Shown here: in pieces, positions 1 through 64,000 of the stretch | How the letters are laid out: each line of letters opens with the position of its first letter | How positions within the stretch are numbered: position 1 is the first letter of the stretch | Assembly: GCF_003002815.1 (NCBI RefSeq) | Contig: NZ_PVTF01000005.1 | Span: 496,001-560,000 of the forward strand | Length of the DNA: 64,000 bases | Source of the DNA: Umezawaea tangerina | GTDB taxonomy: Bacteria > Actinomycetota > Actinomycetes > Mycobacteriales > Pseudonocardiaceae | Reading direction: 5' to 3' | The notes under the pieces: generated by a model | The model's database searches: none | Seen by the model: the letters and a program-made list of their open reading frames with translations, nothing else | What the model was told of the DNA's origin: nothing | Translations under genes and position numbers: made by a program

Positions 1-2
1 CG

Positions 3-3000
3 GCGGCCTACAACTGCCCGCTCGCCATCCGCGTGAGGGGCGAACTGGACCTCACCGCCCTGGCGGCGGCGTTCGCCGACCTGGCGGACCGGCACGAAGT
101 GCTGCGCACGGTGTACCCCGATGTCGACGGCGAACCCGTCCAGCGCGTACTCGACCGACGCCCCGTGCCGGACGTGGTCGGGTGCGAGGAGAGCGGGCTC
201 GCCGACGCGCTGTCCGCCGCCTTCGACCGCGGCTTCGACCTGACGGTCGACCTCCCCGTCCGGGCGACGGTGTTCGCCCTGGCACCGCGGGAACACGTGC
301 TGGCGCTGGTGCTGCACCACATCGCCTGCGACGAGGGGTCCTGGCAGCCGCTGCTCACCGACCTGGCCGCGGCGTACCGCGCCAGGGTCGAGGGCGAGGC
401 ACCCCGGTGGTCGCCGATGCCGGTGAGCTACCGGGACTACGCCGCGTGGCAACGCGACGTGCTGGGCGAGGAGGACGACCCGGAGAGCCTGCTCTCGACC
501 CAGCTGTCGTTCTGGCGGGAGCAGTTGGCCGGGCTGCCCGCCGAGCTGGACCTGCCGTTCGACCGGTCGCGCCCCGCGATGGCCGACCACCGCGGTGACG
601 GTGTACCGCTGAAGATCGACGGCGATCTGCACCGCCACCTGGTCACGATCGCCGCCGAGCACGGGTGCACCACCTTCATGGTGCTCCAGGCCGGGCTTGC
701 CGTGCTGCTGTCCCGGCTGGGGGCCGGTACGGACATCCCGATCGGCACCGTGTTGTCAGGACGCCCGGACGACGCGCTGGAAGGCGTCGTCGGCTTCTTC
801 GCCAACACGGTCGTGCTGCGCAGCGACGTGGCCGGCGACCCGACGTTCAGCGAGCTGCTGCACCGGGTGCGCGACACCGATCTCGCCGCCTACGACCACC
901 AGGACGTTCCCTTCGAGCGGCTGGTCGAGGACCTGAACCCGGAACGGTCGCTGGCACGGCATCCGCTCTTCCAGGTCATGCTCACCTTGTCCAGAGGGGA
1001 CCAGACGACGCTCTCGTTGCCGGGCCTGGACTGCACCGAGGAGCACCAGGTCTGGGAGGTCGCGAAGTTCGACCTGTCGGCCGACTTCCGGGAGCACCGC
1101 GCGCCGGACGGGGAAGCGGCCGGAATCGACGGTTCCCTCGAGTTCGCGACCGCCCTGTTCGACCGGGACACCGTCGAGCACGTCGCCGATGCCCTCCCCA
1201 GGCTGCTGCAGCAACTCGTGTCCGCCCCGCAGCGACCCATCAGCGACGCCGACCCCCTCTCCGCCGAGCAACGGCACCAGGCCCTCGTCGCGTGGAACGA
1301 CAGCGCCCGACCCACGTCGCAGGCCACCGTGCCGGAGCTCTTCGAGGCGCAGGCCGCGCAGACGCCGCACGCGACCGCGGTGGTGTGCGGGAGCACGAGG
1401 CTGACCTTCGCCGCGCTCAACGCCCGTGCCAACCTGCTCGCACGCCGTCTGCGTGCCCAGGGGGCCGGGGCGGAGCGGGTGGTCGCCCTGGCCCTGCCCC
1501 GGTCGGCCGAGTCCGTCGTGGCGATGCTGGCGGTGCTCAAGACGGGTGCGGCCTACCTGCACGTCGACCTCGAATACCCACCGGACCGCATCGAGCACGT
1601 GCTGCGCGACGCCGCACCGGTCGCCGTCGTCACGGACACCGCGACCGCGCAAGCGCACGGGTTCGGTGAGCTGCCCGCGGTGTTCGCTGACCGGATCGGG
1701 ACGCCGTCGGGCCCCGTGGCCGACCCGGGGTGCCGGGTACTGCCCGACAGCGCCGCCTACGTCATCTACACCTCCGGATCAACCGGCCGCCCCAAGGGCG
1801 TGGTGACGCCGCATTCCGCCTTGAGCAACCTGTACGCCTTCCACCGCGCGGGCATGATCACGCGCGCCGAGGCCGCCGCGGGCAGGCGGCTGAGGTCCGC
1901 CGTCACCGCCTCGCTGTCGTTCGACACGTCGTGGGAGGCGCTGTTCTGGATGCTGGCGGGGCACGAGCTCCACGTCATCCGGGACGACGTCCGGCGCGAC
2001 GCCGTCGCGTTGACCGCGTACGTCAGGGCCGCCGGGGTCGACGTCCTCGACGTCACCCCCACCTACGCGGAGTACCTGCTCGACGAGGGCCTGCTGTCCG
2101 GGCCACGGGCGCCGCTGGTGCTGCTGCTCGGCGGGGAAGGCGCGGGCCAGTCGCTGTGGAAGCGCATCCGGGAGGCGCCGAGCACCCTCGGCTACAACCT
2201 CTACGGCCCCACGGAATGCACACTTGACGCGCTGTGGTGGGACGTCGCGGACAGCCCGCACCCGCTGATCGGCAAGCCGATCGGGAACACCAGGGTCTTC
2301 GTGCTCGACGAGCGGTTGCGCCCCGTCGCGCCGGGCGTGCCGGGCGAGCTGTACGTGACGGGCCCCGGCGTGGCCCGCGGCTACCTGAACCGCCCGGCCG
2401 CGACCGCAGAACGGTTCGTCGCCTGCCCCTACGCCGTGGACGGGGAGACGGGCACCCGGATGTACCGCACCGGCGACCTGGTCCGGTGGGACCGCCAGGG
2501 CAGGCTGGACTACCTGGGCCGCGTCGACGACCAGGTCAAGGTGAGGGGCTTCCGGATCGAGCTCGGCGAGGTGGAGGCCGCGCTGAGCCGCTGTCCCGGC
2601 GTGGCGCAGGCAGCCGTGGCCGTGCACGAGGACGCCAGGGGGGACAAGCGGCTCGTGGCGTACGTGCAGTCGGCCGCGGACCAGGCGCTCGACCCGCGCG
2701 AGCTGCGCGACCGGCTGGCCTCGATCCTGCCCGACCACATGATCCCGTCGTTCTTCCAACCGGTGGACCGGCTGCCGATGACGCCCAACGGGAAGCTCGA
2801 CCGGGACGCGCTGCCGCCCGCGGACCTCGCCAACCGCGCGGCGTCGCGCGGCCCGAGCGGACCCCACGAGGAGGTCCTCTGCGACCTGTTCGCGGAGGTC
2901 CTGGGACTCAGCGGGGTCAGCGCCGAGGAGAGCTTCTTCGAGCTGGGCGGTCACTCCCTGCTGGCCGTCAGGCTGCTCTCCAGGGTGCGAGCGGTGCTCG

Positions 3001-3908
3001 GCGGCCACCTCACCATCGTGGACCTGTTCCAGGCGCCCACCGTCGCCGCCCTGGCGGACCGGCTGACCGCCGGCGCGCGGCACGACCCGTTGGCGCCCCT
3101 GCTCCCCCTGCGGACAGGAGGCGATCGGCCCGCGCTGTTCTGCGTGCACCCGGCCGCCGGGATCAGCTGGGGTTACGCGGGCCTGCTCGGCCACATCGAC
3201 TCCGGCTACCCCGTGTACGGCCTCCAAGCCCGAGGTCTCACCGACGCGAAGGCGTGCGGCGGATCCTGGCGCCGGATGGTCGAGGACTACGTGGAGCAGA
3301 TCCGGTCCGTCCAACCCGAAGGGCCCTACCGGCTGCTCGGGTGGTCCTTCGGTGCTGTGCTCGCCCACCTCGTGGCCACCGACCTCCAGGCCGGTGGAGC
3401 CCAGGTCGACCTGCTCGCGCTGCTGGACGGCTACCCGCCCGACTCGGTCCCCGACCACCGGCCACTGGAGGACGGCAGCTCGGAGACGTTCGCCGAACTG
3501 CTCGAGTCCTTGGGGTACGACCTTCCCGAGTGCGGCGGGGAACGGCTGGGCTTCGACGACTACGAGCGGGTGGTCCGTCGACCGGGCAGCAAGCTCGAGT
3601 GGTTGACGCGTGGGCAAACCGCCGCGCTGGCTCGGGTGTTCGTGGACAACGACCGGATCTACCAGGAACTCCGGCCCACGACGTACCAGGGGGACGTGGT
3701 GTTCGTCGCCGCCACGGAGAGGAGGCCGCAGGACGCCCCCGAACCCGAATCCTGGCGCCGCCACGTGACCGGGCGGCTCGACGTGCACGAAGTCGACTGC
3801 GCCCACGGGGAGATCACCCGGGCGGAGCCGATTTCCCGGATCGGCGCCGTCCTCGCCGGGAAGCTCGCCCAGCTGGACACCCCGCGACCCATTGCGGGGC
3901 GACGATGA
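3..3908 (+). CDS. NRPS termination module C-A-PCP-TE (5' partial)
   Basis: Final module of a nonribosomal peptide synthetase; it adds the last amino acid and releases the peptide. The frame is already open at position 3 with C-domain sequence, so the N-terminus lies outside the window. Counting from position 3: condensation domain at about 1-440 with HHIACDE (105-111, a variant of HHxxxDG); adenylation domain at about 450-960 with [10 protein letters not shown] (about 589), [23 protein letters not shown] and PNGKLDRD; carrier domain LGGHSLL with the phosphopantetheine Ser near 985; C-terminal thioesterase with GWSFG (Ser about 1115) and a likely catalytic His in CAHGE (about 1268). A Ser thioesterase of this kind releases the product by hydrolysis or cyclisation. 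I do not assign the A-domain substrate. The stop overlaps the next start by 4 bp. Confidence 0.97.
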
Positions 3909-5194
3909 GCGGCACGACCCGCCAAGGCTCGGTGACCGGGCGCGAGTTCCGGTTGTTCTGGTTCGGGGAGACCACGAGCCTGCTCGGCAACGGGATCGCC
4001 GTGGTGGCGCTGCCGTTGGTCGCCGTCCTCACCCTGCACGCGAGCACCTTCGTCGTCGGACTCCTGACGTCGGTCGCCCACCTGCCGTGGCTGGTGCTCG
4101 GTCTGCCCGCGGGCGCCTGGGTGGACCGCCTCGCCCGCCGCCCGGTGATGCTGGTCGCCGATGCCGTGTCCTTCGTCGCTTTCCTCAGCGTCCCGATAGC
4201 GGCCTGGGCGGACGTGCTCACCATTCCTCATCTGCTCGCGGCCGCATTCGTCTGCGGGTGCGCCAGCGTCTTCTTCACCACCGCGCAACGCGCTTTCCTG
4301 CCGACGCTGCTTTCCGACAAGGAATTGCTGGCCGGCAATGCGCGACTGCAAGGAAGCCAGTCGACAGCCGAGGTGATCGGCCCCGGTCTGGCCGGGATGC
4401 TGGTGCAGTTCTTCGGTGCCGTCGCCGGACTGGCGGCCAACGCGCTGAGCTTCCTGGTGTCCTGGCTCTGCCTGCGGGCGATCAGGATCACCGAACCGCC
4501 GCCCCCTCCGCCCCCGGAGGTCCGACGGCGCCGATTGCGCACCGAGGTCGGCGACGGTCTGAGATTCCTGTTCCGGGATCCCGTTCTGCGCACGCTCGCG
4601 GCGTACAGCGCGGTGTCCAACATCGCGTTGACCGCCATGAGCTCGATCGAGGTGGCGTTCCTGGTGCGGACGGTCGGGACCGGCGAGGCCGTGGTCGGCG
4701 CGGTGCTGACGTTGTGCGGTCTCGGCGGCGTCCTCGGGGCGCTGTTGTCCCACCGCCTGTCCCGGCGGTACGGCAGCGCGCGGGCCGCGGTGGGCTGCCT
4801 GTTGGTTGCCGCGCCCTTCACGTTGCTCTTCCCGCTGACCAGCCAGGGGGCCGGTCTGGCGTTCTTCGTCGGCGGCGGGGTCGGGGTCGGTGCGGGGGCG
4901 GTCGCGGCGAACATCATCACCGACACCTTCCGCCAGCGGTACTGCCCACCCGACCTGATCGGGCGCATCAGCGCCAGCGCGGCCGTGATCAGCTTCGGCG
5001 CCATCACGGTCGGCGGGTTGCTGGGCGGCACGCTCGGTGAGCTGTGCGGTGTCCGGGAGACGTTGTGGATGATGGCCGGTCTGCAGGTATCGGCAACGGC
5101 CATTCTTCTGCGCAGCCCGATTCGACGAATGCACGATTTCCCGGAATCCGCTGTTCCACTTCTTGCGACCAAGGGAGAACATGCAATACCCTAA
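3905..5194 (+). CDS. MFS transporter, likely peptide export/self-resistance
   Basis: A 429-residue major facilitator superfamily protein with about 12 hydrophobic segments. The N-terminal pattern [17 protein letters not shown] and the loop [13 protein letters not shown] (the MFS motif-A position) are typical of the macrolide-efflux/enterobactin-exporter-like branch. The ATG is in an ATGA overlap with the NRPS stop, so translation is probably coupled. A role in exporting the peptide is inferred from position. The same frame is open far upstream inside the NRPS gene, but that part is antigenic-noise-like Arg/Gly/Pro-rich shadow; the overlap and the protein homology begin at 3905. Confidence 0.93.
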
Positions 5195-5294
5195 AATGAA
5201 CCGGTCGCTTCTGCCCGCCTTCACAGGCCTTTTCGGGCGCGACAGCGAAGCAAGATCTCGATGGCAATGAGAACATCATCGAAGTGAGGGTTTC

Positions 5295-6284
5295 ATGCAC
5301 GAGAAAAACTCCCTGGAAAACCTCCCGTCCGCGGTGGTGCTCAGGGACGACCTGGACACCGATCGACTGAAAGCGGATCTCGCGGCGCTCAGCGACTCCG
5401 AATTCTGGGCGTTGCAGCGGTCTTTCAAAGACGGGGCCGTCGTCGAGGAATCCGATGTGGACTGGAAGGTCCTCCCCCTGCGCGCGCCGGGCGGGGACCT
5501 CCAGCGAACCGACCCCGGTGGTCCGGGACGCGACAGGTTCGCCGACACGCCGTTGATGGCGAAGGCGCCCTACCTCGCCCAGGTCCTGTCCGAACTGGGC
5601 ACGGAACTGCGCAGCGTCCGCCTGATGGCCCTGGCCCCCGGCGTGTCCGTCGAGGAGCACGCGGACACCCCGCTCGGGCTCCTCTACGGCTACGTGCGGC
5701 TGCACATCCCGCTGGTCACCAATCCCGGCGCGGTACTGGTGCTCGACGGTGTCGAACAGCGGTGGCAGCCGGGAACGCTCTGGTACGGCGACTTCGAACG
5801 ACCGCACTCCCTGCGCAACACCGGTGACCGCACCCGGATCCACCTGGTCGCGGACTGCGCTACCAACGACAAGCTGCTGTCCCTGTTCCCGAGCAGCTTC
5901 CGCGCGGAGCTGCCCACCAGCGACATCGCCTACTACCGCCCCGTGCTGCCGCTCACCTCGCGCGAGCTCGCCGAGTTCAGCTGCCGCTTCGCGATGCCGT
6001 CCTCCTTCATGGAGTGGGGGCTTCCCGTGGTCAACGACCGGGAGAGCGACCTCGCCGCCGAGGTGAGCGCCGAGGACGACGGCCTGGTCCTGCGCGTCGC
6101 GGGGTGCTCGCCGGTGGAGCTGCTGCACCTGGGCGCGGGCGAGTTCCGGTTGCTGGGCTGGAGCGAGGAACGGCTGCTGCGCCTCGACCTCTTCGACGAC
6201 GACCCGCGGGTGGAGCTCTCCACCAGGCGCGGACGCCGACGCCAGGTGGTCCTCCGCCCGGCGCACCGGCTCGCCGCGGTCTGA
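5295..6284 (+). CDS. Aspartyl/asparaginyl beta-hydroxylase-like dioxygenase
   Basis: A 329-residue protein with the Asp/Asn beta-hydroxylase cupin fold in its middle (about 60-200): VSVEEHADTPLGL supplies a candidate metal-binding His(-x-Asp), followed by VRLHIPLVTNPGAVL and RPHSLRNTG with the second His. Family members are Fe(II)/2-oxoglutarate enzymes. In NRPS clusters they hydroxylate the beta carbon of free or carrier-bound amino acids. The C-terminal 130 residues are not recognised. GAGGG at 5286-5290 precedes the ATG by four bases. It is the first of four oxygenases in the cluster. The substrate cannot be read from sequence. Confidence 0.85.
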   Translation: MHEKNSLENLPSAVVLRDDLDTDRLKADLAALSDSEFWALQRSFKDGAVVEESDVDWKVLPLRAPGGDLQRTDPGGPGRDRFADTPLMAKAPYLAQVLSELGTELRSVRLMALAPGVSVEEHADTPLGLLYGYVRLHIPLVTNPGAVLVLDGVEQRWQPGTLWYGDFERPHSLRNTGDRTRIHLVADCATNDKLLSLFPSSFRAELPTSDIAYYRPVLPLTSRELAEFSCRFAMPSSFMEWGLPVVNDRESDLAAEVSAEDDGLVLRVAGCSPVELLHLGAGEFRLLGWSEERLLRLDLFDDDPRVELSTRRGRRRQVVLRPAHRLAAV

Positions 6285-6342
6285 CCACCCGAACCTCCGA
6301 CCACCGCAGTCCACCCAACACCGACACCACTTGGGAAAAGCC

Positions 6343-7119
6343 ATGCAGACACTCATCGAATCGACCACCCTCGTCGACAACGGGTTCGCCCGCTGGGACC
6401 TCGCCGAGGAGCTCGGGATCACCGAGTCCGACGCGTCCTTCCAGGACCTCCGCGCCGAGTTCATCGACCTGCCACCGGACCCGTACGCGACGGAGGAAGG
6501 GCGCAACCGCCGCTACGCCCGCGGCATCTTCCTCCCGTGGTCGCGGGAGTTCAGCTGGATTCCGGACACGCACCTGGGCGAGCAGGGCTGGATGAACGGC
6601 TACTGGCAGGCCGACCACAACCCCGACTACGCCGGTGTGCTCCGCAAGCTGCCCGCCATGACCGAGGCGGCCAAGAACAACCCGATCATCCACAAGATCC
6701 TGTCCTTCGACTTCGCCCAGACGCGGTGGTCGCCGGACGACGCGGCGTTCCCCCTGCACGTCGGGGTGCACCTGATCAAGCTGGCGGTGGACGACCCCGG
6801 CCACGAGGCCATCTCCTCGCCCAACGAGCTCCACCAGGACGGCGAGCCGTTCGTCTTCGCGCACCTGGTCTACCGCCGCAACGTCGTCGGCGGCTCGAAC
6901 GTGATCGCGCCGCCGAAGTACCGGGGCAAGCAGCCCGAGGACGTGCCCGCCGGTGAGGCCCTGGCCGAGTTCGAACTGGCCAAGCCACTGGAGTCCTACG
7001 GCGTCACCGACGAGAAGGTCAGCCACTACGTGGCCCCCATCAGGCGGGGGGACGGCCCGGAGACGGGTGAGCGCGCGGTGGTCCTGGTCGACTTCACCCC
7101 GATGCGGCAGCACATCTGA
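6343..7119 (+). CDS. 2OG-Fe dioxygenase of the isoleucine-4-hydroxylase type
   Basis: A 258-residue protein resembling the 2OG-Fe_dioxy family (PF10014; the best-known member is L-isoleucine 4-hydroxylase of Bacillus). The signature is NELHQDGEPFVFAHLVYRRN (His-x-Asp facial-triad motif) followed by VVGGSNVI; the distal His is probably in VSHYVAPI, near DFTPMRQHI. Such enzymes hydroxylate free aliphatic amino acids, so this may supply a 4-hydroxy residue to the assembly line. The start is ATG 6343, preceded by GGGAAAAG; a TTG at 6331 lies in frame but lies upstream of that ribosome-binding site. Codon use matches its neighbours. Confidence 0.85.
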   Translation: MQTLIESTTLVDNGFARWDLAEELGITESDASFQDLRAEFIDLPPDPYATEEGRNRRYARGIFLPWSREFSWIPDTHLGEQGWMNGYWQADHNPDYAGVLRKLPAMTEAAKNNPIIHKILSFDFAQTRWSPDDAAFPLHVGVHLIKLAVDDPGHEAISSPNELHQDGEPFVFAHLVYRRNVVGGSNVIAPPKYRGKQPEDVPAGEALAEFELAKPLESYGVTDEKVSHYVAPIRRGDGPETGERAVVLVDFTPMRQHI

Positions 7120-7252
7120 GACGCCGCATCCAGGCCGCCCGTCGAGACGTGGGCGGCCGCTGGAGCGCCCTGCCCCGGTGTACACGGGGCGAACCCCTGC
7201 CGGGTGTCGCGGCGGCCCGCCGACCGCACACCCCGCCTACCGGAGTGAGCTC

Positions 7253-8857
7253 ATGATCCTTGTGGGAGAACAGGTGGCCCTGCCGCCGTCACCCGTCGTC
7301 CACCGCCGCTTCGAGGAGCACGTGCGGGCCACCCCCGACGCCGTCGCCGTCGTGTGGTCCGGCCGACAGGTGAGCTACGCGGTGCTCGACGCGCGGGCCA
7401 ACCGGTTCGCGCACCTGCTCATCGCACGCGGCCACGGCCGCGGGGCGAAGGTCGGCATCTGCCTCGACTACTCGATCGACATGATCGTCGCCATCCTCGG
7501 CACCCTGAAGGCCGGCGCGGCGTACGTCCCCTTCGATCCCGCCTATCCCCCAGCCCGTCTGCGGCTGTTGCTCGGACAGGTGCCCGACCTCGCCCTGATC
7601 GTGGCCTCCCCCGCGACGGCCGCGATGGTCGAGTCCGCGGGCGTCGAGGTGATCGACCTCGACCAGCTCGCGGATCAACTAGCGGCCCTTCCGGCGACCG
7701 TCCCCGACGTCCGCACCACGGGCGACGACCTCTGCTACGCGGTGTTCACCTCGGGCTCGACCGGCACCCCCAAGCTGGCCGCGGTCCGGCACGAGGGCTG
7801 GTTCAACCTGATGAACTGGCTCCAGCTCGAGTACGGCCTGCACCACGGCTCCCACAACCTGGTCGTCTCCGCCTTCGGCTTCGACCTGTCCCAGCGCGCC
7901 CTGATGACACCGCTGTTCTGCGGCGCGACCCAACACCTGATGGCCAGCCGCAACTTCGACGCCATGCTGGCCCACCGCATGCTCACCGAGCACGACATCC
8001 GCGTCCTGCACTGCGCCTCCAGCACCCTGTACCTGCTGGTCGACTGGGAAACCGCGCGCGGCGGCGACGCCCTGGCCCGGCTCGACTTCATCCTGTTCGG
8101 CGGGGAGGCGTTGAAGAGCGAGCGCCTCACCCACTTCGCACGCCGCCCGGAGACCACCTGCACCCTGCTGCACCAGTACGGCGTCGCCGAGTGCACAGAC
8201 GTCGCCACCTCCTACGACCTGGCCCGCTACCGGCCTGGCGAGCACGACGTCGCCCCGGTCGGTCGGCCCGCCTACAACACCTCCATCCACCTCCTGGACG
8301 CCGACCTGCGCGAGGTCGAAGCGGGCCAGTACGGCGAGATCTGCATCTCCGGGGCCGGCGTCGGCGCGGGCTACCTCGGCGCAGGCGGCCCTGAGAACGC
8401 CAAGTTCACGACCATCGACAGTGCGGGGACGCCGCTGCGCCTGTACCGCACAGGAGACCGCGGCCGGATCGACGACAACGGGGAGCTCGTCGTCGCCGGG
8501 CGGATGGACGCCCAGGTCAAGGTGCGGGGCATGCGGATCGACCCGGTCGACGTCGAACGCGCCCTTGGCAGGCTCACCGGCGTCCGCGAGGCGGCCGTGG
8601 TGGCCGTCCACAACGACGACGGCGAAGCCGAGCTGAACGCGTTCGTCGTGCCCTCGGACACCGAGCTCGCCGAGGACGACCTGCGCACCCGTCTGCTGCG
8701 CACCCTGCCGCGGAACATGCTGCCGTCCCGGTTCACGAACATCCCGCGCATTCCCCTGAGCCCGCACGGAAAAGTGGACCGCGCGGCCCTGGCGGACCTC
8801 TGCCGCGTCCAAGGTGCCGACAACGACTCCGCGGCGTTGACAGGCACTCGACCATGA
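7253..8857 (+). CDS. Stand-alone NRPS adenylation protein 1
   Basis: A 534-residue free-standing adenylation domain that activates an amino acid as its AMP ester and loads it on a carrier. Motifs in order: VSYAVLDARANRFAHLL, LKAGAAYVPFDPAYP, FTSGSTGTPK, FGFDLSQRALMTPLFCGATQ (A4 region), HQYGVAECTD (A5), YRTGDRGRID, DAQVKVRGMRIDPVDVE and SPHGKVDRAAL with the catalytic Lys. No C or carrier domain is fused; the partner carrier starts in a 4-bp ATGA overlap at 8854. GGAG at 7242-7245 precedes the ATG. Substrate not assigned. Confidence 0.93.
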   Translation: MILVGEQVALPPSPVVHRRFEEHVRATPDAVAVVWSGRQVSYAVLDARANRFAHLLIARGHGRGAKVGICLDYSIDMIVAILGTLKAGAAYVPFDPAYPPARLRLLLGQVPDLALIVASPATAAMVESAGVEVIDLDQLADQLAALPATVPDVRTTGDDLCYAVFTSGSTGTPKLAAVRHEGWFNLMNWLQLEYGLHHGSHNLVVSAFGFDLSQRALMTPLFCGATQHLMASRNFDAMLAHRMLTEHDIRVLHCASSTLYLLVDWETARGGDALARLDFILFGGEALKSERLTHFARRPETTCTLLHQYGVAECTDVATSYDLARYRPGEHDVAPVGRPAYNTSIHLLDADLREVEAGQYGEICISGAGVGAGYLGAGGPENAKFTTIDSAGTPLRLYRTGDRGRIDDNGELVVAGRMDAQVKVRGMRIDPVDVERALGRLTGVREAAVVAVHNDDGEAELNAFVVPSDTELAEDDLRTRLLRTLPRNMLPSRFTNIPRIPLSPHGKVDRAALADLCRVQGADNDSAALTGTRP

Positions 8858-9108
8858 CCACAAAGGACAGGAGTGAGATGACCGCCGACCGCGTCCGCGC
8901 CATCTGGTGCCGGGAACTCCACCGCGACGACATCACGGTGGACGACGACTTCTTCGCCCTGGGAGGTCAGTCCGTGATCATGATGAGGATCCAGGGCGCG
9001 TTCATCGAGGAACTGGGCGCGGAAGTACCCATGGACCAGATGTTCCTCAACCCCACAGTGGCGTCGATCGCCGCCTACATCGACACCCACGCGGCCCTCA
9101 CCCCGTAA
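8854..9108 (+). CDS. Discrete peptidyl carrier protein 1
   Basis: An 84-residue free carrier protein. DDFFALGGQSVIMMRI carries the Ser that receives phosphopantetheine, and VPMDQMFLNPTVASIA is the usual helix III/IV region. It overlaps the upstream adenylation gene by 4 bp, so the two are almost certainly made together and form an activation/loading pair for an amino acid that is then modified, plausibly by the dioxygenase encoded next. Confidence 0.93.
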   Translation: MTTKDRSEMTADRVRAIWCRELHRDDITVDDDFFALGGQSVIMMRIQGAFIEELGAEVPMDQMFLNPTVASIAAYIDTHAALTP

Positions 9109-9292
9109 TACAACAAGGAATGCCGGTCGCCACGGCCGGAAGTTCTGTCCCCTACGGGAAACCGCGCGTCCTGCTCCGATGCGCTCTGCCACCAATCATC
9201 CTGCCGATTCCGCCTGGGCAGAAAACTCCCGCCTGCTCAGGTCAGCGCAACGATCCACCTCCCCTAGAACCAAGCAGAAAGGTCATCGCACC

Positions 9293-10093
9293 ATGCTCAC
9301 CGAAAGTCAGATCGCGGAATACTGGTCCGAAGGGTTCCTGCTCCTCGAAGACGTCTTCGACGCCAGCGACATCGCCGCCCTGCGACGCGAGGTGACCGAT
9401 CTCTACGAGACCGACCACCCTGGGCGGATCTTCGAAGAGGACGGGACCACGGTGCGGGGCATCCACGGCTGCCACACCACGGGCGCGCTGTTCTCCAGGC
9501 TCGTGCGGTTGCCCGAACTGCTGGCCTCGGCGGAGCAGCTGCTGGAGAGCAAGCTGCACGTGTTCCAGTGCAAGGTCAACGCCAAGAGGGCGCTGCGCGG
9601 GGAAGTCTGGCAGTGGCACCAGGACTACAGCGTCTGGGGCCCCAAGGACGGCATGCCCGAGCCGCGGGCGGTCAACGTCGCTCTGCTGCTGGACGACGCG
9701 ACCGAGCACAACGGCCCGCTGCTGGTCGTGCCCGGCTCGCACCGCAACGGCGCGATCACCCCGTGGCGTCCCGAGCCGGGCAACACGTCGCAGTGGGAGG
9801 CCGACCTGTCGGCGAAGCTGAAGTTCGCGCTGGACGCCGAGCAGATGGCCAAGGTGACCGCGGACTCGGAGATCCGGTCGGTCGTCGGACGCGCCGGGAG
9901 CCTGCTGTTCTTCCACCCCTGCATCGCGCACGGCTCCGGCGCGAACATGTCGCCCATCGACCGGACCATGGCGTTCGTCAGCTACAACAGCGTCGACAAC
10001 GAGCTGCGCGAAGTACCCCACCCGCGACCGGAGTTCGTCGCGTCGCGCGACTACCGCCCGCTGGAGCTCATCGACGGCGGTCTCATCGGATGA
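9293..10093 (+). CDS. Phytanoyl-CoA dioxygenase (PhyH)-family hydroxylase
   Basis: A 266-residue Fe(II)/2OG oxygenase of the PhyH family, close in pattern to ectoine/amino-acid hydroxylases. The evidence is KVNAKRALRGEVWQWHQDYS with the metal-binding HxD, then VNVALLLDDATEHNGPLLVVP, PGSHRNGAI, and LLFFHPCIAHGSGAN with the distal His plus the Arg in PIDRTM for 2-oxoglutarate. Related enzymes hydroxylate free or carrier-bound amino acids in peptide pathways. AGAAAGG at 9276-9282 sets the ATG. The stop overlaps the following adenylation gene by 4 bp, tying this enzyme to that A/PCP/P450 set or to the preceding A/PCP pair. Confidence 0.88.
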   Translation: MLTESQIAEYWSEGFLLLEDVFDASDIAALRREVTDLYETDHPGRIFEEDGTTVRGIHGCHTTGALFSRLVRLPELLASAEQLLESKLHVFQCKVNAKRALRGEVWQWHQDYSVWGPKDGMPEPRAVNVALLLDDATEHNGPLLVVPGSHRNGAITPWRPEPGNTSQWEADLSAKLKFALDAEQMAKVTADSEIRSVVGRAGSLLFFHPCIAHGSGANMSPIDRTMAFVSYNSVDNELREVPHPRPEFVASRDYRPLELIDGGLIG

Positions 10094-11607
10094 CCGGCCT
10101 CGATGTTCCACTGATCCGGGCGCTGGTCGACGCCATCGCCCGGCACCGGGACGCGGTGGCGGTCGTCGACAACGGCATCGCCCACACCTACGCCCAGCTC
10201 GACGAGGTGTCGGCGGAGATCGCCGGTGGCCTCGCCGCACGCGGAATCGGCCCCGGTGACGTCGTCGACGTGCACTCGACCCGCTCGTGGTCCCGTTGCG
10301 CGGCGGTGCTGGGCGTGTGGCGCGTCGGAGCCGGCGTGCTGTCCATCGACCCGACCATGCCGTCGACCTGGACCGGCAAACTGGTGACCAGCGCCGGCTG
10401 CTCCATGGTCCTGCGCGCCGACGAGTGCGCACCGGTGGACGCGGGCATCCCGGAACACACCTTCCGGTCGATCCGGGGAGCGAGACGGGACGAGGTCGCG
10501 GACGGCCCGATCTGCTACGTCATCCCCACCTCCGGATCCACCGGCGAACCCAAGGCCGTCGTGGTGCCGCCGGTCGTCCTGGCGGAGCTGGGCGCCTGGC
10601 ACGTCCGGAGGTGGAGCCACGACCGGGCCCCGAACACGCTGCACATGTCGTCCATCGGGTTCGACATGGTGTACGAGGACACGGTGGCGACCTGGCTGGC
10701 GGGCGCGACCCTGATCGTGGTGGACGACCAGGACAGGCTGGACCCGTTCACGTTGATCGACATCATCCGCGAGCACGACGCCGCCCGGCTCTTCCAGCCG
10801 GTGGTCGGACTGCACGGACTGGCCGCCGCCGCGTGCGTCGCGGGCGTGGAAACCCCGACCCTGCGCGAGATCTCGGTCGCGGGTGAACAGCTGGTGATCA
10901 ACGAGGAGGTGCGGAAGTTCTGCGCCGACGGGGACCTCACGCTGGTGAACCAGTACGGCCCGAGCGAGACGCACGTGGTCACCCAGTACCGGCTGGCGGG
11001 CGACGTCACCGGCTGGCCCGACCGGCCGCCCATCGGCACCGCGGTCGTCGACGCGGAGCTGCTGTGCCATGTGGACGGTCGACTTCGGCCGTTCACGGCG
11101 GGCGAGACCTGGGAGCTGGTCATCGCCGGGAACTGCGTCGGGGTCGGGTACGCCGGTGACGACGCGCTCACCGCGCAGAAGTTCAGGGAGGTCGAGCACC
11201 AGGACGGCGGCACGCGCCGCTGCTACTTCAGCGGAGACCTGGTCACGTTCGACGGCACCGACTTCCACTTCATCGCGCGGATCGACAACCAGCTCAAGGT
11301 GAACGGCTACCGGGTCGAGCCGGGTGAGGTGGAGTCCGTGATCGCCCAGGTCCCCGGTGTCCGTCGGGCCGCGGTCGTCGGGGTCAAGGTCGGCGCGTCC
11401 ACGCAGCTGGCGGCGTACTACACCCGCGCGACCGGTGCGGAGGTCGAGCGGGACGACCTGACCCGTGCGTGCACCTCCGGTCTGCCCCGGTTCATGGTCC
11501 CCCGGCACTTCATCGAACTGCAGGAGCTCCCGATGACGCGGAACGGGAAGATCGACCGGGGGAAGCTCCGGGAGGTGTTCCAGGAGCACTCGGTGCCCCT
11601 GGGCTGA
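10090..11607 (+). CDS. Stand-alone NRPS adenylation protein 2
   Basis: A 505-residue second free adenylation domain. It has HTYAQLDEVSAEIAGGLAAR, VIPTSGSTGEPKAVVVP (A3), SSIGFDMVYEDTVATWLAGA (A4 region), LREISVAGEQL, NQYGPSETH (A5), YFSGDLVTFDG, RIDNQLKVNGYRVEPGEVE (A8) and MTRNGKIDRGKL with the catalytic Lys. The A4 region differs strongly from that of the adenylation protein at 7253, so the two probably activate different amino acids. It is compact: no fused carrier. It is followed after a structured 220-bp spacer by carrier, P450 and thioesterase genes, the arrangement used for P450 hydroxylation of a carrier-bound amino acid. Confidence 0.92.
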   Translation: MTGLDVPLIRALVDAIARHRDAVAVVDNGIAHTYAQLDEVSAEIAGGLAARGIGPGDVVDVHSTRSWSRCAAVLGVWRVGAGVLSIDPTMPSTWTGKLVTSAGCSMVLRADECAPVDAGIPEHTFRSIRGARRDEVADGPICYVIPTSGSTGEPKAVVVPPVVLAELGAWHVRRWSHDRAPNTLHMSSIGFDMVYEDTVATWLAGATLIVVDDQDRLDPFTLIDIIREHDAARLFQPVVGLHGLAAAACVAGVETPTLREISVAGEQLVINEEVRKFCADGDLTLVNQYGPSETHVVTQYRLAGDVTGWPDRPPIGTAVVDAELLCHVDGRLRPFTAGETWELVIAGNCVGVGYAGDDALTAQKFREVEHQDGGTRRCYFSGDLVTFDGTDFHFIARIDNQLKVNGYRVEPGEVESVIAQVPGVRRAAVVGVKVGASTQLAAYYTRATGAEVERDDLTRACTSGLPRFMVPRHFIELQELPMTRNGKIDRGKLREVFQEHSVPLG

Positions 11608-11677
11608 CGCGCACTTGTCCGCGGGCCGTCGTGATCAGGCCGAAGTCGTCTCCCCGCACCACAGGCGCCTTCGGCCC

Positions 11678-11741
11678 CACACGCCGGCGGTACCCGCGGC
11701 GGCAACGCTCCGGACAGCCATCTGCCGCGGGCCGGCGTGTG
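11678..11741 (+). other. Large intercistronic stem-loop
   Basis: In the 220-bp spacer between the second adenylation gene and its carrier gene, CACACGCCGGC (11678-11688) is the exact reverse complement of GCCGGCGTGTG (11731-11741). Inside it CCCGCGGC (11693-11700) pairs with GCCGCGGG (11724-11731). The result would be a G+C-rich hairpin over about 64 nt. There is no U-tract, so it may be an attenuator, an mRNA-stability element or merely structure. Confidence 0.55.
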
Positions 11742-11827
11742 CCGGCCCGCCACCTCCGCCGACGGCCGAGCACATCGCGCAGGACCGAGCGGGACCTCCC
11801 GTTCGGCGAAGAAGGGAAACACCGACC

Positions 11828-12142
11828 ATGGAATCAGCACCGCAGGTGATCCACCCCCAAGGTGGACAGGACAAGACCGCACAACACCACGACGCGCCCT
11901 CGGGCAGCACGGCGCCGCTGGTGGACCAGATCCTCGCGCTGTGGGGCGAACTCCTCAACCGCCCCGGGATCGGGGCGGACGACGAGTTCTTCGCCCTCGG
12001 CGGCAACTCGCTGACCGGCATCAAGATCATCGAACGGGTCGCGCTCGACCACGGCGTGCAGCTCTCCGTCCGCGACTTCTACCTGGCGCAGACCCCGGCC
12101 CGCGTCGCCGGGCTGATCGAGCAGGGCAGGTCCGGCACATGA
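11828..12142 (+). CDS. Discrete peptidyl carrier protein 2
   Basis: A 104-residue carrier protein. The first 30 residues are a polar, Gln/His-rich leader; the carrier fold follows, with DDEFFALGGNSLTGIKIIE giving the phosphopantetheine Ser. GAAGGGA at 11811-11817 precedes ATG 11828 by ten bases. The stop overlaps the P450 start by 4 bp, so carrier and P450 are translationally coupled. By analogy with P450s that act on aminoacyl carriers, this protein probably presents the amino acid to that P450. Confidence 0.92.
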   Translation: MESAPQVIHPQGGQDKTAQHHDAPSGSTAPLVDQILALWGELLNRPGIGADDEFFALGGNSLTGIKIIERVALDHGVQLSVRDFYLAQTPARVAGLIEQGRSGT

Positions 12143-13389
12143 GACTGACGCCGGGCCCCGCCCGCGACATCGACCTCGACACCGTCGACCTGTTCGACCT
12201 CGACCTCTACAGCACGGGCGACCCGCACTCCGTCTGGGACGTCATGCGCGCCAAGGCGCCCCTGCACCACCAGGTGCTGCCCGACGGACGCGAGTTCTGG
12301 TCGGTCACCCGCCACGAGGACGTGTGCCGCGTCCTGGGCGACCACCGCGACTTCACCTCCGAACGCGGTACCGTGCCCACCCACCTCGGCCAGGACGACG
12401 TCGCCGCCGGTGTGCTGCTCACCTCCACCGACCCGCCCCGGCACACCGAGGTCCGCAGGCCGCTGGGCGCCAAGCTCACCGCCCGCGCGGTCAAGTCATG
12501 GGAGGACTCCATCCGCCGGTCGGTGACCCGCTTCCTGGAGCCCGCCCTGGACGGCGGGGTGTTCGACCTGGCCGAGCGGGCGCTGCTGCTCCCGGCCATC
12601 GTCACCGGCCCGCTGCTGGGCATCCCCGAGAAGGACTGGGCGGAGCTCGTCCAGCTCACCGCCATGGTCACAGCCCCCTCCGACCCGCACTTCCAGCTCG
12701 GCAGCGAAGCCGCCACCCTGGCGATCTCCCACCACGAACTCGTCGGATACGTCACCGAGTGGGTCAAGGAACGCCGCGGCTCCGGAACCGAGGACGACAG
12801 CCTGCTCCACCACCTGATGAGCGTGCGCCCCGGCGGGGAACCGCTGAGCGACCAGGAGATCGCCCTCGACGGCTACAGCATCCTGCTGGGCGCCAACGTG
12901 ACGACCCCGCACACCGTCTCCGGCACCGTGCAGGCCCTCGTCGAGCGGCCCGAGCAGTTCGGCAAAGCCCAGGCCGACCCCACCCTGATCCCCGACCTGG
13001 TCGAGGAAGGGCTGCGCTGGACCTCGGCCGCGTGCAACTTCATGCGCTACGCCGTGACCGACGTCCCTGTCGCGGACGGCGTCATCCCGGCAGGCGCGGC
13101 GGTCGTCGCGTGGATCGGCTCGGCCAACCGGGACGCCACCCAGTTCGCCGCCCCGCACACCTTCGACCTCACCCGTGCCAACGCCAAGCGGCACGTCGCC
13201 TTCGGGTTCGGCCCCCACTTCTGCATCGGCGCCCCGCTGGCCCGCCTGACCCTGCGCGTCTTCTTCGAGGAGCTCCTCCACCACTTCGACTCCCTTGACC
13301 TGGCCGGTGAACCGGAGCACCTGCGCTCCTACTTCATCGCCGGCATGACCCACCTGCCCATCACCGCCCAGAAACGGCTCACCCCATGA
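12139..13389 (+). CDS. Cytochrome P450, probable carrier-bound amino acid hydroxylase
   Basis: A 416-residue soluble bacterial P450. It shows the ExxR motif in EEGLRW, the heme loop FGFGPHFCIGAPLAR with the axial Cys, and an I-helix segment LLGANVTTPHTVSG in which the usual AG(G/A)xxT is GANVTT. DPPRHTEVRRPL is the common C-helix motif. P450s in discrete A/PCP cassettes (NikQ and skyllamycin types) beta-hydroxylate the carrier-tethered amino acid; the ATGA overlaps with the upstream carrier and the downstream thioesterase support that role here. The exact substrate is unknown. Confidence 0.92.
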   Translation: MRLTPGPARDIDLDTVDLFDLDLYSTGDPHSVWDVMRAKAPLHHQVLPDGREFWSVTRHEDVCRVLGDHRDFTSERGTVPTHLGQDDVAAGVLLTSTDPPRHTEVRRPLGAKLTARAVKSWEDSIRRSVTRFLEPALDGGVFDLAERALLLPAIVTGPLLGIPEKDWAELVQLTAMVTAPSDPHFQLGSEAATLAISHHELVGYVTEWVKERRGSGTEDDSLLHHLMSVRPGGEPLSDQEIALDGYSILLGANVTTPHTVSGTVQALVERPEQFGKAQADPTLIPDLVEEGLRWTSAACNFMRYAVTDVPVADGVIPAGAAVVAWIGSANRDATQFAAPHTFDLTRANAKRHVAFGFGPHFCIGAPLARLTLRVFFEELLHHFDSLDLAGEPEHLRSYFIAGMTHLPITAQKRLTP

Positions 13390-14147
13390 CGTCCGGCCAC
13401 GCCCTCGCCTCGCCGTGGTTCGTCCGGCCTCCCGCCACCAGTGCACCCGCACGCCTGTTCTGCTTCCCCTTCTCCGGCTCGGGCGCCTCCGCGTTCAGCG
13501 CCTGGCCCGCCACCGCGGGCGACGCCGAGATCTGCCCGGTGCAGTTCCCCGGCCGCGAGAACCGCCTCGCCCACCCGCACTACGCCAGCTACGAGAACCT
13601 CGCCGACCAACTCGTCCAAGCTCTCACCCCGCTGCTCGACACACCGTTCGCGTTCTTCGGGCACTGCGCGGGCGCCCTGCCCGCCTACGAGAGCGCGCTG
13701 AACCTGGCCGCCGCCGGCCTGCCCACTCCCCAACGGCTGTTCGTGTCCGGCCAACCCGCTCCGCACGAGGCCGCCCACGACCGGATGCTCACCCTGGGCG
13801 AGGACGACCTGCGCGCCGAGCTCGTCGCGTTCCTGCGCGGCCGGGGCCTCGAACCCCGCCCCGACATGATCGACATGGGCATGGTCGTGCTGCTGCGCGA
13901 CCGCGCCGCCGCCGTTGCCTACCGGCGCACCGAACCCGCCCGACTCGACTGCCCCATCACCGTCCTGCACTGGAGCCAGGACACCGACGTGAGCCTGGCC
14001 GACCTCCAAGGCTGGCTTCGCTACGCCGACTCGGTCGAGTTCCACGTCGTCGAAGGCGGCCACTACGACTTCATGGACGCACCCGCCCCCCTTCTCCAGA
14101 CGCTCGCCACCCGTCGCGGACACCCGGCTTCAGGTCGGTGGTGGTGA
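13386..14147 (+). CDS. Type II thioesterase with Cys nucleophile
   Basis: A 253-residue alpha/beta-hydrolase of the editing thioesterase family (GrsT/RifR-like): LFCFPFSGSGASAFSAW oxyanion region, VQFPGRENR, then FFGHCAGALPAYE at the nucleophile elbow, WSQDTDVS with the acidic residue, and GGHYDFMD with the catalytic His. The elbow reads GHCAG, so Cys replaces the usual Ser of GHSMG. Such enzymes clear misprimed carriers; in discrete A/PCP cassettes they may also release or shuttle the finished hydroxyamino acid. It starts in a 4-bp overlap with the P450 and ends the operon. Confidence 0.9.
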   Translation: MTSGHALASPWFVRPPATSAPARLFCFPFSGSGASAFSAWPATAGDAEICPVQFPGRENRLAHPHYASYENLADQLVQALTPLLDTPFAFFGHCAGALPAYESALNLAAAGLPTPQRLFVSGQPAPHEAAHDRMLTLGEDDLRAELVAFLRGRGLEPRPDMIDMGMVVLLRDRAAAVAYRRTEPARLDCPITVLHWSQDTDVSLADLQGWLRYADSVEFHVVEGGHYDFMDAPAPLLQTLATRRGHPASGRWW

Positions 14148-14192
14148 AAATCGGTGGTGCCGGACGCGCAAGGGCCACGGCTGGGCCCCGTC

Positions 14193-15692
14193 TCAACCGA
14201 CACGGGCCACCCTCCTCGGAGCCCGGTCCTGCATGTACAGCAGCCGCACGAGTTGCAGCACCGTGAACCGCTCCGGCCAACGGGCGTCCGCGGGCCGCAC
14301 CAGGCCGTGGACCAGCAGCGCGTGCAGGGCGGCGGCCGGATCCGGCACCAGGTGGTCGAGGTCCCCGACCGTCCAGTAAGGACGGTCCGCGACCTCGGCC
14401 AGCACACGGCGATGGCCCTCGGACACGATGTCGACGCTGCGCGCCAGGGACCGCAGCATGTTCTGGCAGTCGCAGCCCACCGGGGAGGAGAGGAGGAAGG
14501 AGTCCCGACCGGCTTGGGCCAGCAGGACCTCGGGCGGGTACAGCAGGCACCAGCCTGCCGCGTACTCGAGTGCCCTTGGCACACCGTCGAGCCAGCGGCA
14601 CAACCGCACCACCGCGTGCGCGTTGTCCTCCCGAAGCCGGAACCCCGGCCGTGACCGACGCATGTGGGACAGGAACAACGCCACGGACGCGACCTCGCTC
14701 AACCGCGCGCAGTCGGCGTGGTCGTAGTCCCGCGCCTCCTCCGGCACGGCCAGCGCCGTGAGCGGCAGCACGCGCTCACCCGGCAGATGTCGCGGCGCCA
14801 GACCGGTCACCACGACGCGCAGCCCCGGACAACGCCGAAGCAGCTCGCCCACGTCCACCCTGCCGGCACCCGAGGCGTCGCCGCCGTCGAGCACCAGCAG
14901 TTCACGCCTTTCACCGATCGCCCCGACGAGGTCGCCGGTCAGATCAGCAGCACCCAGCGACGACCCGCCGGAACCGGCCGGAGGAACCACACCGCAGCAA
15001 AGGGAATCCTCGGCCGACGCGCACCACCCGACCCGCCACCCCGTCGCACGCAGCACTCGGGCCGCCTCGAGCACCAGATGCGTTTTCCCGATGCCGCCGA
15101 TGCCGACCACGCTCACCAGGCGATGGCCGTACACGGTCACCTGATCGAGCAGGACCTGCAACTCCGCTTCCCGCCCCACCAGCTTGCCCGGCGAAGCCGG
15201 CGGCTCGGGCATACCAGGCGAAGCCGGCGACTCGGGCGGGCCAAGCGACGCCGGCAGCTCGGACACGGCGAGCGAAGCGGACGGCTCGGACAGCGCAGTC
15301 CGCAGGTCAGCCGAGCTCTCACTGGCAGCGTGCAGTTGCAGGCGCTCCGGGCCACCCAGCCGAAACGCGTCCGCAAGCAGCCGCACGCTCTCCCGACGCG
15401 GCCGCCGAACCCGTCCGCTCTCCAGGTCCCGGACCGCTCGGACGCTCAACGTCGCGAAGTCCGCCAGCTGTTGCTGGGTCAACCCGGACCGGCCCCGATG
15501 TCTCTTCAGCAGTTCGGCGAACGAAGCTGTGTCACCGGACCTCTCCGACGATGTCGACACCGACCGCTGCCGCGGGCCTCCCATCGCGTGTTCGCGCAAC
15601 GGAGGTCCGGTTGCCGCGTGTCCTCCGACAGCATGCGGACTGACGCTCATGCGCCCGTCGATCTCACCACAGAGCTTTTGCGCGCCGCGCAT
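14193..15692 (-). CDS. XRE-HTH/STAND-type transcriptional regulator
   Basis: A protein of about 499 residues convergent with the biosynthetic operon. The N-terminal third holds a helix-turn-helix of the XRE type (GLTQQQLADFATLSVRAVRD). A Ser/Pro/Glu-rich linker with short repeats (SELPASLGPPESPASPG) follows, then an NB-ARC-like ATPase with the P-loop GIGGIGKTHL and the Walker-B-like LLVLDGGD. Regulators of this build control secondary-metabolite clusters. The start was chosen at ATG 15692 because GAGAGG lies seven bases upstream; a GTG at 15713 is also in frame. The Walker B normally ends DD; here it is DG, so ATP hydrolysis may be altered. Confidence 0.82.
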   Translation of the reverse strand: MRGAQKLCGEIDGRMSVSPHAVGGHAATGPPLREHAMGGPRQRSVSTSSERSGDTASFAELLKRHRGRSGLTQQQLADFATLSVRAVRDLESGRVRRPRRESVRLLADAFRLGGPERLQLHAASESSADLRTALSEPSASLAVSELPASLGPPESPASPGMPEPPASPGKLVGREAELQVLLDQVTVYGHRLVSVVGIGGIGKTHLVLEAARVLRATGWRVGWCASAEDSLCCGVVPPAGSGGSSLGAADLTGDLVGAIGERRELLVLDGGDASGAGRVDVGELLRRCPGLRVVVTGLAPRHLPGERVLPLTALAVPEEARDYDHADCARLSEVASVALFLSHMRRSRPGFRLREDNAHAVVRLCRWLDGVPRALEYAAGWCLLYPPEVLLAQAGRDSFLLSSPVGCDCQNMLRSLARSVDIVSEGHRRVLAEVADRPYWTVGDLDHLVPDPAAALHALLVHGLVRPADARWPERFTVLQLVRLLYMQDRAPRRVARVG

Positions 15693-15706
15693 CCGACCGC
15701 CTCTCC

Positions 15707-16255
15707 CGGTCACTGATTCTCGGACAGATTCTTGGTAGCCTTACTACTTCTCCCATGACCCAGAGCGGGGAATACTGAAAAACTCCGACCCCGCTTCCCG
15801 ACCGGTGCCATTCCACTGTAGACATCCGCCGAACGGACTGGCAATCATCGGGATCTACGAACGGTAACCGGCAAATATTCGACCGGGTCCACCGGTCGCG
15901 CCCGTCTCAACAAGCCGGACCCGGATGACGCGGCCGGGCGCACCGGCCGGCGGCGGACGTCAGGTGCGCACCGCGACGCCTGGCGAGTTCTCGCCCCGCA
16001 GCGCGTGCACCACCACGCTGGATGTCGTTCACGGCCACAGGTTTACGACGTAATGTTGACTTGCCACTGTAAAGTCAAGTATCCATGGAACAGCATTCGA
16101 CCACGATCACCGGAGCGCTCCCGACGGTCACCCGACCGACGCGGGCAGCACCGCCGTAGTGCACCTACCGCAGCCGGCGACGTCACACCACCCGTGACGG
16201 TCGACCGAAGCCGGCTGCCGTTCGCACGAAGTCCGAAGAATGGAATGGGTGTTCG
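15707..16255. other. Intergenic region of about 550 bp without a gene
   Basis: It separates the divergent regulator (left) and SDR gene (right). The only clear structure is the inverted repeat listed at 16056-16078. No RNA gene or coding frame with protein-like composition was seen. Confidence 0.6.
16056..16078. promoter_or_regulatory. Inverted repeat TTGACTT-N9-AAGTCAA
   Basis: A perfect 7-bp inverted repeat with a 9-bp spacer lies about 180 bp upstream of the SDR gene at 16256. The left arm contains TTGACT, a good -35 hexamer on both strands. An operator overlapping a promoter is the simplest reading; no cognate regulator is identified. Confidence 0.45.
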
Positions 16256-17029
16256 ATGAGTGAGTTCGCGATGTCCGAGACGCGCGAGTCGTGGGCCGTG
16301 GTGACCGGCTCGACGAGCGGGATCGGACGCGAGACCGCGGTGGGTTTGGCCGAGGACGGTTTCGCGGTCGTGGTGTGCGGTCGCGACCACGACCGCGCCG
16401 AGGAGACCGTGAAGCGCATCGAAGCAGCCGGCGGCAAGGCCATCGCGGTACTCGCCGACCTCACCGACCCCGCCGCGGTGCGAGCCCTGGTAGCCGAGGT
16501 GCGCGAGCGGATCGGCGACGGCACGGTCGACGTCCTGGTCAACAACGCGGGCGGCGGCGAATTCGCACCGACCGAGGCCACGACCGAGGAGAGGTTCGAC
16601 ACCACCTTCACCCTCAACGTGAAAGCGCCCTACATCCTCACCGGCGCGTTCGCACCCGGCATGGCGGACCGAGGTCGGGGCGCCATCGTCAACGTGGGCA
16701 GCCTCAGCACCACCATGGCCGCTTCCGGCACCAGCGCCTTCCAGGCCGCGAAAGCCGCGCTGAGCATGCTGACCAAGTCCTGGACCGCCGAATACGGCCC
16801 ACGCGGCGTACGCGTCAACTCCGTCGACCCCGGCTACGTCCTCACCAGGGTCAACGAACACATCCGCGACATGTTCGACCGCTACCTCACCGACCTCCCC
16901 GCAGGCCGCGGCGCCCAACCGGAAGAGGTGGCCGAAGCCATCCGCTTCCTCATCTCCCCCAAAGCCTCCTACATCCAAGGCGCCACGCTCACCGTGGACG
17001 GCGGCAAGAACTCAGTCGTCACGATGTGA
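16256..17029 (+). CDS. SDR-family oxidoreductase with Phe at the catalytic Tyr position
   Basis: A 257-residue short-chain dehydrogenase: cofactor motif TGSTSGIGRET near the N-terminus, VLVNNAGGG, active-site Ser in VNVGSLSTT, and FQAAKAAL at the position of YxxxK. The catalytic Tyr is thus Phe while the Lys is kept. The C-terminus ASYIQGATLTVDGG is the usual FabG-like end. ATG 16256 and ATG 16271 are both possible starts. The gene stands alone, and no pathway can be deduced. Reduced or non-redox activity is possible given the substitution. Confidence 0.88.
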   Translation: MSEFAMSETRESWAVVTGSTSGIGRETAVGLAEDGFAVVVCGRDHDRAEETVKRIEAAGGKAIAVLADLTDPAAVRALVAEVRERIGDGTVDVLVNNAGGGEFAPTEATTEERFDTTFTLNVKAPYILTGAFAPGMADRGRGAIVNVGSLSTTMAASGTSAFQAAKAALSMLTKSWTAEYGPRGVRVNSVDPGYVLTRVNEHIRDMFDRYLTDLPAGRGAQPEEVAEAIRFLISPKASYIQGATLTVDGGKNSVVTM

Positions 17030-17102
17030 CCGACTGAACCGCTTCCTCCGAGGTGACCGCACCAGCAACACGATCACCACCCGGCGCAACCCTGTACACC
17101 GG

Positions 17103-17170
17103 GTTTGGTGGAGACATTCATGTGCCCCGGGTTTGCCGCCGTTCCAGACCGCCTGCCGGATCCCAGGAGT
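17103..17170 (+). mobile_element. IS3-type element remnant (left end plus orfB scrap)
   Basis: The segment beginning TTTGGTGGAGACATTC at 17106 closely resembles the sequence beginning at 57003, which precedes an IS3-family orfA. At 17146-17172, CGCCTGCCGGATCCCAGGAG matches the orfB-start segment at 57419. Everything between is deleted here, so this is an internal-deletion relic. Confidence 0.6.
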
Positions 17171-17229
17171 GGTTGTGACGGGGCCCGATAGTCGGACCAG
17201 GTGATGTGGCCCAACTATTGGGTCCCGTC

Positions 17230-17440
17230 AACGTCACGCCGGACCCAAACCCCAACTCCTGAGGCAGGGGCTCGCAGCCGATGCCGGTGTGCAGGACGAA
17301 CAGGACGCCTTGCAGGCACAGACGATCCGGTAATCGCTTCCGGCCGGGGTTACGGGTCCGACGCGGTGGCACCGGCATCAACGGTTCGACCAGATCCCAC
17401 AACTCGTCCTCGACCAGCCACGGCTTCGACACCTCCACCA
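17230..17440 (-). pseudogene. Truncated IS5-family transposase (N-terminal part)
   Basis: Minus-strand frame with SKPWLVEDELWDLVEPLMP, NPGRKRLPDRLCLQGVLFVL, HTGIG and LPQELGFGSGVT. This is the characteristic N-terminal domain (DUF4096 type) of IS5-family transposases. After GSGVT the similarity stops where CWRRL would be expected; the DDE catalytic part is absent. The frame stays open to 17118 only through unrelated IS3-derived sequence. Not functional. Confidence 0.75.
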
Positions 17441-17519
17441 CATCGGAGGGGTGACGTCCCTGCTCAGGGAGTTCGTCTGCCGATCGCCCCATTGTGTGAG
17501 GACGTCTTGAGCTGTGTCG

Positions 17520-18248
17520 TCAGGATTCGGTGGTCCGGGCTGGTCGTGTGGCGGTTTGGCCGGGGTTTCGCCTGAGGTGGTCGAGGATTTCGCAGTCGCA
17601 CGAGCCCAGCACCTTCACCGCGGATCGGGAGAGCAGGTCCCAGGACAGTCCTCGGGCTTCGATCCAGTCCCGTGTGGCGGGGAAGGTGATCCGATGCTCG
17701 CACGCCGCGCTCGCCAGGCATTCCCGCAGGTGCTCCACGAGGACGTGCCGGTCCTCCGCCAACAGGCCGAGCCGCCGGTCCGCGCGTCGGACCCGGTCCG
17801 CGTAGAACTCCTCCCGCCGGGCGCGGGCAGCCTGGTCGGTCAGCCCGGCGGCCTGAAGCCGCGCCTCGAAGACGTTCACCCGGAACCGTTCCAGGGACAG
17901 GATGGTGGTGAAGGTGCCGTCGGTGGGAAGGACGGCGATCTCGTGCCCCTCACGGTGGAAGCGCTCGAACACCTCGCCCAGCAGCACGTCGACGTCGACC
18001 GGCACCGCCGGTTCGGCGTCCTCGAAACCCATCGCCTCGGCGGCCATCACAGCCAGCCGGGGATGCGGCCACAACGGGACCAGGGCGTTGTCCTGGTCGT
18101 CGATCTCCAGCAAACCGGTCTCGAAGTCCCACGCCCACACAGTTCCGGTGGCGGCGACCGTGGAGAAGAAGTACTCCTCACGACCGGGCTGGCCTCCGGC
18201 CCACAGTTCCCGGGCCTCGTCCTCCGACAACGAGGAGATCGTGGTCAT
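17520..18248 (-). CDS. Hypothetical protein, possibly DUF2750-like
   Basis: A 242-residue soluble protein. The first 120 residues (EEYFFSTVAATGTVWAWDFE, LVPLWPHPRLAVMAAEAMG, VLLGEVFERFHREGHEIAVLP) resemble the DUF2750 pattern with the W-P-H core. The C-terminal half is Arg-rich and helical, unlike the short family members. No catalytic motif is visible. It is single-gene, with IS remnants just downstream. Function unknown. Confidence 0.72.
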   Translation of the reverse strand: MTTISSLSEDEARELWAGGQPGREEYFFSTVAATGTVWAWDFETGLLEIDDQDNALVPLWPHPRLAVMAAEAMGFEDAEPAVPVDVDVLLGEVFERFHREGHEIAVLPTDGTFTTILSLERFRVNVFEARLQAAGLTDQAARARREEFYADRVRRADRRLGLLAEDRHVLVEHLRECLASAACEHRITFPATRDWIEARGLSWDLLSRSAVKVLGSCDCEILDHLRRNPGQTATRPARTTES

Positions 18249-18388
18249 CGGGTCTGCTCCTCGTCGTACGCGGTGGTGGGCGAAGCCTAACCCTGTCAGA
18301 GCGATGCGAACCGCAACATCCGACTGTTCGATCCCTCATGGGCATTGGGGCGCTCGGCGGTATGAACGGACGTCACCAGTCAGTCCGA

Positions 18389-18468
18389 CAACGGTCTCGT
18401 CCTCGTACACCACGCTGGCCTCGGCCTGTCGCGCCACAATGGCGCAGAAAATGCACTCCTGCGCTGCC
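18389..18468 (-). pseudogene. HIT-family (histidine triad) gene remnant
   Basis: The minus-strand frame reads ECIFCAIVARQAEASVVYED and then ETVVG, the hallmark N-terminus of HIT nucleotide hydrolases (CxxC plus VYEDE). It diverges immediately afterwards, and the His-x-His-x-His region is missing. Only about 25 residues survive in the gap between two other genes. Confidence 0.65.
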
Positions 18469-18566
18469 GATGTCGCGTTCTGCGCTGTCCGCCCACCCCT
18501 GCCGCGCGATCGACGAGGTACCGAAATCGGTTGGCGCGCAGGAAACGGGGGCACTAGCTTGCGCGG

Positions 18567-19568
18567 GTGAACCGTGAACCGGGGAAGACCGCACCCACCG
18601 CGACCGTCCCACTCGATGCCGAACTCCAGGTCGCCTACGACGCCTTCATGGTGGAGGAGCCGGAGTTGAAGCGGATGAGCCTCGAGATGCTGCCGGGGAT
18701 CCGCGCGGAGGTCGACGCCGCGGTGGCCATGCTCGACGACCTCGACCGCGGCGGCCGCTTCACCGTCTCCCAACCCTCGGTACCCGGTCCGGAGGGCGAC
18801 CCCGAGATCCCGCTGCTGATCTGCACACCCGCCGGTGCGCCCGCGTCACGGCCGGCGCTCTACTACCTGCACGGCGGCGGGTTCTTCTGCAACGACCACC
18901 GCACCGGGCTCGACCAGGTCCTCGACACGGCCGAGCGGATCGGAGCCACCCTGATCTCGATCGGCTACCGGCTCGCGCCCGAACACCCCTATCCCGCCCA
19001 GATCGACGACGCCTACGCCGGCCTGCTGTGGGTCGCCGAGCACGCGGACGAACTCGGCATCGACCCGGAGCGCATCGTCGTCACCGGCCCCAGCGCCGGC
19101 GGCGGTCTGAGCGCCGCGCTCGCCCTGACCGTGCGCGACAAGGGCGGCCCTCGCCTGCTCGGCCAACTGCTGATGGCTCCCATGCTCGACGACCGCAACG
19201 ACAGCGCCTCGGCCATGCAGATGGACGGGATCGAGTTCTGGAACCGCAGCTACAACCTGTTCGGCTGGAACTCGCTGCTGGGTGCCCTCCAGGACGGACC
19301 CGACGTACCGCAGTACGCCGCGCCCGCACGCGCCACCGACCTGGCCGGTTTGCCGCCCGCGTTCCTCGACGTCGGCTCCGCGGAGTGCCTGCGTGACGAG
19401 GTCGTCGACTACGCGGGCCGGATCTGGCAGGCGGGCGGCAAGGCCGAACTGCACGTGTGGCCCGGCGGATTCCACGCCTTCGACCGGGAGGTCCCCGACG
19501 CGCGGATCAGCAAGGCCGCCATCGCGGCGCGCCGCGACTGGCTGGAGCGCCTCCTCGCCACCGACTGA
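18567..19568 (+). CDS. Alpha/beta-hydrolase, HSL-family esterase
   Basis: A 333-residue esterase/acetylhydrolase of the hormone-sensitive-lipase family: oxyanion motif YLHGGGFFCNDH, SIGYRLAPEHPYPAQIDD, nucleophile elbow GPSAGGG (normally GDSAGG; Asp is replaced by Pro), acidic residue around FLDVGSAECLRDE, and His in WPGGFHAFD. It hydrolyses small esters; the natural substrate is unknown. The start is GTG 18567. A strong hairpin follows at 19681. Confidence 0.9.
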   Translation: MNREPGKTAPTATVPLDAELQVAYDAFMVEEPELKRMSLEMLPGIRAEVDAAVAMLDDLDRGGRFTVSQPSVPGPEGDPEIPLLICTPAGAPASRPALYYLHGGGFFCNDHRTGLDQVLDTAERIGATLISIGYRLAPEHPYPAQIDDAYAGLLWVAEHADELGIDPERIVVTGPSAGGGLSAALALTVRDKGGPRLLGQLLMAPMLDDRNDSASAMQMDGIEFWNRSYNLFGWNSLLGALQDGPDVPQYAAPARATDLAGLPPAFLDVGSAECLRDEVVDYAGRIWQAGGKAELHVWPGGFHAFDREVPDARISKAAIAARRDWLERLLATD

Positions 19569-19680
19569 CGATCCCGTTCGACAGCAATCGGTGGCGGGAT
19601 GTGCGGCGTGGTCGACCTCGTCCCGGTCGACTCTGCCGCCGCCCGCACCACCTCGCGATGTCCTGCCCGGCATGCCGGCT

Positions 19681-19714
19681 GACGCCACCCGAATGAAGCC
19701 ATTCAGGTGGCGTC
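19681..19714. terminator. Hairpin terminator between convergent genes
   Basis: GACGCCACC (19681-19689) pairs exactly with GGTGGCGTC (19706-19714), and inside it GAATG (19691-19695) pairs with CATTC (19700-19704) around a 4-nt loop. That makes a 15-position stem with one mismatch. It lies in the gap between a plus-strand esterase gene and a minus-strand VOC gene, so it probably terminates both. Confidence 0.7.
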
Positions 19715-19769
19715 GGACGTGATGAGCACCTCCGGCCTTCGACGCCCGGACCCACCTGGCGGATGACGC

Positions 19770-20201
19770 TCAGTTCGGCCTGCCCGCAGCCCAAGTGCCA
19801 GGCGCCATGAGTTCGATGATGTTGCCGAGGTTGTCGGTGATGAAGGCGATCCGCTGCTTGATGTCGTCGATCTCCATAGGACCGCCGATCAGCCGCACAC
19901 CGAGGCCGTCCAGTTCGGCGACGGCCACGTCCAGGTCGGCGACCGCGAGGCAGAAGTGGTGCAGGCGAGAAGGGTCCATGCTGGTGAGAACGTTGTCGGT
20001 CGGTTTCTGGCCGGTGGCCGCGCCTGCCAGCAGTTCGATCTTGACGTCGCCGTTGACCAGGTACACGAACGTGGTGCCGTGGGAGTCGAAGCGCCGATCG
20101 ACGGTGAACCCGAGCTTGCTCGAATACCATTCGATGGTGTCGACAAGCCGATCCGGGGTGACGGTGATGCCGAGGTGATCGTGTGAGAAGGCAATGGTCA
20201 T
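19770..20201 (-). CDS. VOC/glyoxalase-family protein
   Basis: A 143-residue single-domain VOC protein: DHLGITVTPDRLVDTIEWYS, LGFTVDRRFDSHGTTFVYLV, LHHFCLAVADLDVAVAELD and DNLGNIIELMAP. The paired beta-alpha-beta modules supply metal ligands (His in DHLG and LHHF, Glu in IIELM). It may act as a lyase, isomerase, dioxygenase or antibiotic-binding protein; I cannot say which. The start is ATG 20201. The box at 20250-20271, found upstream of three transcription units here, ends 48 bp before this start. Confidence 0.87.
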   Translation of the reverse strand: MTIAFSHDHLGITVTPDRLVDTIEWYSSKLGFTVDRRFDSHGTTFVYLVNGDVKIELLAGAATGQKPTDNVLTSMDPSRLHHFCLAVADLDVAVAELDGLGVRLIGGPMEIDDIKQRIAFITDNLGNIIELMAPGTWAAGRPN

Positions 20202-20249
20202 GAAGTCAATCTCGCGCGGGACGGCCCACCTCGCCAGGGACGGATCCAC

Positions 20250-20271
20250 CGTAGGAAAACCGCTACCACCC
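20250..20271 (-). promoter_or_regulatory. GGTGGTA-N9-CYACSG box, copy A
   Basis: Read on the minus strand it is GGTGGTA, nine bases, CTACGG. The same 22-bp architecture occurs at 21902-21923 (minus) and 25844-25865 (plus), always oriented toward the downstream gene. It sits beside an XRE/MmyB regulator relic, so it is a candidate MmyB-type operator/promoter. Confidence 0.6.
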
Positions 20272-20325
20272 TTGACCTCCGCGCAGGAGTCAGAGTCGAA
20301 CCATGACCGCCGACGAGACGACGCT

Positions 20326-20757
20326 GGGTGCGACCACCTGTACCGACTGGCCGGCCTCGGCGCGCCCGCCGACGGGGAGATCTCCGATCACCTCCCGCCC
20401 GGTCTGAGCCGCCTGCTCCTCCGGCTGGGAGACGCCGCCGTGCCCGTGTCCGACCTGCGCCGTGCGACGGGGCGGTTCCCGGACAGCAGGCGGCTCACCA
20501 CCCTGATCCGGAAGCTCACCAAGGGCAACGAGCGGTTCGCCGAACTGTGGGCGTCCGGTGCGGTCGGCGCGCACCGCGAAGACCGCAAGATCGTCGAGCA
20601 CCCGGCAACCGGTCCGATCGTGGTGGACTGCGACGTCATCATCGACGGTGACGCGGAACGGAAGATCGTCGCCTTGACGGCGACACCGGACAGCGAGGAC
20701 GAGACCAAGTTCCGGCTCGCGATCCTGTCCGGTGTCACCGCCCCGCGTCGAGCATGA
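20326..20757 (+). pseudogene. XRE/MmyB-type regulator remnant
   Basis: The plus-strand frame gives DHLYRLAGLGAPADGEISDH, RLLLRLGDAAVPVSDLRRAT, then directly RRLTTLIRKLTKGNERFAEL and IVVDCDVIIDGDAERKIVAL, TATPDSEDETK. The first block is the linker after the HTH of MmyB-LBD regulators, and the last blocks are the C-terminus of the ligand-binding domain. The HTH and about 85 residues of the middle domain (the NPLW region present in the intact paralogue at 24972) are missing. Confidence 0.75.
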
Positions 20758-20771
20758 CCAGCCGGGCGAGC

Positions 20772-21821
20772 TCAGTCCTCCTGTTGCAGGAGCCGGAGGA
20801 CGTCCTGAACGCTCTCCCAGATCATGTCCCCCTGCTCCCACGGGGCGGCGTGCTTCCCCGTGCACCGGTTACCCTCGACGACACGAAGACCGTCCACTTC
20901 GGACAGTTTTGCCGTGAGCAGTTCGCGCTGGCGCGTTGGCACCAGTTGGTCCTCGGCGCTCTGCTCCAGCACGACCAAACGGGGTGCGTTGCCTTCGCGG
21001 ACCTGTTCGGCGACTTCCGCCGGGTCGAAGCGTGCCGGACTCGCCGCGGGCCAGGCGCGCTGGTCCGCTCCGAACGCGTTGGACAGGAACATCTCGTAGT
21101 CGTCGCGGAGGTGCGCGTGCGACTCGCCGAGCCCGGTCGCGGTCACCAGTTCGGGAAGGTCGTACAGACCGTTGAGCCCGATCAGCGCGGCCGGGATCGG
21201 CGCTGCGGGCAGGTGGTCGAGCCCGTAGTGCCGCGGCGGTCGCAGAATGGACTGGAACGACAGGCAGGCACCGCAACTGTGGCCCGAGAGGACGTACGAA
21301 CCGTCGGTCAGGCCGAACGACCGCAGCAGTGCCAGACCGTGCAGGAAATCGCTCACGTGCTGGGGGTGCACGGCCTCGCGGGACGGGTCGGTGTGGTTGT
21401 CCTTGATCGGGTCGTAGGGCAACGCGGGATGGGTGGGAAACCGCGAGAGGGTGTAGTTGAGCGACGCGATCGCGGCGATCGGGGCTGACCGGCCGGTCCC
21501 GGAGAACGCGTGCGCGACGGTGGGTTCGATCGACCGGGCGGTCAGCCGGGGATCACGCCACGCACCGCCGTGGACGTGCACCTGGATCCGCGGACGACCT
21601 GGTTCGACGCCCGGCAGCGACTCGGCCGGAGTGCCGACTAGCGCTGACGTCTCCGGTGTCCACGGCAGGTACACGCTCAGGTTCTGAAACCGGTTCGCGT
21701 CGGTGATGTAGGGGATGTCCTCGGCGGTCACCACGGGCACGGGATCGGCGAGCCGCGGGCTGGTGACCGCCGAGAGCCGCCATTCCACGGTCCTGGTTCC
21801 TCGCTGTTCGGTGTCCGACAT
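20772..21821 (-). CDS. Alpha/beta-hydrolase, kynurenine-formamidase-like
   Basis: A 349-residue hydrolase. QVHVHGGAWRDPRLTARSIE is the HGGxW oxyanion motif, SYVLSGHSCGACLSFQSIL the nucleophile elbow (Ser in GHSCG), and the C-terminal GKHAAPWEQGDMIWESV holds the likely catalytic His. The layout matches BNA7-like arylformamidases/carboxylesterases of fungi and actinomycetes. Whether it deformylates N-formylkynurenine is not shown; no other tryptophan-degradation gene is nearby. The box at 21902-21923 lies 80 bp upstream. Confidence 0.82.
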   Translation of the reverse strand: MSDTEQRGTRTVEWRLSAVTSPRLADPVPVVTAEDIPYITDANRFQNLSVYLPWTPETSALVGTPAESLPGVEPGRPRIQVHVHGGAWRDPRLTARSIEPTVAHAFSGTGRSAPIAAIASLNYTLSRFPTHPALPYDPIKDNHTDPSREAVHPQHVSDFLHGLALLRSFGLTDGSYVLSGHSCGACLSFQSILRPPRHYGLDHLPAAPIPAALIGLNGLYDLPELVTATGLGESHAHLRDDYEMFLSNAFGADQRAWPAASPARFDPAEVAEQVREGNAPRLVVLEQSAEDQLVPTRQRELLTAKLSEVDGLRVVEGNRCTGKHAAPWEQGDMIWESVQDVLRLLQQED

Positions 21822-21901
21822 GGACTCGACCTCCAGTGGCAGGTGATTCGACCATCCTGATCGTTCGCCCGTTGCCCGATGTCAACCAGAGAAGCCGCGA
21901 C

Positions 21902-21923
21902 GGTAGGAAGACTGCTACCACCC
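21902..21923 (-). promoter_or_regulatory. GGTGGTA-N9-CYACSG box, copy B
   Basis: On the minus strand: GGTGGTA, nine bases, CTACCG, directed at the formamidase-like hydrolase gene. It matches copy A at 19 of 22 positions and contains the inverted repeat GGTAG-N8-CTACC. Confidence 0.6.
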
Positions 21924-21971
21924 AGGGCCCGCCGCGAGGAGCCAGCCGGTGCCTACGAGCGCTACGGACGA

Positions 21972-22181
21972 TCAGCCGTGTGCGCGCGACGACCGCCAGG
22001 CGGCCAGGACCTCCTCGACGACCCCGAGGAGTTCGTCCACCTCCGCCTCGCCTGCCACCTGGACCGCCAGACCAAAGGAGAGCGTCATGACATAACGGGC
22101 CAGACGCGCGGAGTCGGCACCCTTCGTCAGATCGCCCTCCGCGAGTGCGCGCCGACCGAATAGGACCCCCAGGCCTTCGCT
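21972..22181 (-). pseudogene. TetR-family regulator remnant (C-terminal end)
   Basis: The minus-strand frame reads GLGVLFGRRALAEGDL, LARYVMTLSFGLAVQVAGEA and VDELLGVVEEVLAAW. This is the typical last helices of TetR regulators of the AcrR/YcdC-like group. The DNA-binding N-terminus is gone; the preceding sequence is unrelated. Confidence 0.6.
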
Positions 22182-22307
22182 GCATATCTGTACCGATCGG
22201 CAAATATTCACGTCGACGCCACCCGTCGATCCAGCGCGATGCGGAAGCTTGTCGGGCCAGGTGACCTTGATTCGTGGCGGACCCGAACGATGGCCCTCGC
22301 GCGAGCA

Positions 22308-23150
22308 CTACCAGGGCAGCGGTGTGGCGAATTCCGGTGAGCGGTTCTCGATCTGCGCCTTGAGGGCCTCGACGAGGTCCGGTCCGAAGAAGCTCAGTGC
22401 CTCGAATCCGAGCGACGCTTCGAAGGCGGGGGTCGCGGTCCGGAGCCAGTGGTTGAGCGAGCGCTTCGTCCAGCGCAGGGCGTGCTGCGGACCGGCCGCC
22501 ATCCGGTGGGCGATGCCGAGCGCGGTGTCGAGTACGTCACCGGCCGGTACGGCGGCGCTTACCAGCCCTATGCGCTCGGCCACCTCGCCGGTGAGGTCCT
22601 CCGAGGCGAGCAGGTGGTACTTGGCCTTCGCCATGCCGCAGAGCAGGGGCCAGATCATCACCGAGTGATCACCCGCGGCGATTCCCTGGAGGAGGTGTCC
22701 GTCGATCAGGCGCGCGTCCGTCGCGGCGACGCTGACGTCCGCGAGCAGGGCGACCGCGAGCCCGGACCCCATGGCCTCCCCGTTGATCGCGGACACGATC
22801 GGCTTGTCGCAGTTGACGATGCCGTGCACGTTCGCGAGACCTTCGCGGATGAGGTTCACGGTATTGGCGTAACTACCGGGGTTCTCGAGCATCTCCTCGA
22901 TGCCGTCGGTGCCTTCGACGGTCCAGAACTTGTCCCCTCTGCCGGTGATGACCGCGACGCGGAGTTCGGGGTCGTCGGCGAAATCGCGCCAGACGTGACT
23001 GATCTCCGTGTGTCGCCGGGTGAGCGTGGGGGCGGGGAACCCGTCGGGTTCGGCGATCGTGACGAGCAGGACCCCGCCGTCGCGCCGGTCGAGCGTGAGC
23101 GTCTGGTACTTGCCCCAGTCGATGCGGGGACGCAAGTCGTCGATGGACAT
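22308..23150 (-). CDS. Enoyl-CoA hydratase/isomerase family protein
   Basis: A 280-residue crotonase-fold protein: DGGVLLVTIAEPDGFPAPTL, VAVITGRGDKFW, KPIVSAINGEAMGSGLAVAL (oxyanion-hole loop) and DARLIDGHLLQGIAAGDHSV. The second acidic catalytic residue of true hydratases (ExxxP in a GLxPEMG-like loop) is not obvious; QGIAAGDHS stands there. It may therefore be an isomerase, decarboxylase or hydrolase of the superfamily. ATG 23150 was chosen because the fold starts there; the frame stays open upstream without family similarity. Confidence 0.88.
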   Translation of the reverse strand: MSIDDLRPRIDWGKYQTLTLDRRDGGVLLVTIAEPDGFPAPTLTRRHTEISHVWRDFADDPELRVAVITGRGDKFWTVEGTDGIEEMLENPGSYANTVNLIREGLANVHGIVNCDKPIVSAINGEAMGSGLAVALLADVSVAATDARLIDGHLLQGIAAGDHSVMIWPLLCGMAKAKYHLLASEDLTGEVAERIGLVSAAVPAGDVLDTALGIAHRMAAGPQHALRWTKRSLNHWLRTATPAFEASLGFEALSFFGPDLVEALKAQIENRSPEFATPLPW

Positions 23151-23214
23151 GGATGCGCTTCTCTCGTCGTGTGGTGCTGGCGTCTGGTTGGGGACGTGCG
23201 GTCGGGAGCGCGGG

Positions 23215-24183
23215 TCAGTTCGGGCTGTGCTGGTGCGCCCGGTGGCGCGGTGACCAGATCTCCTCGGCGCGGACGCTGGCCTGCGGGGTGAAGTAGTCGC
23301 CGGTCGTGAGGTCCTCCAGCAACGTCGCGTGCTTCGGCTCCCACCCCAGGAGCGCACGGGTGTGCTCGCTGGAGACGGGTACGTCGAGCGAGAAGAACGT
23401 CGCCAGGAAGGGGTTCCCGAGGTGCTCGGAGGCCTGCTCCAGGCCCAACGAGACGGTGGGCACGTCGAGTGTCCGTGCGATCCGCTCGGCGATGCTCTTG
23501 ATCGTCACGGCGCTTTCGGCCGCGGCGTGCAGCACGCTTCCGGAGGGAGCCTTCTCCAGCGCCAACCGGAAAAGGCCGGCGGCGTCCAACCGGTGTACGG
23601 CCGGCCACCGGTTGGTGCCCTCGCCGATGTAGGCCGAGACCCCTGCCCGGCGCGCGGCGGCGATGAGAGCCGGGATGAACCCGTAGTCGCCGGGGCCGTG
23701 CACGGTCGGCGCGAGTCGCACGACACTGGCGCGCACCCCCGAATCCGCGAGGCTCAGGCAGGCCTGCTCGCCGGCGATGCGAACGGCGACGACCGAATCG
23801 GGGTCCGGCGCCTCCTGCTCGGTGCTGACCCTGCCACCCCGCATCACCAACGTGCCCGAGGTGATGACCAACGGCTTGCCGGTCTCGACCAGGCCCTGGC
23901 CGAGCGCTTCGATCGCGCCGCGGTCGCGTCGGGCGAGAGCATCCGGATCGGCGTAGTCGCCGCCGTAGGCCATGTGCAGGACGCCATCGGCGGCTGCGGC
24001 GCCGTCACGCAGGATGTCGAGGTCGTCCAAGGAGCCGCGGCGCGGGGTGGCGCCCAGAGCCTCCAGCCGAGCGGCGGAGGCGTCCGAGCGCGCCAGACCG
24101 GTGACGGTGTGGCCGGCCGTGAGGAGTTCGGTGACGACGGCGGGGCCGGTCAGACCGGAACCACCGGTGACGAAGACGTGCAT
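23215..24183 (-). CDS. NAD-dependent epimerase/dehydratase family protein
   Basis: A 322-residue extended SDR: VFVTGGSGLTGPAVVTELLT (GxxGxxG cofactor motif), LARSDASAARLEALGA, GVLHMAYGGD, and C-terminal TRALLGWEPKHATLLEDL. The YxxxK Tyr position is not conserved (VRIAGEQACLSLA in its place), as in atypical SDRs that bind NAD(P) for ketone or imine reduction or as regulators. It is divergent from a TetR gene across a palindrome array and so is the probable target of that repressor. Confidence 0.87.
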   Translation of the reverse strand: MHVFVTGGSGLTGPAVVTELLTAGHTVTGLARSDASAARLEALGATPRRGSLDDLDILRDGAAAADGVLHMAYGGDYADPDALARRDRGAIEALGQGLVETGKPLVITSGTLVMRGGRVSTEQEAPDPDSVVAVRIAGEQACLSLADSGVRASVVRLAPTVHGPGDYGFIPALIAAARRAGVSAYIGEGTNRWPAVHRLDAAGLFRLALEKAPSGSVLHAAAESAVTIKSIAERIARTLDVPTVSLGLEQASEHLGNPFLATFFSLDVPVSSEHTRALLGWEPKHATLLEDLTTGDYFTPQASVRAEEIWSPRHRAHQHSPN

Positions 24184-24197
24184 GGGATTCCTCCTTT

Positions 24198-24288
24198 AGC
24201 GCCAGTCACTGGCACTACCTAGCGCGAGTCACCGACACTACAGGTAACGCCAGTCACTGGCGCAATGTGACGCCAGCCACTGGCGCAA
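24198..24288. promoter_or_regulatory. Four-copy CGCCAGTCACTGGCG operator array
   Basis: The divergent promoter between the epimerase and tetR genes holds four palindromes with centres at 24207, 24230, 24255 and 24278 (spacing 23, 25 and 23 bp). Copies 3 (24248-24262) and 4 (24271-24285) are near-perfect CGCCAGYCACTGGCG. Copy 1 is perfect over 13 bp (24201-24213). Copy 2 (24223-24237) is degenerate. Two-turn spacing suits cooperative TetR dimer binding on one DNA face. Confidence 0.8.
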
Positions 24289-24305
24289 CGCGGTAGGCTC
24301 GGGGC

Positions 24306-24896
24306 ATGCCACGAAGCGGGATGGAGGCGCGCCGCCGCCTCCAGCAGGCGGCCTTGGAGCTGTTCCGGGAACGCGGATTCGACCAGACCACCACGGCGGA
24401 GATCGCCGCCCGCGCCGGCGTCAACGAGCGCACCTACTTCCGGCACTTCGCGGACAAGCGCGAGGTGCTCTTCGACGGCGAGGACGATCTGCGCGCGTCG
24501 CTGACGCGGGCCGTGGCCGAAGCGCCGGACGGTCTGCAACCGTTCGAGGTGCTGCTCCACGCCTTCCAGGAGACCGGCCGCGCCCTCGAGGCCAACCGCC
24601 CGTTCGCGGAGCCGCGCTTCGAAGTCATCGCCGCCACACCGGCGCTACGTGAACGCGAGTTGGCCAAGCACGCATCGCTCACCGATGTCGTGGCCGAGGC
24701 CCTGCGGCGGCGCGACGTCCCCGACCGACTGGCCGGGCTGGCGGCTCGGACAGGCTGGGCCACCTACCGCCAAGCGGTGCAAGCCTGGACCGAGGACCCC
24801 GAACAGGGCTTGGACGCACATCTTTCCCAGGCCTTCGACGATCTGCGCGGCCTCTCCACGACCACCCCACCGATGACGGCAGACCGCGAGACCTGA
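24306..24896 (+). CDS. TetR-family repressor
   Basis: A 196-residue regulator: RRRLQQAALELFRERGFDQT, TTAEIAARAGVNERTYFRHF and ADKREVLFDGE form the TetR helix-turn-helix. The C-terminal ligand domain has no recognised inducer signature. It diverges from the epimerase gene, and the palindrome array immediately upstream strongly suggests autoregulation and repression of that neighbour. Confidence 0.93.
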   Translation: MPRSGMEARRRLQQAALELFRERGFDQTTTAEIAARAGVNERTYFRHFADKREVLFDGEDDLRASLTRAVAEAPDGLQPFEVLLHAFQETGRALEANRPFAEPRFEVIAATPALRERELAKHASLTDVVAEALRRRDVPDRLAGLAARTGWATYRQAVQAWTEDPEQGLDAHLSQAFDDLRGLSTTTPPMTADRET

Positions 24897-24971
24897 CACG
24901 GCAGATCCTGCTTGTCGTCGATCCGGCGCCTGCTGTGCACGGAGCCTTCGCCCCACCGCACTGCAGTCTGG

Positions 24972-25811
24972 TCAGCTCTGCAGTTGTTGGAGGCCGATGA
25001 CGCGGAGCAGGTCGAGTTTCTGCTCGTCCTCGGAGCCAGGGGCGGCGGTCATCATCACGATCGTCTGGTCGCCGGGGCCGCCGGTGAAGGTGTCGCAGTC
25101 CACCACGATGTCGCCGACCTGTCCGGTGTGGACGGTCTTGCGGCTGGTGCGCAGCTCTCCGACCGTTCCGGCCTCCCAACGGCGGGCGAAGTCGGACGAG
25201 GCCTCGAGCAGGCGTTCGACCAGCCGCGGGATGTCCGGGTCGTCGGGGTATCGACCCGCGGCGGTGCGGATGTGGCCCACCAGGTCACGGGCGTAAGCCT
25301 CGTCGTCATCAGGGGTGTGCGTGATCCGCAGCGTCGGGTCGGTGAAATACCGCCACGCGACGTTGCGCTGCAGGCGAGTCTGACTGGAGGGATCACCGAA
25401 CATGGCCGCCCACAACGGGTTCCACAACACCAGCTCGTAGATCGCGGTGTGCACGGCGACGGCCACCGGCGCGTTGCGGAACCGGTCGACCATGCGCTGC
25501 GCGGTCGGCGTGACGTGCCGGGGCACATGCCCCGACGACGGCGAGGCCACCCCGGCGACGCGGAACAGGTGGTCGCGCTCGACCTCGTTCAACCGCAGCG
25601 CCCTGGCCAGCGAGGCCAGCAGCTGCGCAGAGGGGTGGGAAGCACGCCCCTGCTCCAGTCGGACGACGTAGTCCACGCTGACCCCGGCGAGCAGGGCGAG
25701 CTCCTCACGCCGCAGACCGGGCGCGCGCCGGTCCGACCCGGAGGGCAGTCCGACGTCCTCCGGGCGGACCCGGTCCCGCCACGCCCTCAGGATCCGCGCG
25801 AACTCGCTCAT
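24972..25811 (-). CDS. XRE-family regulator with MmyB ligand-binding domain
   Basis: A 279-residue protein. The N-terminal HTH (PGLRREELALLAGVSVDYVV, RLEQGRASHPS) is followed by the MmyB-like domain (YELVLWNPLWAAMFGD, RNVAWRYFTDP, GDIVVDCDTFTGGPGDQTIV, APGSEDEQKL). These regulators usually lie divergent to an oxidoreductase that they control, as here with the SDR at 25913. ATG 25811 is the start of the fold; the frame upstream is non-homologous. Confidence 0.92.
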   Translation of the reverse strand: MSEFARILRAWRDRVRPEDVGLPSGSDRRAPGLRREELALLAGVSVDYVVRLEQGRASHPSAQLLASLARALRLNEVERDHLFRVAGVASPSSGHVPRHVTPTAQRMVDRFRNAPVAVAVHTAIYELVLWNPLWAAMFGDPSSQTRLQRNVAWRYFTDPTLRITHTPDDDEAYARDLVGHIRTAAGRYPDDPDIPRLVERLLEASSDFARRWEAGTVGELRTSRKTVHTGQVGDIVVDCDTFTGGPGDQTIVMMTAAPGSEDEQKLDLLRVIGLQQLQS

Positions 25812-25843
25812 CCCGCCATGATGCCCCGCAACCGGGCGCGGCG

Positions 25844-25865
25844 GGTGGTACTGCCAGTCCCACCG
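25844..25865 (+). promoter_or_regulatory. GGTGGTA-N9-CYACSG box, copy C
   Basis: GGTGGTA, nine bases, CCACCG, 47 bp before the SDR start, the same distance and orientation as copy A before the VOC gene. It lies in the divergent region between the MmyB regulator and its presumed target. Confidence 0.6.
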
Positions 25866-25912
25866 TCCAACGGTGCCTGTCGGCCGGCCCGGCACGGGCG
25901 CAGGGTGAAGAC

Positions 25913-26593
25913 ATGACCACCACCCTGGTGACCGGGGCCAACAAGAGCCTCGGTCTGGAAACCGCCCGCCGCCTGATCGCCGCGGGCCACACCGTCCACG
26001 CCGGCATGCGAGACCTGGCCAACGCGGGCCCCGCCCAGGACCTCGGCGCGATCCCGGTCCAGCTCGACGTCACCGACTCCGACAGCGTCGACAAGGCCGT
26101 CGCCTCCCTGCCCGACCTCGACGTGCTCGTCAACAACGCCGCCGTCGTCGGCCCGTCCTGGGGCCTTGACGACCTCGACGTCGACGCGATGCGCATCGCG
26201 TTCGAGACCAACGTCTTCGGGATCGTCCGCCTCACCCAGGCCGCCCTGCCGCTGCTGCGGCGCTCGACCAACCCGGTGATCGTCAACGTCGCCTCCGGTC
26301 TGGGCTTCCCCCGCGCGATGCTGGACCCGGACGACGACTCCTTCTCCGGGCTCATGGTCCCCTACGCCAGTTCGAAGGCCGCCGTGATCGCGCTGACCGT
26401 GCAGTACGCCAAGAACCTGCCGGGAATGCGGATCAACGCCTCCGACCCCGGCTACACCGCCACCGACCTCAACGCCCACCAAGGCCACCAGACCGTCACC
26501 GAAGGCACGGACGCCACGGTCGCACTGGCTCTGCTCGGCCCGGACGGTCCCACCGGCGAATTCCACAACCGCCACGGCCGGCTCGCCTACTGA
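25913..26593 (+). CDS. SDR-family oxidoreductase
   Basis: A 226-residue short-chain dehydrogenase: TLVTGANKSLGLETARRLI (cofactor loop), LDVLVNNAAVVG, VNVASGLGF with the catalytic Ser, and YASSKAAVIAL with the catalytic Tyr and Lys. Complete and canonical. It diverges from the MmyB-type regulator and is followed 30 bp later by a SnoaL-like gene, probably in the same operon. Confidence 0.93.
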   Translation: MTTTLVTGANKSLGLETARRLIAAGHTVHAGMRDLANAGPAQDLGAIPVQLDVTDSDSVDKAVASLPDLDVLVNNAAVVGPSWGLDDLDVDAMRIAFETNVFGIVRLTQAALPLLRRSTNPVIVNVASGLGFPRAMLDPDDDSFSGLMVPYASSKAAVIALTVQYAKNLPGMRINASDPGYTATDLNAHQGHQTVTEGTDATVALALLGPDGPTGEFHNRHGRLAY

Positions 26594-26623
26594 AACCCAC
26601 CCCCGGAAGAGAGGGAGACTCCG

Positions 26624-27016
26624 ATGGCCGACAACGACCTGCGCGCCTGGTACCTGCGCTACGTCAACGCGCTCGACGCCCACGAGATCGACAGGATGGA
26701 CGAGTTCATCGCCGACGAGGTGCTCCTCAACGGTGAGCGGGGAACCCGCGACGACGTCATGGCCGACATGAGGAGCATCGTCGACGCCGTTCCGGACTTC
26801 CACTGGGAGGTGCAGGAACTGCTCTTCGACCGCGACCGCATCGCCGCGCGGGTGAGGAACACCGGCACCCCGACGAAGGAATGGCTCGGCGTCGCCCCGA
26901 CCGGCGCCTCGTTCGAGATCATCGAGTACGCCATCTACAAGGTCGCCAACGGCAAGTTCGTGCACATGACCAACCTGCACGACTCCGCCGAGGTGCGTCG
27001 ACAACTGACCACCTGA
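26624..27016 (+). CDS. SnoaL-like/ester cyclase family protein
   Basis: A 130-residue NTF2-fold protein of the SnoaL-like polyketide-cyclase/ester-cyclase family: [58 protein letters not shown] and [19 protein letters not shown]. No polyketide genes are nearby, so it is more likely a general stress or detoxification NTF2 protein. A GGAAGAGAGGGAG run just upstream of the ATG is a strong ribosome-binding site. Confidence 0.87.
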
Positions 27017-27269
27017 CCGACCAGGACGTCTGATCCGAGTTCTCGTCACATGTCGACATCGAGCACACCATTTCGCCGAACCTGGACATATGGCCCGATC
27101 AACCGGATCGCCCGTCGACTGATCGAGGAGCTCCACTCCCGCGGCGCGGAAGATCGATCTCTCCGACCTCGCCAACCGGTCTTGCCCGTCGATCCGTTGC
27201 GCGGCTTACCCGAACCCCGCCACCGGGCCTCCTTCACAGAAGGCCACATGCCCGGTCAAGCCTCGACCG

Positions 27270-28839
27270 TCACCACCGCGCCAGCAGGTCGCGCAGCTGC
27301 GACCGGGACGTCACACCCAGCTTGGGAAACGACCGGTACAGGTGGGAAGTGACCGTGCGGGGTGAGAGGAACATCCGCTCACCGATCTCCCGGTTGGTCA
27401 GGCCGCGGGCGGCGAGGCGGATGATCTGCTGCTGTTGTGCGGTCAACCCGTCGAGCGGATCGGGTGCCGAACCGGCAATGCCCACACCCGCGGCTCGCAG
27501 TTCGGCCTGCGCGCGATCCGCCCACGGCCGCGCGCCCAACCGGCGGAACACCTCGAGCGCGGCGGTGAGTTGCGGTCGCGCCTCGACGATGCGGCGACGT
27601 CGGCGTAGCCATTCGCCGTGGTCCAGCAGCACTTTGGCTCGTTCGAACGGCCAACGATGGGCCGACGGGACACCCAATGACGCCAGGTAGTGGTGTTCGG
27701 CGTTGTCCTGTTCAGCGGCCACCAGCGCTCTGCCGTGGTGCAGCAGCGCGGTAAGGCGAGGAGAGGGATTGCCGGCAAGTGCGTGTTCCGCTGCGGCCAG
27801 TGCCGTCGCCGCGTCGTCGTGCCTGCCGATTCGGGCCGCCGTCGCGGCGAGATCGGCCAGTGCCGGATAGGAGGCGTGGTAGTGCGCCGGTTCGCCGTGG
27901 ACGGTGAACATCGCACGGAAGCACTCGAACGCGGTGTTGTGGTCCCCGTCGGCCAAGGCCGCCGTGCCCAGGGCCCATCGCGAACGCACTCCCAGCATGG
28001 TGTGCTTGTCCGGGTCGATCAGGGTCAGGGCCTCGGTCGCCAGTTCACGCGCGGCAGCGGTCTCACCTCGGACGGCCAGGATCGATGCCCTCATGCCCAG
28101 TGCGCTTGCAGCGGCTTCGGGCAGATCCGCGACGGCCGTCCTGGCTGATGCCTGCCGCGCCAGGTCATCGGCCATCCCCCACTGCCCCTGCTCGAAGTAG
28201 GCGCTCCAGGCGGCACAGACGAATCCCTCCGGCACGGGACCCCGCGCACGCCATCGGCCGAGTCCGTCATCGAACAACTCCAGCGCCAGCGGCGTCTCGT
28301 CGAGCAGCCACGCCACGGTGGCCACAGCGACCAGTTCTTCGGGACGTCCCCGAGCGGCCTCGGCCAGCCGGGGCAGTTCGGGGAGCAAAGCCGTCCTGTC
28401 GGCCACCGGGTCGATCATCGCCAGCGTCCATGCGCGCCGGACCCCGAGCGGTCCGGTGGCCGTGATCGCCGACAACACCTGGCGTACCTGCTCTCGGCTG
28501 GCCTCGCTGCCGGAGTGGTAGGCGACTACCGCGCAGGTGCACAGCATGTCCAGCGCCGCCAAGGGGTCGGAGTCCATCACCTGTTCAGCCGTCTGGAACA
28601 GCACCGAGAGCGCGGCGGAATACCGGTGGTTCAGAGCGAACGCCCGCCCGGCCAGCAGCGCCACCCGTGCCATCAACTCGGGCCCGACGTCGTCGGCGCT
28701 CGCCTCGGCCAGCAAGTCGTGCGTCCATCGCGGCTGCCTGAGCCACACCGTGTCATGGGCGGCCCGCAACAACCGCCGGGCACGCTCGGCAGGAGCCGGG
28801 CTGAACTCGGCTGCCCGCTCCAGCGGGGAGGCGTGCTCA
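27270..28839 (-). pseudogene. 5'-truncated LAL/LuxR-family regulator
   Basis: The C-terminal part is intact: a TPR-like helical region and a LuxR helix-turn-helix (DGLTAQQQQIIRLAARGLT, NREIGERMFLSPRTVTSHLY). The similarity stops at about 28830, at HASPLERAAEFSPAPAERAR. That corresponds to the middle of a LAL regulator, so the N-terminal ATPase domain is missing. The frame continues open to 29378 but through the antisense of an unrelated DJ-1-type fragment. Any product would lack the P-loop domain. Confidence 0.8.
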
Positions 28840-29006
28840 AGGACGCCAGGGTGGTGGACGACGGCGACGTGGTCACCGCCGGCGCGGTCACCTCCGGCAT
28901 CGACCTCGCACTGCACCTGGTGCGACGCGAGTTGGGCGCGGACCTCGCGGTCCGGGTCGAGAACCTGGTCGAGTACGAACGCCGGGGCACCGTCTGGCAG
29001 CGCTGA
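28833..29006 (+). pseudogene. DJ-1/PfpI-family C-terminal fragment
   Basis: The plus-strand frame reads KDARVVDDGDVVTAGAVTSG, IDLALHLVRRELGADLAVRV and ENLVEYERRGTVWQR then stop. This is the classic C-terminus of GATase1/DJ-1/PfpI proteins (the DGDVVTAGGVTSGIDLAL signature). The N-terminal two thirds, including the nucleophile Cys, are replaced by the truncated regulator on the other strand. Its natural terminator follows. Confidence 0.75.
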
Positions 29007-29014
29007 GAAGCCCC

Positions 29015-29044
29015 CGTCCCGCCTCGGTCGGCCGGGGCGGGACG
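29015..29044 (+). terminator. Terminator after the DJ-1 fragment
   Basis: CGTCCCGCC (29015-29023) pairs with GGCGGGACG (29036-29044), nine bp, twelve-nt loop, nine bases after the stop codon. It appears to be the original terminator of the broken gene. Confidence 0.65.
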
Positions 29045-29302
29045 ATTCCCGGTCGCGGGTGCAGGCGTGGGGCCCGGCTTGTCTGCCCACGCTGCTCGTA
29101 CCGCCCGCGGCTGAGACCAGGTCCGGTTGTGCACCATCGCACCACGACCAGGGCCGGCGGGAAGTGGCCGGGCACGTCCACGTGCAGGCGACAGCGGCGC
29201 CGTACCCCTCGCGCGACGCGCGGCGACCAGCAGGCGGTCGTGCACGCCTGCACATGCACGGTGCCGCCGAAACCCGCGACCACGATGATGTGCACGAGTA
29301 CG

Positions 29303-29941
29303 TCAGCGGTCTTGCAGCCCCAGCGGGATGGCGGCGAGCTTCAGCATCCGGTCCATGTCGTGGAAACCCTCCAGGCACGCGGCGCGGATCTCCGGGTAGC
29401 GGTCCGCGGTTTCGGCGTAGCCCAACAGGAAGCCGGGGTCGATCGCATCAGGATAGTCGGTGTGCACCTCGATTTCCGTTCCGCTGCGGAGGTTGGTGAA
29501 CAGGCAGTGCTCCCCGTGGATGTGCAGCGACCAGGTCTCACCGTCCTCCTCGACGAGCCGGTCGGGGTACCAGTCGCCTTGTTCGTAGGCAGGCTCGATG
29601 TCCAGCCGGAACCGCACGGCAAGCCGGTTGCCGAGTTCGCGGAACTCCCCCACCAGCGCCTGGAGCTGGTCGCGCAGCCGTAGGCAGTCAGCCTCGTCGA
29701 CCAGCCTCAGGACCGTGAGCAACGGCGACCGCACCGAGCCGGCGCCCGGCGAGACGATGACGAGCAGGTCGTCCGGCAACTCGGCCCGCAGCCTGTCGAC
29801 CGCGACCAGGACCTGCGCCCAACCGACCTCCCCGGAAGGCCGGAACCGCGCCCGCCTGCCGCGTGTCGCCAACCGGCACACCTCGTCCGCCGTCGGAAAC
29901 CCACCAGGAGCCCCGTTCGGGGCAGGGTTCGAATGCGACAT
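29303..29941 (-). CDS. Hypothetical protein, possible DUF6896-like C-terminus
   Basis: A 212-residue soluble protein. The C-terminal 80 residues (TWSLHIHGEHCLFTNLRSGT, EIEVHTDYPDAIDPGFLLGY and AETADRYPEI) form a conserved-looking module with His/Cys and acidic residues. I associate it tentatively with DUF6896, often found in immunity-like or toxin-neighbour proteins. The N-terminal half is not recognised. ATG 29941 was chosen over an in-frame codon at 29983 because the latter adds only a disordered stretch. Confidence 0.72.
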   Translation of the reverse strand: MSHSNPAPNGAPGGFPTADEVCRLATRGRRARFRPSGEVGWAQVLVAVDRLRAELPDDLLVIVSPGAGSVRSPLLTVLRLVDEADCLRLRDQLQALVGEFRELGNRLAVRFRLDIEPAYEQGDWYPDRLVEEDGETWSLHIHGEHCLFTNLRSGTEIEVHTDYPDAIDPGFLLGYAETADRYPEIRAACLEGFHDMDRMLKLAAIPLGLQDR

Positions 29942-30054
29942 ACCCGCAGTATCCCCGACGGCCACGCGCCGATCTCCGCTCACCGGCTCAAGTCGTTCTG
30001 CGTCAAGGGGAGGTACGCGCTTGCCGCCGGGCGGGAGTCTGAGATGCTCTGCGC

Positions 30055-30552
30055 ATGTCCACGCACCAGGTGGTGTCCGCCGAGGACGTCATCGACCAGC
30101 AGGCCCGAGTCCAGTTCGAGGCGTTCCTGGACGAGCACCGCCGCGCGCTCAACAGCTGCTTGGACGGGCTGACCGAGGAACAGGCACGACGATCCCTGGT
30201 GCCTTCCCGGACCACGCTGCTGGGCTTGGTGAAGCACGCGACCTTCGTCGAGAAGGTCTGGTTCGACGAAGCCGTCACGTGCCGGTCGCGCGCCGAGATC
30301 GGCATCCCCGCGACACCGGACGAGTCCTTCGTCCTCAACGAGGACGACACCATCGTCACCGTCCAGCGAGCGCACCACGAAGCGTGCGAGGCATCACGCC
30401 GCGCGACCTCGTCGCTGGAGCTGGACGACGTGGTCCACGGCAACCGGCGCGGTCCGCTCCCGTTGCGGTGGGTGTACCTCCACGCGCTGCGCGAGTTCGC
30501 CCAGCACTGCGGCCACGCCGATATCCTGCGCGAACAGGTCGTCAACGAGTAG
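30055..30552 (+). CDS. DinB/DUF664-family protein
   Basis: A 165-residue four-helix-bundle protein: QFEAFLDEHRRALNSCLDGL, LTEEQARRSLVPSRTTLLGL, VKHATFVEKVWFDEAV and ALREFAQHCGHADILREQ. The three metal-ligand histidines of the DinB fold are visible (VKH, and HCGH). Members are metal-dependent thiol-linked transferases or uncharacterised stress proteins. Monocistronic. Confidence 0.88.
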   Translation: MSTHQVVSAEDVIDQQARVQFEAFLDEHRRALNSCLDGLTEEQARRSLVPSRTTLLGLVKHATFVEKVWFDEAVTCRSRAEIGIPATPDESFVLNEDDTIVTVQRAHHEACEASRRATSSLELDDVVHGNRRGPLPLRWVYLHALREFAQHCGHADILREQVVNE

Positions 30553-30601
30553 CACGCCACAACGGTCGAGCTCGGCTTCCTGCCCGAGCCGGTCCCGTGG
30601 G

Positions 30602-31222
30602 CTACTGGGCGGTCCGCGGATCCTCGCGGAGGATCCGCCAGCACAGGTAGACGCAAGCGCCGGCCGCGGGCGCACCGCCCAGCAGCGTCGCCGCGATGCC
30701 GAGCGGGACCACTGATCCGGTCGCGTACAGCGGCACCAGGACCGCGGTGGCGATGGTGAACTTGAGCAGGAACACCGCCGTGCACCTGCGGTACCGCCAC
30801 AGCTGCCGGGGATCGTGGCGCCAGGCGTGGCGTTCGCCGCGCACCGTGCCCATCACCAACCCGACGACCGGCCACTTCACCAGCAGGGACACCAGGAACA
30901 GCACGCCGCCTGCTGCCTGCAGGAGGACGGCGGCGAGGTAGAAGTCGACCGCCTGCCCGGTGGTCCCGGCCAGCAGCGCGGACGCTCCGACCACAAGCAG
31001 CCCGATCGCGGGCTGCCAGACCTTGCCGCCGGTGCACAGCCGCACCACGGCCAGTACGACCACACCGCCGGACGCCACCAGGCCGGAGGTCACCACCTCG
31101 CCCATGACCAGGTAGGCGACGAGGAACAGCGCTCGCGACGCGACGCTCTCGGCGACCGTGCGCCAACCGCCCACCGCGTCGAACAACGACAACGACCTCC
31201 GCGTCAGCATGCTGAAACTCAT
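30602..31222 (-). CDS. DUF3159-like membrane protein
   Basis: A 206-residue integral membrane protein with about six hydrophobic segments (ALFLVAYLVMGEVVTSGLVA, IGLLVVGASALLAGTTGQAV, FYLAAVLLQAAGGVLFLVSL, VKWPVVGLVMGTVRGE, and two near the C-terminus). The layout and the GLVMGTVRGE...WRHDP loop fit the DUF3159 family of actinobacteria. Its ATG overlaps the stop of the flavin monooxygenase by 4 bp, so both are one operon. Confidence 0.8.
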   Translation of the reverse strand: MSFSMLTRRSLSLFDAVGGWRTVAESVASRALFLVAYLVMGEVVTSGLVASGGVVVLAVVRLCTGGKVWQPAIGLLVVGASALLAGTTGQAVDFYLAAVLLQAAGGVLFLVSLLVKWPVVGLVMGTVRGERHAWRHDPRQLWRYRRCTAVFLLKFTIATAVLVPLYATGSVVPLGIAATLLGGAPAAGACVYLCWRILREDPRTAQ

Positions 31223-32349
31223 GCGCCCGCCTTCGCGCCGACAGAGGGGAAACTGGTGCGGCGCATCGTGTCCTCGTAGTCGCCGATCGCGTCCAGCAGG
31301 CCGAGCCGACCGCGGTTCGCCTCCACCAGCGCCGCGCAGAGGCGGCGTGCGTCCAGCATCGCCAGGTTGCCGCCGAAACCAGGGGCAAGGTGGATCGCGT
31401 CGCCGATGACCGTCACCGAGCCCGCGGGCCAAGCCGGCATCGGCGGGATCGTCCCGATCCGCAGCGCGACGGTGGCATCCCGCCACGCTTCGGCCACGAC
31501 CGACCGCAGGAACGGAGGCAGATCCGCGGTCAACTCCTCGGCACGGGGCCACACCGCGCCGGACCCGAGCCGCTCCCGCGTGGTGGGCAGGGCCCACATC
31601 ACGTAGTCCTCGATCCCGGCGACCGCGCTGGGGTGCAAGGTGGGCAACCACTTCCGCCGCGCCTGCACCGGCGGTTGGCTGAACCGCAGCACGCCCAACA
31701 CCATCGTCGTCCCGCGGATGTGCGCGCTGCCGGCGATGTCGCCGATCAGGTCGGGAAGACCCGTGCCGGCCACGGCGCGCAGCGGGGTCGCACCCATGAT
31801 CATGCGTCGCCCCGTGTCCACCGGCCGCACGTCGGGCAGGTAACCGCGGCGGACCGCCGAACCGACTCCGTCGGCGCCGACCAGCACATCGGCGATGTCC
31901 GCACGACCGTCGGCGAACCACGCCCGGACCGTGCCGTCAGCACACCGCTCGAACCGCGTGAGCTCCGCCCCGAACCGGACCACGTCCTCCAGTCCCGTCA
32001 GCAGAACCGCCCTCAGGAGCGGCCGGTCGACCTGTCGACCGGGCCGCGGCCTGCCGTCTATGCCGTCGGACGTCCGAACGCCTGTGGCGACGGGCTCCCC
32101 GTCCACCTCGGCCAGCGTCAGGGTCCGCTCTCGCGGTCCTCCCGTGGTGGCCTCCACCATGGCCACGTGCCCCGGCGGAAGGCATGCGCGCAACGCCGAC
32201 GCGCCCCGGTCGTCGACGTGCAGGCTGACGCCCTGCGGACGTCCCGACGCCCCGTCCCGCTCGTACACCACGACATCGATCCCCGCTCGGCGCAACCCGT
32301 GAGCGAGCGTCAACCCGCCCAGACCGGCGCCGACCACCATCACCCTCAT
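31219..32349 (-). CDS. FAD-dependent monooxygenase
   Basis: A 376-residue group-A flavoprotein hydroxylase: GAGLGGLTLAHGLRRAGIDV (Rossmann GxGxxG), YERD, the middle motif ADVLVGADGVGSAVRR (DG), and VTVIGDAIHLAPGFGGNLAM (GD motif; GxG is GFGG here). It probably hydroxylates an aromatic or drug-like substrate, as in tetracycline-modifying or phenolic monooxygenases. ATG 32349 was chosen because an earlier ATG (32367) falls within the operator palindrome and lacks a ribosome-binding site. It is divergent from a TetR gene. Confidence 0.88.
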   Translation of the reverse strand: MRVMVVGAGLGGLTLAHGLRRAGIDVVVYERDGASGRPQGVSLHVDDRGASALRACLPPGHVAMVEATTGGPRERTLTLAEVDGEPVATGVRTSDGIDGRPRPGRQVDRPLLRAVLLTGLEDVVRFGAELTRFERCADGTVRAWFADGRADIADVLVGADGVGSAVRRGYLPDVRPVDTGRRMIMGATPLRAVAGTGLPDLIGDIAGSAHIRGTTMVLGVLRFSQPPVQARRKWLPTLHPSAVAGIEDYVMWALPTTRERLGSGAVWPRAEELTADLPPFLRSVVAEAWRDATVALRIGTIPPMPAWPAGSVTVIGDAIHLAPGFGGNLAMLDARRLCAALVEANRGRLGLLDAIGDYEDTMRRTSFPSVGAKAGA

Positions 32350-32359
32350 CGACCCACCA

Positions 32360-32381
32360 TTCTTCATCGCCTGATGAAGAA
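32360..32381. promoter_or_regulatory. TetR operator candidate, 9-bp inverted repeat
   Basis: TTCTTCATC (32360-32368) and GATGAAGAA (32373-32381) form a perfect inverted repeat with a 4-bp centre. A second palindrome, CACCA-GA-TGGTG at 32410-32421, is followed by AAGAA so that GGTGAAGAA repeats the half-site. Both lie in the divergent region between the monooxygenase and tetR genes. Confidence 0.6.
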
Positions 32382-32449
32382 CACCCTAGAGCGGATCTCA
32401 GGGAAACTCCACCAGATGGTGAAGAAATGGGTGTTAAGCTTCGGCGGCC

Positions 32450-33058
32450 ATGGCAGAACACGACGACCACCGTCGCCCCGGACGCTGGCGCTCCGGCGCG
32501 GAGAGCAAGCAGCGGGTCCTCCAGGTCGCTCGCGAACTGTTCGACCGCAACGGTTACAACGGCACGACCGTGCGCGCGATCGCCACCGCCGCGGCGGTCG
32601 ACCCGGCGATGGTGTTCTACTTCTTCGGCACCAAGCAGGGACTGTTCAGTGCCGTGATCGACATGTCCGACAACGTCCCGCCCGCCATCGAGTCGATCTT
32701 CGCGGGCGGCGTCGACACCATGGGCGAACGCATCGTCCGGACACTCGTGCAGAACCTCGACAACTCCGACCGCCCGCCCCTGGTGATGCTGACCAGGTCG
32801 GCGACGACCGACCCCCGTTCCGAAGCGCTGCTGCGCGAGTTCATCGACCGGGAGATCACCGACCGGCTGGCGGCCCTGCTCGACACGCCGGACGCCGCGC
32901 TGCGGGCGGGCATGGTCAACGTCCAGATCCTGGGTCTCGCGGTAGCCCGGTACATCGTGCGCATCGAGCCGATCGCCTCGGCGTCCGTCCACGAACTGGC
33001 CACCACCTTCGGCCCGCTCGTGCAGCACTGCCTGACCGGACGAACAGCCGCACCATGA
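32450..33058 (+). CDS. TetR-family regulator
   Basis: A 202-residue TetR protein: KQRVLQVARELFDRNGYNGT, TVRAIATAAAVDPAMVFYFF and GTKQGLFSAVI form the helix-turn-helix. The C-terminal domain (LVMLTRSATTDPRSEALLRE) matches the TetR_C_17/PsrA-like group common in actinomycetes. It probably represses the divergent flavin monooxygenase/DUF3159 operon through the palindrome at 32360. Confidence 0.92.
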   Translation: MAEHDDHRRPGRWRSGAESKQRVLQVARELFDRNGYNGTTVRAIATAAAVDPAMVFYFFGTKQGLFSAVIDMSDNVPPAIESIFAGGVDTMGERIVRTLVQNLDNSDRPPLVMLTRSATTDPRSEALLREFIDREITDRLAALLDTPDAALRAGMVNVQILGLAVARYIVRIEPIASASVHELATTFGPLVQHCLTGRTAAP

Positions 33059-33498
33059 GGGCGCTCCACCCGGTGGACGCTGCGCCCCCGACTCAAGACC
33101 ACTCGAACCGGCGTCGACCGAAAGCAGGACGCCCCTAGGAGCCGTGTTGACCGCGCTCAGCACCAGAACACGCCAACCCCGGTATCCGACCAGTCCTGCC
33201 GACCCAACTGGTCCAGCGAGGCCCGCACCGTGATCGCTCGCGCGCCGGTTCGTGGTCTGGCGCCACGGCTCCAGGAAGACGCCAGCCAATCCGACCGCGA
33301 GCATGCGATCGAGGTTTCTGGCGTGGCGGGTTCAGCCGTCCAGTTCGTGAGGTGAGAAGTGCGGGGCGGCGTCGAACCGGCCGAGCGCCGCGTTGAGCCG
33401 GCCGAGGTTGCACACGACCACCGCTGACCCCGACCGGCACGGCCGCGCATGTCGAGGCACCCGCTCCCGAACTGAAGCCGCGGGCCGGCACCGGTCGT
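33059..33498. other. 440-bp gap without a recognisable gene
   Basis: It lies between convergent tetR and marR genes. Open frames on both strands have shadow-like Arg/Gly/Pro composition, and none shows a family motif. Possibly gene debris. Confidence 0.5.
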
Positions 33499-33963
33499 CT
33501 AGCGGCCTACGTGCTCGCCATCGGGGTGGGGGATGTTCATGGCGGTCATGGTTTTCAGCAGCAACGCGCGCAGCTGCCGCTGTTCGTCCTCCGCCAGCAT
33601 CGCCATCGCACGCGCGTCGACCGGCGCGGTCAGCTCCTGAGCCTGCTCGAGAACCTCGATGCCCCGCTGGGTGATGTCGATCTCGAGCACCCGGCCGTGG
33701 GTGGGGTGCGGCGACCGCTGCACGAGTTCACGTTGCTCCAGGTTCGAAATCGCCGCCCACATGCCCTGCGGCGTGACACCGGCACGGCGGCCAAGCTCGG
33801 CGCTCGAGAGCCGAGCAGGGGCGTTGATCGCCAACTGGGCGAGCGCGGCCAGCTGGGCCTGAGTCAGGTCGAGTGGGCGCAGGGCGCGCTCGATCTGCTG
33901 GTTCATCGTGTTGGAGAGCATTCTGACCAGGAAGGCGATCCGTGTGACCGGTTCGACTGGCAC
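33499..33963 (-). CDS. MarR-family regulator
   Basis: A 154-residue winged-helix regulator: LRPLDLTQAQLAALAQLAIN, ARLSSAELGRRAGVTPQGMW, AAISNLEQRELVQRSPHPTH and GRVLEIDITQRGIEVL. The start is GTG 33963: AAGGAGG lies seven bases upstream, so longer in-frame starts (33984, 34065) are less likely. It diverges from the dioxygenase operon; TATCAA-type palindromes at 34076 and 45171 are candidate binding sites. Confidence 0.92.
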   Translation of the reverse strand: MPVEPVTRIAFLVRMLSNTMNQQIERALRPLDLTQAQLAALAQLAINAPARLSSAELGRRAGVTPQGMWAAISNLEQRELVQRSPHPTHGRVLEIDITQRGIEVLEQAQELTAPVDARAMAMLAEDEQRQLRALLLKTMTAMNIPHPDGEHVGR

Positions 33964-34075
33964 TCGTTCGCCTCCTTGCCCCATGGGCAACCGATCATAC
34001 AAGCCCGATGCCACGTGCCCGTGCCGTACGCGCCGGTCATCCCGCGCCCCACCTGATCTGGCCACCTTGGCAGTG

Positions 34076-34091
34076 TATCAACCAGCTGATA
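34076..34091. promoter_or_regulatory. MarR operator candidate TATCAACCAGCTGATA
   Basis: An inverted repeat TATCA-N6-TGATA, 30 bp before the dioxygenase ATG and between a plausible -35 (TTGGCA at 34067) and -10 (TAAACT at 34090). A site with the same ends (TATCAA-N4-TTGATA) precedes the eight-gene operon at 45171. Confidence 0.6.
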
Positions 34092-34120
34092 AACTGATTG
34101 ACACACTGAGAGGATCACCG

Positions 34121-34981
34121 ATGATTACTCACTTGCAGAGTGTCGAGATCCACGCGTCGGACCCCGCGGAGCTGCTGCGGTTCTACGAGGACGTGTGGGG
34201 GCTATCGCGCGTCGCCGAGTCCGGTGACCGGATCCAGCTCCGCGGTCGCGGACCTGAACACCACGTCCTCACCCTCGCCGCGGGCGAAGATCACCGTCTC
34301 GGCGGGATCGGCCTCGCGGCGGGCAGCACGAGCGATGTGGCCGAACTGACCGAGCGGCTGCGTGCCGAGCCGGTCGAAATTCTGGCCGCGAGCGATACAC
34401 GCGTGGAGTTCCTCGATCCCGAAGGACGTCGCATCGAGGTCAGCTGCGGGTTGCCCGTGCACGCGGAGCCCTCGCCGAACGCGTACGGGCCCGACCGGCT
34501 CAGCCACATCGTGCTGAACTCGGTGGATCTCGCCGCGTCGAAGGACTTCTACACCAGGGTACTGGGCTTCAAGATCTCCGACACCTACGAGAACGACCAG
34601 ATGGTCTTCCTGCGCTGCAACGCCCTGCACCACTGCATCGTGCTCGCACCGGGGGAATGGACCTCGCTCAACCACGTGGCATTCGAGGTCCGCGACACCG
34701 ACGAAGTGATGAAGGCACTCGGTCGCATGCGCAAGGCCGGTTACGACACCGTGTGGGGACCCGGCCGGCACGGTCCGGGCGGCAACGTCTTCTGCTACTT
34801 CGTCGACCCTGTCGGCAACGTCATCGAGTACACCGCAGAACTGCTCGAGGTGGACGACGACTGGGTTCCCAGCGAGTGGCCCCGCACGCAGGAGAACGCC
34901 GATGTCTGGGGCACCAGCGGCGGTATCACCCCCGAGGTCGTCCGGGCAATGAGCAACCCACCCCGGGAGTCGGCCCGATGA
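34121..34981 (+). CDS. Extradiol ring-cleavage dioxygenase (type I, VOC fold)
   Basis: A 286-residue two-domain VOC protein. The C-terminal module has the Fe-ligand pattern: His in RLSHIVLNSVDL, His in SLNHVAFEVRDTDEV, and Glu in VGNVIEYTAELLE, with HGPGGNVFCYFVDP just before it. The N-terminal module (LQSVEIHASDPAELLRFYED) is the degenerate repeat. Type I extradiol enzymes cleave catechols next to the diol. It starts the plus-strand catabolic operon; its stop overlaps the next gene by 4 bp. ATG 34121 follows AGAGGATC. Confidence 0.9.
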   Translation: MITHLQSVEIHASDPAELLRFYEDVWGLSRVAESGDRIQLRGRGPEHHVLTLAAGEDHRLGGIGLAAGSTSDVAELTERLRAEPVEILAASDTRVEFLDPEGRRIEVSCGLPVHAEPSPNAYGPDRLSHIVLNSVDLAASKDFYTRVLGFKISDTYENDQMVFLRCNALHHCIVLAPGEWTSLNHVAFEVRDTDEVMKALGRMRKAGYDTVWGPGRHGPGGNVFCYFVDPVGNVIEYTAELLEVDDDWVPSEWPRTQENADVWGTSGGITPEVVRAMSNPPRESAR

Positions 34982-36027
34982 AGGCGCTGGTCATCCGGTC
35001 CTTCGGCGGTCCGGAGGCGCTCGAGCCCGCCGACCTGCCCGATCCGGTACCCGGTCCAGGAGAGATCCGGGTGCGAGTGCACGCCGTGGCGGTCGCCCGG
35101 ACCAAGGATGTCGCCGCCCGCGCCGGTATGCCTCCCTTCGCCGAGCAGATTCCGGCCCTCCCGCACGTGCTCGGCGCCGAGCACGCCGGAGTCGTCGATC
35201 GCGTCGGACCGGACGCCGATGCCGACCTCGTCGGCTCCCGAGTGGTCGTCTCGGCGGTGCTGAGCTGCTCGCAGTGCCGGGCCTGCCGCATGTCCCGCGA
35301 GGAGGCGTGCGCCGAGTTCGGTCTCGTCGGGATCCACCGCCAGGGCAGCTATGCCCAGTACTGCGTTGTGCCGGTCGACAACGTCCGCACGATTCCGGCA
35401 GAAGTGTCCTTCACCGAGGCAGCGGCGCTCGCGGCCAACGGCGCCGTCGCCAGCGCTCAACTGGACGCCGGTGATGTCGGGCCCGGGGACACTGTGCTGG
35501 TGCCAGGTGCTGGTGGCGCGCTGGGCGCGACGGTCGCCGCGCTCGCCGCGTTCCGGGGCGCGCGGGTGATCGGCGTGGACCGCCTGGACCAGAACCCGCG
35601 ACGGCTGGACGGCCTGCCGCTCGTCGCGCTTGATGGCTCCGATCCGGACCTGTCCGCGCGGATCCTCGATGCCGCTGGGAACGGGGGCCTGAACTGCGTC
35701 GTCGACAATCTCGGGATCACCGCGTTGTGCGAGGCCTATCTGCCCGCGCTCGGGGACTTGGGCCGGGTGGTTGTCTCCGGCGCGATCAGTCACGATCCGG
35801 TGCCGATCCGCCTGCTCCAGTTCTACCTGCGCAGCCAGTCGTTGATCGGCGTGCGGACCGGTAACCGGCACCAGGTGGACCGACTGTGGGCGGACGTCGC
35901 CGCGGGCTTTCGGCCACCGGCCGGGTTCGTCCACGCGATGCCGTGGACCCAAGCCTCCGACGCGCACCTGTCGATCCAGTCGGGCAGCTCCAGCGGACAG
36001 CTGGTGCTGACAGTGGAGGCGCCGTGA
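34978..36027 (+). CDS. Zinc-type alcohol dehydrogenase/quinone oxidoreductase (MDR)
   Basis: A 349-residue medium-chain dehydrogenase: catalytic-domain GAEHAGVVDRVG, structural-zinc lobe CSQCRACRMSREEAC with four Cys, and cofactor loop VLVPGAGGALGATVAALAAF. The Cys/Asp at the usual catalytic-zinc position (VARTKD) is not clearly conserved, so a quinone-reductase-like activity is possible. It is translationally coupled to both neighbours (ATGA and GTGA). Confidence 0.9.
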   Translation: MKALVIRSFGGPEALEPADLPDPVPGPGEIRVRVHAVAVARTKDVAARAGMPPFAEQIPALPHVLGAEHAGVVDRVGPDADADLVGSRVVVSAVLSCSQCRACRMSREEACAEFGLVGIHRQGSYAQYCVVPVDNVRTIPAEVSFTEAAALAANGAVASAQLDAGDVGPGDTVLVPGAGGALGATVAALAAFRGARVIGVDRLDQNPRRLDGLPLVALDGSDPDLSARILDAAGNGGLNCVVDNLGITALCEAYLPALGDLGRVVVSGAISHDPVPIRLLQFYLRSQSLIGVRTGNRHQVDRLWADVAAGFRPPAGFVHAMPWTQASDAHLSIQSGSSSGQLVLTVEAP

Positions 36028-36944
36028 GCACAACGGCCTTCGAATCACTGGTCAGCTACCGGACGCCGGGAGACCCCAGGACGCGAGTGGGCCTGCTGTC
36101 GTGCGGACTTCTCCACGCACCACCCGAACTCGAACACCTCACCGGCGTGATCGACCTGCTGCAGGCGTGGCCATGGGCCGAGGACTACCTTCGCTCCCTC
36201 CCGGAGCTGCCGGGACCTGTCGTGCGGGACTGGCAGGCGAGCCTGCTGCTGGAGCATCCGAGAAAGATCCTGTGCTCCGGCCCGAACTACACCGACCACC
36301 TGCTCGAGATGGGCGAACAGGTCACCGACGGGTGGCGGCCGTACTTCTTCTTCAAACCTCCGACGACAGCGCTGGCACCCGATGGTGCGTCGGTGCTCAT
36401 CGGCGGCGGACCGGACGAGAGGGCCGACTGGGAGGGCGAGCTCGGGGTCGTGATCGGCCGCGGCGGCCGGGACATCCCCGTTGCCGAGGCGCTCGGGCAC
36501 ATCGCCGGTTACACCGTGGTCAACGACATTTCCTTTCGTGGCCCGCACAAGCGTCCTAGCGCTCCGGCACCGTTCGTCTGGGACTGGGTTGCCTCGAAGG
36601 GGCAGGACACGAGCCTGCCGATCGCCAGTGCGCTGGTGCCGCACTGGCTGGTTCCCGATCCTCAGGATTTGCGGATCGAGACCCGCGTGAACGACGTCGT
36701 CCACCAGTCGGGTTCGACCGCGCTGATGGTCTGCGGGGTGGCCGAGCTCGTAGCCGCAGCGAGCGAACTGGTCACCTTGGAACCCGGCGACCTGATCGCT
36801 ACTGGAACCCCGGCCGGGGTCGGTGCCGGGAAGAACCAGTTCCTCGAGAACGGCGACTTCGTCGAAGTGACGATCCCCGGAATCGGATCCGTGTCCAACA
36901 CGGTCCGGGTGAGAGCCGGTCGGACGGGCAGGAGAACGCACTGA
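36024..36944 (+). CDS. Fumarylacetoacetate hydrolase-family protein
   Basis: A 306-residue FAH-fold protein: ILCSGPNYTDHLLEMGEQ, FFFKPPTTALAP, DWEGELGVVIGRGGRDIP (metal-binding Glu residues), GYTVVNDIS and DLIATGTPAGVGAGKN. The family hydrolyses or decarboxylates 2-oxo/beta-diketo acids made by ring cleavage, so it is the natural partner of the extradiol dioxygenase. The start is GTG 36024 in a GTGA overlap. The FRGPHKRP loop differs slightly from the common SxRD version. Confidence 0.92.
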   Translation: MSTTAFESLVSYRTPGDPRTRVGLLSCGLLHAPPELEHLTGVIDLLQAWPWAEDYLRSLPELPGPVVRDWQASLLLEHPRKILCSGPNYTDHLLEMGEQVTDGWRPYFFFKPPTTALAPDGASVLIGGGPDERADWEGELGVVIGRGGRDIPVAEALGHIAGYTVVNDISFRGPHKRPSAPAPFVWDWVASKGQDTSLPIASALVPHWLVPDPQDLRIETRVNDVVHQSGSTALMVCGVAELVAAASELVTLEPGDLIATGTPAGVGAGKNQFLENGDFVEVTIPGIGSVSNTVRVRAGRTGRRTH

Positions 36945-37185
36945 CGTGGCTGTCGTGATCGTGCAGGTGACGTGACCCCAGCAACAGCACCAAGACGGTC
37001 AGTCGCATCGCCTTGCCGAAGGCTGCCCTCTCGGGGCTGTCTCCCCCGTCATCGTCGCTCCCTCCTGCGGCGCCGCCGCGAGGCGGACGGCACCACTCTC
37101 GCGGCACTCGTCGCCCGTTCCGGGCAGGTGCGTGATTCGTCCGTGGGAGCGCGCTGATCCGCTCGAACCCGACAGCCGCCGTCGT

Positions 37186-38061
37186 TCAGGAAGCCGAGTA
37201 GTCGTAGAAGCCACGGCCGGACTTCCGGCCGTACAAGCCCGCGTCCACCATCCGCAGCAGCAACGGCGGCGGGGCGTAGCGCTGCTCCTTGAATTCCCGG
37301 TACATCGAGTCCGCGATCGATTTCATCGTGTCGAGGCCGATCAGGTCGGCCAGCCGCAGAGGACCCATCGGATGAGCGCAACCGAGGACCATGCTCAGAT
37401 CGATGTCCTGCACGCACGCGGCCCCTGATTCCAGCATGCGGATCGCTGACAGCAGATAGGGGATCAGCAGCGCGTTGACCACGAATCCCGTCCGATCCTG
37501 CGCGTTGACCACGACCTTGCCCAAGGTTTCGGCGGCGAACGTACGAGCCCTTTCCACCGTGGCAGGCTCGGTGAGCAGCGACGGGATCAGCTCGACGAGC
37601 GACAGGACCGGGACCGGGTTGAAGAAGTGCATCCCGATCACGCGTCCCGGGCGGGAGGTCGCCATGGCCAGTCTCATGATCGGCACCGAGGACGTGTTGG
37701 TCGCCAGCACCACGTCCGGCCACGTGAGGACCTTGTCGAGTCGGGAGAACAGGTCGACCTTCAGCTGCTCGTCTTCGGCGATCGCTTCGATGACCAGCTC
37801 GCGGTCGGCGAACTCGTCCAGATCGACCGTGTACGACAAGCGACCGAGCGCGTCATCCCGGTCGTGCCGTTCCAGCTTGCCCTTGCGCATCGCCCGGTCG
37901 AACGATGTCTCGATCCGTGCTCGCCCTGAGGCGGCCGCCTCGGACGTCAGCTCGCCGACCAGGACGTTCATGCCTGCACGCGCGCAGACTTCGGCGATTC
38001 CGGACCCCATCAGACCGGCACCGACCACCCCTACGGAGTTCACCGCCAGGCGCATCTGCAC
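37186..38061 (-). CDS. 3-hydroxyacyl-CoA dehydrogenase (3-hydroxybutyryl-CoA type)
   Basis: A 291-residue enzyme: VGVVGAGLMGSGIAEVCARA (NAD loop), LVIEAIAEDEQLKVDLFSRL, ATNTSSVPIMRLA, VIGMHFFNPVPVLSLVELI (catalytic His and Asn region), and the C-terminal domain PMGPLRLADLIGLDTM with KSGRGFYDY. Complete. It is the last gene of the minus-strand operon, seven bases after the enoyl-CoA hydratase stop. GTG 38061 and ATG 38055 are both feasible starts. Confidence 0.93.
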   Translation of the reverse strand: MQMRLAVNSVGVVGAGLMGSGIAEVCARAGMNVLVGELTSEAAASGRARIETSFDRAMRKGKLERHDRDDALGRLSYTVDLDEFADRELVIEAIAEDEQLKVDLFSRLDKVLTWPDVVLATNTSSVPIMRLAMATSRPGRVIGMHFFNPVPVLSLVELIPSLLTEPATVERARTFAAETLGKVVVNAQDRTGFVVNALLIPYLLSAIRMLESGAACVQDIDLSMVLGCAHPMGPLRLADLIGLDTMKSIADSMYREFKEQRYAPPPLLLRMVDAGLYGRKSGRGFYDYSAS

Positions 38062-38068
38062 CCCATCC

Positions 38069-38854
38069 CTACCTTCTCGACGAAATCCGCGTACGCAGCG
38101 CCATGACGTTCTGCACGAACGTCTCCCGGGTCACCGACCAGCGTTGTGCGCGAGTCTCGTGATCGAGGGCATCCGCGTGGTGGACGGTCTGCGCCGACTC
38201 GCGCAGGGTCCGGGTCAGCGTGAGAACGAACTCCTTTTCGTGGTGCTCCAGTCTGTTCCCGAGGGTGATCGCCACGTCGACGAGTTCGGAGTCCGGATGG
38301 ACCGCGGAGACGAGACCAACTGCCAACGCCTGCCGGGCGGTCCACTCGTCCCCGAACAGACATGCGAGGGCCGCGTTGCCGGAGCCAACGGCCTTCGTCA
38401 GGAGCCAGGTGTGCCCACCGCCCGGATGCAGGTGCAACTGCGTGAATCGGGTGTCGAAGGTCGCGGACTCACCGGCTACGCGGATGTCACAGGCCAGTGC
38501 CAGGTTGTAGCCGGCTCCTACTGCGGGGCCGTTGACCGCGGCGATGGTCGGCAACGGGCACCGCAGCACGCGAAGGAAACCGTCGTAGACCCGTTGAACC
38601 TTGTCGAAATGACCCTCCGCCGCCGTTTCCAACGTCGACAGCTGGGCTCCGGCGCAGAACGCCGAGCCGCTGCCGGTGAGCACAACGGCTCGGACCACGT
38701 CGTCCGATTCGGCCTCGGTCAACGCGTCGTCCAGATCCTGGATCAGCGATTCCGACAGCACGTTGCGACGGTCGGGATCCGCGAGGGTGACGACCGCGAC
38801 GCCGCCGACGCGCTCGAGGACGACCTTGCGACCGGAGGTCGACGAGATGGTCAT
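38069..38854 (-). CDS. Enoyl-CoA hydratase/isomerase
   Basis: A 261-residue crotonase: ADPDRRNVLSESLIQDLDDA, VVLTGSGSAFCAGAQLSTLE (oxyanion hole), PTIAAVNGPAVGAGYNLALA and DTRFTQLHLHPGGGHTWLLT. The site usually holding the catalytic Glu (GLxPE...) reads LHLHPGGGHT, so the exact reaction is uncertain. ATG 38854 was chosen because GAGAAGAGG lies just upstream; an ATG at 38875 would overlap the preceding gene. Confidence 0.9.
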   Translation of the reverse strand: MTISSTSGRKVVLERVGGVAVVTLADPDRRNVLSESLIQDLDDALTEAESDDVVRAVVLTGSGSAFCAGAQLSTLETAAEGHFDKVQRVYDGFLRVLRCPLPTIAAVNGPAVGAGYNLALACDIRVAGESATFDTRFTQLHLHPGGGHTWLLTKAVGSGNAALACLFGDEWTARQALAVGLVSAVHPDSELVDVAITLGNRLEHHEKEFVLTLTRTLRESAQTVHHADALDHETRAQRWSVTRETFVQNVMALRTRISSRR

Positions 38855-38867
38855 GGCAAACCTCTTC

Positions 38868-39221
38868 TCAGCCACGAGCAGGCGTCGCGATCCAGTGCCC
38901 GGTATCGGCGGCGACCGGCGCGCCTTCGGCGTAGATGTGGCGCTGGGCTTCGAAAATGGACGGATGCCCTTTCACGCCGGGGATGTCGTACTCCGTGGGC
39001 AGGTGCTCCTGGTGGGCTTTGCGCCAGGCCTCACCACTGGTCCAGCGGGCGATGTTGATGTAGCGGAAGGTGCTGTCGCCCGCGTCCGTGTTGCGATGCA
39101 GATGCGCTTCCAGGAGAGCCCCGCCCTTCCGGAAGATCGCCGACGTGCGTTCCCAGTGTTCGAGGAACTCCGCCTCGCGCTCCGCTGGGACGATGAAGAC
39201 GTTGATCAGGGTCGCTTCCAC
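38868..39221 (-). CDS. Antibiotic biosynthesis monooxygenase (ABM)-fold protein
   Basis: A 117-residue ferredoxin-like ABM protein: LINVFIVPAEREAEFLEHWE, GGALLEAHLHRNTDAGDSTF, RYINIARWTSGEAWRKAHQ. Family members oxidise quinols or act as small-molecule sensors without a cofactor. GTG start with AAGGGGA upstream, 12 bp after the transporter stop; within the catabolic operon it may act on a quinol intermediate. Confidence 0.88.
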   Translation of the reverse strand: MEATLINVFIVPAEREAEFLEHWERTSAIFRKGGALLEAHLHRNTDAGDSTFRYINIARWTSGEAWRKAHQEHLPTEYDIPGVKGHPSIFEAQRHIYAEGAPVAADTGHWIATPARG

Positions 39222-39233
39222 GGATTCCCCTTC

Positions 39234-40664
39234 CTAGCGGGCGAGTTCTTCGAGTGATCGTTGACGTGTCTCGATCCCGAACCGGAGGAAGATCGCGAGG
39301 CCGATGGCCAGTCCGGCACCGAAGACGACGAATGCGATGACGATGCCGTTGGGCTTCACCACGAGCAGGCTGAGCACGATCGGCGACACGACCGCGGCCA
39401 GGCTGCGCAGCGAACTGCCGACCATCGTGGCCCAGGCCCGCATCCGGGTGGGATAGAGCTCGGCGCTGTACATGTAGATCAGCGGGGCGTTGATGTTGAC
39501 GCCGATCAGCACGACCGCGCCGGAGGCGAACAGCATCGGCCACCCGCGGGCGCCGAGCAGTCCGATCGACACCACACCCAGGATTGTGCCGAGCAAGGCG
39601 AGCGAATAGCCGGTGATGAACCAGAACCGGCGTCCGATCCGGTCCAGCGTCAGCGCCGCCACGAACAGCACGGCGAGGTCCCCGATCGTGATCGCGCCGG
39701 TCAGCAGCGAGGCCACGGCGGGTGTGAGGCCGCCGATCTTCACCAGCAGGGTGGGCATGAACGTGGTGAATCCCCACAGCGCGAAGTACGTGGTCAGCCA
39801 GGTCGACCACAGCAATGCGGTCCGGGCGCGGTAGTCCCGGCTGAGCAGTTCGCCGAACCGGGTACGACCGCGCGGCGGCGGCACAGCGGCAACGTTGCCG
39901 TCCACTGTGGTCGGTACCTGCCCGTCCGGCCGATGTGCGACACGCTCCATCTCGTCGACCACGTGGTCTGCTTCGTCGACCCTGCCGTGTTCGACGAGAT
40001 AGCGGGGCGATTCGGGCAACCGGAACCACGCCCAGACGGCCGTGACCAGCGGGAGTGCGCCGAGGAGGAACAAGCCGCGCCAGGCGGTCTCCGGTGGGAA
40101 CACGGCCAGGAACAGGCCACCCACGAGCGAGGCGAGGAGAATGCCCCAGACGAACAGACTTTCGTACAGGGTCACGATCCGGCCGCGTGCGCCGGCCCGG
40201 ACGAACTCGTTGAACATCGCCGCGGCGACGGGGACCTCCGCTCCCAGCCCGATCCCCTGCACCAGCCGGATCGCCATCAAGCTGTCGATGCTCCAGGAGA
40301 ATGCGGCGAGCAGGGAGAGCCCGCCGAAGATCAGGGACGCGACGATGTAGGCCCATTTCCGGCCGTAGCGCTCCGACAGGATGCCGAACCCGATCGCGCC
40401 CAGCATCTGGCCGACGTAGCCTGCGGCGATGAGCAGCCCGGCGACCGACAGCGGTGCGCCGAAGGTTGTGAGGATCGAGGTCAGTGCGACCGCGACGACG
40501 AGTCCGTCGAAGGAGTCGATGAGCGTGCCGACGCCCAGGATCGTCGCGACCCTGAGGTGGACGCGGGTGAAGGGGAGTCGTTCGAGCCGGGCGAGAACCT
40601 CGGCCCCGGTGGGCGGGTTTGTGGTTGTTCTGTCTGCGCTCGGCGCTGAGGGCAGCTCGGTCAT
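39234..40664 (-). CDS. MFS transporter, aromatic-acid/metabolite:H+ symporter type
   Basis: A 476-residue transporter with twelve hydrophobic segments. DSFDGLVVAVALTSI, ILSERYGRKWAYIVASLIFG (motif A), RLVQGIGLGAEVPVAAAMFN and YMYSAELYPTRMRAWATM place it in the sugar/AAHS-like branch that imports aromatic acids. A 55-residue cytosolic central loop follows TM6. ATG 40664 follows GAGGAG; frame further upstream is shadow. Probably imports the substrate of this operon. Confidence 0.92.
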   Translation of the reverse strand: MTELPSAPSADRTTTNPPTGAEVLARLERLPFTRVHLRVATILGVGTLIDSFDGLVVAVALTSILTTFGAPLSVAGLLIAAGYVGQMLGAIGFGILSERYGRKWAYIVASLIFGGLSLLAAFSWSIDSLMAIRLVQGIGLGAEVPVAAAMFNEFVRAGARGRIVTLYESLFVWGILLASLVGGLFLAVFPPETAWRGLFLLGALPLVTAVWAWFRLPESPRYLVEHGRVDEADHVVDEMERVAHRPDGQVPTTVDGNVAAVPPPRGRTRFGELLSRDYRARTALLWSTWLTTYFALWGFTTFMPTLLVKIGGLTPAVASLLTGAITIGDLAVLFVAALTLDRIGRRFWFITGYSLALLGTILGVVSIGLLGARGWPMLFASGAVVLIGVNINAPLIYMYSAELYPTRMRAWATMVGSSLRSLAAVVSPIVLSLLVVKPNGIVIAFVVFGAGLAIGLAIFLRFGIETRQRSLEELAR

Positions 40665-40695
40665 GGCGGATCGTCTCCTCGGTGGAGGGTTCGGG

Positions 40696-41877
40696 TCAGC
40701 GGTGGAGGACGAGCGCGAGCCCTTGTCCCACGCCGATGCACGCGGTGGCGACGCCGAGCGCGGCGTCGCGGTCGGCCAGTTCGGCGGCGAGGGTGCCGAC
40801 GAGCCTGGCGCCGGTCGCGCCGAGCGGATGCCCGAGCGCGATGGCCCCGCCGTTGGGGTTGACCCGGTCCGGGTCCAGCCCGTCCAGCTCGGCGAGGCAG
40901 GCGAGCGCCTGGGCCGCGAACGCCTCATTGAGCTCCATGACGTCCACGTCGCGCAGGTCGCGTCCGGCACGGTGCAGGGCGCGCCGGGTGGCTTCGACCG
41001 GTCCGAGCCCGAATAGCCGTGGTTCCGACGCGGTCACGCCGGAGGCGGCGATCCTGGCCAGCGGATCGAGGCCGAACCGCGTCAACGCCGAGTCGCTCAT
41101 CAGCAGGACCGCCGAGGCGCCGTCGTTGATCGGTGAGGAGTTTCCCGCGGTGACAGTGCCTTCGCTGCGGAAGGCGGGCTTCAACCGTCCCAGCGCGGCG
41201 AGGTCGCTGTCGGACCGAACCCCTTCGTCGCGGTCGAGGTCCCACTCCCCCTTGACCAGCTCCCGGTCGAACCGCCCGCGCAGCTGCGCGGCCGCGGCCT
41301 TGTGGTGGCTGGCGAGCGCGAAGGCGTCTTGTGCCGCACGGTCGATTCCGTAGCTGTCGGCCAGTATTTCGGCGCCCTCGCCCATGGGGATGGTATGCGT
41401 GGGATCCATCCGCGGATTGGTCATGCGCCAGCCGATGCTGGAGGAGTACGCGACGTGGTCGCGGTGCGGGAACGCGCGGTCCGGCTTGGGCAGGATCCAC
41501 GGCGCACGGGTCATCGACTCCACGCCACCGGCGACGACGACGTCGGCGTCACCGATGGCGATGGCCCGGTAGCCGGAGATGACGGCTTCCAAGCCGGAGC
41601 CGCACAGCCGGTTGACCGTGGCCCCTGGCGTGCGGATCGGCAGGCCCGCCAGCAGAACGGCCATGCGGGCCACGTTGCGGTTGTCCTCGCCCGCCCCGTT
41701 GACGTTGCCGAGGATGACGTCGTCGATGTGCTCGGTGACCTGCGGATGGCGGGCGACGAGCTCGCGCAGCACCGTGGCGGCGAGGTCATCGGGCCGCACG
41801 CCGGACAGGCCGCCACCGAACCGGCCGAACGGGGTCCGCGCGAGATCGACCACGTGGACAGCCGACGGCGTGGTCAC
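40696..41877 (-). CDS. Acetyl-CoA acyltransferase (thiolase)
   Basis: A 393-residue thiolase: VNRLCGSGLEAVISGYRAIA with the acyl-accepting Cys, VVAGGVESMTRAPW, ELNEAFAAQALACLAELDGL, NPNGGAIALGHPLGATGARL with the catalytic His, and ATACIGVGQGLALVLHR with the second Cys (GV instead of the common GG). Closest in pattern to beta-ketoadipyl-CoA/3-ketoacyl-CoA thiolases. GTG start overlapping the ligase stop by 4 bp. Confidence 0.95.
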   Translation of the reverse strand: MTTPSAVHVVDLARTPFGRFGGGLSGVRPDDLAATVLRELVARHPQVTEHIDDVILGNVNGAGEDNRNVARMAVLLAGLPIRTPGATVNRLCGSGLEAVISGYRAIAIGDADVVVAGGVESMTRAPWILPKPDRAFPHRDHVAYSSSIGWRMTNPRMDPTHTIPMGEGAEILADSYGIDRAAQDAFALASHHKAAAAQLRGRFDRELVKGEWDLDRDEGVRSDSDLAALGRLKPAFRSEGTVTAGNSSPINDGASAVLLMSDSALTRFGLDPLARIAASGVTASEPRLFGLGPVEATRRALHRAGRDLRDVDVMELNEAFAAQALACLAELDGLDPDRVNPNGGAIALGHPLGATGARLVGTLAAELADRDAALGVATACIGVGQGLALVLHR

Positions 41878-43514
41878 GGCGTGACCTCGCTCAGCGCCGC
41901 CACAAGGTCCTTTTTGGACACTTTCCCGACGGGCGAGAGCGGGAAAGCGTCCATGGTCTCAAGTCGCTCGGGCAGTTTGAACGAAGCGATTTCTTGCGCC
42001 CGCAGGAACGTGACCAGCTCGTCCAGGGTCGGCGTTGGCAGGCCGGGCTTGACGATCACGCAGGCACACATCTGCTCACCCAGTTCGGGATGGGGCAGCG
42101 CGACGCAGGCGACGTCGAGCACGGCGGGGTGGCCGAGGATGAGGTTCTCGATCTCTTCGGCCGAGATCTTCTCGCCACCGCGGTTGATCAGGTCCTTGCG
42201 GCGGCCTGCGACGACGTAGTTGCCGGACGGGTGGCGCCACATGAGGTCCCCGGACCGGTAGAACCCGTCGTCGGTGAACGCCCGCGCGTTGTGCTCGGGC
42301 GCGCGGTAGTACCCGCGCAAGGTGTACGGGCCGCGGCACAGCAGCTCGCCGACCTCGCCGTCGGCTACGTCCTGACCCGCTTCGTCGACGAGCCTCACCT
42401 CGTCGTCGGGACAGATCGGGCGGCCGACGGTCTCCAGCCGGACCTCGGCCGGGTCGTCGAGCCGGACGAACATCAGGAGGCCCTCGGCCATGCCGAAGTT
42501 CTCCTGCACTGTGCAGTTGGGCAGCAGCTTCTCGGCCAGCAGCCGGGTTTCCGGCTGCAGCCGCTGGCCGCCGCTCTGGATCACCCGGACCGACGAGAGG
42601 TCGTAACGGGAGATGGCCGGATCGTTGAGCCAGCGGATGAGCAGCGCCGGAACCACGTGGATGTGCGTGACGCCGAACCGCTCGATGAGCGGGAACACCT
42701 CCTCGGCGCGCGTGCTGGGATGCAGGACCACACGGGCGCCGCGCATCAGGAAGCCCTGCATGCCGGGACAGGCCAGCGGCAGGTTGTGCGCGATGGGCAG
42801 GACATCGAGCAGGCAGTCGTCGGGCCGCACATCGCAGACGCCGACGGCCAGCCGCGAGTTGAACTCGTAGTCGTTGTGGGTGCGCGGGATGAGCTTGGGG
42901 ATGCCGGTGGTGCCGCCGGAGAGCTGGAACACGGCCGGGTCGTCGGGGTCGATCCTCAGTGCCGCGATGTCGGCGTCCGTTGCGGCCGGTTCGGCCGCGA
43001 GGAGGTCGGCGAGGGCGATGAACCCGTCCGGGGCGTCGCCGTCGACGATCCTCAGCCGCAGCGAGGGTGCGGCCTGATGGATGCGGGTGATGATCTCGCG
43101 GAAGTCGGTGTCGCGGTTACGATCCGGCGTCACGCAGGCCACCGCGCCGGACAGCCGGATGAACTGCTCCAGCTCGCGGTAGCGGTGCTGGCGCAAAGCC
43201 ATGATCGGAATGGCGCCCAGCTTCTGCAGGGCGAGGTAGAGGTAGGCGAACGGCGCGTCGTTGGCGAGCTGCACCACGACCCGGTCCAGCGGACGCAGAC
43301 CACGGTCGTAGAGGGTGCGGGCCAGGCGGGAGGCTCGCTCGATCAGCATGCGGTACGTGATGTCCTCACGGCCGGTCCGCACGGCGAGCCGGTCGGCATT
43401 GGCGGCGCACAGGGCGTCGAAGACGTCACGCAGCGGCTGGTCGCGCCAGTACCCGCGTTCGCGCCAGCGCGCGGCGGCTTCCGGTGGGTGGGGGACGACT
43501 CCGTCCAAAGGCAT
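41874..43514 (-). CDS. 2,3-dihydroxybenzoate-AMP ligase-like aryl adenylase
   Basis: A 546-residue acyl-adenylating enzyme of the EntE/DhbE branch: VFQLSGGTTGIPKLIPRTHN (A3), IAHNLPLACPGMQGFLM, VQENFGMAEGLL (A5), YYRAPEHNARAFTDDGFYRS, GRRKDLINRGGEKISAEEIE and SPVGKVSKKDL with the catalytic Lys. The pattern predicts an aromatic carboxylate substrate (salicylate or hydroxybenzoate type). With beta-oxidation-like genes around it, a CoA thioester is the likely end product. ATG 43514 follows GGAGAACG. Confidence 0.93.
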   Translation of the reverse strand: MPLDGVVPHPPEAAARWRERGYWRDQPLRDVFDALCAANADRLAVRTGREDITYRMLIERASRLARTLYDRGLRPLDRVVVQLANDAPFAYLYLALQKLGAIPIMALRQHRYRELEQFIRLSGAVACVTPDRNRDTDFREIITRIHQAAPSLRLRIVDGDAPDGFIALADLLAAEPAATDADIAALRIDPDDPAVFQLSGGTTGIPKLIPRTHNDYEFNSRLAVGVCDVRPDDCLLDVLPIAHNLPLACPGMQGFLMRGARVVLHPSTRAEEVFPLIERFGVTHIHVVPALLIRWLNDPAISRYDLSSVRVIQSGGQRLQPETRLLAEKLLPNCTVQENFGMAEGLLMFVRLDDPAEVRLETVGRPICPDDEVRLVDEAGQDVADGEVGELLCRGPYTLRGYYRAPEHNARAFTDDGFYRSGDLMWRHPSGNYVVAGRRKDLINRGGEKISAEEIENLILGHPAVLDVACVALPHPELGEQMCACVIVKPGLPTPTLDELVTFLRAQEIASFKLPERLETMDAFPLSPVGKVSKKDLVAALSEVTP

Positions 43515-43531
43515 GGCTCGTTCTCCGTGGT

Positions 43532-44296
43532 TCAGGTCGTGGCCGAGAAGCCGCCGTCGATCACGACGATTTCGCCGGTGACGAAAGGGTTCGAGGTGAT
43601 CAGGGAGACGACGGTCTGGGCGACGTCGTCGGCGGTGACGCACCGGCGCAACGGGGTCAGCCGGGCGCGACGTTCCATCAGCCGGTCGTAGTCGTCGCCG
43701 AGCTGATCTTCCATCCAGTCGCCGACCATCCAGCCGGGTGCGACCGCGTTGACCCTGATTTCGGGGCCCAGTGCGCCGGCGAGCGTCTTCGTCAGCGACA
43801 CGACGGCCGCTTTCGAGGCCGCGTAGGGGAATGGCTGGGGTCCGGGTCGCAGTCCGACGATGCTGGCGGTGTTGACCACCGCGGCGTGCGGGGAACGCCG
43901 CAGCAACGGCACGGCGGCGCGGGTGACCTGGAACAGGCCGCGCACATTGACGGCGAACACGCGATCCCAGTCGGCCATCGACAGGCCGTCGAGGTCCGAG
44001 GGCGGGGTGTTCACGGTCGTTCCGGCGTTGTTGACCAACGCGTCGAGCCGGCCGAACTCCTCGTCGACGCGTCCGAGCATCGCCAGGACGGCGTCTTCGT
44101 CTGCGACGTCGGCCTGCACCGTGATGGCGCGAGCGCCTGCGGCTTCGGCCTTGAGCGCGACTTCGTGGGCCGCGTCCTTGCTGGACGCGTAGTTGATCAC
44201 GACGTCGTAGCCGTGTGCCGCGAGCGCGAGCGCGTTGCTGCGCCCGATGCCGCTGGAGGCCCCGGTGACCAGCGCTACGGGGCGTTGTGCGTTCAT
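43532..44296 (-). CDS. SDR-family oxidoreductase
   Basis: A 254-residue short-chain dehydrogenase with full catalytic set: ALVTGASSGIGRSNALALAA, LDALVNNAGTT, VVNTASIVGL (Ser), YAASKAAVVSLTKTLAG (Tyr, Lys) and PFVTGEIVVIDGGF. AAGGAG precedes the ATG. Second gene of the catabolic operon. Confidence 0.95.
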   Translation of the reverse strand: MNAQRPVALVTGASSGIGRSNALALAAHGYDVVINYASSKDAAHEVALKAEAAGARAITVQADVADEDAVLAMLGRVDEEFGRLDALVNNAGTTVNTPPSDLDGLSMADWDRVFAVNVRGLFQVTRAAVPLLRRSPHAAVVNTASIVGLRPGPQPFPYAASKAAVVSLTKTLAGALGPEIRVNAVAPGWMVGDWMEDQLGDDYDRLMERRARLTPLRRCVTADDVAQTVVSLITSNPFVTGEIVVIDGGFSATT

Positions 44297-44327
44297 CTCG
44301 ACTCCTTCGGCGGTGATGTGGTGCGGG

Positions 44328-45170
44328 CTAGAGGCCCAGCACGCGCTCGGCGTTGCGGTGGAAGACGGCGTGCATGACCTCCTCGGCGTAGCCGAGCTCG
44401 TCCCATTCGCGCAGGATGCGCTCGTAGGGCATCGAGGGGTGGTCGCTGCCGAACATGATCTTGTCGCGCAGCCGGCCGCGGATGTCGGTGCGCAGCGATG
44501 GCGGGAAGTACTTCGGTGCCCAGCCGGACATCTCCCAATAGACGTTGCCCTTGTGCAGTGCCACGGCGGTCATCTCATCGATCCACGGCCATCCGGGGTG
44601 CGACGCGATGATGGTGAGGTTCGGGTACCGGGCGGCCAGCTCGTCGACCGCCATGGGGTGGGCGTGGCGGATTCGGGCGCCCATGCCGCCCGGCATGCCC
44701 GCGCCCATGCCGGTCGTGCCGACGTCGATCATCACCGGGACACCGAGGCCGTCGATGGTCTCCCACAGCGGGCCGAGCGCGGGGTCGTCGACCGAGAAGT
44801 GCCCCATGATCGGGTGGAAGTGGAACCCGAGCACGCCGTGGTCCTTGACGGCGATCTCGGCCTCCTCGCACGCGGCTTCACCCTTGTGCGGATCGACCGC
44901 GCCCCAGGCTCCGATGAAGACGCCGGGATGACGGTCGCGCATCCCCGCGACGTAGGCGTTGGTGCAGGGCGGGGTGTTCGTCACCGTCTCGATGTCGAAG
45001 GCCACCAACACCGCCTCAACGCCGTGGGCGGCGACGTCGGCCGCGACCGCGTCCTCCTCCCGAGCGGCCCACGGCCGCTTCCAGTAGGTCGCGAGGGCTT
45101 CGACATAGGGGCCCTGGGACGCGATCCACGGCGCCGTGCCCGGGTAACAGTGCAGGTCGATCCTCCGCAT
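44328..45170 (-). CDS. Amidohydrolase-2/ACMSD-family protein
   Basis: A 280-residue TIM-barrel metal enzyme. HFHPIMGHFSVDDP, IIASHPGWPWIDEM and IMFGSDHPSMPYERIL give the His and Asp ligands of the ACMSD/aromatic-acid decarboxylase group. The usual first motif DxHxH reads DLHCYPG, so one ligand is missing and activity may be altered. Start: AAGGAG-TTGATA-ATG sets ATG 45170. The ribosome-binding site itself lies inside the palindrome at 45171. First gene of the minus-strand operon. Confidence 0.85.
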   Translation of the reverse strand: MRRIDLHCYPGTAPWIASQGPYVEALATYWKRPWAAREEDAVAADVAAHGVEAVLVAFDIETVTNTPPCTNAYVAGMRDRHPGVFIGAWGAVDPHKGEAACEEAEIAVKDHGVLGFHFHPIMGHFSVDDPALGPLWETIDGLGVPVMIDVGTTGMGAGMPGGMGARIRHAHPMAVDELAARYPNLTIIASHPGWPWIDEMTAVALHKGNVYWEMSGWAPKYFPPSLRTDIRGRLRDKIMFGSDHPSMPYERILREWDELGYAEEVMHAVFHRNAERVLGL

Positions 45171-45186
45171 TATCAACTCCTTGATA
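45171..45186. promoter_or_regulatory. Operator candidate TATCAACTCCTTGATA over the ribosome-binding site
   Basis: Perfect palindrome TATCAA-N4-TTGATA directly before the amidohydrolase ATG; the minus strand reads TATCAAGGAGTTGATA, so AAGGAG is embedded. It shares its ends with the site before the dioxygenase operon (34076). Confidence 0.55.
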
Positions 45187-45382
45187 TGTACTTACTGGCG
45201 TAGTTAATATGAAGACGTCCGTGGACGCAAGGGGCACTTGAGGGGGCCGCCGGGATCGACATGCGACGGCGAGAGCACGCCGAAAGGAGCCGAACGGCCA
45301 TAGCGATCCGGGGCCTGGCGGTGCGCGCGGGTGACTGGGTCGACCTCGGGGATGCGGCACGAGGTCGAGGCTCGTCGCTAAA

Positions 45383-45398
45383 CTACCAACCGCGGTAG
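45383..45398. promoter_or_regulatory. Inverted repeat CTACC-N6-GGTAG before trmB-like gene
   Basis: A 5-bp inverted repeat (45383-45387, 45394-45398) 20 bp before the ATG of the TrmB-like regulator; a candidate autoregulatory operator. Confidence 0.4.
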
Positions 45399-45417
45399 GT
45401 TGCACTGGAGGGGAAGC

Positions 45418-46272
45418 ATGACCGATCTGGCGGTAGAGCGGCTCACAGAGCTGGGGTTCTCGACGTACGAGGCGCGAACGTACGTAGGTCTGCTGAGCAC
45501 CGGCACCGCGACGGGGTACGCCGTGTCCCTCGCTACCGGCGTACCGCAGCCGAAGGTCTACGAGACGCTCAGGCGGCTGAAGGAGCGCGACGCGGTCGTC
45601 GAACTGCCAGGACGACCAGTGCGATGGTCGGCCGTTCCACCTGACGCACTCCTCGACCGGCTCAACAACAGCTTCGCCGACCGGCTGGTTTCCGCCCGCG
45701 ACGAACTGGCCACGCTCGCATCGGTTCCGCCCGACGCGGAACCACAGCTCGTCTGGCGCCTCACCGACGGTGCTCGGATCCTCGAGGCCGCAAGCGCCCT
45801 CATCGCCTCCGCGGCACGGCACGTGTACATCTCCGGAACCGCCGATCCGCTACGGGAACTGACCGATCCGATCGAGGCCGGCGAAAGACGAGGCGTCGAG
45901 TTCAGCATCCTGCACTTCGGCGACATCCCCTTTCACCTGACCAACGGACGAACCTTCCGGCACGCGACCACCGACGCGGTACTGCGACCATCACATCGCG
46001 CCAAGCACCTCGCCATCGTCGTCGACTCGACCACAACACTGTGGTCCGTCGCCCGCGACGGCAAGAAGTGGGAAGGACTCCGCGCCGACGACCCGCTGCT
46101 GACCAGCGCGGTGAAGGGATACATTCGGCACGACATATTCGTGCAGCGGATGTACGCCGCCATGCCCGACGAACTGAGCGAGCACTTCGGCCCCGGATTG
46201 CTGCGTCTGGCCGACTTGTCGCCAGAACTCCCGATGGAGACCAGTGGGCGGGTGAACGCGGCAGAGGCGTAG
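45418..46272 (+). CDS. TrmB-family transcriptional regulator
   Basis: A 284-residue regulator: N-terminal winged helix (LTELGFSTYEARTYVGLLST, ATGVPQPKVYETLRRLKERD), then a phospholipase-D-like effector domain (AARHVYISGTADPLRELTDP, RGVEFSILHFGDIP, AKHLAIVVDSTTTLWS). Such proteins sense sugars or other ligands. ATG 45418 follows GGAGGGGAAG. It diverges from the catabolic operon, so it may co-control it with the MarR protein. Confidence 0.92.
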   Translation: MTDLAVERLTELGFSTYEARTYVGLLSTGTATGYAVSLATGVPQPKVYETLRRLKERDAVVELPGRPVRWSAVPPDALLDRLNNSFADRLVSARDELATLASVPPDAEPQLVWRLTDGARILEAASALIASAARHVYISGTADPLRELTDPIEAGERRGVEFSILHFGDIPFHLTNGRTFRHATTDAVLRPSHRAKHLAIVVDSTTTLWSVARDGKKWEGLRADDPLLTSAVKGYIRHDIFVQRMYAAMPDELSEHFGPGLLRLADLSPELPMETSGRVNAAEA

Positions 46273-46769
46273 CGATTCTGCCTGATATTCGACGGACCGG
46301 TCTACCTGGACGCAATGAGCCGCCGTGTCCGAACCGGCCGCGACCGGCGACTGGATCGCCGACCCTTTCGGACCGTCCGGAATCCAGCCCTCGCAGGTCG
46401 CCGCGGCCGGGAGATCCGAATCGTCGTGCCGGTGACACGGTCGTGGCGGAACACGTCGGCGACACCGTTGTTGTCGCCGGGAACCAGGTTCGACGAGTCA
46501 TTGCGCCAAGTGGGTCATCTTTGGGGGAACGACTATCGGTTGACTCATCAGGCCAACGGATCCGAAGTGGACCACCACGGGTTGCGCAGGACGAGTGTCC
46601 ACTTCGGCCATCGGATTGGATGCACAGTGGACGTTCGCCGAGTGGCCGGTAGTCGAGATGTGAAACATCTTGTTGCTCCTCAACTGTTTCCGACCAACTA
46701 CTAACGTCGCGGCGCGCCGACGCGATACGTGGGTGAGTGGACTCGGTTCGCCACCGTCGGGGAGATCCA
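46273..46769. other. Gene-free 497 bp with an inverted repeat
   Basis: CCGAAGTGGAC (46562-46572) is exactly complementary to GTCCACTTCGG (46597-46607) across 24 bp. No protein-like frame is seen. The repeat may be an operator or transcript hairpin upstream of the LuxR gene. Confidence 0.5.
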
Positions 46770-49226
46770 TTGGAACATCACGGGTTGACATCGGTCATCG
46801 AATCCGCGCACGGAGTGCTCGCGGGCTGTGCCGCCGCGCAGCGGCTGTGCGACGAGGTCGCAGCCGACCCCCGTGCGGTGCGGGTGGTCGACGTCTCCGG
46901 TCCCGGTGGAGCAGGCAAGACCACGTTGCTCTCGATCCTGTCGACGATCTTCGACGCGACCGGCAGCGACGGGGTCGTCCTGGTCGACGACGCGCACGAG
47001 CTCGGGGACGCCGAGCTGAGCAGGCTGGCCCGCCTGGCCGCGGACGGCCGCACGAGGCTGGTGGTCGCGCACCGCCCGTGGCCGCTCCTGTCCTCCCTGC
47101 GCTCCTTCGCGTGGACCCAGCCCCTCGTACGGCTGGAACCCCTCACCCGTGCCGCGGTGGCGGAGCGGATCGCCGCTATGGTGGACGCGGACCCGTCGGA
47201 GGAGTTCGTGGACCGCGTGTGGGCGCAGACGGGCGGTATGCCGTCCCTGGTCGTCCAGGTCGCCACGACACTGCGCGACGGCCGACCGATTCCCGTCGAT
47301 GTGCTGGAACAGGTGCGGCGCGAGGTCGGCAGGGCGCCCGCGGCGGTGCGCGAGGTACTCGCCGCCATCGCTCTGGGTTGCGGCGCCACGGTGAACGCCT
47401 TGGCGTCGGTGCTCGGGACCGACGGGGAAGAGATCGCTGCGGCCGCCCAAGGAGCGTGGTCCACGGGCTTGCTCACCGGCGCCGGGACCGTGGTCGAGCT
47501 GGCCAGGGAGGCCGTTCTCCAGCAGATCCCCGCTGCGGAGCTGCTGGAGCTGAGGCAACGTGTGGCGTTCGCACCCATGGATCAAGGCGGATCCGTGATG
47601 GCGGTGGGGCGGTTGCTGCTGGAGAACGGTGCGTGCGGGGTACGGGCGGCCTCCGCATTGGAGGCTGCCGGGGACGAGGTCCACATCAGCGAGCCCGCGT
47701 TGGCGGCCGAGCTGTACACGGCGGCCGTGGCCGCGGGCGCGTCCGCCTCGGACCTCGGCGCTCGTCGAGCCGAAGCCGCGGCGTTGTCCGGCGATCTCGA
47801 CACCGCGTTGAGGATGGCCGAGGAAGTCCTCGAACGACCAGGCGGGCAGGCGCACGCGCTGGCCGCGACCGTCGCCGCCACGGCGTTGGCGCACCGGGGA
47901 ATGCCCTCCGCGAGTGCCTCCCTCTACCAGTGGCCGGTCCCGTCCACCAGCGCCGTGCCGCTGCTGGTCGGACTCGGTCGACTCGACCAGGCCAGGAAGT
48001 TGATCGACACCGCCGACGAGGACCACCCGACGGTCGGCAGCGCGGTGCGTTCGCTGATGGCGCGCGGCGTGCTCGACTCGGTCGTCGGCTCGCCGGTGTG
48101 CGCGTTGTCGGAACTGCTCCGCGCCGACGCGCTGCTCGAGCCCGGCGGGCGTGCCGAGCTGCTTCCGGACACGCCTGTAGCCCTGGCCGCGCTGGTGGCC
48201 GTGCACCTGGGTGAACTGGACATCGCGACAGCCGCGCTGACCCGAGCGATCGACAACCACCCTCGCGGATCCGTGGAGCTGACCCGCTATCGGCTCCTCC
48301 GGGCATGGGCGTACATGCTGGGTGGCGAGCTGGGGCGCGCGAGCACCGAGCTGCGGGAAACCACCGCGGGAAGCCCGCCCGCGGATCCGCGCGACGAGCT
48401 GTTCGTGGCAGCGATCGAGATCGGCGTCGCCCGACGGCTCGGAGAACACGCCGATCTCCTGAGCGCCTGGCCCCGCGCACGTGACGCGATCATGCGGTAC
48501 CCGGTGGACCTGTACGTGCTGCAACCGATCGGGGAAATCGCGGTGGTCGCCGCGCGTCTGCGCAAGGAAGCCTGGGTGGCTCCCCACCTGGCGGACGCGG
48601 AGACGCTGCTGGACCACCTCGGCCGACCGCCTCTGTGGAGCGCCCCGCTGCACTGGTACGCCGCGCAGGCGGCGATCGCGGCGGGATCACCGACCAAGGC
48701 GTTGCACCACGCGTCGCTCATCAAGGCCATGGCCGACGGCACCCCGCTCGCCGCCGCCCTGGCCGAGGTGGTCCACTGCTGGCTGCGGGTCCTCGCGGGC
48801 GACGTGGACGTGCCCGCGGTACAGAAGGCCGCGCGCGCGATGCAGGAGGCAGGCCTGGTGTGGGACGCCTCCCAACTCGCCGGGCAGGCGGCCATCCGCA
48901 CTCCGGATCGCCGCGCGATGAGCACGTTGCTCACGTGCGCTCGCTCGTTGCGGGACAACAGGGACAGCCGGGACGCCACCTCGCCCACCAGCTCCACCTG
49001 CCCGCGAAGCGACCGGCCCGGTCCTGACCTCAGCGACCGCGAGCTCGAAGTGGCGGAACTCGTCGTGGCGGGCCTGACCCACCGGCAGATCGGCGAACGG
49101 CTGTTCATCTCGGCCAAGACCGTGGAGCACCACATCGCCCGCATCAGGCGGCGCATCGGCGCGGGCAACCGCGCCGATCTGCTGGCGCAGCTGAGGCTTC
49201 AGCTCGCCGTACGGGACACGCCCTAG
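46770..49226 (+). CDS. LAL/MalT-like LuxR regulator, likely controller of the Ini-type cluster
   Basis: About 818 residues: P-loop SGPGGAGKTTLLSIL and Walker B VVLVDDAHELGD in the N-terminus, a long TPR-like helical middle, and a C-terminal LuxR helix-turn-helix (DLSDRELEVAELVVAGLTHR, QIGERLFISAKTVEHHIARI). The build is that of IniR-like regulators. It is convergent with the dynamin genes it may control. TTG 46770 was chosen for GGGGAG at 46759-46764; GTG 46737 is an alternative. The TAG stop is part of the target-site duplication of the small element that follows. Confidence 0.88.
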   Translation: MEHHGLTSVIESAHGVLAGCAAAQRLCDEVAADPRAVRVVDVSGPGGAGKTTLLSILSTIFDATGSDGVVLVDDAHELGDAELSRLARLAADGRTRLVVAHRPWPLLSSLRSFAWTQPLVRLEPLTRAAVAERIAAMVDADPSEEFVDRVWAQTGGMPSLVVQVATTLRDGRPIPVDVLEQVRREVGRAPAAVREVLAAIALGCGATVNALASVLGTDGEEIAAAAQGAWSTGLLTGAGTVVELAREAVLQQIPAAELLELRQRVAFAPMDQGGSVMAVGRLLLENGACGVRAASALEAAGDEVHISEPALAAELYTAAVAAGASASDLGARRAEAAALSGDLDTALRMAEEVLERPGGQAHALAATVAATALAHRGMPSASASLYQWPVPSTSAVPLLVGLGRLDQARKLIDTADEDHPTVGSAVRSLMARGVLDSVVGSPVCALSELLRADALLEPGGRAELLPDTPVALAALVAVHLGELDIATAALTRAIDNHPRGSVELTRYRLLRAWAYMLGGELGRASTELRETTAGSPPADPRDELFVAAIEIGVARRLGEHADLLSAWPRARDAIMRYPVDLYVLQPIGEIAVVAARLRKEAWVAPHLADAETLLDHLGRPPLWSAPLHWYAAQAAIAAGSPTKALHHASLIKAMADGTPLAAALAEVVHCWLRVLAGDVDVPAVQKAARAMQEAGLVWDASQLAGQAAIRTPDRRAMSTLLTCARSLRDNRDSRDATSPTSSTCPRSDRPGPDLSDRELEVAELVVAGLTHRQIGERLFISAKTVEHHIARIRRRIGAGNRADLLAQLRLQLAVRDTP

Positions 49227-49393
49227 CGCCTGTTTCGCCAGTCTCGTTCGATGGGAGTCGCACCGGAGGTGGTTCCTGGCGGTGCGGCCGAACGGGCCGC
49301 GCACCGCTGTTGTACGTGGTCCGTTCGACCGCGCCTCGAGGGGCCGCCTCCGGCCCGGCTATCGCGAACACGGACTGGCAAAACAGGCCCTAG
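49223..49393. mobile_element. 163-bp IS5-type miniature element with CTAG duplication
   Basis: The segment 49227-49389 is bounded by imperfect inverted repeats: GCCTGTTTCGCCAGTC at 49228-49243 against GCCTGTTTTGCCAGTC read inward from 49388 on the other strand. On both sides is CTAG (49223-49226, 49390-49393), matching the YTAR duplication of IS5-group elements. It contains no gene. Each flanking CTAG supplies the TAG stop of the adjacent convergent gene. Confidence 0.75.
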
Positions 49394-50844
49394 TCGCGCA
49401 GCCTGCTCACCACACCTTCGCAACTGCGCACCACGATCCGCGCCAGTTCGACGAAAGCCCGGCTGGACATGGGGCTCTCCGCCCAGCGCTGCCAGCGTGC
49501 CAGCACCGGCACCACGGCCTCGTGCTGTTCCTCCCGCGTCGCGTCCGGTCGCAGGGCGAGCCGGGACCACGCGGTGCTCCCCGCCCCGCCGAGCAGCCGT
49601 TCAGCCTCCGCCTTCGCGTCGGCAGGCATGTCCACCGTCCCCGAACGCACCACACCGATCGCGCGGAGTTCGGCGAACTCGTGCGCGTCGGCCAGCACGC
49701 GTTCGACAGCCGTCAACAGCGCCGCCGCCTCCGGGTTCCGACACTCCCGCAGCACCGTGTCCAGGGCCAGCAACGCCGAACGCGCCTTGAGCAGGTCGCG
49801 CCGCTCAGCGAACAGGACGGACAGCGTCTCGCGCAACTCGTCCAGACCGCTGCGGCGCACCAGTTCGGCGGCCAGGCGCGCGGGGTCGTCGAAGCCCTGC
49901 CGGATGAGCACCGTGGCGAGGCGGATCCCGAAGAGCCCGAACCTCGCGAGCAGCCGCGCGTGGTCCGGCCCGGCACGGGTGAACCTGTCCACCGACAGCA
50001 TCGCCGCCTCGATCTCGTCGCGCGGCGCCGCGGCGAGTGCGGCAAGTGCGGCGAACTCGTCCTGCCGAAGCGTGCGAGCGGTCTGCGCGATCAGCCCGGC
50101 GACCGGCACCACGGTCTGGCACAGCTTGCGCAGCCGCGGATCCGAGCGGTAGCGCTGGGCGATCCGCCGTGCGGACATCAGGGAATCGACCCGGCCGACG
50201 CCCACCTCGTCCGCGCGGGAGAGCACGGCGATGGTGTTGACGGGAGTCGCCCTGGCCACGCCGCGGTCGTGGAACGACTCCAGCAGCCCCAAGTCGGCGC
50301 TGTGCAGGTGGCGCATCAGGTAGATCACCGCGTCCGCGTCGCTCGGCTCGTCCTCCGGGGCCAGGAACCGGGTGGCCGCAGCGGAGACGTCGCCCGAGAT
50401 CGAGGCGATGCCAGGGGTGTCGATGAGCGTGGTGTCCCGCAGCCCCTGGGTCGGCCAGTCCACCGACAGGCGTTCGACGGCGTCCGGTGCGATGCCGTCG
50501 AGGTCGATGCGCAGTGCGCCGTCCACGCGGTTCACCGGCAGTTGCCGGGCCGACCCGTGGCGGGGGTGGAGGGTCACCCTCGGGCTGTGGCCGTGCCGGT
50601 ACCAGATGACCACGCGGGTGCACTCGCCCGCGTCGGTCGGCGCGATCTCCTCCCCCACCAACGCGTTGAGCAGGGTGGACTTGCCCGCTTTGACCTTGCC
50701 CGCGATGGCCACCCGCAGCGGCTCGTCCATGCGGTCGAGCTGCCTGCGCAACAGCTCGGCGGTCTCGACGTCGTCCCGGTAGACCTCGATCGCGTCGCGC
50801 AGCAAGGAGCGCACCTCACCGGCGAGGTGGTTCCTCCCGCTCAC
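49390..50844 (-). CDS. iniC: Dynamin-like GTPase, IniC-like
   Basis: A 484-residue dynamin-family GTPase: G1 AGKVKAGKSTLLNALVGEEI, a G2 Thr in CTRVVIWY, G3 LIDTPGIASISG, and a G4-like SRADE (NKxD variant). The helical C-terminal half lacks a strong membrane segment. This matches IniC, the shorter partner of the mycobacterial isoniazid-inducible iniBAC operon. The GTG start overlaps the IniA-like stop by 4 bp. Symbol by similarity of family and gene order, not by alignment. Confidence 0.82.
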   Translation of the reverse strand: MSGRNHLAGEVRSLLRDAIEVYRDDVETAELLRRQLDRMDEPLRVAIAGKVKAGKSTLLNALVGEEIAPTDAGECTRVVIWYRHGHSPRVTLHPRHGSARQLPVNRVDGALRIDLDGIAPDAVERLSVDWPTQGLRDTTLIDTPGIASISGDVSAAATRFLAPEDEPSDADAVIYLMRHLHSADLGLLESFHDRGVARATPVNTIAVLSRADEVGVGRVDSLMSARRIAQRYRSDPRLRKLCQTVVPVAGLIAQTARTLRQDEFAALAALAAAPRDEIEAAMLSVDRFTRAGPDHARLLARFGLFGIRLATVLIRQGFDDPARLAAELVRRSGLDELRETLSVLFAERRDLLKARSALLALDTVLRECRNPEAAALLTAVERVLADAHEFAELRAIGVVRSGTVDMPADAKAEAERLLGGAGSTAWSRLALRPDATREEQHEAVVPVLARWQRWAESPMSSRAFVELARIVVRSCEGVVSRLRD

Positions 50845-52640
50845 CGCGTCGTCCCGACCCGGTCGACCAGCGCGTCGGCGGCCGTGGCGAGATGCGCGAT
50901 GCGGTCCAGTTCGGCCCGCACGTCCCGGATCCGCTTGTCCCGCTCACCGCGGTCGGAGTCGACCGCGCGCTGCGCGGACTTCATCGACTCGCTGAGCGAT
51001 CGGGACAGTTCCGCGGCGCAGCCGGTGAAGTGGTCTCGCAGGTCGCGCTGGAGTTCGCGCAGCACGTCCCTCGACTCCTTGCCGAGTTGGAACCCCACGT
51101 CGTCGACGAAGCGCCGCACGGCGAGCTTGGCCTCCGACCGCCTGCGTTCCAGCATGCGTTTGCGCTCGTCCTTGACCACCTTGCGGCCCAGCAGCACACC
51201 CGCGGCCACCGAGATCGGGTTGAGCAGGGCGAGCCCACCGATCGTGCTCAACATGCCGATCATGAGCGTGCCGCCGTAGCCGCCGCGAAGGCCCACGATC
51301 AACTTCTGCCCGAGGCCGAACGCCTCCGGCCTGCCGAACTCGAGCGGGATCGTCTGGCTGAGAGGAGCCGCCGGGTCGTGGGCGTGCAGGTCCGGCAGCA
51401 CCCCGCCACCGTCGTCGGCGAAGTGGTCGCCGACCTGTCCGGCCAGCCACCGCGCGCGCTGGTTGGTCCACACGAAGTTCGCCGACGCGGCGGCGGCCAC
51501 CCGCTGCAGGACCCAGCCGACGAACTGCTCCTCCACCAGCATCGGATCGATCCCGTCCAGCTCGGCTTCGGCGTCCCGCGTGATCTTGCGCATCCGGTCG
51601 CGCAGGTCGTACTCGACATCCGAGATCAAGTCGCCGACACCGTCGTTGAGGGTCTGCTGCCATCGCGCCGAGCGCTCCCGCAGGGCGTCGGCCCGCCGCT
51701 TGGCGTCGCGCAGCCGCGACAGGAGGTCCTCGGCGCGGTCCGGGTCCCGCAGAGCCGTCAGCTCGGCCCCCATCGCGGTGGTGAGCTGCAGGGCCACCCC
51801 GCGCACGTCGTGCACGACGGACCGGGTGGCCAGTTCCGCGGCCCGCCCGACGATGCGGTCGCGCAGGTGGTTGAGCAACAGGGGAAAGCCGGACTCGTGG
51901 TTCAGCGCCTGGTCGCCCTCGCGCACGGCGTGCAAGCGCAGCACCGAGGACACCGGCAGCAGGTCCGCGGAGAGGTCGGCGGCGGCCAGGTGCGCGAGGT
52001 CGCGCTCGGCGATCCGCCGCCAGTCCGGGTACAGGTCGATCTTCGTGAGGACGCACACGACGGTCGGGCACACCCGCGCCGCCTGCCGCAGGAACTCCAG
52101 CTCGGTGGCCGTGTACTCCTGCGCCGCGTCGGAGACCATGAGCACGGCGTCCGCGGACGGCAGCGCGGTCATCGTCGTCGCGCCGTGCACCGAACCCAGC
52201 CCACCCACACCGGGGGTGTCCACCAGGCACAGACCACCGGCCAGCACCGAACGCGGGATGCCGACCTCCGCGTGCCGCAGCCCGCGCCGGTTGCCGGGGT
52301 TGCCCGCCTCGGACACGTAGTCGGCGAGCTGCTCCACCGGCACTTCGGTACGCACCGCCGTCTCGCCGACCAGGACCACGTTCGGGGACTCCGCGTAGCG
52401 CACGACCGTGGGCACCGCGGTGGCCACGTCGTCGTCCACCGGGCACACCGGGGCGTTGACGAGGGCGTTGACCAGGTGGCTCTTGCCCTGCTTGAACTCC
52501 CCCACGACGAGCACGCGCACAGCCGGGTCCAACAGCCGCTGCCTGGTCTGCGCCAGCCGAACAGCCAGGTCATCACGGTCGTAGGCGGTCGCGGCCTTCA
52601 ACGCGAGGTCGACCACCTCGATCGGCGTCCGTCCACTCAC
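50841..52640 (-). CDS. iniA: Dynamin-like GTPase, IniA-like
   Basis: A 599-residue bacterial dynamin: G1 VVGEFKQGKSHLVNALVNAP, Thr switch TAVPTVVRYAE, G3 CLVDTPGVGGLGSVHGATT, G4 LTKIDLYPDW. Long coiled helices follow, and near residue 480 a hydrophobic hairpin (LMIGMLSTIGGLALLNPISV, AAGVLLG) suited to membrane insertion, as in IniA, which mediates membrane fission. The GTG start at 52640 follows GGAGAGGAG; the frame further upstream is shadow of the repetitive gene. Confidence 0.87.
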   Translation of the reverse strand: MSGRTPIEVVDLALKAATAYDRDDLAVRLAQTRQRLLDPAVRVLVVGEFKQGKSHLVNALVNAPVCPVDDDVATAVPTVVRYAESPNVVLVGETAVRTEVPVEQLADYVSEAGNPGNRRGLRHAEVGIPRSVLAGGLCLVDTPGVGGLGSVHGATTMTALPSADAVLMVSDAAQEYTATELEFLRQAARVCPTVVCVLTKIDLYPDWRRIAERDLAHLAAADLSADLLPVSSVLRLHAVREGDQALNHESGFPLLLNHLRDRIVGRAAELATRSVVHDVRGVALQLTTAMGAELTALRDPDRAEDLLSRLRDAKRRADALRERSARWQQTLNDGVGDLISDVEYDLRDRMRKITRDAEAELDGIDPMLVEEQFVGWVLQRVAAAASANFVWTNQRARWLAGQVGDHFADDGGGVLPDLHAHDPAAPLSQTIPLEFGRPEAFGLGQKLIVGLRGGYGGTLMIGMLSTIGGLALLNPISVAAGVLLGRKVVKDERKRMLERRRSEAKLAVRRFVDDVGFQLGKESRDVLRELQRDLRDHFTGCAAELSRSLSESMKSAQRAVDSDRGERDKRIRDVRAELDRIAHLATAADALVDRVGTTR

Positions 52641-52768
52641 CGCCGCTCCTCTCCGCCAGACGGGACACGCGGCGACCGCGTCACCCCGAGGCGTTCGGGG
52701 CGACGCGGTGCGACCGCTGTGGCCAAGGGAAGGACATCCGGGGACATCCCGCCACTCGAACCGGTGGT

Positions 52769-53950
52769 TCAGACGAGGACGATGGGGAGCTCGACGTCGA
52801 GGTCGACATCGTTGTTGGACAAGATGTCGGTCTCGGTGTTGAACGAGTCCTCGACCTCCACGCTGTTGTCGATGTTCGTCTCCGGCTCGAAGTTGAACGA
52901 GTCCTCGACCTCGACGCTGTTGTCGATGTCCGTGTCGGTCTCGGTGTTGAAGGAGTCGTCGACATCGACGTCGAGGCTGTTGTCGGTGTTGAACGAGTCG
53001 TCGACGTCGATGCTGTTGTCCGTGTTGAACGAGTCGTCGACATCGATGCTGTTGTCGGTGTCGGTCTCGGTGTTGAACGAGTCGTCGATCTCGACGCTGT
53101 TGTCCGTGTTCGTCTCGGTCTCGGTGTTGAACGAGTCGTCGACATCGACGCTGTTGTCGGTGTCGTGCGAGTCCTCGTACCGCCAATCATGGGAGTCGTT
53201 CTGGGTGGTGTCGCTGCCGTTGCTGGCGACCGCGACGTTGCCGGAGCCGTAGGCCGCCACATCGGTCGAGTAGTCGTTGGCCTCGTACTCGCCCGACGCC
53301 GCCCCTCCACCGATCGACACGGCGCTGCCGGTGGCCGCGGAGACCGAACCCACGTGGTTCACGTCGTTGCCGTCGCCCACGACGTTGCCGTCGCCGGTGG
53401 TCACCGTGCCGTCGATGTCGTCGCCTGCGGCGACCGCGCCATCACCCGAGGCGACCACCGGGTCGTTGTCGAACCACTGCACCACGTCGCCGTCCGCCCA
53501 GATGTTCTGGTTCACGGAGTTGTCCAGAACCGTGTTGTGGCTGTCGCTCCACGAGTAGTTCTGGGTGATGTAGTTGATCTCCTGGATGGCTCCGTCCATC
53601 CCGCCGTCGCCACCACCACCGTGACCACCACCGCTGTCGCCACCACCACCGTGACCACCACCGCTGTCGCCACCACCACCGTGACCACCACCGCCGTCCG
53701 AAGGCGGCGGAGGCGTGTGGTGCACCTGGGTGGTGTTGCCCCCACCGTTGAGCTCGCGGTCGAAGGAGCTGCTGTGCGCCGCCTGCACGTTGTCCACGAT
53801 CAACGGCCGCGCGTCTCGCACGTCGTCGGCGCACAGGCCGTCGAAACCGTTCTCCCGCAACACCTGGTGGGGGCTCGCGGTGAACTCGGCACGGGCACTG
53901 TCGTCGCCGAGCAGCTGGAGGATGAACTGCAGAAGGCTCATGTTGGGCAT
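52769..53950 (-). CDS. iniB: IniB-like protein with acidic Asn/Asp repeats
   Basis: A 393-residue protein. The N-terminus (SLLQFILQLLGDDSARAEFT, ASPHQVLRENGFDGLCADDV) is the IniB N-terminal domain. A Gly/His-rich block follows (three copies of GGGGDSGGGH). Then comes a beta-like Gly/Asp/Asn region, and lastly about seven copies of DNSxDVDDSFNTET at the C-terminus (DNA 52806-53163). No signal peptide is obvious. Very acidic, low-complexity and likely surface- or envelope-associated or scaffold-like. ATG 53950 follows GAGGAAAGG; GTG 53959 is possible. Confidence 0.82.
   Translation of the reverse strand: MPNMSLLQFILQLLGDDSARAEFTASPHQVLRENGFDGLCADDVRDARPLIVDNVQAAHSSSFDRELNGGGNTTQVHHTPPPPSDGGGGHGGGGDSGGGHGGGGDSGGGHGGGGDGGMDGAIQEINYITQNYSWSDSHNTVLDNSVNQNIWADGDVVQWFDNDPVVASGDGAVAAGDDIDGTVTTGDGNVVGDGNDVNHVGSVSAATGSAVSIGGGAASGEYEANDYSTDVAAYGSGNVAVASNGSDTTQNDSHDWRYEDSHDTDNSVDVDDSFNTETETNTDNSVEIDDSFNTETDTDNSIDVDDSFNTDNSIDVDDSFNTDNSLDVDVDDSFNTETDTDIDNSVEVEDSFNFEPETNIDNSVEVEDSFNTETDILSNNDVDLDVELPIVLV
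52806..53163 (-). repeat. Coding repeats: DNSxDVDDSFNTET motif
   Basis: About seven imperfect copies of a 36-51-nt unit encoding DNS(V/I/L)(D/E)(V/I)(D/E)DSFN, varying in the TET/TDT spacer. The nucleotide similarity between units indicates recent tandem expansion. Confidence 0.8.
53608..53697 (-). repeat. Three tandem 30-bp coding repeats
   Basis: Three almost identical 30-bp units starting at 53608, 53638 and 53668, encoding the Gly/His-rich decapeptide of the IniB-like protein. Only the penultimate codon of the last unit differs. Confidence 0.9.
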
Positions 53951-53984
53951 CGGTCGCACCTTTCCTCGGGGAAGATGACATCAC

Positions 53985-53994
53985 GCTACGTAGC
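53985..53994. promoter_or_regulatory. Palindrome GCTACGTAGC upstream of iniB
   Basis: A perfect 10-bp palindrome 35 bp upstream of the iniB start, in the divergent region shared with the Hsp70 gene; a candidate regulator site. Confidence 0.4.
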
Positions 53995-54205
53995 AAATCC
54001 CGGCGTGCCATCGGTGTGTCCCCCTGGTTCTCCAAGCCGATCAATGGGGGATTTGAGTGCCCGGTTAGGGGATCCGGACCGCGACCGCTTCAAAAAGTTG
54101 GGGGTTCACCTGGGCTAATGATGGTGCGAGTGACTGCGATACTCCATATGGACGAGCCGGAACACTTGCCGGAACGACTGGGCGCGGTAGCGCGCTCCAG
54201 GTGAC

Positions 54206-54224
54206 CGTACGTCACTGTCGTACG
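54206..54224. promoter_or_regulatory. Repeated CGTACG palindromes before hsp70-like gene
   Basis: CGTACG occurs at 54206-54211 and 54219-54224, seven bases apart, 22 bp before the Hsp70 ATG. Each is self-complementary, so the pair is both a direct and an inverted repeat. Candidate operator. Confidence 0.4.
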
Positions 54225-54245
54225 TCCGAATGGAGGGACGAGCGG

Positions 54246-56024
54246 ATGTCCTACGTGCTGGGTGTCGACCTCGGAACGACGTTCACAGCAGCCGCGATCT
54301 GCCGCCGGGAGGCAGGCGATTGGGGGAAGGTGGAGGTGCTGCCGCTCGGCTCGAGGGCCGCCGCGGTGAGCTCGGTGTTGTTCTTCGGCCTGAACGCGGC
54401 GGTGCTGTTCGGTGACGCGGCCGAGCGCCGCGCGCTCGCCGCTCCGGACGGCGTGGCGAGGGAGTTCAAGCGCCGCATCGGCGACAGGACTCCGCTGCTG
54501 CTCGCGGGCGAGCCGCACACCGCCCACGAACTGGCCGCCCGGCTGGCTCGCTGGGTGGTCGACCGGGCGATCGAGCGCGAAGGCAGTGCGCCCGAGCAGG
54601 TCGCCATCACCCACCCGGCCGGGTGGGGCGAGCACAAGAAGAGCCTGCTGGTCGACGCGCTGTCCGAGGTCGGACTCGGTGACGCGAGACTGCTCAGCGA
54701 ACCGGAGGCGGCGGCGTTCGACTACAGCAGCGCCGAGCGGGTCGAGCCGGGCAGCGTCATCGCCGTGTACGACTTGGGCGGCGGCACGTTCGACGCGGCA
54801 GTGGTCCGCAAGGTCGACGACACCCGGTTCGAACTGCTCGGCGAGCCCACCGGCGTCGACCGGCTCGGCGGCGTCGACTTCGACGAGGCCGTCTTCGAAC
54901 ACCTGCGCGCGACCGTCGCCAAAGGACTCGACGACCTGGCCCCGGACGACCCGGTGGCGATGTCCGCGGCCGCACGACTTCGCCGTGAGTGCACCGAGGC
55001 CAAGGAAGCTCTCTCCACGGACACCGAGGTCACCATTCCGGTCCTGCTGCCCAGCGGGCACACCCAGGCGCGAATGGTGCGCGGCGAGTTCGAGGCGATG
55101 ATCCGGCCCGCGCTGGACGAGACCGTCGAGCTGCTGCGCGCCACCATCCGTTCGGCGGGCGTGGCGGAGTCCGAACTCGACGCCGTGCTCCTGGTCGGCG
55201 GGTCGTCGCGGATACCTCTGGTCAGCCAGCTGCTGTCGCAGCAGCTCGGTCGCGCCGTCGCTGTGGACAGCGACCCGAAGAGCACCGTCGCGCGGGGTGC
55301 CGCCAGGGCTGTCGTCCCCGTCGTGCAACGCGTGGCCCCCGCCCAACAGCCTCCCGACGAGCCGAGCAGTCCACCAGCACGACCGGAAATCGCGGACATC
55401 CCGTTGGTGGTGTCACCGCCGTCCACAGCGCGCCGGCGTGTACTGAGGCCACGGGTCCTGGTGGGAGCGGCGGGGCTCGCCGTGAGCGGGATCGTCGCCA
55501 TGGGCATCCACACCGTGAGCGACGTCGCGTCGACCAGTTCAGACCTGGCGCCGGCCACCCAGGTGGCCGCGGAGCAACCGGCACCGATGCCTCCCGCCCA
55601 GGTACCCGTCGACGAGCAGAAGTCGCCTGCTGTAGGACAGCTCCCACCGCCCAGTCCGACGACGCAGGCGACCAACCGCAGGGCCAAGCCCGAACCGAAC
55701 ACCCCCGACGCGGGCCTGCCGACCACCGACACCTCAGCCGCAGCGCCCCGCTCGACCAGCACGCCGACAACGGATACCAAACCGTCGTTGCGGCAATCGC
55801 CGCCGACGACCCAGGCCCCGCCGTCAACGACCCAAAACCCACCACCGCAGAGCGAGAACCCACCACCCACCACACAAGACCCGCCACCGACCACTCAGGA
55901 CCCACCGCCCACCACGCAGGATCCCCCGCCCACGACTGAGGACCCACCGCCCACCACACAGAACCCACCACCCACGACCGAGGACCCACCACCCACCACA
56001 CAGGACCCGCCACCGACGACGTGA
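54246..56024 (+). CDS. Membrane-anchored Hsp70-family protein with PPPTT repeat tail
   Basis: A 592-residue protein. Residues 1-370 are the Hsp70 ATPase: LGVDLGTTFTAAAICR (phosphate 1), VAITHPAGWGEHKKSLLVDA, LSEPEAAAFDYS, VYDLGGGTFDAAVVRK (phosphate 2) and AVLLVGGSSRIPLVSQLL (adenosine). The peptide-binding domain is absent. Instead there is a single membrane segment near 415-432 (VLVGAAGLAVSGIVAMGIHT) and a Pro/Thr/Gln extracytoplasmic tail ending in eight DPPPTTQ-like heptads. ATG 54246 follows GGAGGG. Divergent from iniB: a cytosolic sensor linked to the wall side is a reasonable inference. Confidence 0.9.
   Translation: MSYVLGVDLGTTFTAAAICRREAGDWGKVEVLPLGSRAAAVSSVLFFGLNAAVLFGDAAERRALAAPDGVAREFKRRIGDRTPLLLAGEPHTAHELAARLARWVVDRAIEREGSAPEQVAITHPAGWGEHKKSLLVDALSEVGLGDARLLSEPEAAAFDYSSAERVEPGSVIAVYDLGGGTFDAAVVRKVDDTRFELLGEPTGVDRLGGVDFDEAVFEHLRATVAKGLDDLAPDDPVAMSAAARLRRECTEAKEALSTDTEVTIPVLLPSGHTQARMVRGEFEAMIRPALDETVELLRATIRSAGVAESELDAVLLVGGSSRIPLVSQLLSQQLGRAVAVDSDPKSTVARGAARAVVPVVQRVAPAQQPPDEPSSPPARPEIADIPLVVSPPSTARRRVLRPRVLVGAAGLAVSGIVAMGIHTVSDVASTSSDLAPATQVAAEQPAPMPPAQVPVDEQKSPAVGQLPPPSPTTQATNRRAKPEPNTPDAGLPTTDTSAAAPRSTSTPTTDTKPSLRQSPPTTQAPPSTTQNPPPQSENPPPTTQDPPPTTQDPPPTTQDPPPTTEDPPPTTQNPPPTTEDPPPTTQDPPPTT
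55857..56022 (+). repeat. Tandem heptad coding repeat DPPPTTQ
   Basis: About eight 21-bp units encoding (D/N)PPPTT(Q/E) at the end of the Hsp70-like gene; the units are nearly identical at nucleotide level. Confidence 0.85.
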
Positions 56025-56040
56025 GTCCTGATCCCCTTTG

Positions 56041-56415
56041 TCAGCAGGGCGCGCTGGTCACCGTGATGTCGTGGGTGAAGACGGAGACACCGGTCTTCGT
56101 TCCGGCTTCGTTGCCCTTGGTGTCACCGACAGCTTCCCAGGACTGGACGAAGCTGCCGCTGAAAATGACCGGTGAACGCGTCGCCGGAGTGGTCCGTGTC
56201 CACGTAGCGCAGTTCGTCAAGGTCCCGCGGTTCACGCTCTGGACGCACTCGCCGATCGGCTCCAGGTAGATCAGGACCACGCCCGGGCACCCGCTGCCCC
56301 TGGTGAAGTCCTGCCTCGTCTCCACCCCGGTCATGCACAACCTGACGGTCAAGCTCTTCGACAGCGTCGGATGCCTGGCACTTCTCAGGTTTGCGCGGCA
56401 CAGTGCCGTTGGCAA
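56041..56415 (-). CDS. Hypothetical protein, possibly a broken secreted protein
   Basis: A frame of 124 residues with ordinary coding composition in its C-terminal part (CPGVVLIYLEPIGECVQSVN, GSFVQSWEAVGDTKGNEAG, SVFTHDITVTSAPC) and several Cys, as in small extracytoplasmic domains. The start would be TTG 56415 with AGGAG next to it. In another frame just upstream is a signal-peptide-like hydrophobic run (YLVVVAGGGAAAVHS), so an exported protein may have been frameshifted. Convergent with the Hsp70 gene, beside IS debris. Low confidence. Confidence 0.4.
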   Translation of the reverse strand: MPTALCRANLRSARHPTLSKSLTVRLCMTGVETRQDFTRGSGCPGVVLIYLEPIGECVQSVNRGTLTNCATWTRTTPATRSPVIFSGSFVQSWEAVGDTKGNEAGTKTGVSVFTHDITVTSAPC

Positions 56416-56554
56416 CTCCTATCCGCTGAGTGCACAGCAGCAGCCCCGCCACCAGCTACCACCACCAAGTAGAAGACTGGCAGTCTGCACGACTCCAACG
56501 ACCTCGTGCATGGTTGGCCGTTGAGCGTGGTCGGCGCACGAGTCGTCGCGGTGA

Positions 56555-56983
56555 CTACCGTGGCTCTGGTCGTGCGGCCTCGATGCGGTCATGGTGCTGG
56601 TGGCCCGCCACTGCCCGGACCGTGTCGGCGAAGGTCTCACGATGACCGAGATGACGACACGGTGATCGCCAGTTCTTCAGATGGACGATGTCGTACTCGA
56701 CGCGGATACGTCGTGAGGAATGGGCCTTGCGTTGGCGTGTACAGATCTCCTCGTACCACGCTGGTGGGTTCGTACGGAACTTCCGGTAGGACGGGATGAT
56801 CACCTGCCCGGCTGTTCGGGCTCCGAGCCCCTGGTAGGTGGCATCGGCCAGGATCCGCAGACCAGTAGTGTTCTTGAGGAGCGTGACCAGTCCGGCTCGG
56901 CGGGCTTGGGTGATGTCCGCGGTCGAGCCGGGTGCGGTGGAGCCGCAGAACAGCATCCGGCCGACCTCGTCGGTGACGACCAT
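56555..56983 (-). pseudogene. IS5-type (DDE_4) transposase fragment
   Basis: The minus-strand frame has VVTDEVGRMLFCGSTAPGST, ADATYQGLGARTAGQVIIPS, AWYEEICTRQRKAHSSRRIR and VEYDIVHLKNWRSPCRHLGH. This is the C-terminal DDE_Tnp_4 domain of IS5-family transposases (the final catalytic Glu in RIRVEYDI). The N-terminal third is lost. Confidence 0.75.
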
Positions 56984-57002
56984 GGTCTTTGAGCTGCCCC
57001 TA

Positions 57003-57470
57003 GTTTGGTGGGGACCTTGATGTGCCCTGGGTTTTGCGGAGTCGGGTCACTGGACTTCATGCTGATCACCCCCAGGAGAGGTCAGCATGCCCAGGAGTTA
57101 CCCCCCGGAGTTCCGCAGCAAGGTCCTCGACCTGCTCAAAGCCGGCCGCACCGTCGCCTAGGCCACGCACGACCTGCAGATCAGCGACCAGACCATCTAC
57201 ACCTGGCGCCGCCAGGCCCTCGTCGACGCCGGGCAGGAACCGGGGCTGACCTCGGTAGAGAAGGCCGAACTGGCCTCGGCCCGACGTCGGATCGCCGAAC
57301 TGGAGACCGACTTGGCGATCCACCAGCGTGCCTCCGAGCTGATCGAGGAGGTGGTGCCCCTAAAAGTCTGGTCCGCCGCGAGCGCGGCGATGGCCGGGAG
57401 AGGCTGCCGATCCAGGCCGCCTGCCGGATCCCAAGAGTGGTTGCCGAAACACGGCAGGATGGTCGCCGAG
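57003..57470 (+). pseudogene. Degraded IS3-family element (orfA with stop, orfB scrap)
   Basis: The left end at 57003-57040 resembles the relic at 17103. OrfA begins at ATG 57087 (RSYPPEFRSKVLDLLKAGRT) but meets TAG at 57159. The frame then continues LQISDQTIYTWRRQAL, SVEKAELASARRRIAELETD, LAIHQRASELIEE. An orfB start-like segment (RERLPIQAACRIPRV) lies at about 57395 in another frame, and then the similarity ends. Confidence 0.75.
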
Positions 57471-57544
57471 CTGTCTCGGCTGACCTACCTCAGCGTGGTC
57501 ACCGTGTTCACGCTGCCGATCGAGCATTCCTCGCAGTCGCTGCT

Positions 57545-57682
57545 ATGGCGAATCCGCCTTGCTTCACAGTGGCAACAGATGACGGTCGAGACTGGACCAT
57601 ATGGGTGGGGTGCGACAGGACTGACGTCATCGCCGATCACCACCGTTGTCCTGACGGTGACGGTCTCTCTCGGCGAAGGTGA
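57545..57682 (+). CDS. Small hypothetical protein upstream of recombinase
   Basis: A 45-residue frame (ANPPCFTVATDDGRDWTIWV, then GCDRTDVIADHH) that ends six bases before the recombinase ATG, with the ribosome-binding site of the recombinase at its 3' end. Two Trp and two Cys are suggestive, but no family is recognised. It could also be chance. Confidence 0.3.
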   Translation: MANPPCFTVATDDGRDWTIWVGCDRTDVIADHHRCPDGDGLSRRR

Positions 57683-57687
57683 GCATC

Positions 57688-59061
57688 ATGACCACGGCCC
57701 TGTACGACGACCACGCGTTCAGCAGTTGGATCGGACGTGACACACCCAAGACGCGCAGACGTGCGAGTCACCGTGCGCCGGACGGACTTCGGTTCGCCTT
57801 CTACGGCCGTGCCTCCACCGTCGAGCACCAGGACCCGGCGACATCCGAGGGCTGGCAACGCGAAGCAGCCGAGCACCTGGTCGCCGGACACGGCCGGATC
57901 GTGGCGTCGTACTTCGACGTCGGCAGCTCCCGACGTCTCCCCTGGCGACACCGACCCCATGCCGCGGAACTCCTGGCCGCGTTGGCGGATCCGGACCGGG
58001 GCTTCGATGCAATCGTGGTCGGGGAGTACGAACGGGCCTTTGCCGCCGACCAGTTCCAGCGCATGGCCCCGCTGTTCCGCCGCCATGGCATCCAGATCTG
58101 GTTACCCGAGGCCAACGGGCCGGTCGATCCGGGCAGTCTCATGCACCAAGCCCTCATGAACGTGCTCGGCGCCCAATCACATCGCGAGGTCCTGCGAGCC
58201 CGTCACCGAGCACTGGCGGCGATGCGCATCCAGGTCGCGAACCAAGGCCGCTACCTCGGCGGTCGACCGCCCTACGGATACCAGCTCGTCGACGCGGGCC
58301 CGCACCCGAACCAGGCCGACTCGAAATGGGGACGACGCCTGCGCCGCCTGGCCGAGGATCCCGAGACCGCCCGCCACGTGCGATGGATGTTCACCGAGCG
58401 ACGGTCCGGTCGCAGCGTGGCCGGAATTGCGCGGGCCCTCAACGAGAAGAACGTGCCGTGCCCCTCCACCGTCGCCCCCGCGCGCAACGCCCATCGCAGT
58501 GGGGTGTTGTGGACGGTGCGGTCGGTGGCGACAATCCTGGAGAACCCGCGCTACACCGGCTGGCAGGTGTGGAACCGCCACAGCGCCGACCACGACGCGT
58601 CCACCGACCGGCGCAAAGTCGTTCACCAGCGGACCATCCGACAGGACTGGGTCGTGTCCAAGCAGCGCACCCACGCTGCCCTGGTCAGCGAGCAGGACTT
58701 CGTCGCGGTCCAGGGCATGCGCTCAGCGCGGCCGACCGGCGACGGCAGCATCCGCACTTACCACCTGTCAGGACTGCTGCGATGCGGTGTCTGCGATCGT
58801 CGAATGGACTCACACTGGGTGCATGGGCATGCCGGATACCGGTGTCGTCATGGTCATTCGAGCAGCCGGACCCGGACACCGGATACTCCCCTGCCGCTGT
58901 ACCTTCGCGAGGAATTGCTGATCACCAGGATCGGCGTTCACCTCGCCCGAGACGATCACGAGGATCGACCGACTCCTGCGGAGATTGCTACGTTCCTGCA
59001 CGTCAACGCGATGACAGTCACCTGCTACACCGACCGTATCGCCATCGGAAGCCAGCCCTGA
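57688..59061 (+). CDS. Large serine recombinase
   Basis: A 457-residue site-specific recombinase. The resolvase domain has RFAFYGRASTVEHQDPATS with the nucleophile Ser, then IVVGEYERAFAADQFQRM. The Recombinase domain follows (GGRPPYGYQL, RWMFTERRSGRSVAGIARAL, TVRSVATILENPRYTGWQVW), then a zinc ribbon (LRCGVCDRRM ... YRCRHGH). It is complete. Such enzymes integrate phages and islands. It stands between IS debris and low-G+C genes, suggesting it mobilised or once mobilised the adjacent segment. Confidence 0.92.
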   Translation: MTTALYDDHAFSSWIGRDTPKTRRRASHRAPDGLRFAFYGRASTVEHQDPATSEGWQREAAEHLVAGHGRIVASYFDVGSSRRLPWRHRPHAAELLAALADPDRGFDAIVVGEYERAFAADQFQRMAPLFRRHGIQIWLPEANGPVDPGSLMHQALMNVLGAQSHREVLRARHRALAAMRIQVANQGRYLGGRPPYGYQLVDAGPHPNQADSKWGRRLRRLAEDPETARHVRWMFTERRSGRSVAGIARALNEKNVPCPSTVAPARNAHRSGVLWTVRSVATILENPRYTGWQVWNRHSADHDASTDRRKVVHQRTIRQDWVVSKQRTHAALVSEQDFVAVQGMRSARPTGDGSIRTYHLSGLLRCGVCDRRMDSHWVHGHAGYRCRHGHSSSRTRTPDTPLPLYLREELLITRIGVHLARDDHEDRPTPAEIATFLHVNAMTVTCYTDRIAIGSQP

Positions 59062-59070
59062 AACACGAAA

Positions 59071-59098
59071 ATCCGGACCGCAAAATTGCGATCCGGAT
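59071..59098 (+). terminator. Terminator after serine recombinase
   Basis: The arms 59071-59083 and 59086-59098 (ATCCGGACCGCAA / TTGCGATCCGGAT) pair over 13 positions with one mismatch around a two-base loop, just after the recombinase stop. Confidence 0.65.
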
Positions 59099-59196
59099 CC
59101 GTGGGGTAAAAACGTGACCGAGGCCGGACTTGCGCACTACTCACCCGCATAGCCCTCCCCGGACCTGAGTAGGCTCACCTGTCCCGATCACGCTTC

Positions 59197-59232
59197 AGGC
59201 CCGTCCCGCCGATGGTCACGCGGGACGGGCCT
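59197..59232. terminator. Strong 12-bp hairpin
   Basis: AGGCCCGTCCCG (59197-59208) and CGGGACGGGCCT (59221-59232) are perfectly complementary with a 12-nt loop, followed by CTTACGTT. It resembles a Rho-independent terminator but no gene end lies right before it, so it may be left over from the ancestral locus. Confidence 0.55.
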
Positions 59233-59621
59233 CTTACGTTAAGCCTGACGCTGTCACCAGTCCGAACGCCGAATAGGACACGGGACAAGTAGGTCAGTTG
59301 TCCCTAAAATCGACACTGCGATGGTCTCTGACCACGCCAAGACAGCACTCTGCTGACTCAGCTAGTCCAACATCCCCACGCCAGGAACTTCAGGGCCGCA
59401 GGTGTCTAACCAGTACAAGCGGTGCAAGATCGCCTTGCCCAGGACGCGCATGGCAGACTTGCAGACATCGACCCATCTACACATAGACCACACATGCGCA
59501 AGCCAAGAAACACAACAAACAAGCACCCGAATTGCACGATCAACTCGAATTAAAAGCAATCTTGCAATACTACTTGTCATGCCCTCCTGCAACTGCCTGC
59601 TCCCTGAGGCATAATGTACTG

Positions 59622-60842
59622 ATGCACACCGACCACCTGTTCGATTCAGGCAAGCTTAGCGAGTACCTTCGCAAACGCGCCCATGCAGTTCGAGAGCGGC
59701 TCCTATCGTGGTCACCGGACTATGTCCTCGGCACCTCGGACATCGACCTCATCGAACAGCTTAAGATGGAGGCATTGATAGAATGTCCTGTGCTGGTTCG
59801 TGATCGAGTCAGCCTAGAGGAACCCGTTGAAGAAGTCCGGCGGTACATCAGACACGGCGATACATTCAGTCGGCGTGTCACTTCTTACACTCTTATCGTC
59901 CCGTTCACTGGTCACGCCAACGTCTTCCGCTTGGAAGCTCAAACGTACAGCACATCACCACCAAAGGGCGAACTCGCGTCAAATGGGCAACAAATCCTCT
60001 TAAAATATGACGACGAACGATCTGATGGCGCAGAAATAAGATCGCATTTCGATCGGACTCTCGACGAAATCGAGACTATCTTGACATGGGCCAGAGATGA
60101 TATTCGACAACATCAATGGAACATTGAACACGAACTTCCAAGACTTGTGGACGAGCGACGAACAAAACTGTTGAACGATCGAAAAGCTCAAGAAAAAATT
60201 GGCTTTCCCATCAAACGTCGTGACGACGCCGCTTCATACACTGTACCGATTGAGCGCGTCACATTTGCAACCGAAAGGACGCAAAGTTCACCAAGATCAA
60301 GCAGCGTATTCAAGCCCGAGCCCGCGCTCGCGGACAACGATTACGAAAGTGCTCTCGCCGTTCTGCGAAACGCGCGGAATGCGCTTGAGCGCACACCATC
60401 GGTTGCAGCAGGCTGGGACGAGGAAGAGATTAGAAACTTCTTGCTGATATTTCTCAATGCCCAGTTCAAAGGCCAGGCCGCAGGCGAGGTATTCAATCGA
60501 GCAGGCAAAACAGACATCTTGATCCGGACCGATGACGCCAATATATTTATCGGCGAGTGCAAGATTTGGAAAGGGCCAAAAACTATCTCGAACGCTCTCG
60601 ACCAATTGCTCGGTTACCTGGTTTGGCGTGATACTAAGGCCGCACTTCTCTTATTCATCCGCGACGGCGACATCTCTGCTGTGATGCAGAAAGCCGTGGC
60701 ACAGGTGGAGACACATCCAAACTACAAGAGCCGTGGACAGATCATGAGCGAAGAACGGCACGACTTCATCATCCATGCTAAAGATGACTCAGCTCGAGAA
60801 ATTCAACTCGCACTGCTACCCTTCCTCATCCCCAAGCGTTGA
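59622..60842 (+). CDS. PD-(D/E)xK nuclease-like protein, candidate defence gene
   Basis: A 406-residue protein. Residues 1-280 are mostly helical and not recognised. The C-terminal domain has GKTDILIRTDDANIFIGECK: Asp298, Glu312 and Lys314 form the D...ExK site of restriction-endonuclease-fold nucleases, followed by LDQLLGYLVWRDTKAALLLF. I recall this C-terminal pattern from uncharacterised bacterial proteins, not from a named nuclease. ATG 59622 is the first ATG of the conserved-looking part. Codon use is A/T-rich and unlike the host. The next gene starts 222 bp downstream on the same strand. Confidence 0.82.
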   Translation: MHTDHLFDSGKLSEYLRKRAHAVRERLLSWSPDYVLGTSDIDLIEQLKMEALIECPVLVRDRVSLEEPVEEVRRYIRHGDTFSRRVTSYTLIVPFTGHANVFRLEAQTYSTSPPKGELASNGQQILLKYDDERSDGAEIRSHFDRTLDEIETILTWARDDIRQHQWNIEHELPRLVDERRTKLLNDRKAQEKIGFPIKRRDDAASYTVPIERVTFATERTQSSPRSSSVFKPEPALADNDYESALAVLRNARNALERTPSVAAGWDEEEIRNFLLIFLNAQFKGQAAGEVFNRAGKTDILIRTDDANIFIGECKIWKGPKTISNALDQLLGYLVWRDTKAALLLFIRDGDISAVMQKAVAQVETHPNYKSRGQIMSEERHDFIIHAKDDSAREIQLALLPFLIPKR

Positions 60843-61064
60843 CAGGTCGATTCAACCGTGAGCCGATTCAACCGCGAGCAGATGAGTACCTTTAGAATGA
60901 CTATTCGACTATACGACAATGCTCCGACGCTGAAGTAGCGTCACAATGATCATGACCGTGTCCCTGATCAACCGAGTGCGCCTTCACAACCTTGCCATGC
61001 CTTCGCGGAAATCAGCGATGGGTGCAAAACATGCCGTCCTTCAGCAAGCACGCTATCATGCGCC

Positions 61065-64000
61065 ATGACCACTTGGCCTCCATTTACTCGAAACGATCTG
61101 CAACTTGCGGCCGATTCGGTTTCTTTCGACTCAGTTTTACCTATTTTGATCCGTAAATTGATCACCGAAACTACGCCCAACCTAACAGAGATTGATATGC
61201 CCGGCGGTTCTGGAACCTCCGCCGGAGGCTTTGATGGCGTAGTCGTCAATTCCAGTAGCACCGCCTTTGTTCCAGAAGGAATTTCCGTATGGGAATTGTC
61301 CGTCGAAAAGGCCACTAAGGCCAAAGCGGATAGCGACTACGGGAAACGACTCCAAGGACCGAACGGCGAAGCGTGTGCTGAGGTTACCTATATCCAAACT
61401 ATTCTTCGCCCTTGGACAAAAGCGCGCGAATGGAAAAACTCTCGCCGCCAAGAGGGTCGATGGAAAGATGTCCGGGCATACAATCTCGACAGCATACATA
61501 CCTGGCTGGAGTCAGCTCCGGCTACAACTACCTGGCTAGCAGATCAACTGGGAAAGAGGGTGCCAGGAGTAATTTCCGCAGATGATTGGTGGGATAACTT
61601 TTGGTTGCCGTCAACTAGTGTTCCATTGACTACTGAGATTGTTCTCAGCGGACGAGATAGTGCCTCCGCCGAACTGATCGACTCTTTGCTTCCTGGACGG
61701 GTGATCACGCTTGGCGGAGGCTTACGATTCGATGAGTTACGAGCGTTTATCACCGCTGCAGTTCGAACATCAACGGACACGAAGTCGAAATCGCTTCGGA
61801 CGCGGACTCTTTTTGTGGAATCAATAGATAGCATGAGTCAGCTGATGCGACAGAATCAGCCTCTGGTGATGGTTATAGCAGATGCGTCCTGGCTCTCAAC
61901 TGTCACGGTCAAGGCACCGCACACGGTGATAGTGGCTGCCCTTCCAGGTCAGACCGGTGCACCAGATGTCCCTCCCGTCGACAGTGAAGCAGTCACTCAG
62001 CAACTAGTGAAGGTTGGCGTGCCAGATGAGCGTGCGTATGTTTGGGGGCATCTTGCACGTCGTAGCCTGCTAGCACTCCGACGTGTATTAGCGGTCAATC
62101 AAGCGCAGCTCACGCCGGGTTGGGCACATAGTCCAAGTTCAGCCCAGCGTCGACTTCTACTCTTGGGCAGTTGGGAAGGTACCAACTCGAATGACCGTGC
62201 CATAGTCACCAAGATGGCAGGTCTCGCCTACGACGCCGTGCCAGATTTTGTTACAAGCCTAACGGCTGCCTCGGATATCCCCTTCATGGGACAATTTCGA
62301 GAACAATGGCATATCCTTGCACCAGAAGATTCTTGGACTCTCCTAAAAACTCACATCACTCATGACGACTTGAACCTACTGAGAACGACAATCTCGGAGG
62401 TATTCGGCACAGAACAAAGGGTGAGCTTTTCAGTAACCTTGCGTAGAGGGCTGGCGCAAACACTGGCGCTGCTCGGTGCAATGGGCGAGGACATTCGCCT
62501 ACCAAAAGGTGGCACCGGCAAAAATTTCTGCCGTGCCATAGTTGCCGAATTTTTGGCGTCAGCCAACAACGACCCATCTTATCGACACTGGTCATCTCTT
62601 GGCGATGTTCTCCCTCTATTCGCGGAAGCCGCCCCTCAAGAATTCATTGACGCACTGCGACGTGGATTGGAAGGCGACGAACCGCTACATCGATATATGT
62701 TTCAAGATGTCGAGCCAGGCGAGTTCGGATTTACTCCATCGTCCACACACAACCATGTCCTGTGGGCATTGCAGACAATCGCATGGTCAGAGGATCACTT
62801 TCTCGATGTCATCGAAATTTTGGCTCAATTGGCGGCGATAGACCCTGGAGGCCAATGGTCAACACGACCGAACACGACGCTGCAAGACATGATGAGCTGT
62901 TGGCATCCCAGCACAGCTGCATCAGATTCAGCACGCCGTACTGGCTTGCGGCTAATAATGCGAGTTCAGCCGGAAGTGGGTCGACATCTTCTACTTGCCC
63001 TAATACCGACTGGACGCGAGATTCAGTCACCTACAGTTAAGCCTGAGTTCAGGGACTGGACTAGGTCGGTTGTTGTCACGCGCGCCGATATCGTCAGTGG
63101 AGTAGATTATGTCGTCGACATGATCCTCGACGATCTTGGCAGTGACATCAATCGCCATCTGGCCTTGTTGACAAAGTTTGAGGCATTAACGCCGCAACGT
63201 CGAGTATCGTTTGTAGAAAAGCTTGTCGCACTCAATTCAAAAGCGACCAATGACGCCGTTCGTGGTCAGATCGCTGACGCTATCCGCCAAAAAATCGCTC
63301 GTCACAGAGAATATGCCGACACACAATGGGCGCTTCCCGAATCTGAGCTAACATCCCTTGAACAGGCGGGCCAAACACTGGCGCCCACTTCGACTGTTTG
63401 GCGTTCACGATGGCTGTTCGACAGCGACGTGGTCGAATTAGGCGACTTGAGCAGAAGAGATGATTTTGCATCGTATGAGACGGAATTATCTACTCGACGA
63501 GCGGACGCCGTTAGGGCAGTCATCGAATCTGGTGGGGTAGAAGCAATAGCAGAGCTGACCGACCATGTCTCTCGCCCATATTTCGTCGGATATTTCCTTC
63601 TGGAACAGAATAGTGAATTCGACCAAGTCATGATCTCATGGCTACGCGAAGGACAAAACCGGCAGCAGGCCGCGCGCGGGTACCTGCGGGCTCGCCTGCG
63701 GTGCGCAGACGATACCATCTACGACCAGCTACTTTCCTACGCTCAGGATGCTACAGCCAAGGCAGAGATACTTCACGTCCTAGGTGAGCCCGGAAAGGCT
63801 TGGCAGAAACTATCGGAACTAGATGAGGATGTAAAAAGGGAATATTGGGCTGGATTTGTTTATCATGGCCTCGGTGCAGAATTTTCAGAAGTTGCACACG
63901 CCGCAGAAAATCTGCTTGATATCGGCCGCATTGCTGCCGCACTCGACATGATAGCTCTCTACTCTAATAAAGTCACTTCATTAGAGGTCGCGGAAATTGC
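61065..64000 (+). CDS. Very large uncharacterised protein, N-terminal nuclease-like motif (3' partial)
   Basis: A frame from ATG 61065 with no stop to the window end, at least 978 residues. N-terminus: GGFDGVVVNSSSTAFVPEGI then WELSVEKATKAKADSDYGKR. This D58...E77-L-S with nearby Lys residues recalls a PD-(D/E)xK variant. A segment at about 200-240 (TEIVLSGRDSASAELIDSLL, GRVITLGGGLRFDEL) sits where a STAND-type P-loop would be but lacks GK(S/T). The rest is helical and repeat-like. I recognise the overall layout only from hypothetical proteins of genomic islands. It follows the nuclease-like gene and shares its low G+C. Confidence 0.8.
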   Translation, partial: MTTWPPFTRNDLQLAADSVSFDSVLPILIRKLITETTPNLTEIDMPGGSGTSAGGFDGVVVNSSSTAFVPEGISVWELSVEKATKAKADSDYGKRLQGPNGEACAEVTYIQTILRPWTKAREWKNSRRQEGRWKDVRAYNLDSIHTWLESAPATTTWLADQLGKRVPGVISADDWWDNFWLPSTSVPLTTEIVLSGRDSASAELIDSLLPGRVITLGGGLRFDELRAFITAAVRTSTDTKSKSLRTRTLFVESIDSMSQLMRQNQPLVMVIADASWLSTVTVKAPHTVIVAALPGQTGAPDVPPVDSEAVTQQLVKVGVPDERAYVWGHLARRSLLALRRVLAVNQAQLTPGWAHSPSSAQRRLLLLGSWEGTNSNDRAIVTKMAGLAYDAVPDFVTSLTAASDIPFMGQFREQWHILAPEDSWTLLKTHITHDDLNLLRTTISEVFGTEQRVSFSVTLRRGLAQTLALLGAMGEDIRLPKGGTGKNFCRAIVAEFLASANNDPSYRHWSSLGDVLPLFAEAAPQEFIDALRRGLEGDEPLHRYMFQDVEPGEFGFTPSSTHNHVLWALQTIAWSEDHFLDVIEILAQLAAIDPGGQWSTRPNTTLQDMMSCWHPSTAASDSARRTGLRLIMRVQPEVGRHLLLALIPTGREIQSPTVKPEFRDWTRSVVVTRADIVSGVDYVVDMILDDLGSDINRHLALLTKFEALTPQRRVSFVEKLVALNSKATNDAVRGQIADAIRQKIARHREYADTQWALPESELTSLEQAGQTLAPTSTVWRSRWLFDSDVVELGDLSRRDDFASYETELSTRRADAVRAVIESGGVEAIAELTDHVSRPYFVGYFLLEQNSEFDQVMISWLREGQNRQQAARGYLRARLRCADDTIYDQLLSYAQDATAKAEILHVLGEPGKAWQKLSELDEDVKREYWAGFVYHGLGAEFSEVAHAAENLLDIGRIAAALDMIALYSNKVTSLEVAEI

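Follow-up and report, generated by a model that had tools for sequence, protein, structure and literature searches.

The Avs and NLR-like STAND immune proteins combine an exchangeable N-terminal effector with a central core and a long helical C-terminus. Shedu-like single nucleases consist of one protein with a C-terminal PD-(D/E)XK site. For PD-Lambda-4, PMC10952713 lists a P-loop NTPase; for AICEs, PMC11706625 lists a tyrosine integrase. Here, we analysed a 64,000-nt window of Umezawaea tangerina (contig NZ_PVTF01000005.1, forward-strand positions 496,001 to 560,000), in which two neighbouring genes, A and B, can be compared with these systems. At a probability of about 0.68, we read A and B as anti-phage genes that an actinomycete integrative element carries as cargo, each independent of the other, and not as subunits of one system, with B a single-gene modular immune protein of the NLR/Avs-like kind.

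The locus and its carrying element

ORF calls and G+C values agreed with a first-pass annotation, which had described a serine recombinase followed by two same-strand genes of lower G+C. Recombinase 1 (R1; 460 aa, positions 57679–59061, plus strand) matched Pfam Recombinase (1.1e-18) and Zn_ribbon_recom (2.5e-6). The G+C content was 0.672 in R1, 0.513 in gene A and 0.526 in gene B, with 0.679 for the whole window. A and B lie on one strand with 222 nt between them, an adjacency from which they may be jointly transcribed at this locus.

The mobile-island context proposed by the same annotation held as well. R1 is part of the carrying element and forms its left end both here and in related elements, with 93% identity in congener G295. 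At the other end lies a second serine recombinase (recombinase 2, 15879–17642 in region L002; Pfam Recombinase and Resolvase), which overlaps a tRNA-Leu(gag) gene (17624–17706 in L002). A search for tRNA genes gave none in the window or in the congener element portion L089, which stops within recombinase 2. A possible attachment-site remnant at 59115–59132 (plus strand) shares 16 of 18 bases with the terminal part of that tRNA-Leu(gag) gene; this candidate draws its support from position, and the match, at a BLAST E of 8.9, is not significant alone. The carrier resembles an AICE in its recombinase at a tRNA gene, its XRE/DUF5753 regulator and a candidate FtsK-like protein, but differs in having serine recombinases at both ends; Rep was not identified in it. 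The FtsK_SpoIIIE match (E 0.0031, 17.4 bits) is under the Pfam cut-off of 24, and the FtsK-like gene is kept at 78–98% identity in five related elements.

A and B occupy a variable low-G+C cargo slot (59297–64000 and on to window-equivalent position 65534, no strand assigned) that is exchanged in G295. The flanks of the two elements are 91.9% (57573–59296) and 91.5% (window-equivalent 65535–75003) identical; between them, the 6.2 kb with A and B is replaced in the congener by 4.9 kb with a ThsA macro-domain gene (PF20016, 1.6e-52; PADLOC ThsA, 2e-78) and a DUF4062-TPR gene. Four further elements sharing the backbone carry in this slot a DRT UG33 reverse transcriptase (3.1e-192), AIPR/AbiU twice (2.1e-29 and 1.2e-29), Vsr (1.4e-9) and the GmrSD-like GmrSD_N/NsnA (1.7e-31); five of their eight scanned slot proteins had a PADLOC match and three had none. 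Eleven of 15 candidate regions (L183–L185 and L190–L197) were left out of the slot evidence, as most of the backbone was missing from them. When further regions were located via the slot-adjoining gene, 18 of 20 had a low-G+C ORF in slot position, a count taken from slot regions alone. The 44 such ORFs were pooled and scanned with PADLOC; among the matches listed (25 of 71 families), which hold for the pool as a whole and not per protein, were AbiU (1.5e-167), RT_UG17 (3.3e-137), mad6, Stk2/PD-T4-6 and others.

Gene A

Gene A (59622–60842, plus strand) encodes 406 residues from an ATG, as annotated. An alternative TTG start at 59532 would give 436 aa (59532–60842); the nearest relatives begin close to the ATG. 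The D...ExK site noticed at first pass (Asp298/Glu312/Lys314) was unchanged across all 11 sequences aligned, gene A itself included, and is a C-terminal PD-(D/E)XK site. None of the Pfam nuclease models matched gene A, and a sequence search of solved structures gave no convincing match. PADLOC PDC-S54 covered it nearly end to end (435 bits, 8.4e-131; profile positions 1–408 of 410, residues 31–435 of the 436-aa ORF) and was its only PADLOC match at E ≤ 1. Gene A had been called undescribed, which has to be withdrawn: it is already the PADLOC single-gene phage defence candidate PDC-S54, which it matches at full length and from which no difference was found. A literature search for PDC-S54 found no mention of this name. 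Gene A resembles the Shedu-like single nucleases in being one protein whose PD-(D/E)XK site is C-terminal, but it differs from them in that PDC-S54 alone matched it in PADLOC. It is most likely a PD-(D/E)XK nuclease that acts by itself, with an N-terminal region for sensing.

Gene B and its family

Gene B begins at 61065 (plus strand), and its first 978 residues lie in the window (to 64000). It had been described as a giant of at least 978 residues with its frame open at the window end; on the contig, it continues to window-equivalent position 64805, and its full length is 1246 aa. The N-terminal GGFDG...WELS nuclease-like motif picked out at first pass is conserved: in the nuclease-type rows of alignment A5, D57 was present in 42/42, E77 in 41/42 and K87 in 41/42. 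The motif is spaced D-x19-E-x9-K, without a textbook D-ExK. A model of residues 1–978 (pLDDT 89.9) predicted an alpha/beta N-terminus and helices after residue 420; in it, D57 borders strand 58–62, E77 lies in strand 72–79 and K87 in helix 84–94. The best 50 Foldseek rows for this model were mostly HEAT-type solenoids, with TM scores (by query) of 0.08–0.24.

The body had been called long, helical and STAND-like. A helical, receptor-like body was supported, but the classical Walker A is absent: GxxxxGK[ST] occurred in none of 77 B-family ORFs from 70 loci, the looser [AG]xxxxGK[ST] gave four scattered matches in 4 of the 77, and GK[ST] was found in none of 51 rows of the aligned core. Judged by position and predicted topology, the body may descend from an NTPase, with a core that we call NTPase-like and degenerate.

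No convincing match to gene B was found in Pfam, NCBIfam or PADLOC. The few matches (E 0.075–0.12) were far under curated cut-offs and were rejected as an identity; PADLOC returned no family at E ≤ 1 and none at E ≤ 10. The B family shares the exchangeable N-terminal effector and the helical C-terminus of Avs/NLR-like STAND proteins, but differs from them in lacking a classical P-loop, and gene B differs from Avs in having no PADLOC match. Six of 14 B relatives matched PDLC03991 of PD-Lambda-4_A (PADLOC PDLC03991/03990) weakly (best 5.5e-5), and relative L034 was colinear with it (599–740 against 596–738 of 1283, E 5.2e-4), whereas gene B itself had no match. PD-Lambda-4 members were found in 0 of 100 genomes scanned, a scan in which the control was silent too. 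A solved-structure search with the B-family profile returned HTH proteins and weak, chance-like rows.

The family is modular, with different effector-like domains on a common helical body. Among 70 B loci, sorted by profiles whose members came from that set itself, a GWDG...WExG nuclease-like domain was assigned to 54 and a TIR-like domain to 10, while a second nuclease-like type was fused in three and encoded just upstream (split) in another three. TIR_2 exceeded its Pfam cut-off in two of the three TIR-group N-termini scanned. Clustering of the neighbours of nuclease-type B found no constant partner, and several neighbours resemble housekeeping or transposition genes, indicating that a defence-island context is not general. 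B was counted in 6 of 394 class genomes (G000, G396, G574, G387, G484 with two frames and G304 with fragments); 29 of 35 matched genomes were left out because their match was confined to profile positions ~5–111, the HTH. A single-protein search found no close viral relatives of gene B, and alignment A2 retrieved two; alignment A1 was unproductive as a scan query.

Discussion

The first-pass annotation had joined A and B into one candidate two-gene defence system. In such a system, B would sense and A, together with B's own domain, would cut DNA. Their common strand, the short gap, the equally low G+C and the shared slot would suit such a system, but the co-occurrence counts make it improbable, and we rejected the pair as a single system. 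Both genes occurred together only in their own genome in samples of 200 order genomes and 394 class genomes; none of 70 B loci contained A, and none of 21 A loci contained B; and one of 44 plasmids with A or B had both, 28 kb apart. In the genomes, loci and plasmids covered, the pair is not co-conserved, an outcome that the first-pass annotation had itself named as refuting its reading. The two nuclease-like modules, the giant receptor-like protein and the mobile-island context were each supported, as was a defence logic, by location.

B might instead serve the mobile element in stability, entry exclusion or regulation; the HTH that its relatives often have at the N-terminus would then mark it as an element regulator. 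B is carried by 22 plasmid records, in some of them beside ParA/ParB or conjugation genes, and HTH_3 was matched by 7 of 14 members of alignment A1. We consider this role unlikely, since the body exchanges its module for TIR-like domains, type I restriction genes (HsdR or HsdM) lie within 10 kb of 5 of 70 loci, and the other cargo of the slot includes defence genes. The nuclease-like N-terminus, the HEAT-like solenoid and the HTH of many relatives would also accord with a restriction factor that binds incoming DNA, wraps it with its solenoid and acts on it directly, with no protein trigger; however, TIR-like sisters on the same body are easier to reconcile with a triggered effector than with direct cutting, and this proposal seems to us very improbable.

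If A and B are, as we favour, independent cargo genes that each protect against phage, the C-terminal helical solenoid of B would most likely recognise a phage-made trigger. The central body, STAND-like in layout and without a classical P-loop, would hold the N-terminal effector off and, upon the trigger, let the molecules assemble. The nuclease-like domain would then cut DNA and end the infection, often killing the cell as well; a TIR-like or another nuclease-like domain would take over this step in sister proteins.

The family of gene B is little described and receptor-like, with exchangeable, putative killing domains. More tentatively, and with distinctly less confidence than we place in the cargo-gene reading, it could be a widespread, unnamed class of bacterial immune receptors, built like NLRs from an exchangeable effector, an NTPase-like core and a helical sensor, and travelling, among other places, in a defence slot of serine-recombinase AICEs. 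The P-loop would have been lost family-wide, so that switching must do without a nucleotide cycle. If true, a large receptor-like family that the searched defence catalogue misses would be added, and effectors exchanged on a body that lacks the classical P-loop would test the need for nucleotide switching in NLR-like immunity. The slot of the element would then be a ready place for collecting more actinomycete defence genes.

Gene A and gene B are neighbours in the genome but not a conserved pair

ORF reading and Pfam confirmed a serine recombinase gene (recombinase 1, 57679-59061), followed by gene A (59622-60842, 406 residues) and gene B (starting at 61065), as the first-pass annotation had described. 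Reading of the contig beyond the window gave gene B a full length of 1246 residues (positions 2065-5805 of the fetched region L002, or 61065-64805 when the window numbering is continued downstream). The visibly low G+C noted for the two genes was borne out, at 0.51 for A and 0.53 for B versus 0.68 for the window. To the left of the carrying element, at 49390-56024, the minus strand carries two GTPase-like genes, and the plus strand encodes a 396-residue protein rich in Asp and Asn together with an Hsp70-like protein whose tail is rich in Pro and Thr; judged by its sequences, this group looks like an ini-type dynamin/chaperone cluster.

Gene A matched the PADLOC defence-gene profile PDC-S54 (8.4e-131), and the gene can therefore not be called undescribed. 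PDC denotes a phage defence candidate in PADLOC, according to PMC13356809, where Payne and others (bioRxiv 2024) are given as the reference; our literature search found no paper on PDC-S54 by name. The proposed nuclease site held, with D298, E312 and K314 unchanged in 11 of 11 aligned sequences, and gene A appears to encode a single-protein nuclease. Eleven IMG/VR contigs (L162-L172) likewise encode PDC-S54 relatives, indicating that mobile contigs, either virus-like or mis-assigned, are a further vehicle of gene A.

The two genes had been proposed to form one system. Among 200 genomes of the order, B was found in eight (E ≤ 0.001), one of these matches being weak and covering 80 residues, whereas four had PDC-S54; among 394 genomes of the class, the numbers were six and seven, after 29 of the 35 genomes matched by the B profile were left out as their match was confined to the HTH part. 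Only the window's own genome had both in these samples. Gene A was absent from 70 B loci (up to 10 kb per side, as the contig allowed), and gene B from 21 A loci (276 kb in total). B was present on 22 plasmids and A on 23, both occurring on one, from Rhizobium tropici CIAT 899, at a distance of 28 kb. In three genomes of the congener's genus, strong matches elsewhere were confined to the recombinase part. By these co-occurrence counts, the pairing is not conserved, and A and B are best read as two neighbouring cargo genes.

The carrying element has a variable cargo slot

Downstream of B, the contig encodes an XRE regulator with DUF5753 and a pair of related HTH proteins (a Nudix-like motif was read by eye in both, with no Pfam Nudix match). 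A 200-residue protein, an FtsK-like protein whose Pfam match (0.0031) stays under the cut-off, and a second serine recombinase are also encoded there; the end of this recombinase gene overlaps tRNA-Leu(gag). An 18-base stretch right after recombinase 1 shares 16 bases with the end of this tRNA gene, which is chance level (E 8.9 in the searched region). The carrier looks like an actinomycete integrative and conjugative element (AICE). Published work already connects AICEs in part with accessory defence-like genes: PMC11706625 reports diDNase genes that lie inside AICEs (16% of cases) or close to defence systems (41.9%).

The same element was present in a congener: window 57573-59296 aligned at 91.9% and window-equivalent 65535-75003 at 91.5%, and between these flanks the 6.2 kb with A and B gave way to 4.9 kb of unlike sequence, most of it low in G+C. 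This congener cargo (L089:6182-10323) contains a ThsA macro-domain gene beside genes for a nucleotidyltransferase-like protein (weak PADLOC match, 8.2e-6), a metallophosphoesterase (weak match, 1.9e-4) and a DUF4062-TPR protein (partial PDC-S60 match, 5.2e-14), and is possibly a Thoeris variant.

We fetched 15 further recombinase-1 regions from the family, and four had both recombinases, both Nudix-like genes and the genes for the 200-residue and FtsK-like proteins; among the compared relatives, the congener alone shared the DUF5753 regulator. The slots of these four elements, L186 to L189, contained, respectively, AIPR/AbiU with Vsr, a UG33 reverse transcriptase, AIPR/AbiU with a pentapeptide protein, and a GmrSD_N/NsnA-like protein; three of the eight slot proteins scanned there had no PADLOC match. 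With the window and the congener counted, six elements were compared, and the slot of each contains one or more genes that are known or candidate defence genes. Another 20 regions were located through the gene adjoining the slot. Neither A nor B was found in them, and 18 had at least one low-G+C ORF (≥150 residues, G+C ≤0.60, within 7.5 kb), L208 and L221 being without one. Among the best 25 of 71 PADLOC families, the 44 low-G+C ORFs, some possibly spurious, matched AbiU, RT_UG17, RTasSLATT, mad6, Stk2/PD-T4-6, PDC-M68A and endonuclease effectors at ≤1e-8 in a scan that pooled the slots.

Gene B belongs to a family with exchangeable N-terminal domains

By record names, B relatives occur in Actinomycetota, Pseudomonadota, Bacteroidota, Chloroflexota, Verrucomicrobiota, Planctomycetota and other groups. 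Using profiles built from members of the same 70 loci, we found the window's nuclease-like N-terminus in 54 and a TIR-like one in 10. TIR_2 scored above the Pfam cut-off in L138 and L149, and a third TIR-group member scanned (L154) had no Pfam match. Another N-terminal type, FSTGGGG...VQA...DDLIVF...QVKH, which we take to be a Cap4-like nuclease, was fused in three loci and encoded by a separate ORF just upstream in three; it had no Pfam match. Many relatives had an extra N-terminal HTH. In a split form of the family (L139, L157 and L159), a separate ORF encodes the effector-like domain, and its last bases, about 18-21 of them, run into the beginning of the body ORF.

Neighbour clustering indicated no recurrent partner of nuclease-type B. 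In five loci (L098, L139, L140, L143 and L159), type I restriction genes were no more than 10 kb away from B-family genes, with HsdR overlapping the end of the B-family gene in L143; Pfam confirmed this HsdR and the L139 HsdM, and the remaining genes were assigned by BLAST clustering. Other neighbours were diverse.

The AlphaFold2 model of B residues 1-978 (51 sequences; mean pLDDT 89.9, pTM 0.76) had an N-terminal alpha/beta region, in which a strand bears E77 and the helix after it K87. Residues from about 198 to 291 formed a further alpha/beta part, and a helical part with short strands reached to 417. Only helices followed, in agreement with the helical body of the suggested STAND-like architecture, but the classical Walker A signature was missing: GxxxxGK[ST] was absent from the B-family ORFs, and a looser Walker-A-like pattern gave four scattered matches among 77. 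At the STAND P-loop position, the 51 aligned rows lacked GK[ST] and had instead GR...L...L.....v.a.s.eEa.AF (GR in 45). Foldseek against the PDB returned mostly HEAT-type solenoids (CRM1, CAND1, PP2A scaffold) and human SAMD9, which ranked second (E 1e-4) and is not proof of kinship. No solved whole-chain relative was found, as TM by query was only 0.08-0.24 in the best 50 rows. Six of 14 B relatives weakly matched PD-Lambda-4_A in PADLOC, a hint of distant kinship. PD-Lambda-4 is listed with a P-loop NTPase in PMC10952713; its name is absent from the text of PMC9519451.

In five Amycolatopsis loci (L150, L151, L153, L154, L158), a ParA-like ATPase, a small protein and the TIR-group relative are encoded together in a conserved cluster. 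Directly upstream of this relative, three of the loci (L150, L151 and L154) encode a P-loop protein of the DUF87/AAA type, about 1030 residues long; therefore, a P-loop partner may substitute for the lost P-loop there.

Our search, limited since B's body has no name, found no paper on this slot or the B family. The location of the locus and the exchange of modules suggest a candidate role in defence.
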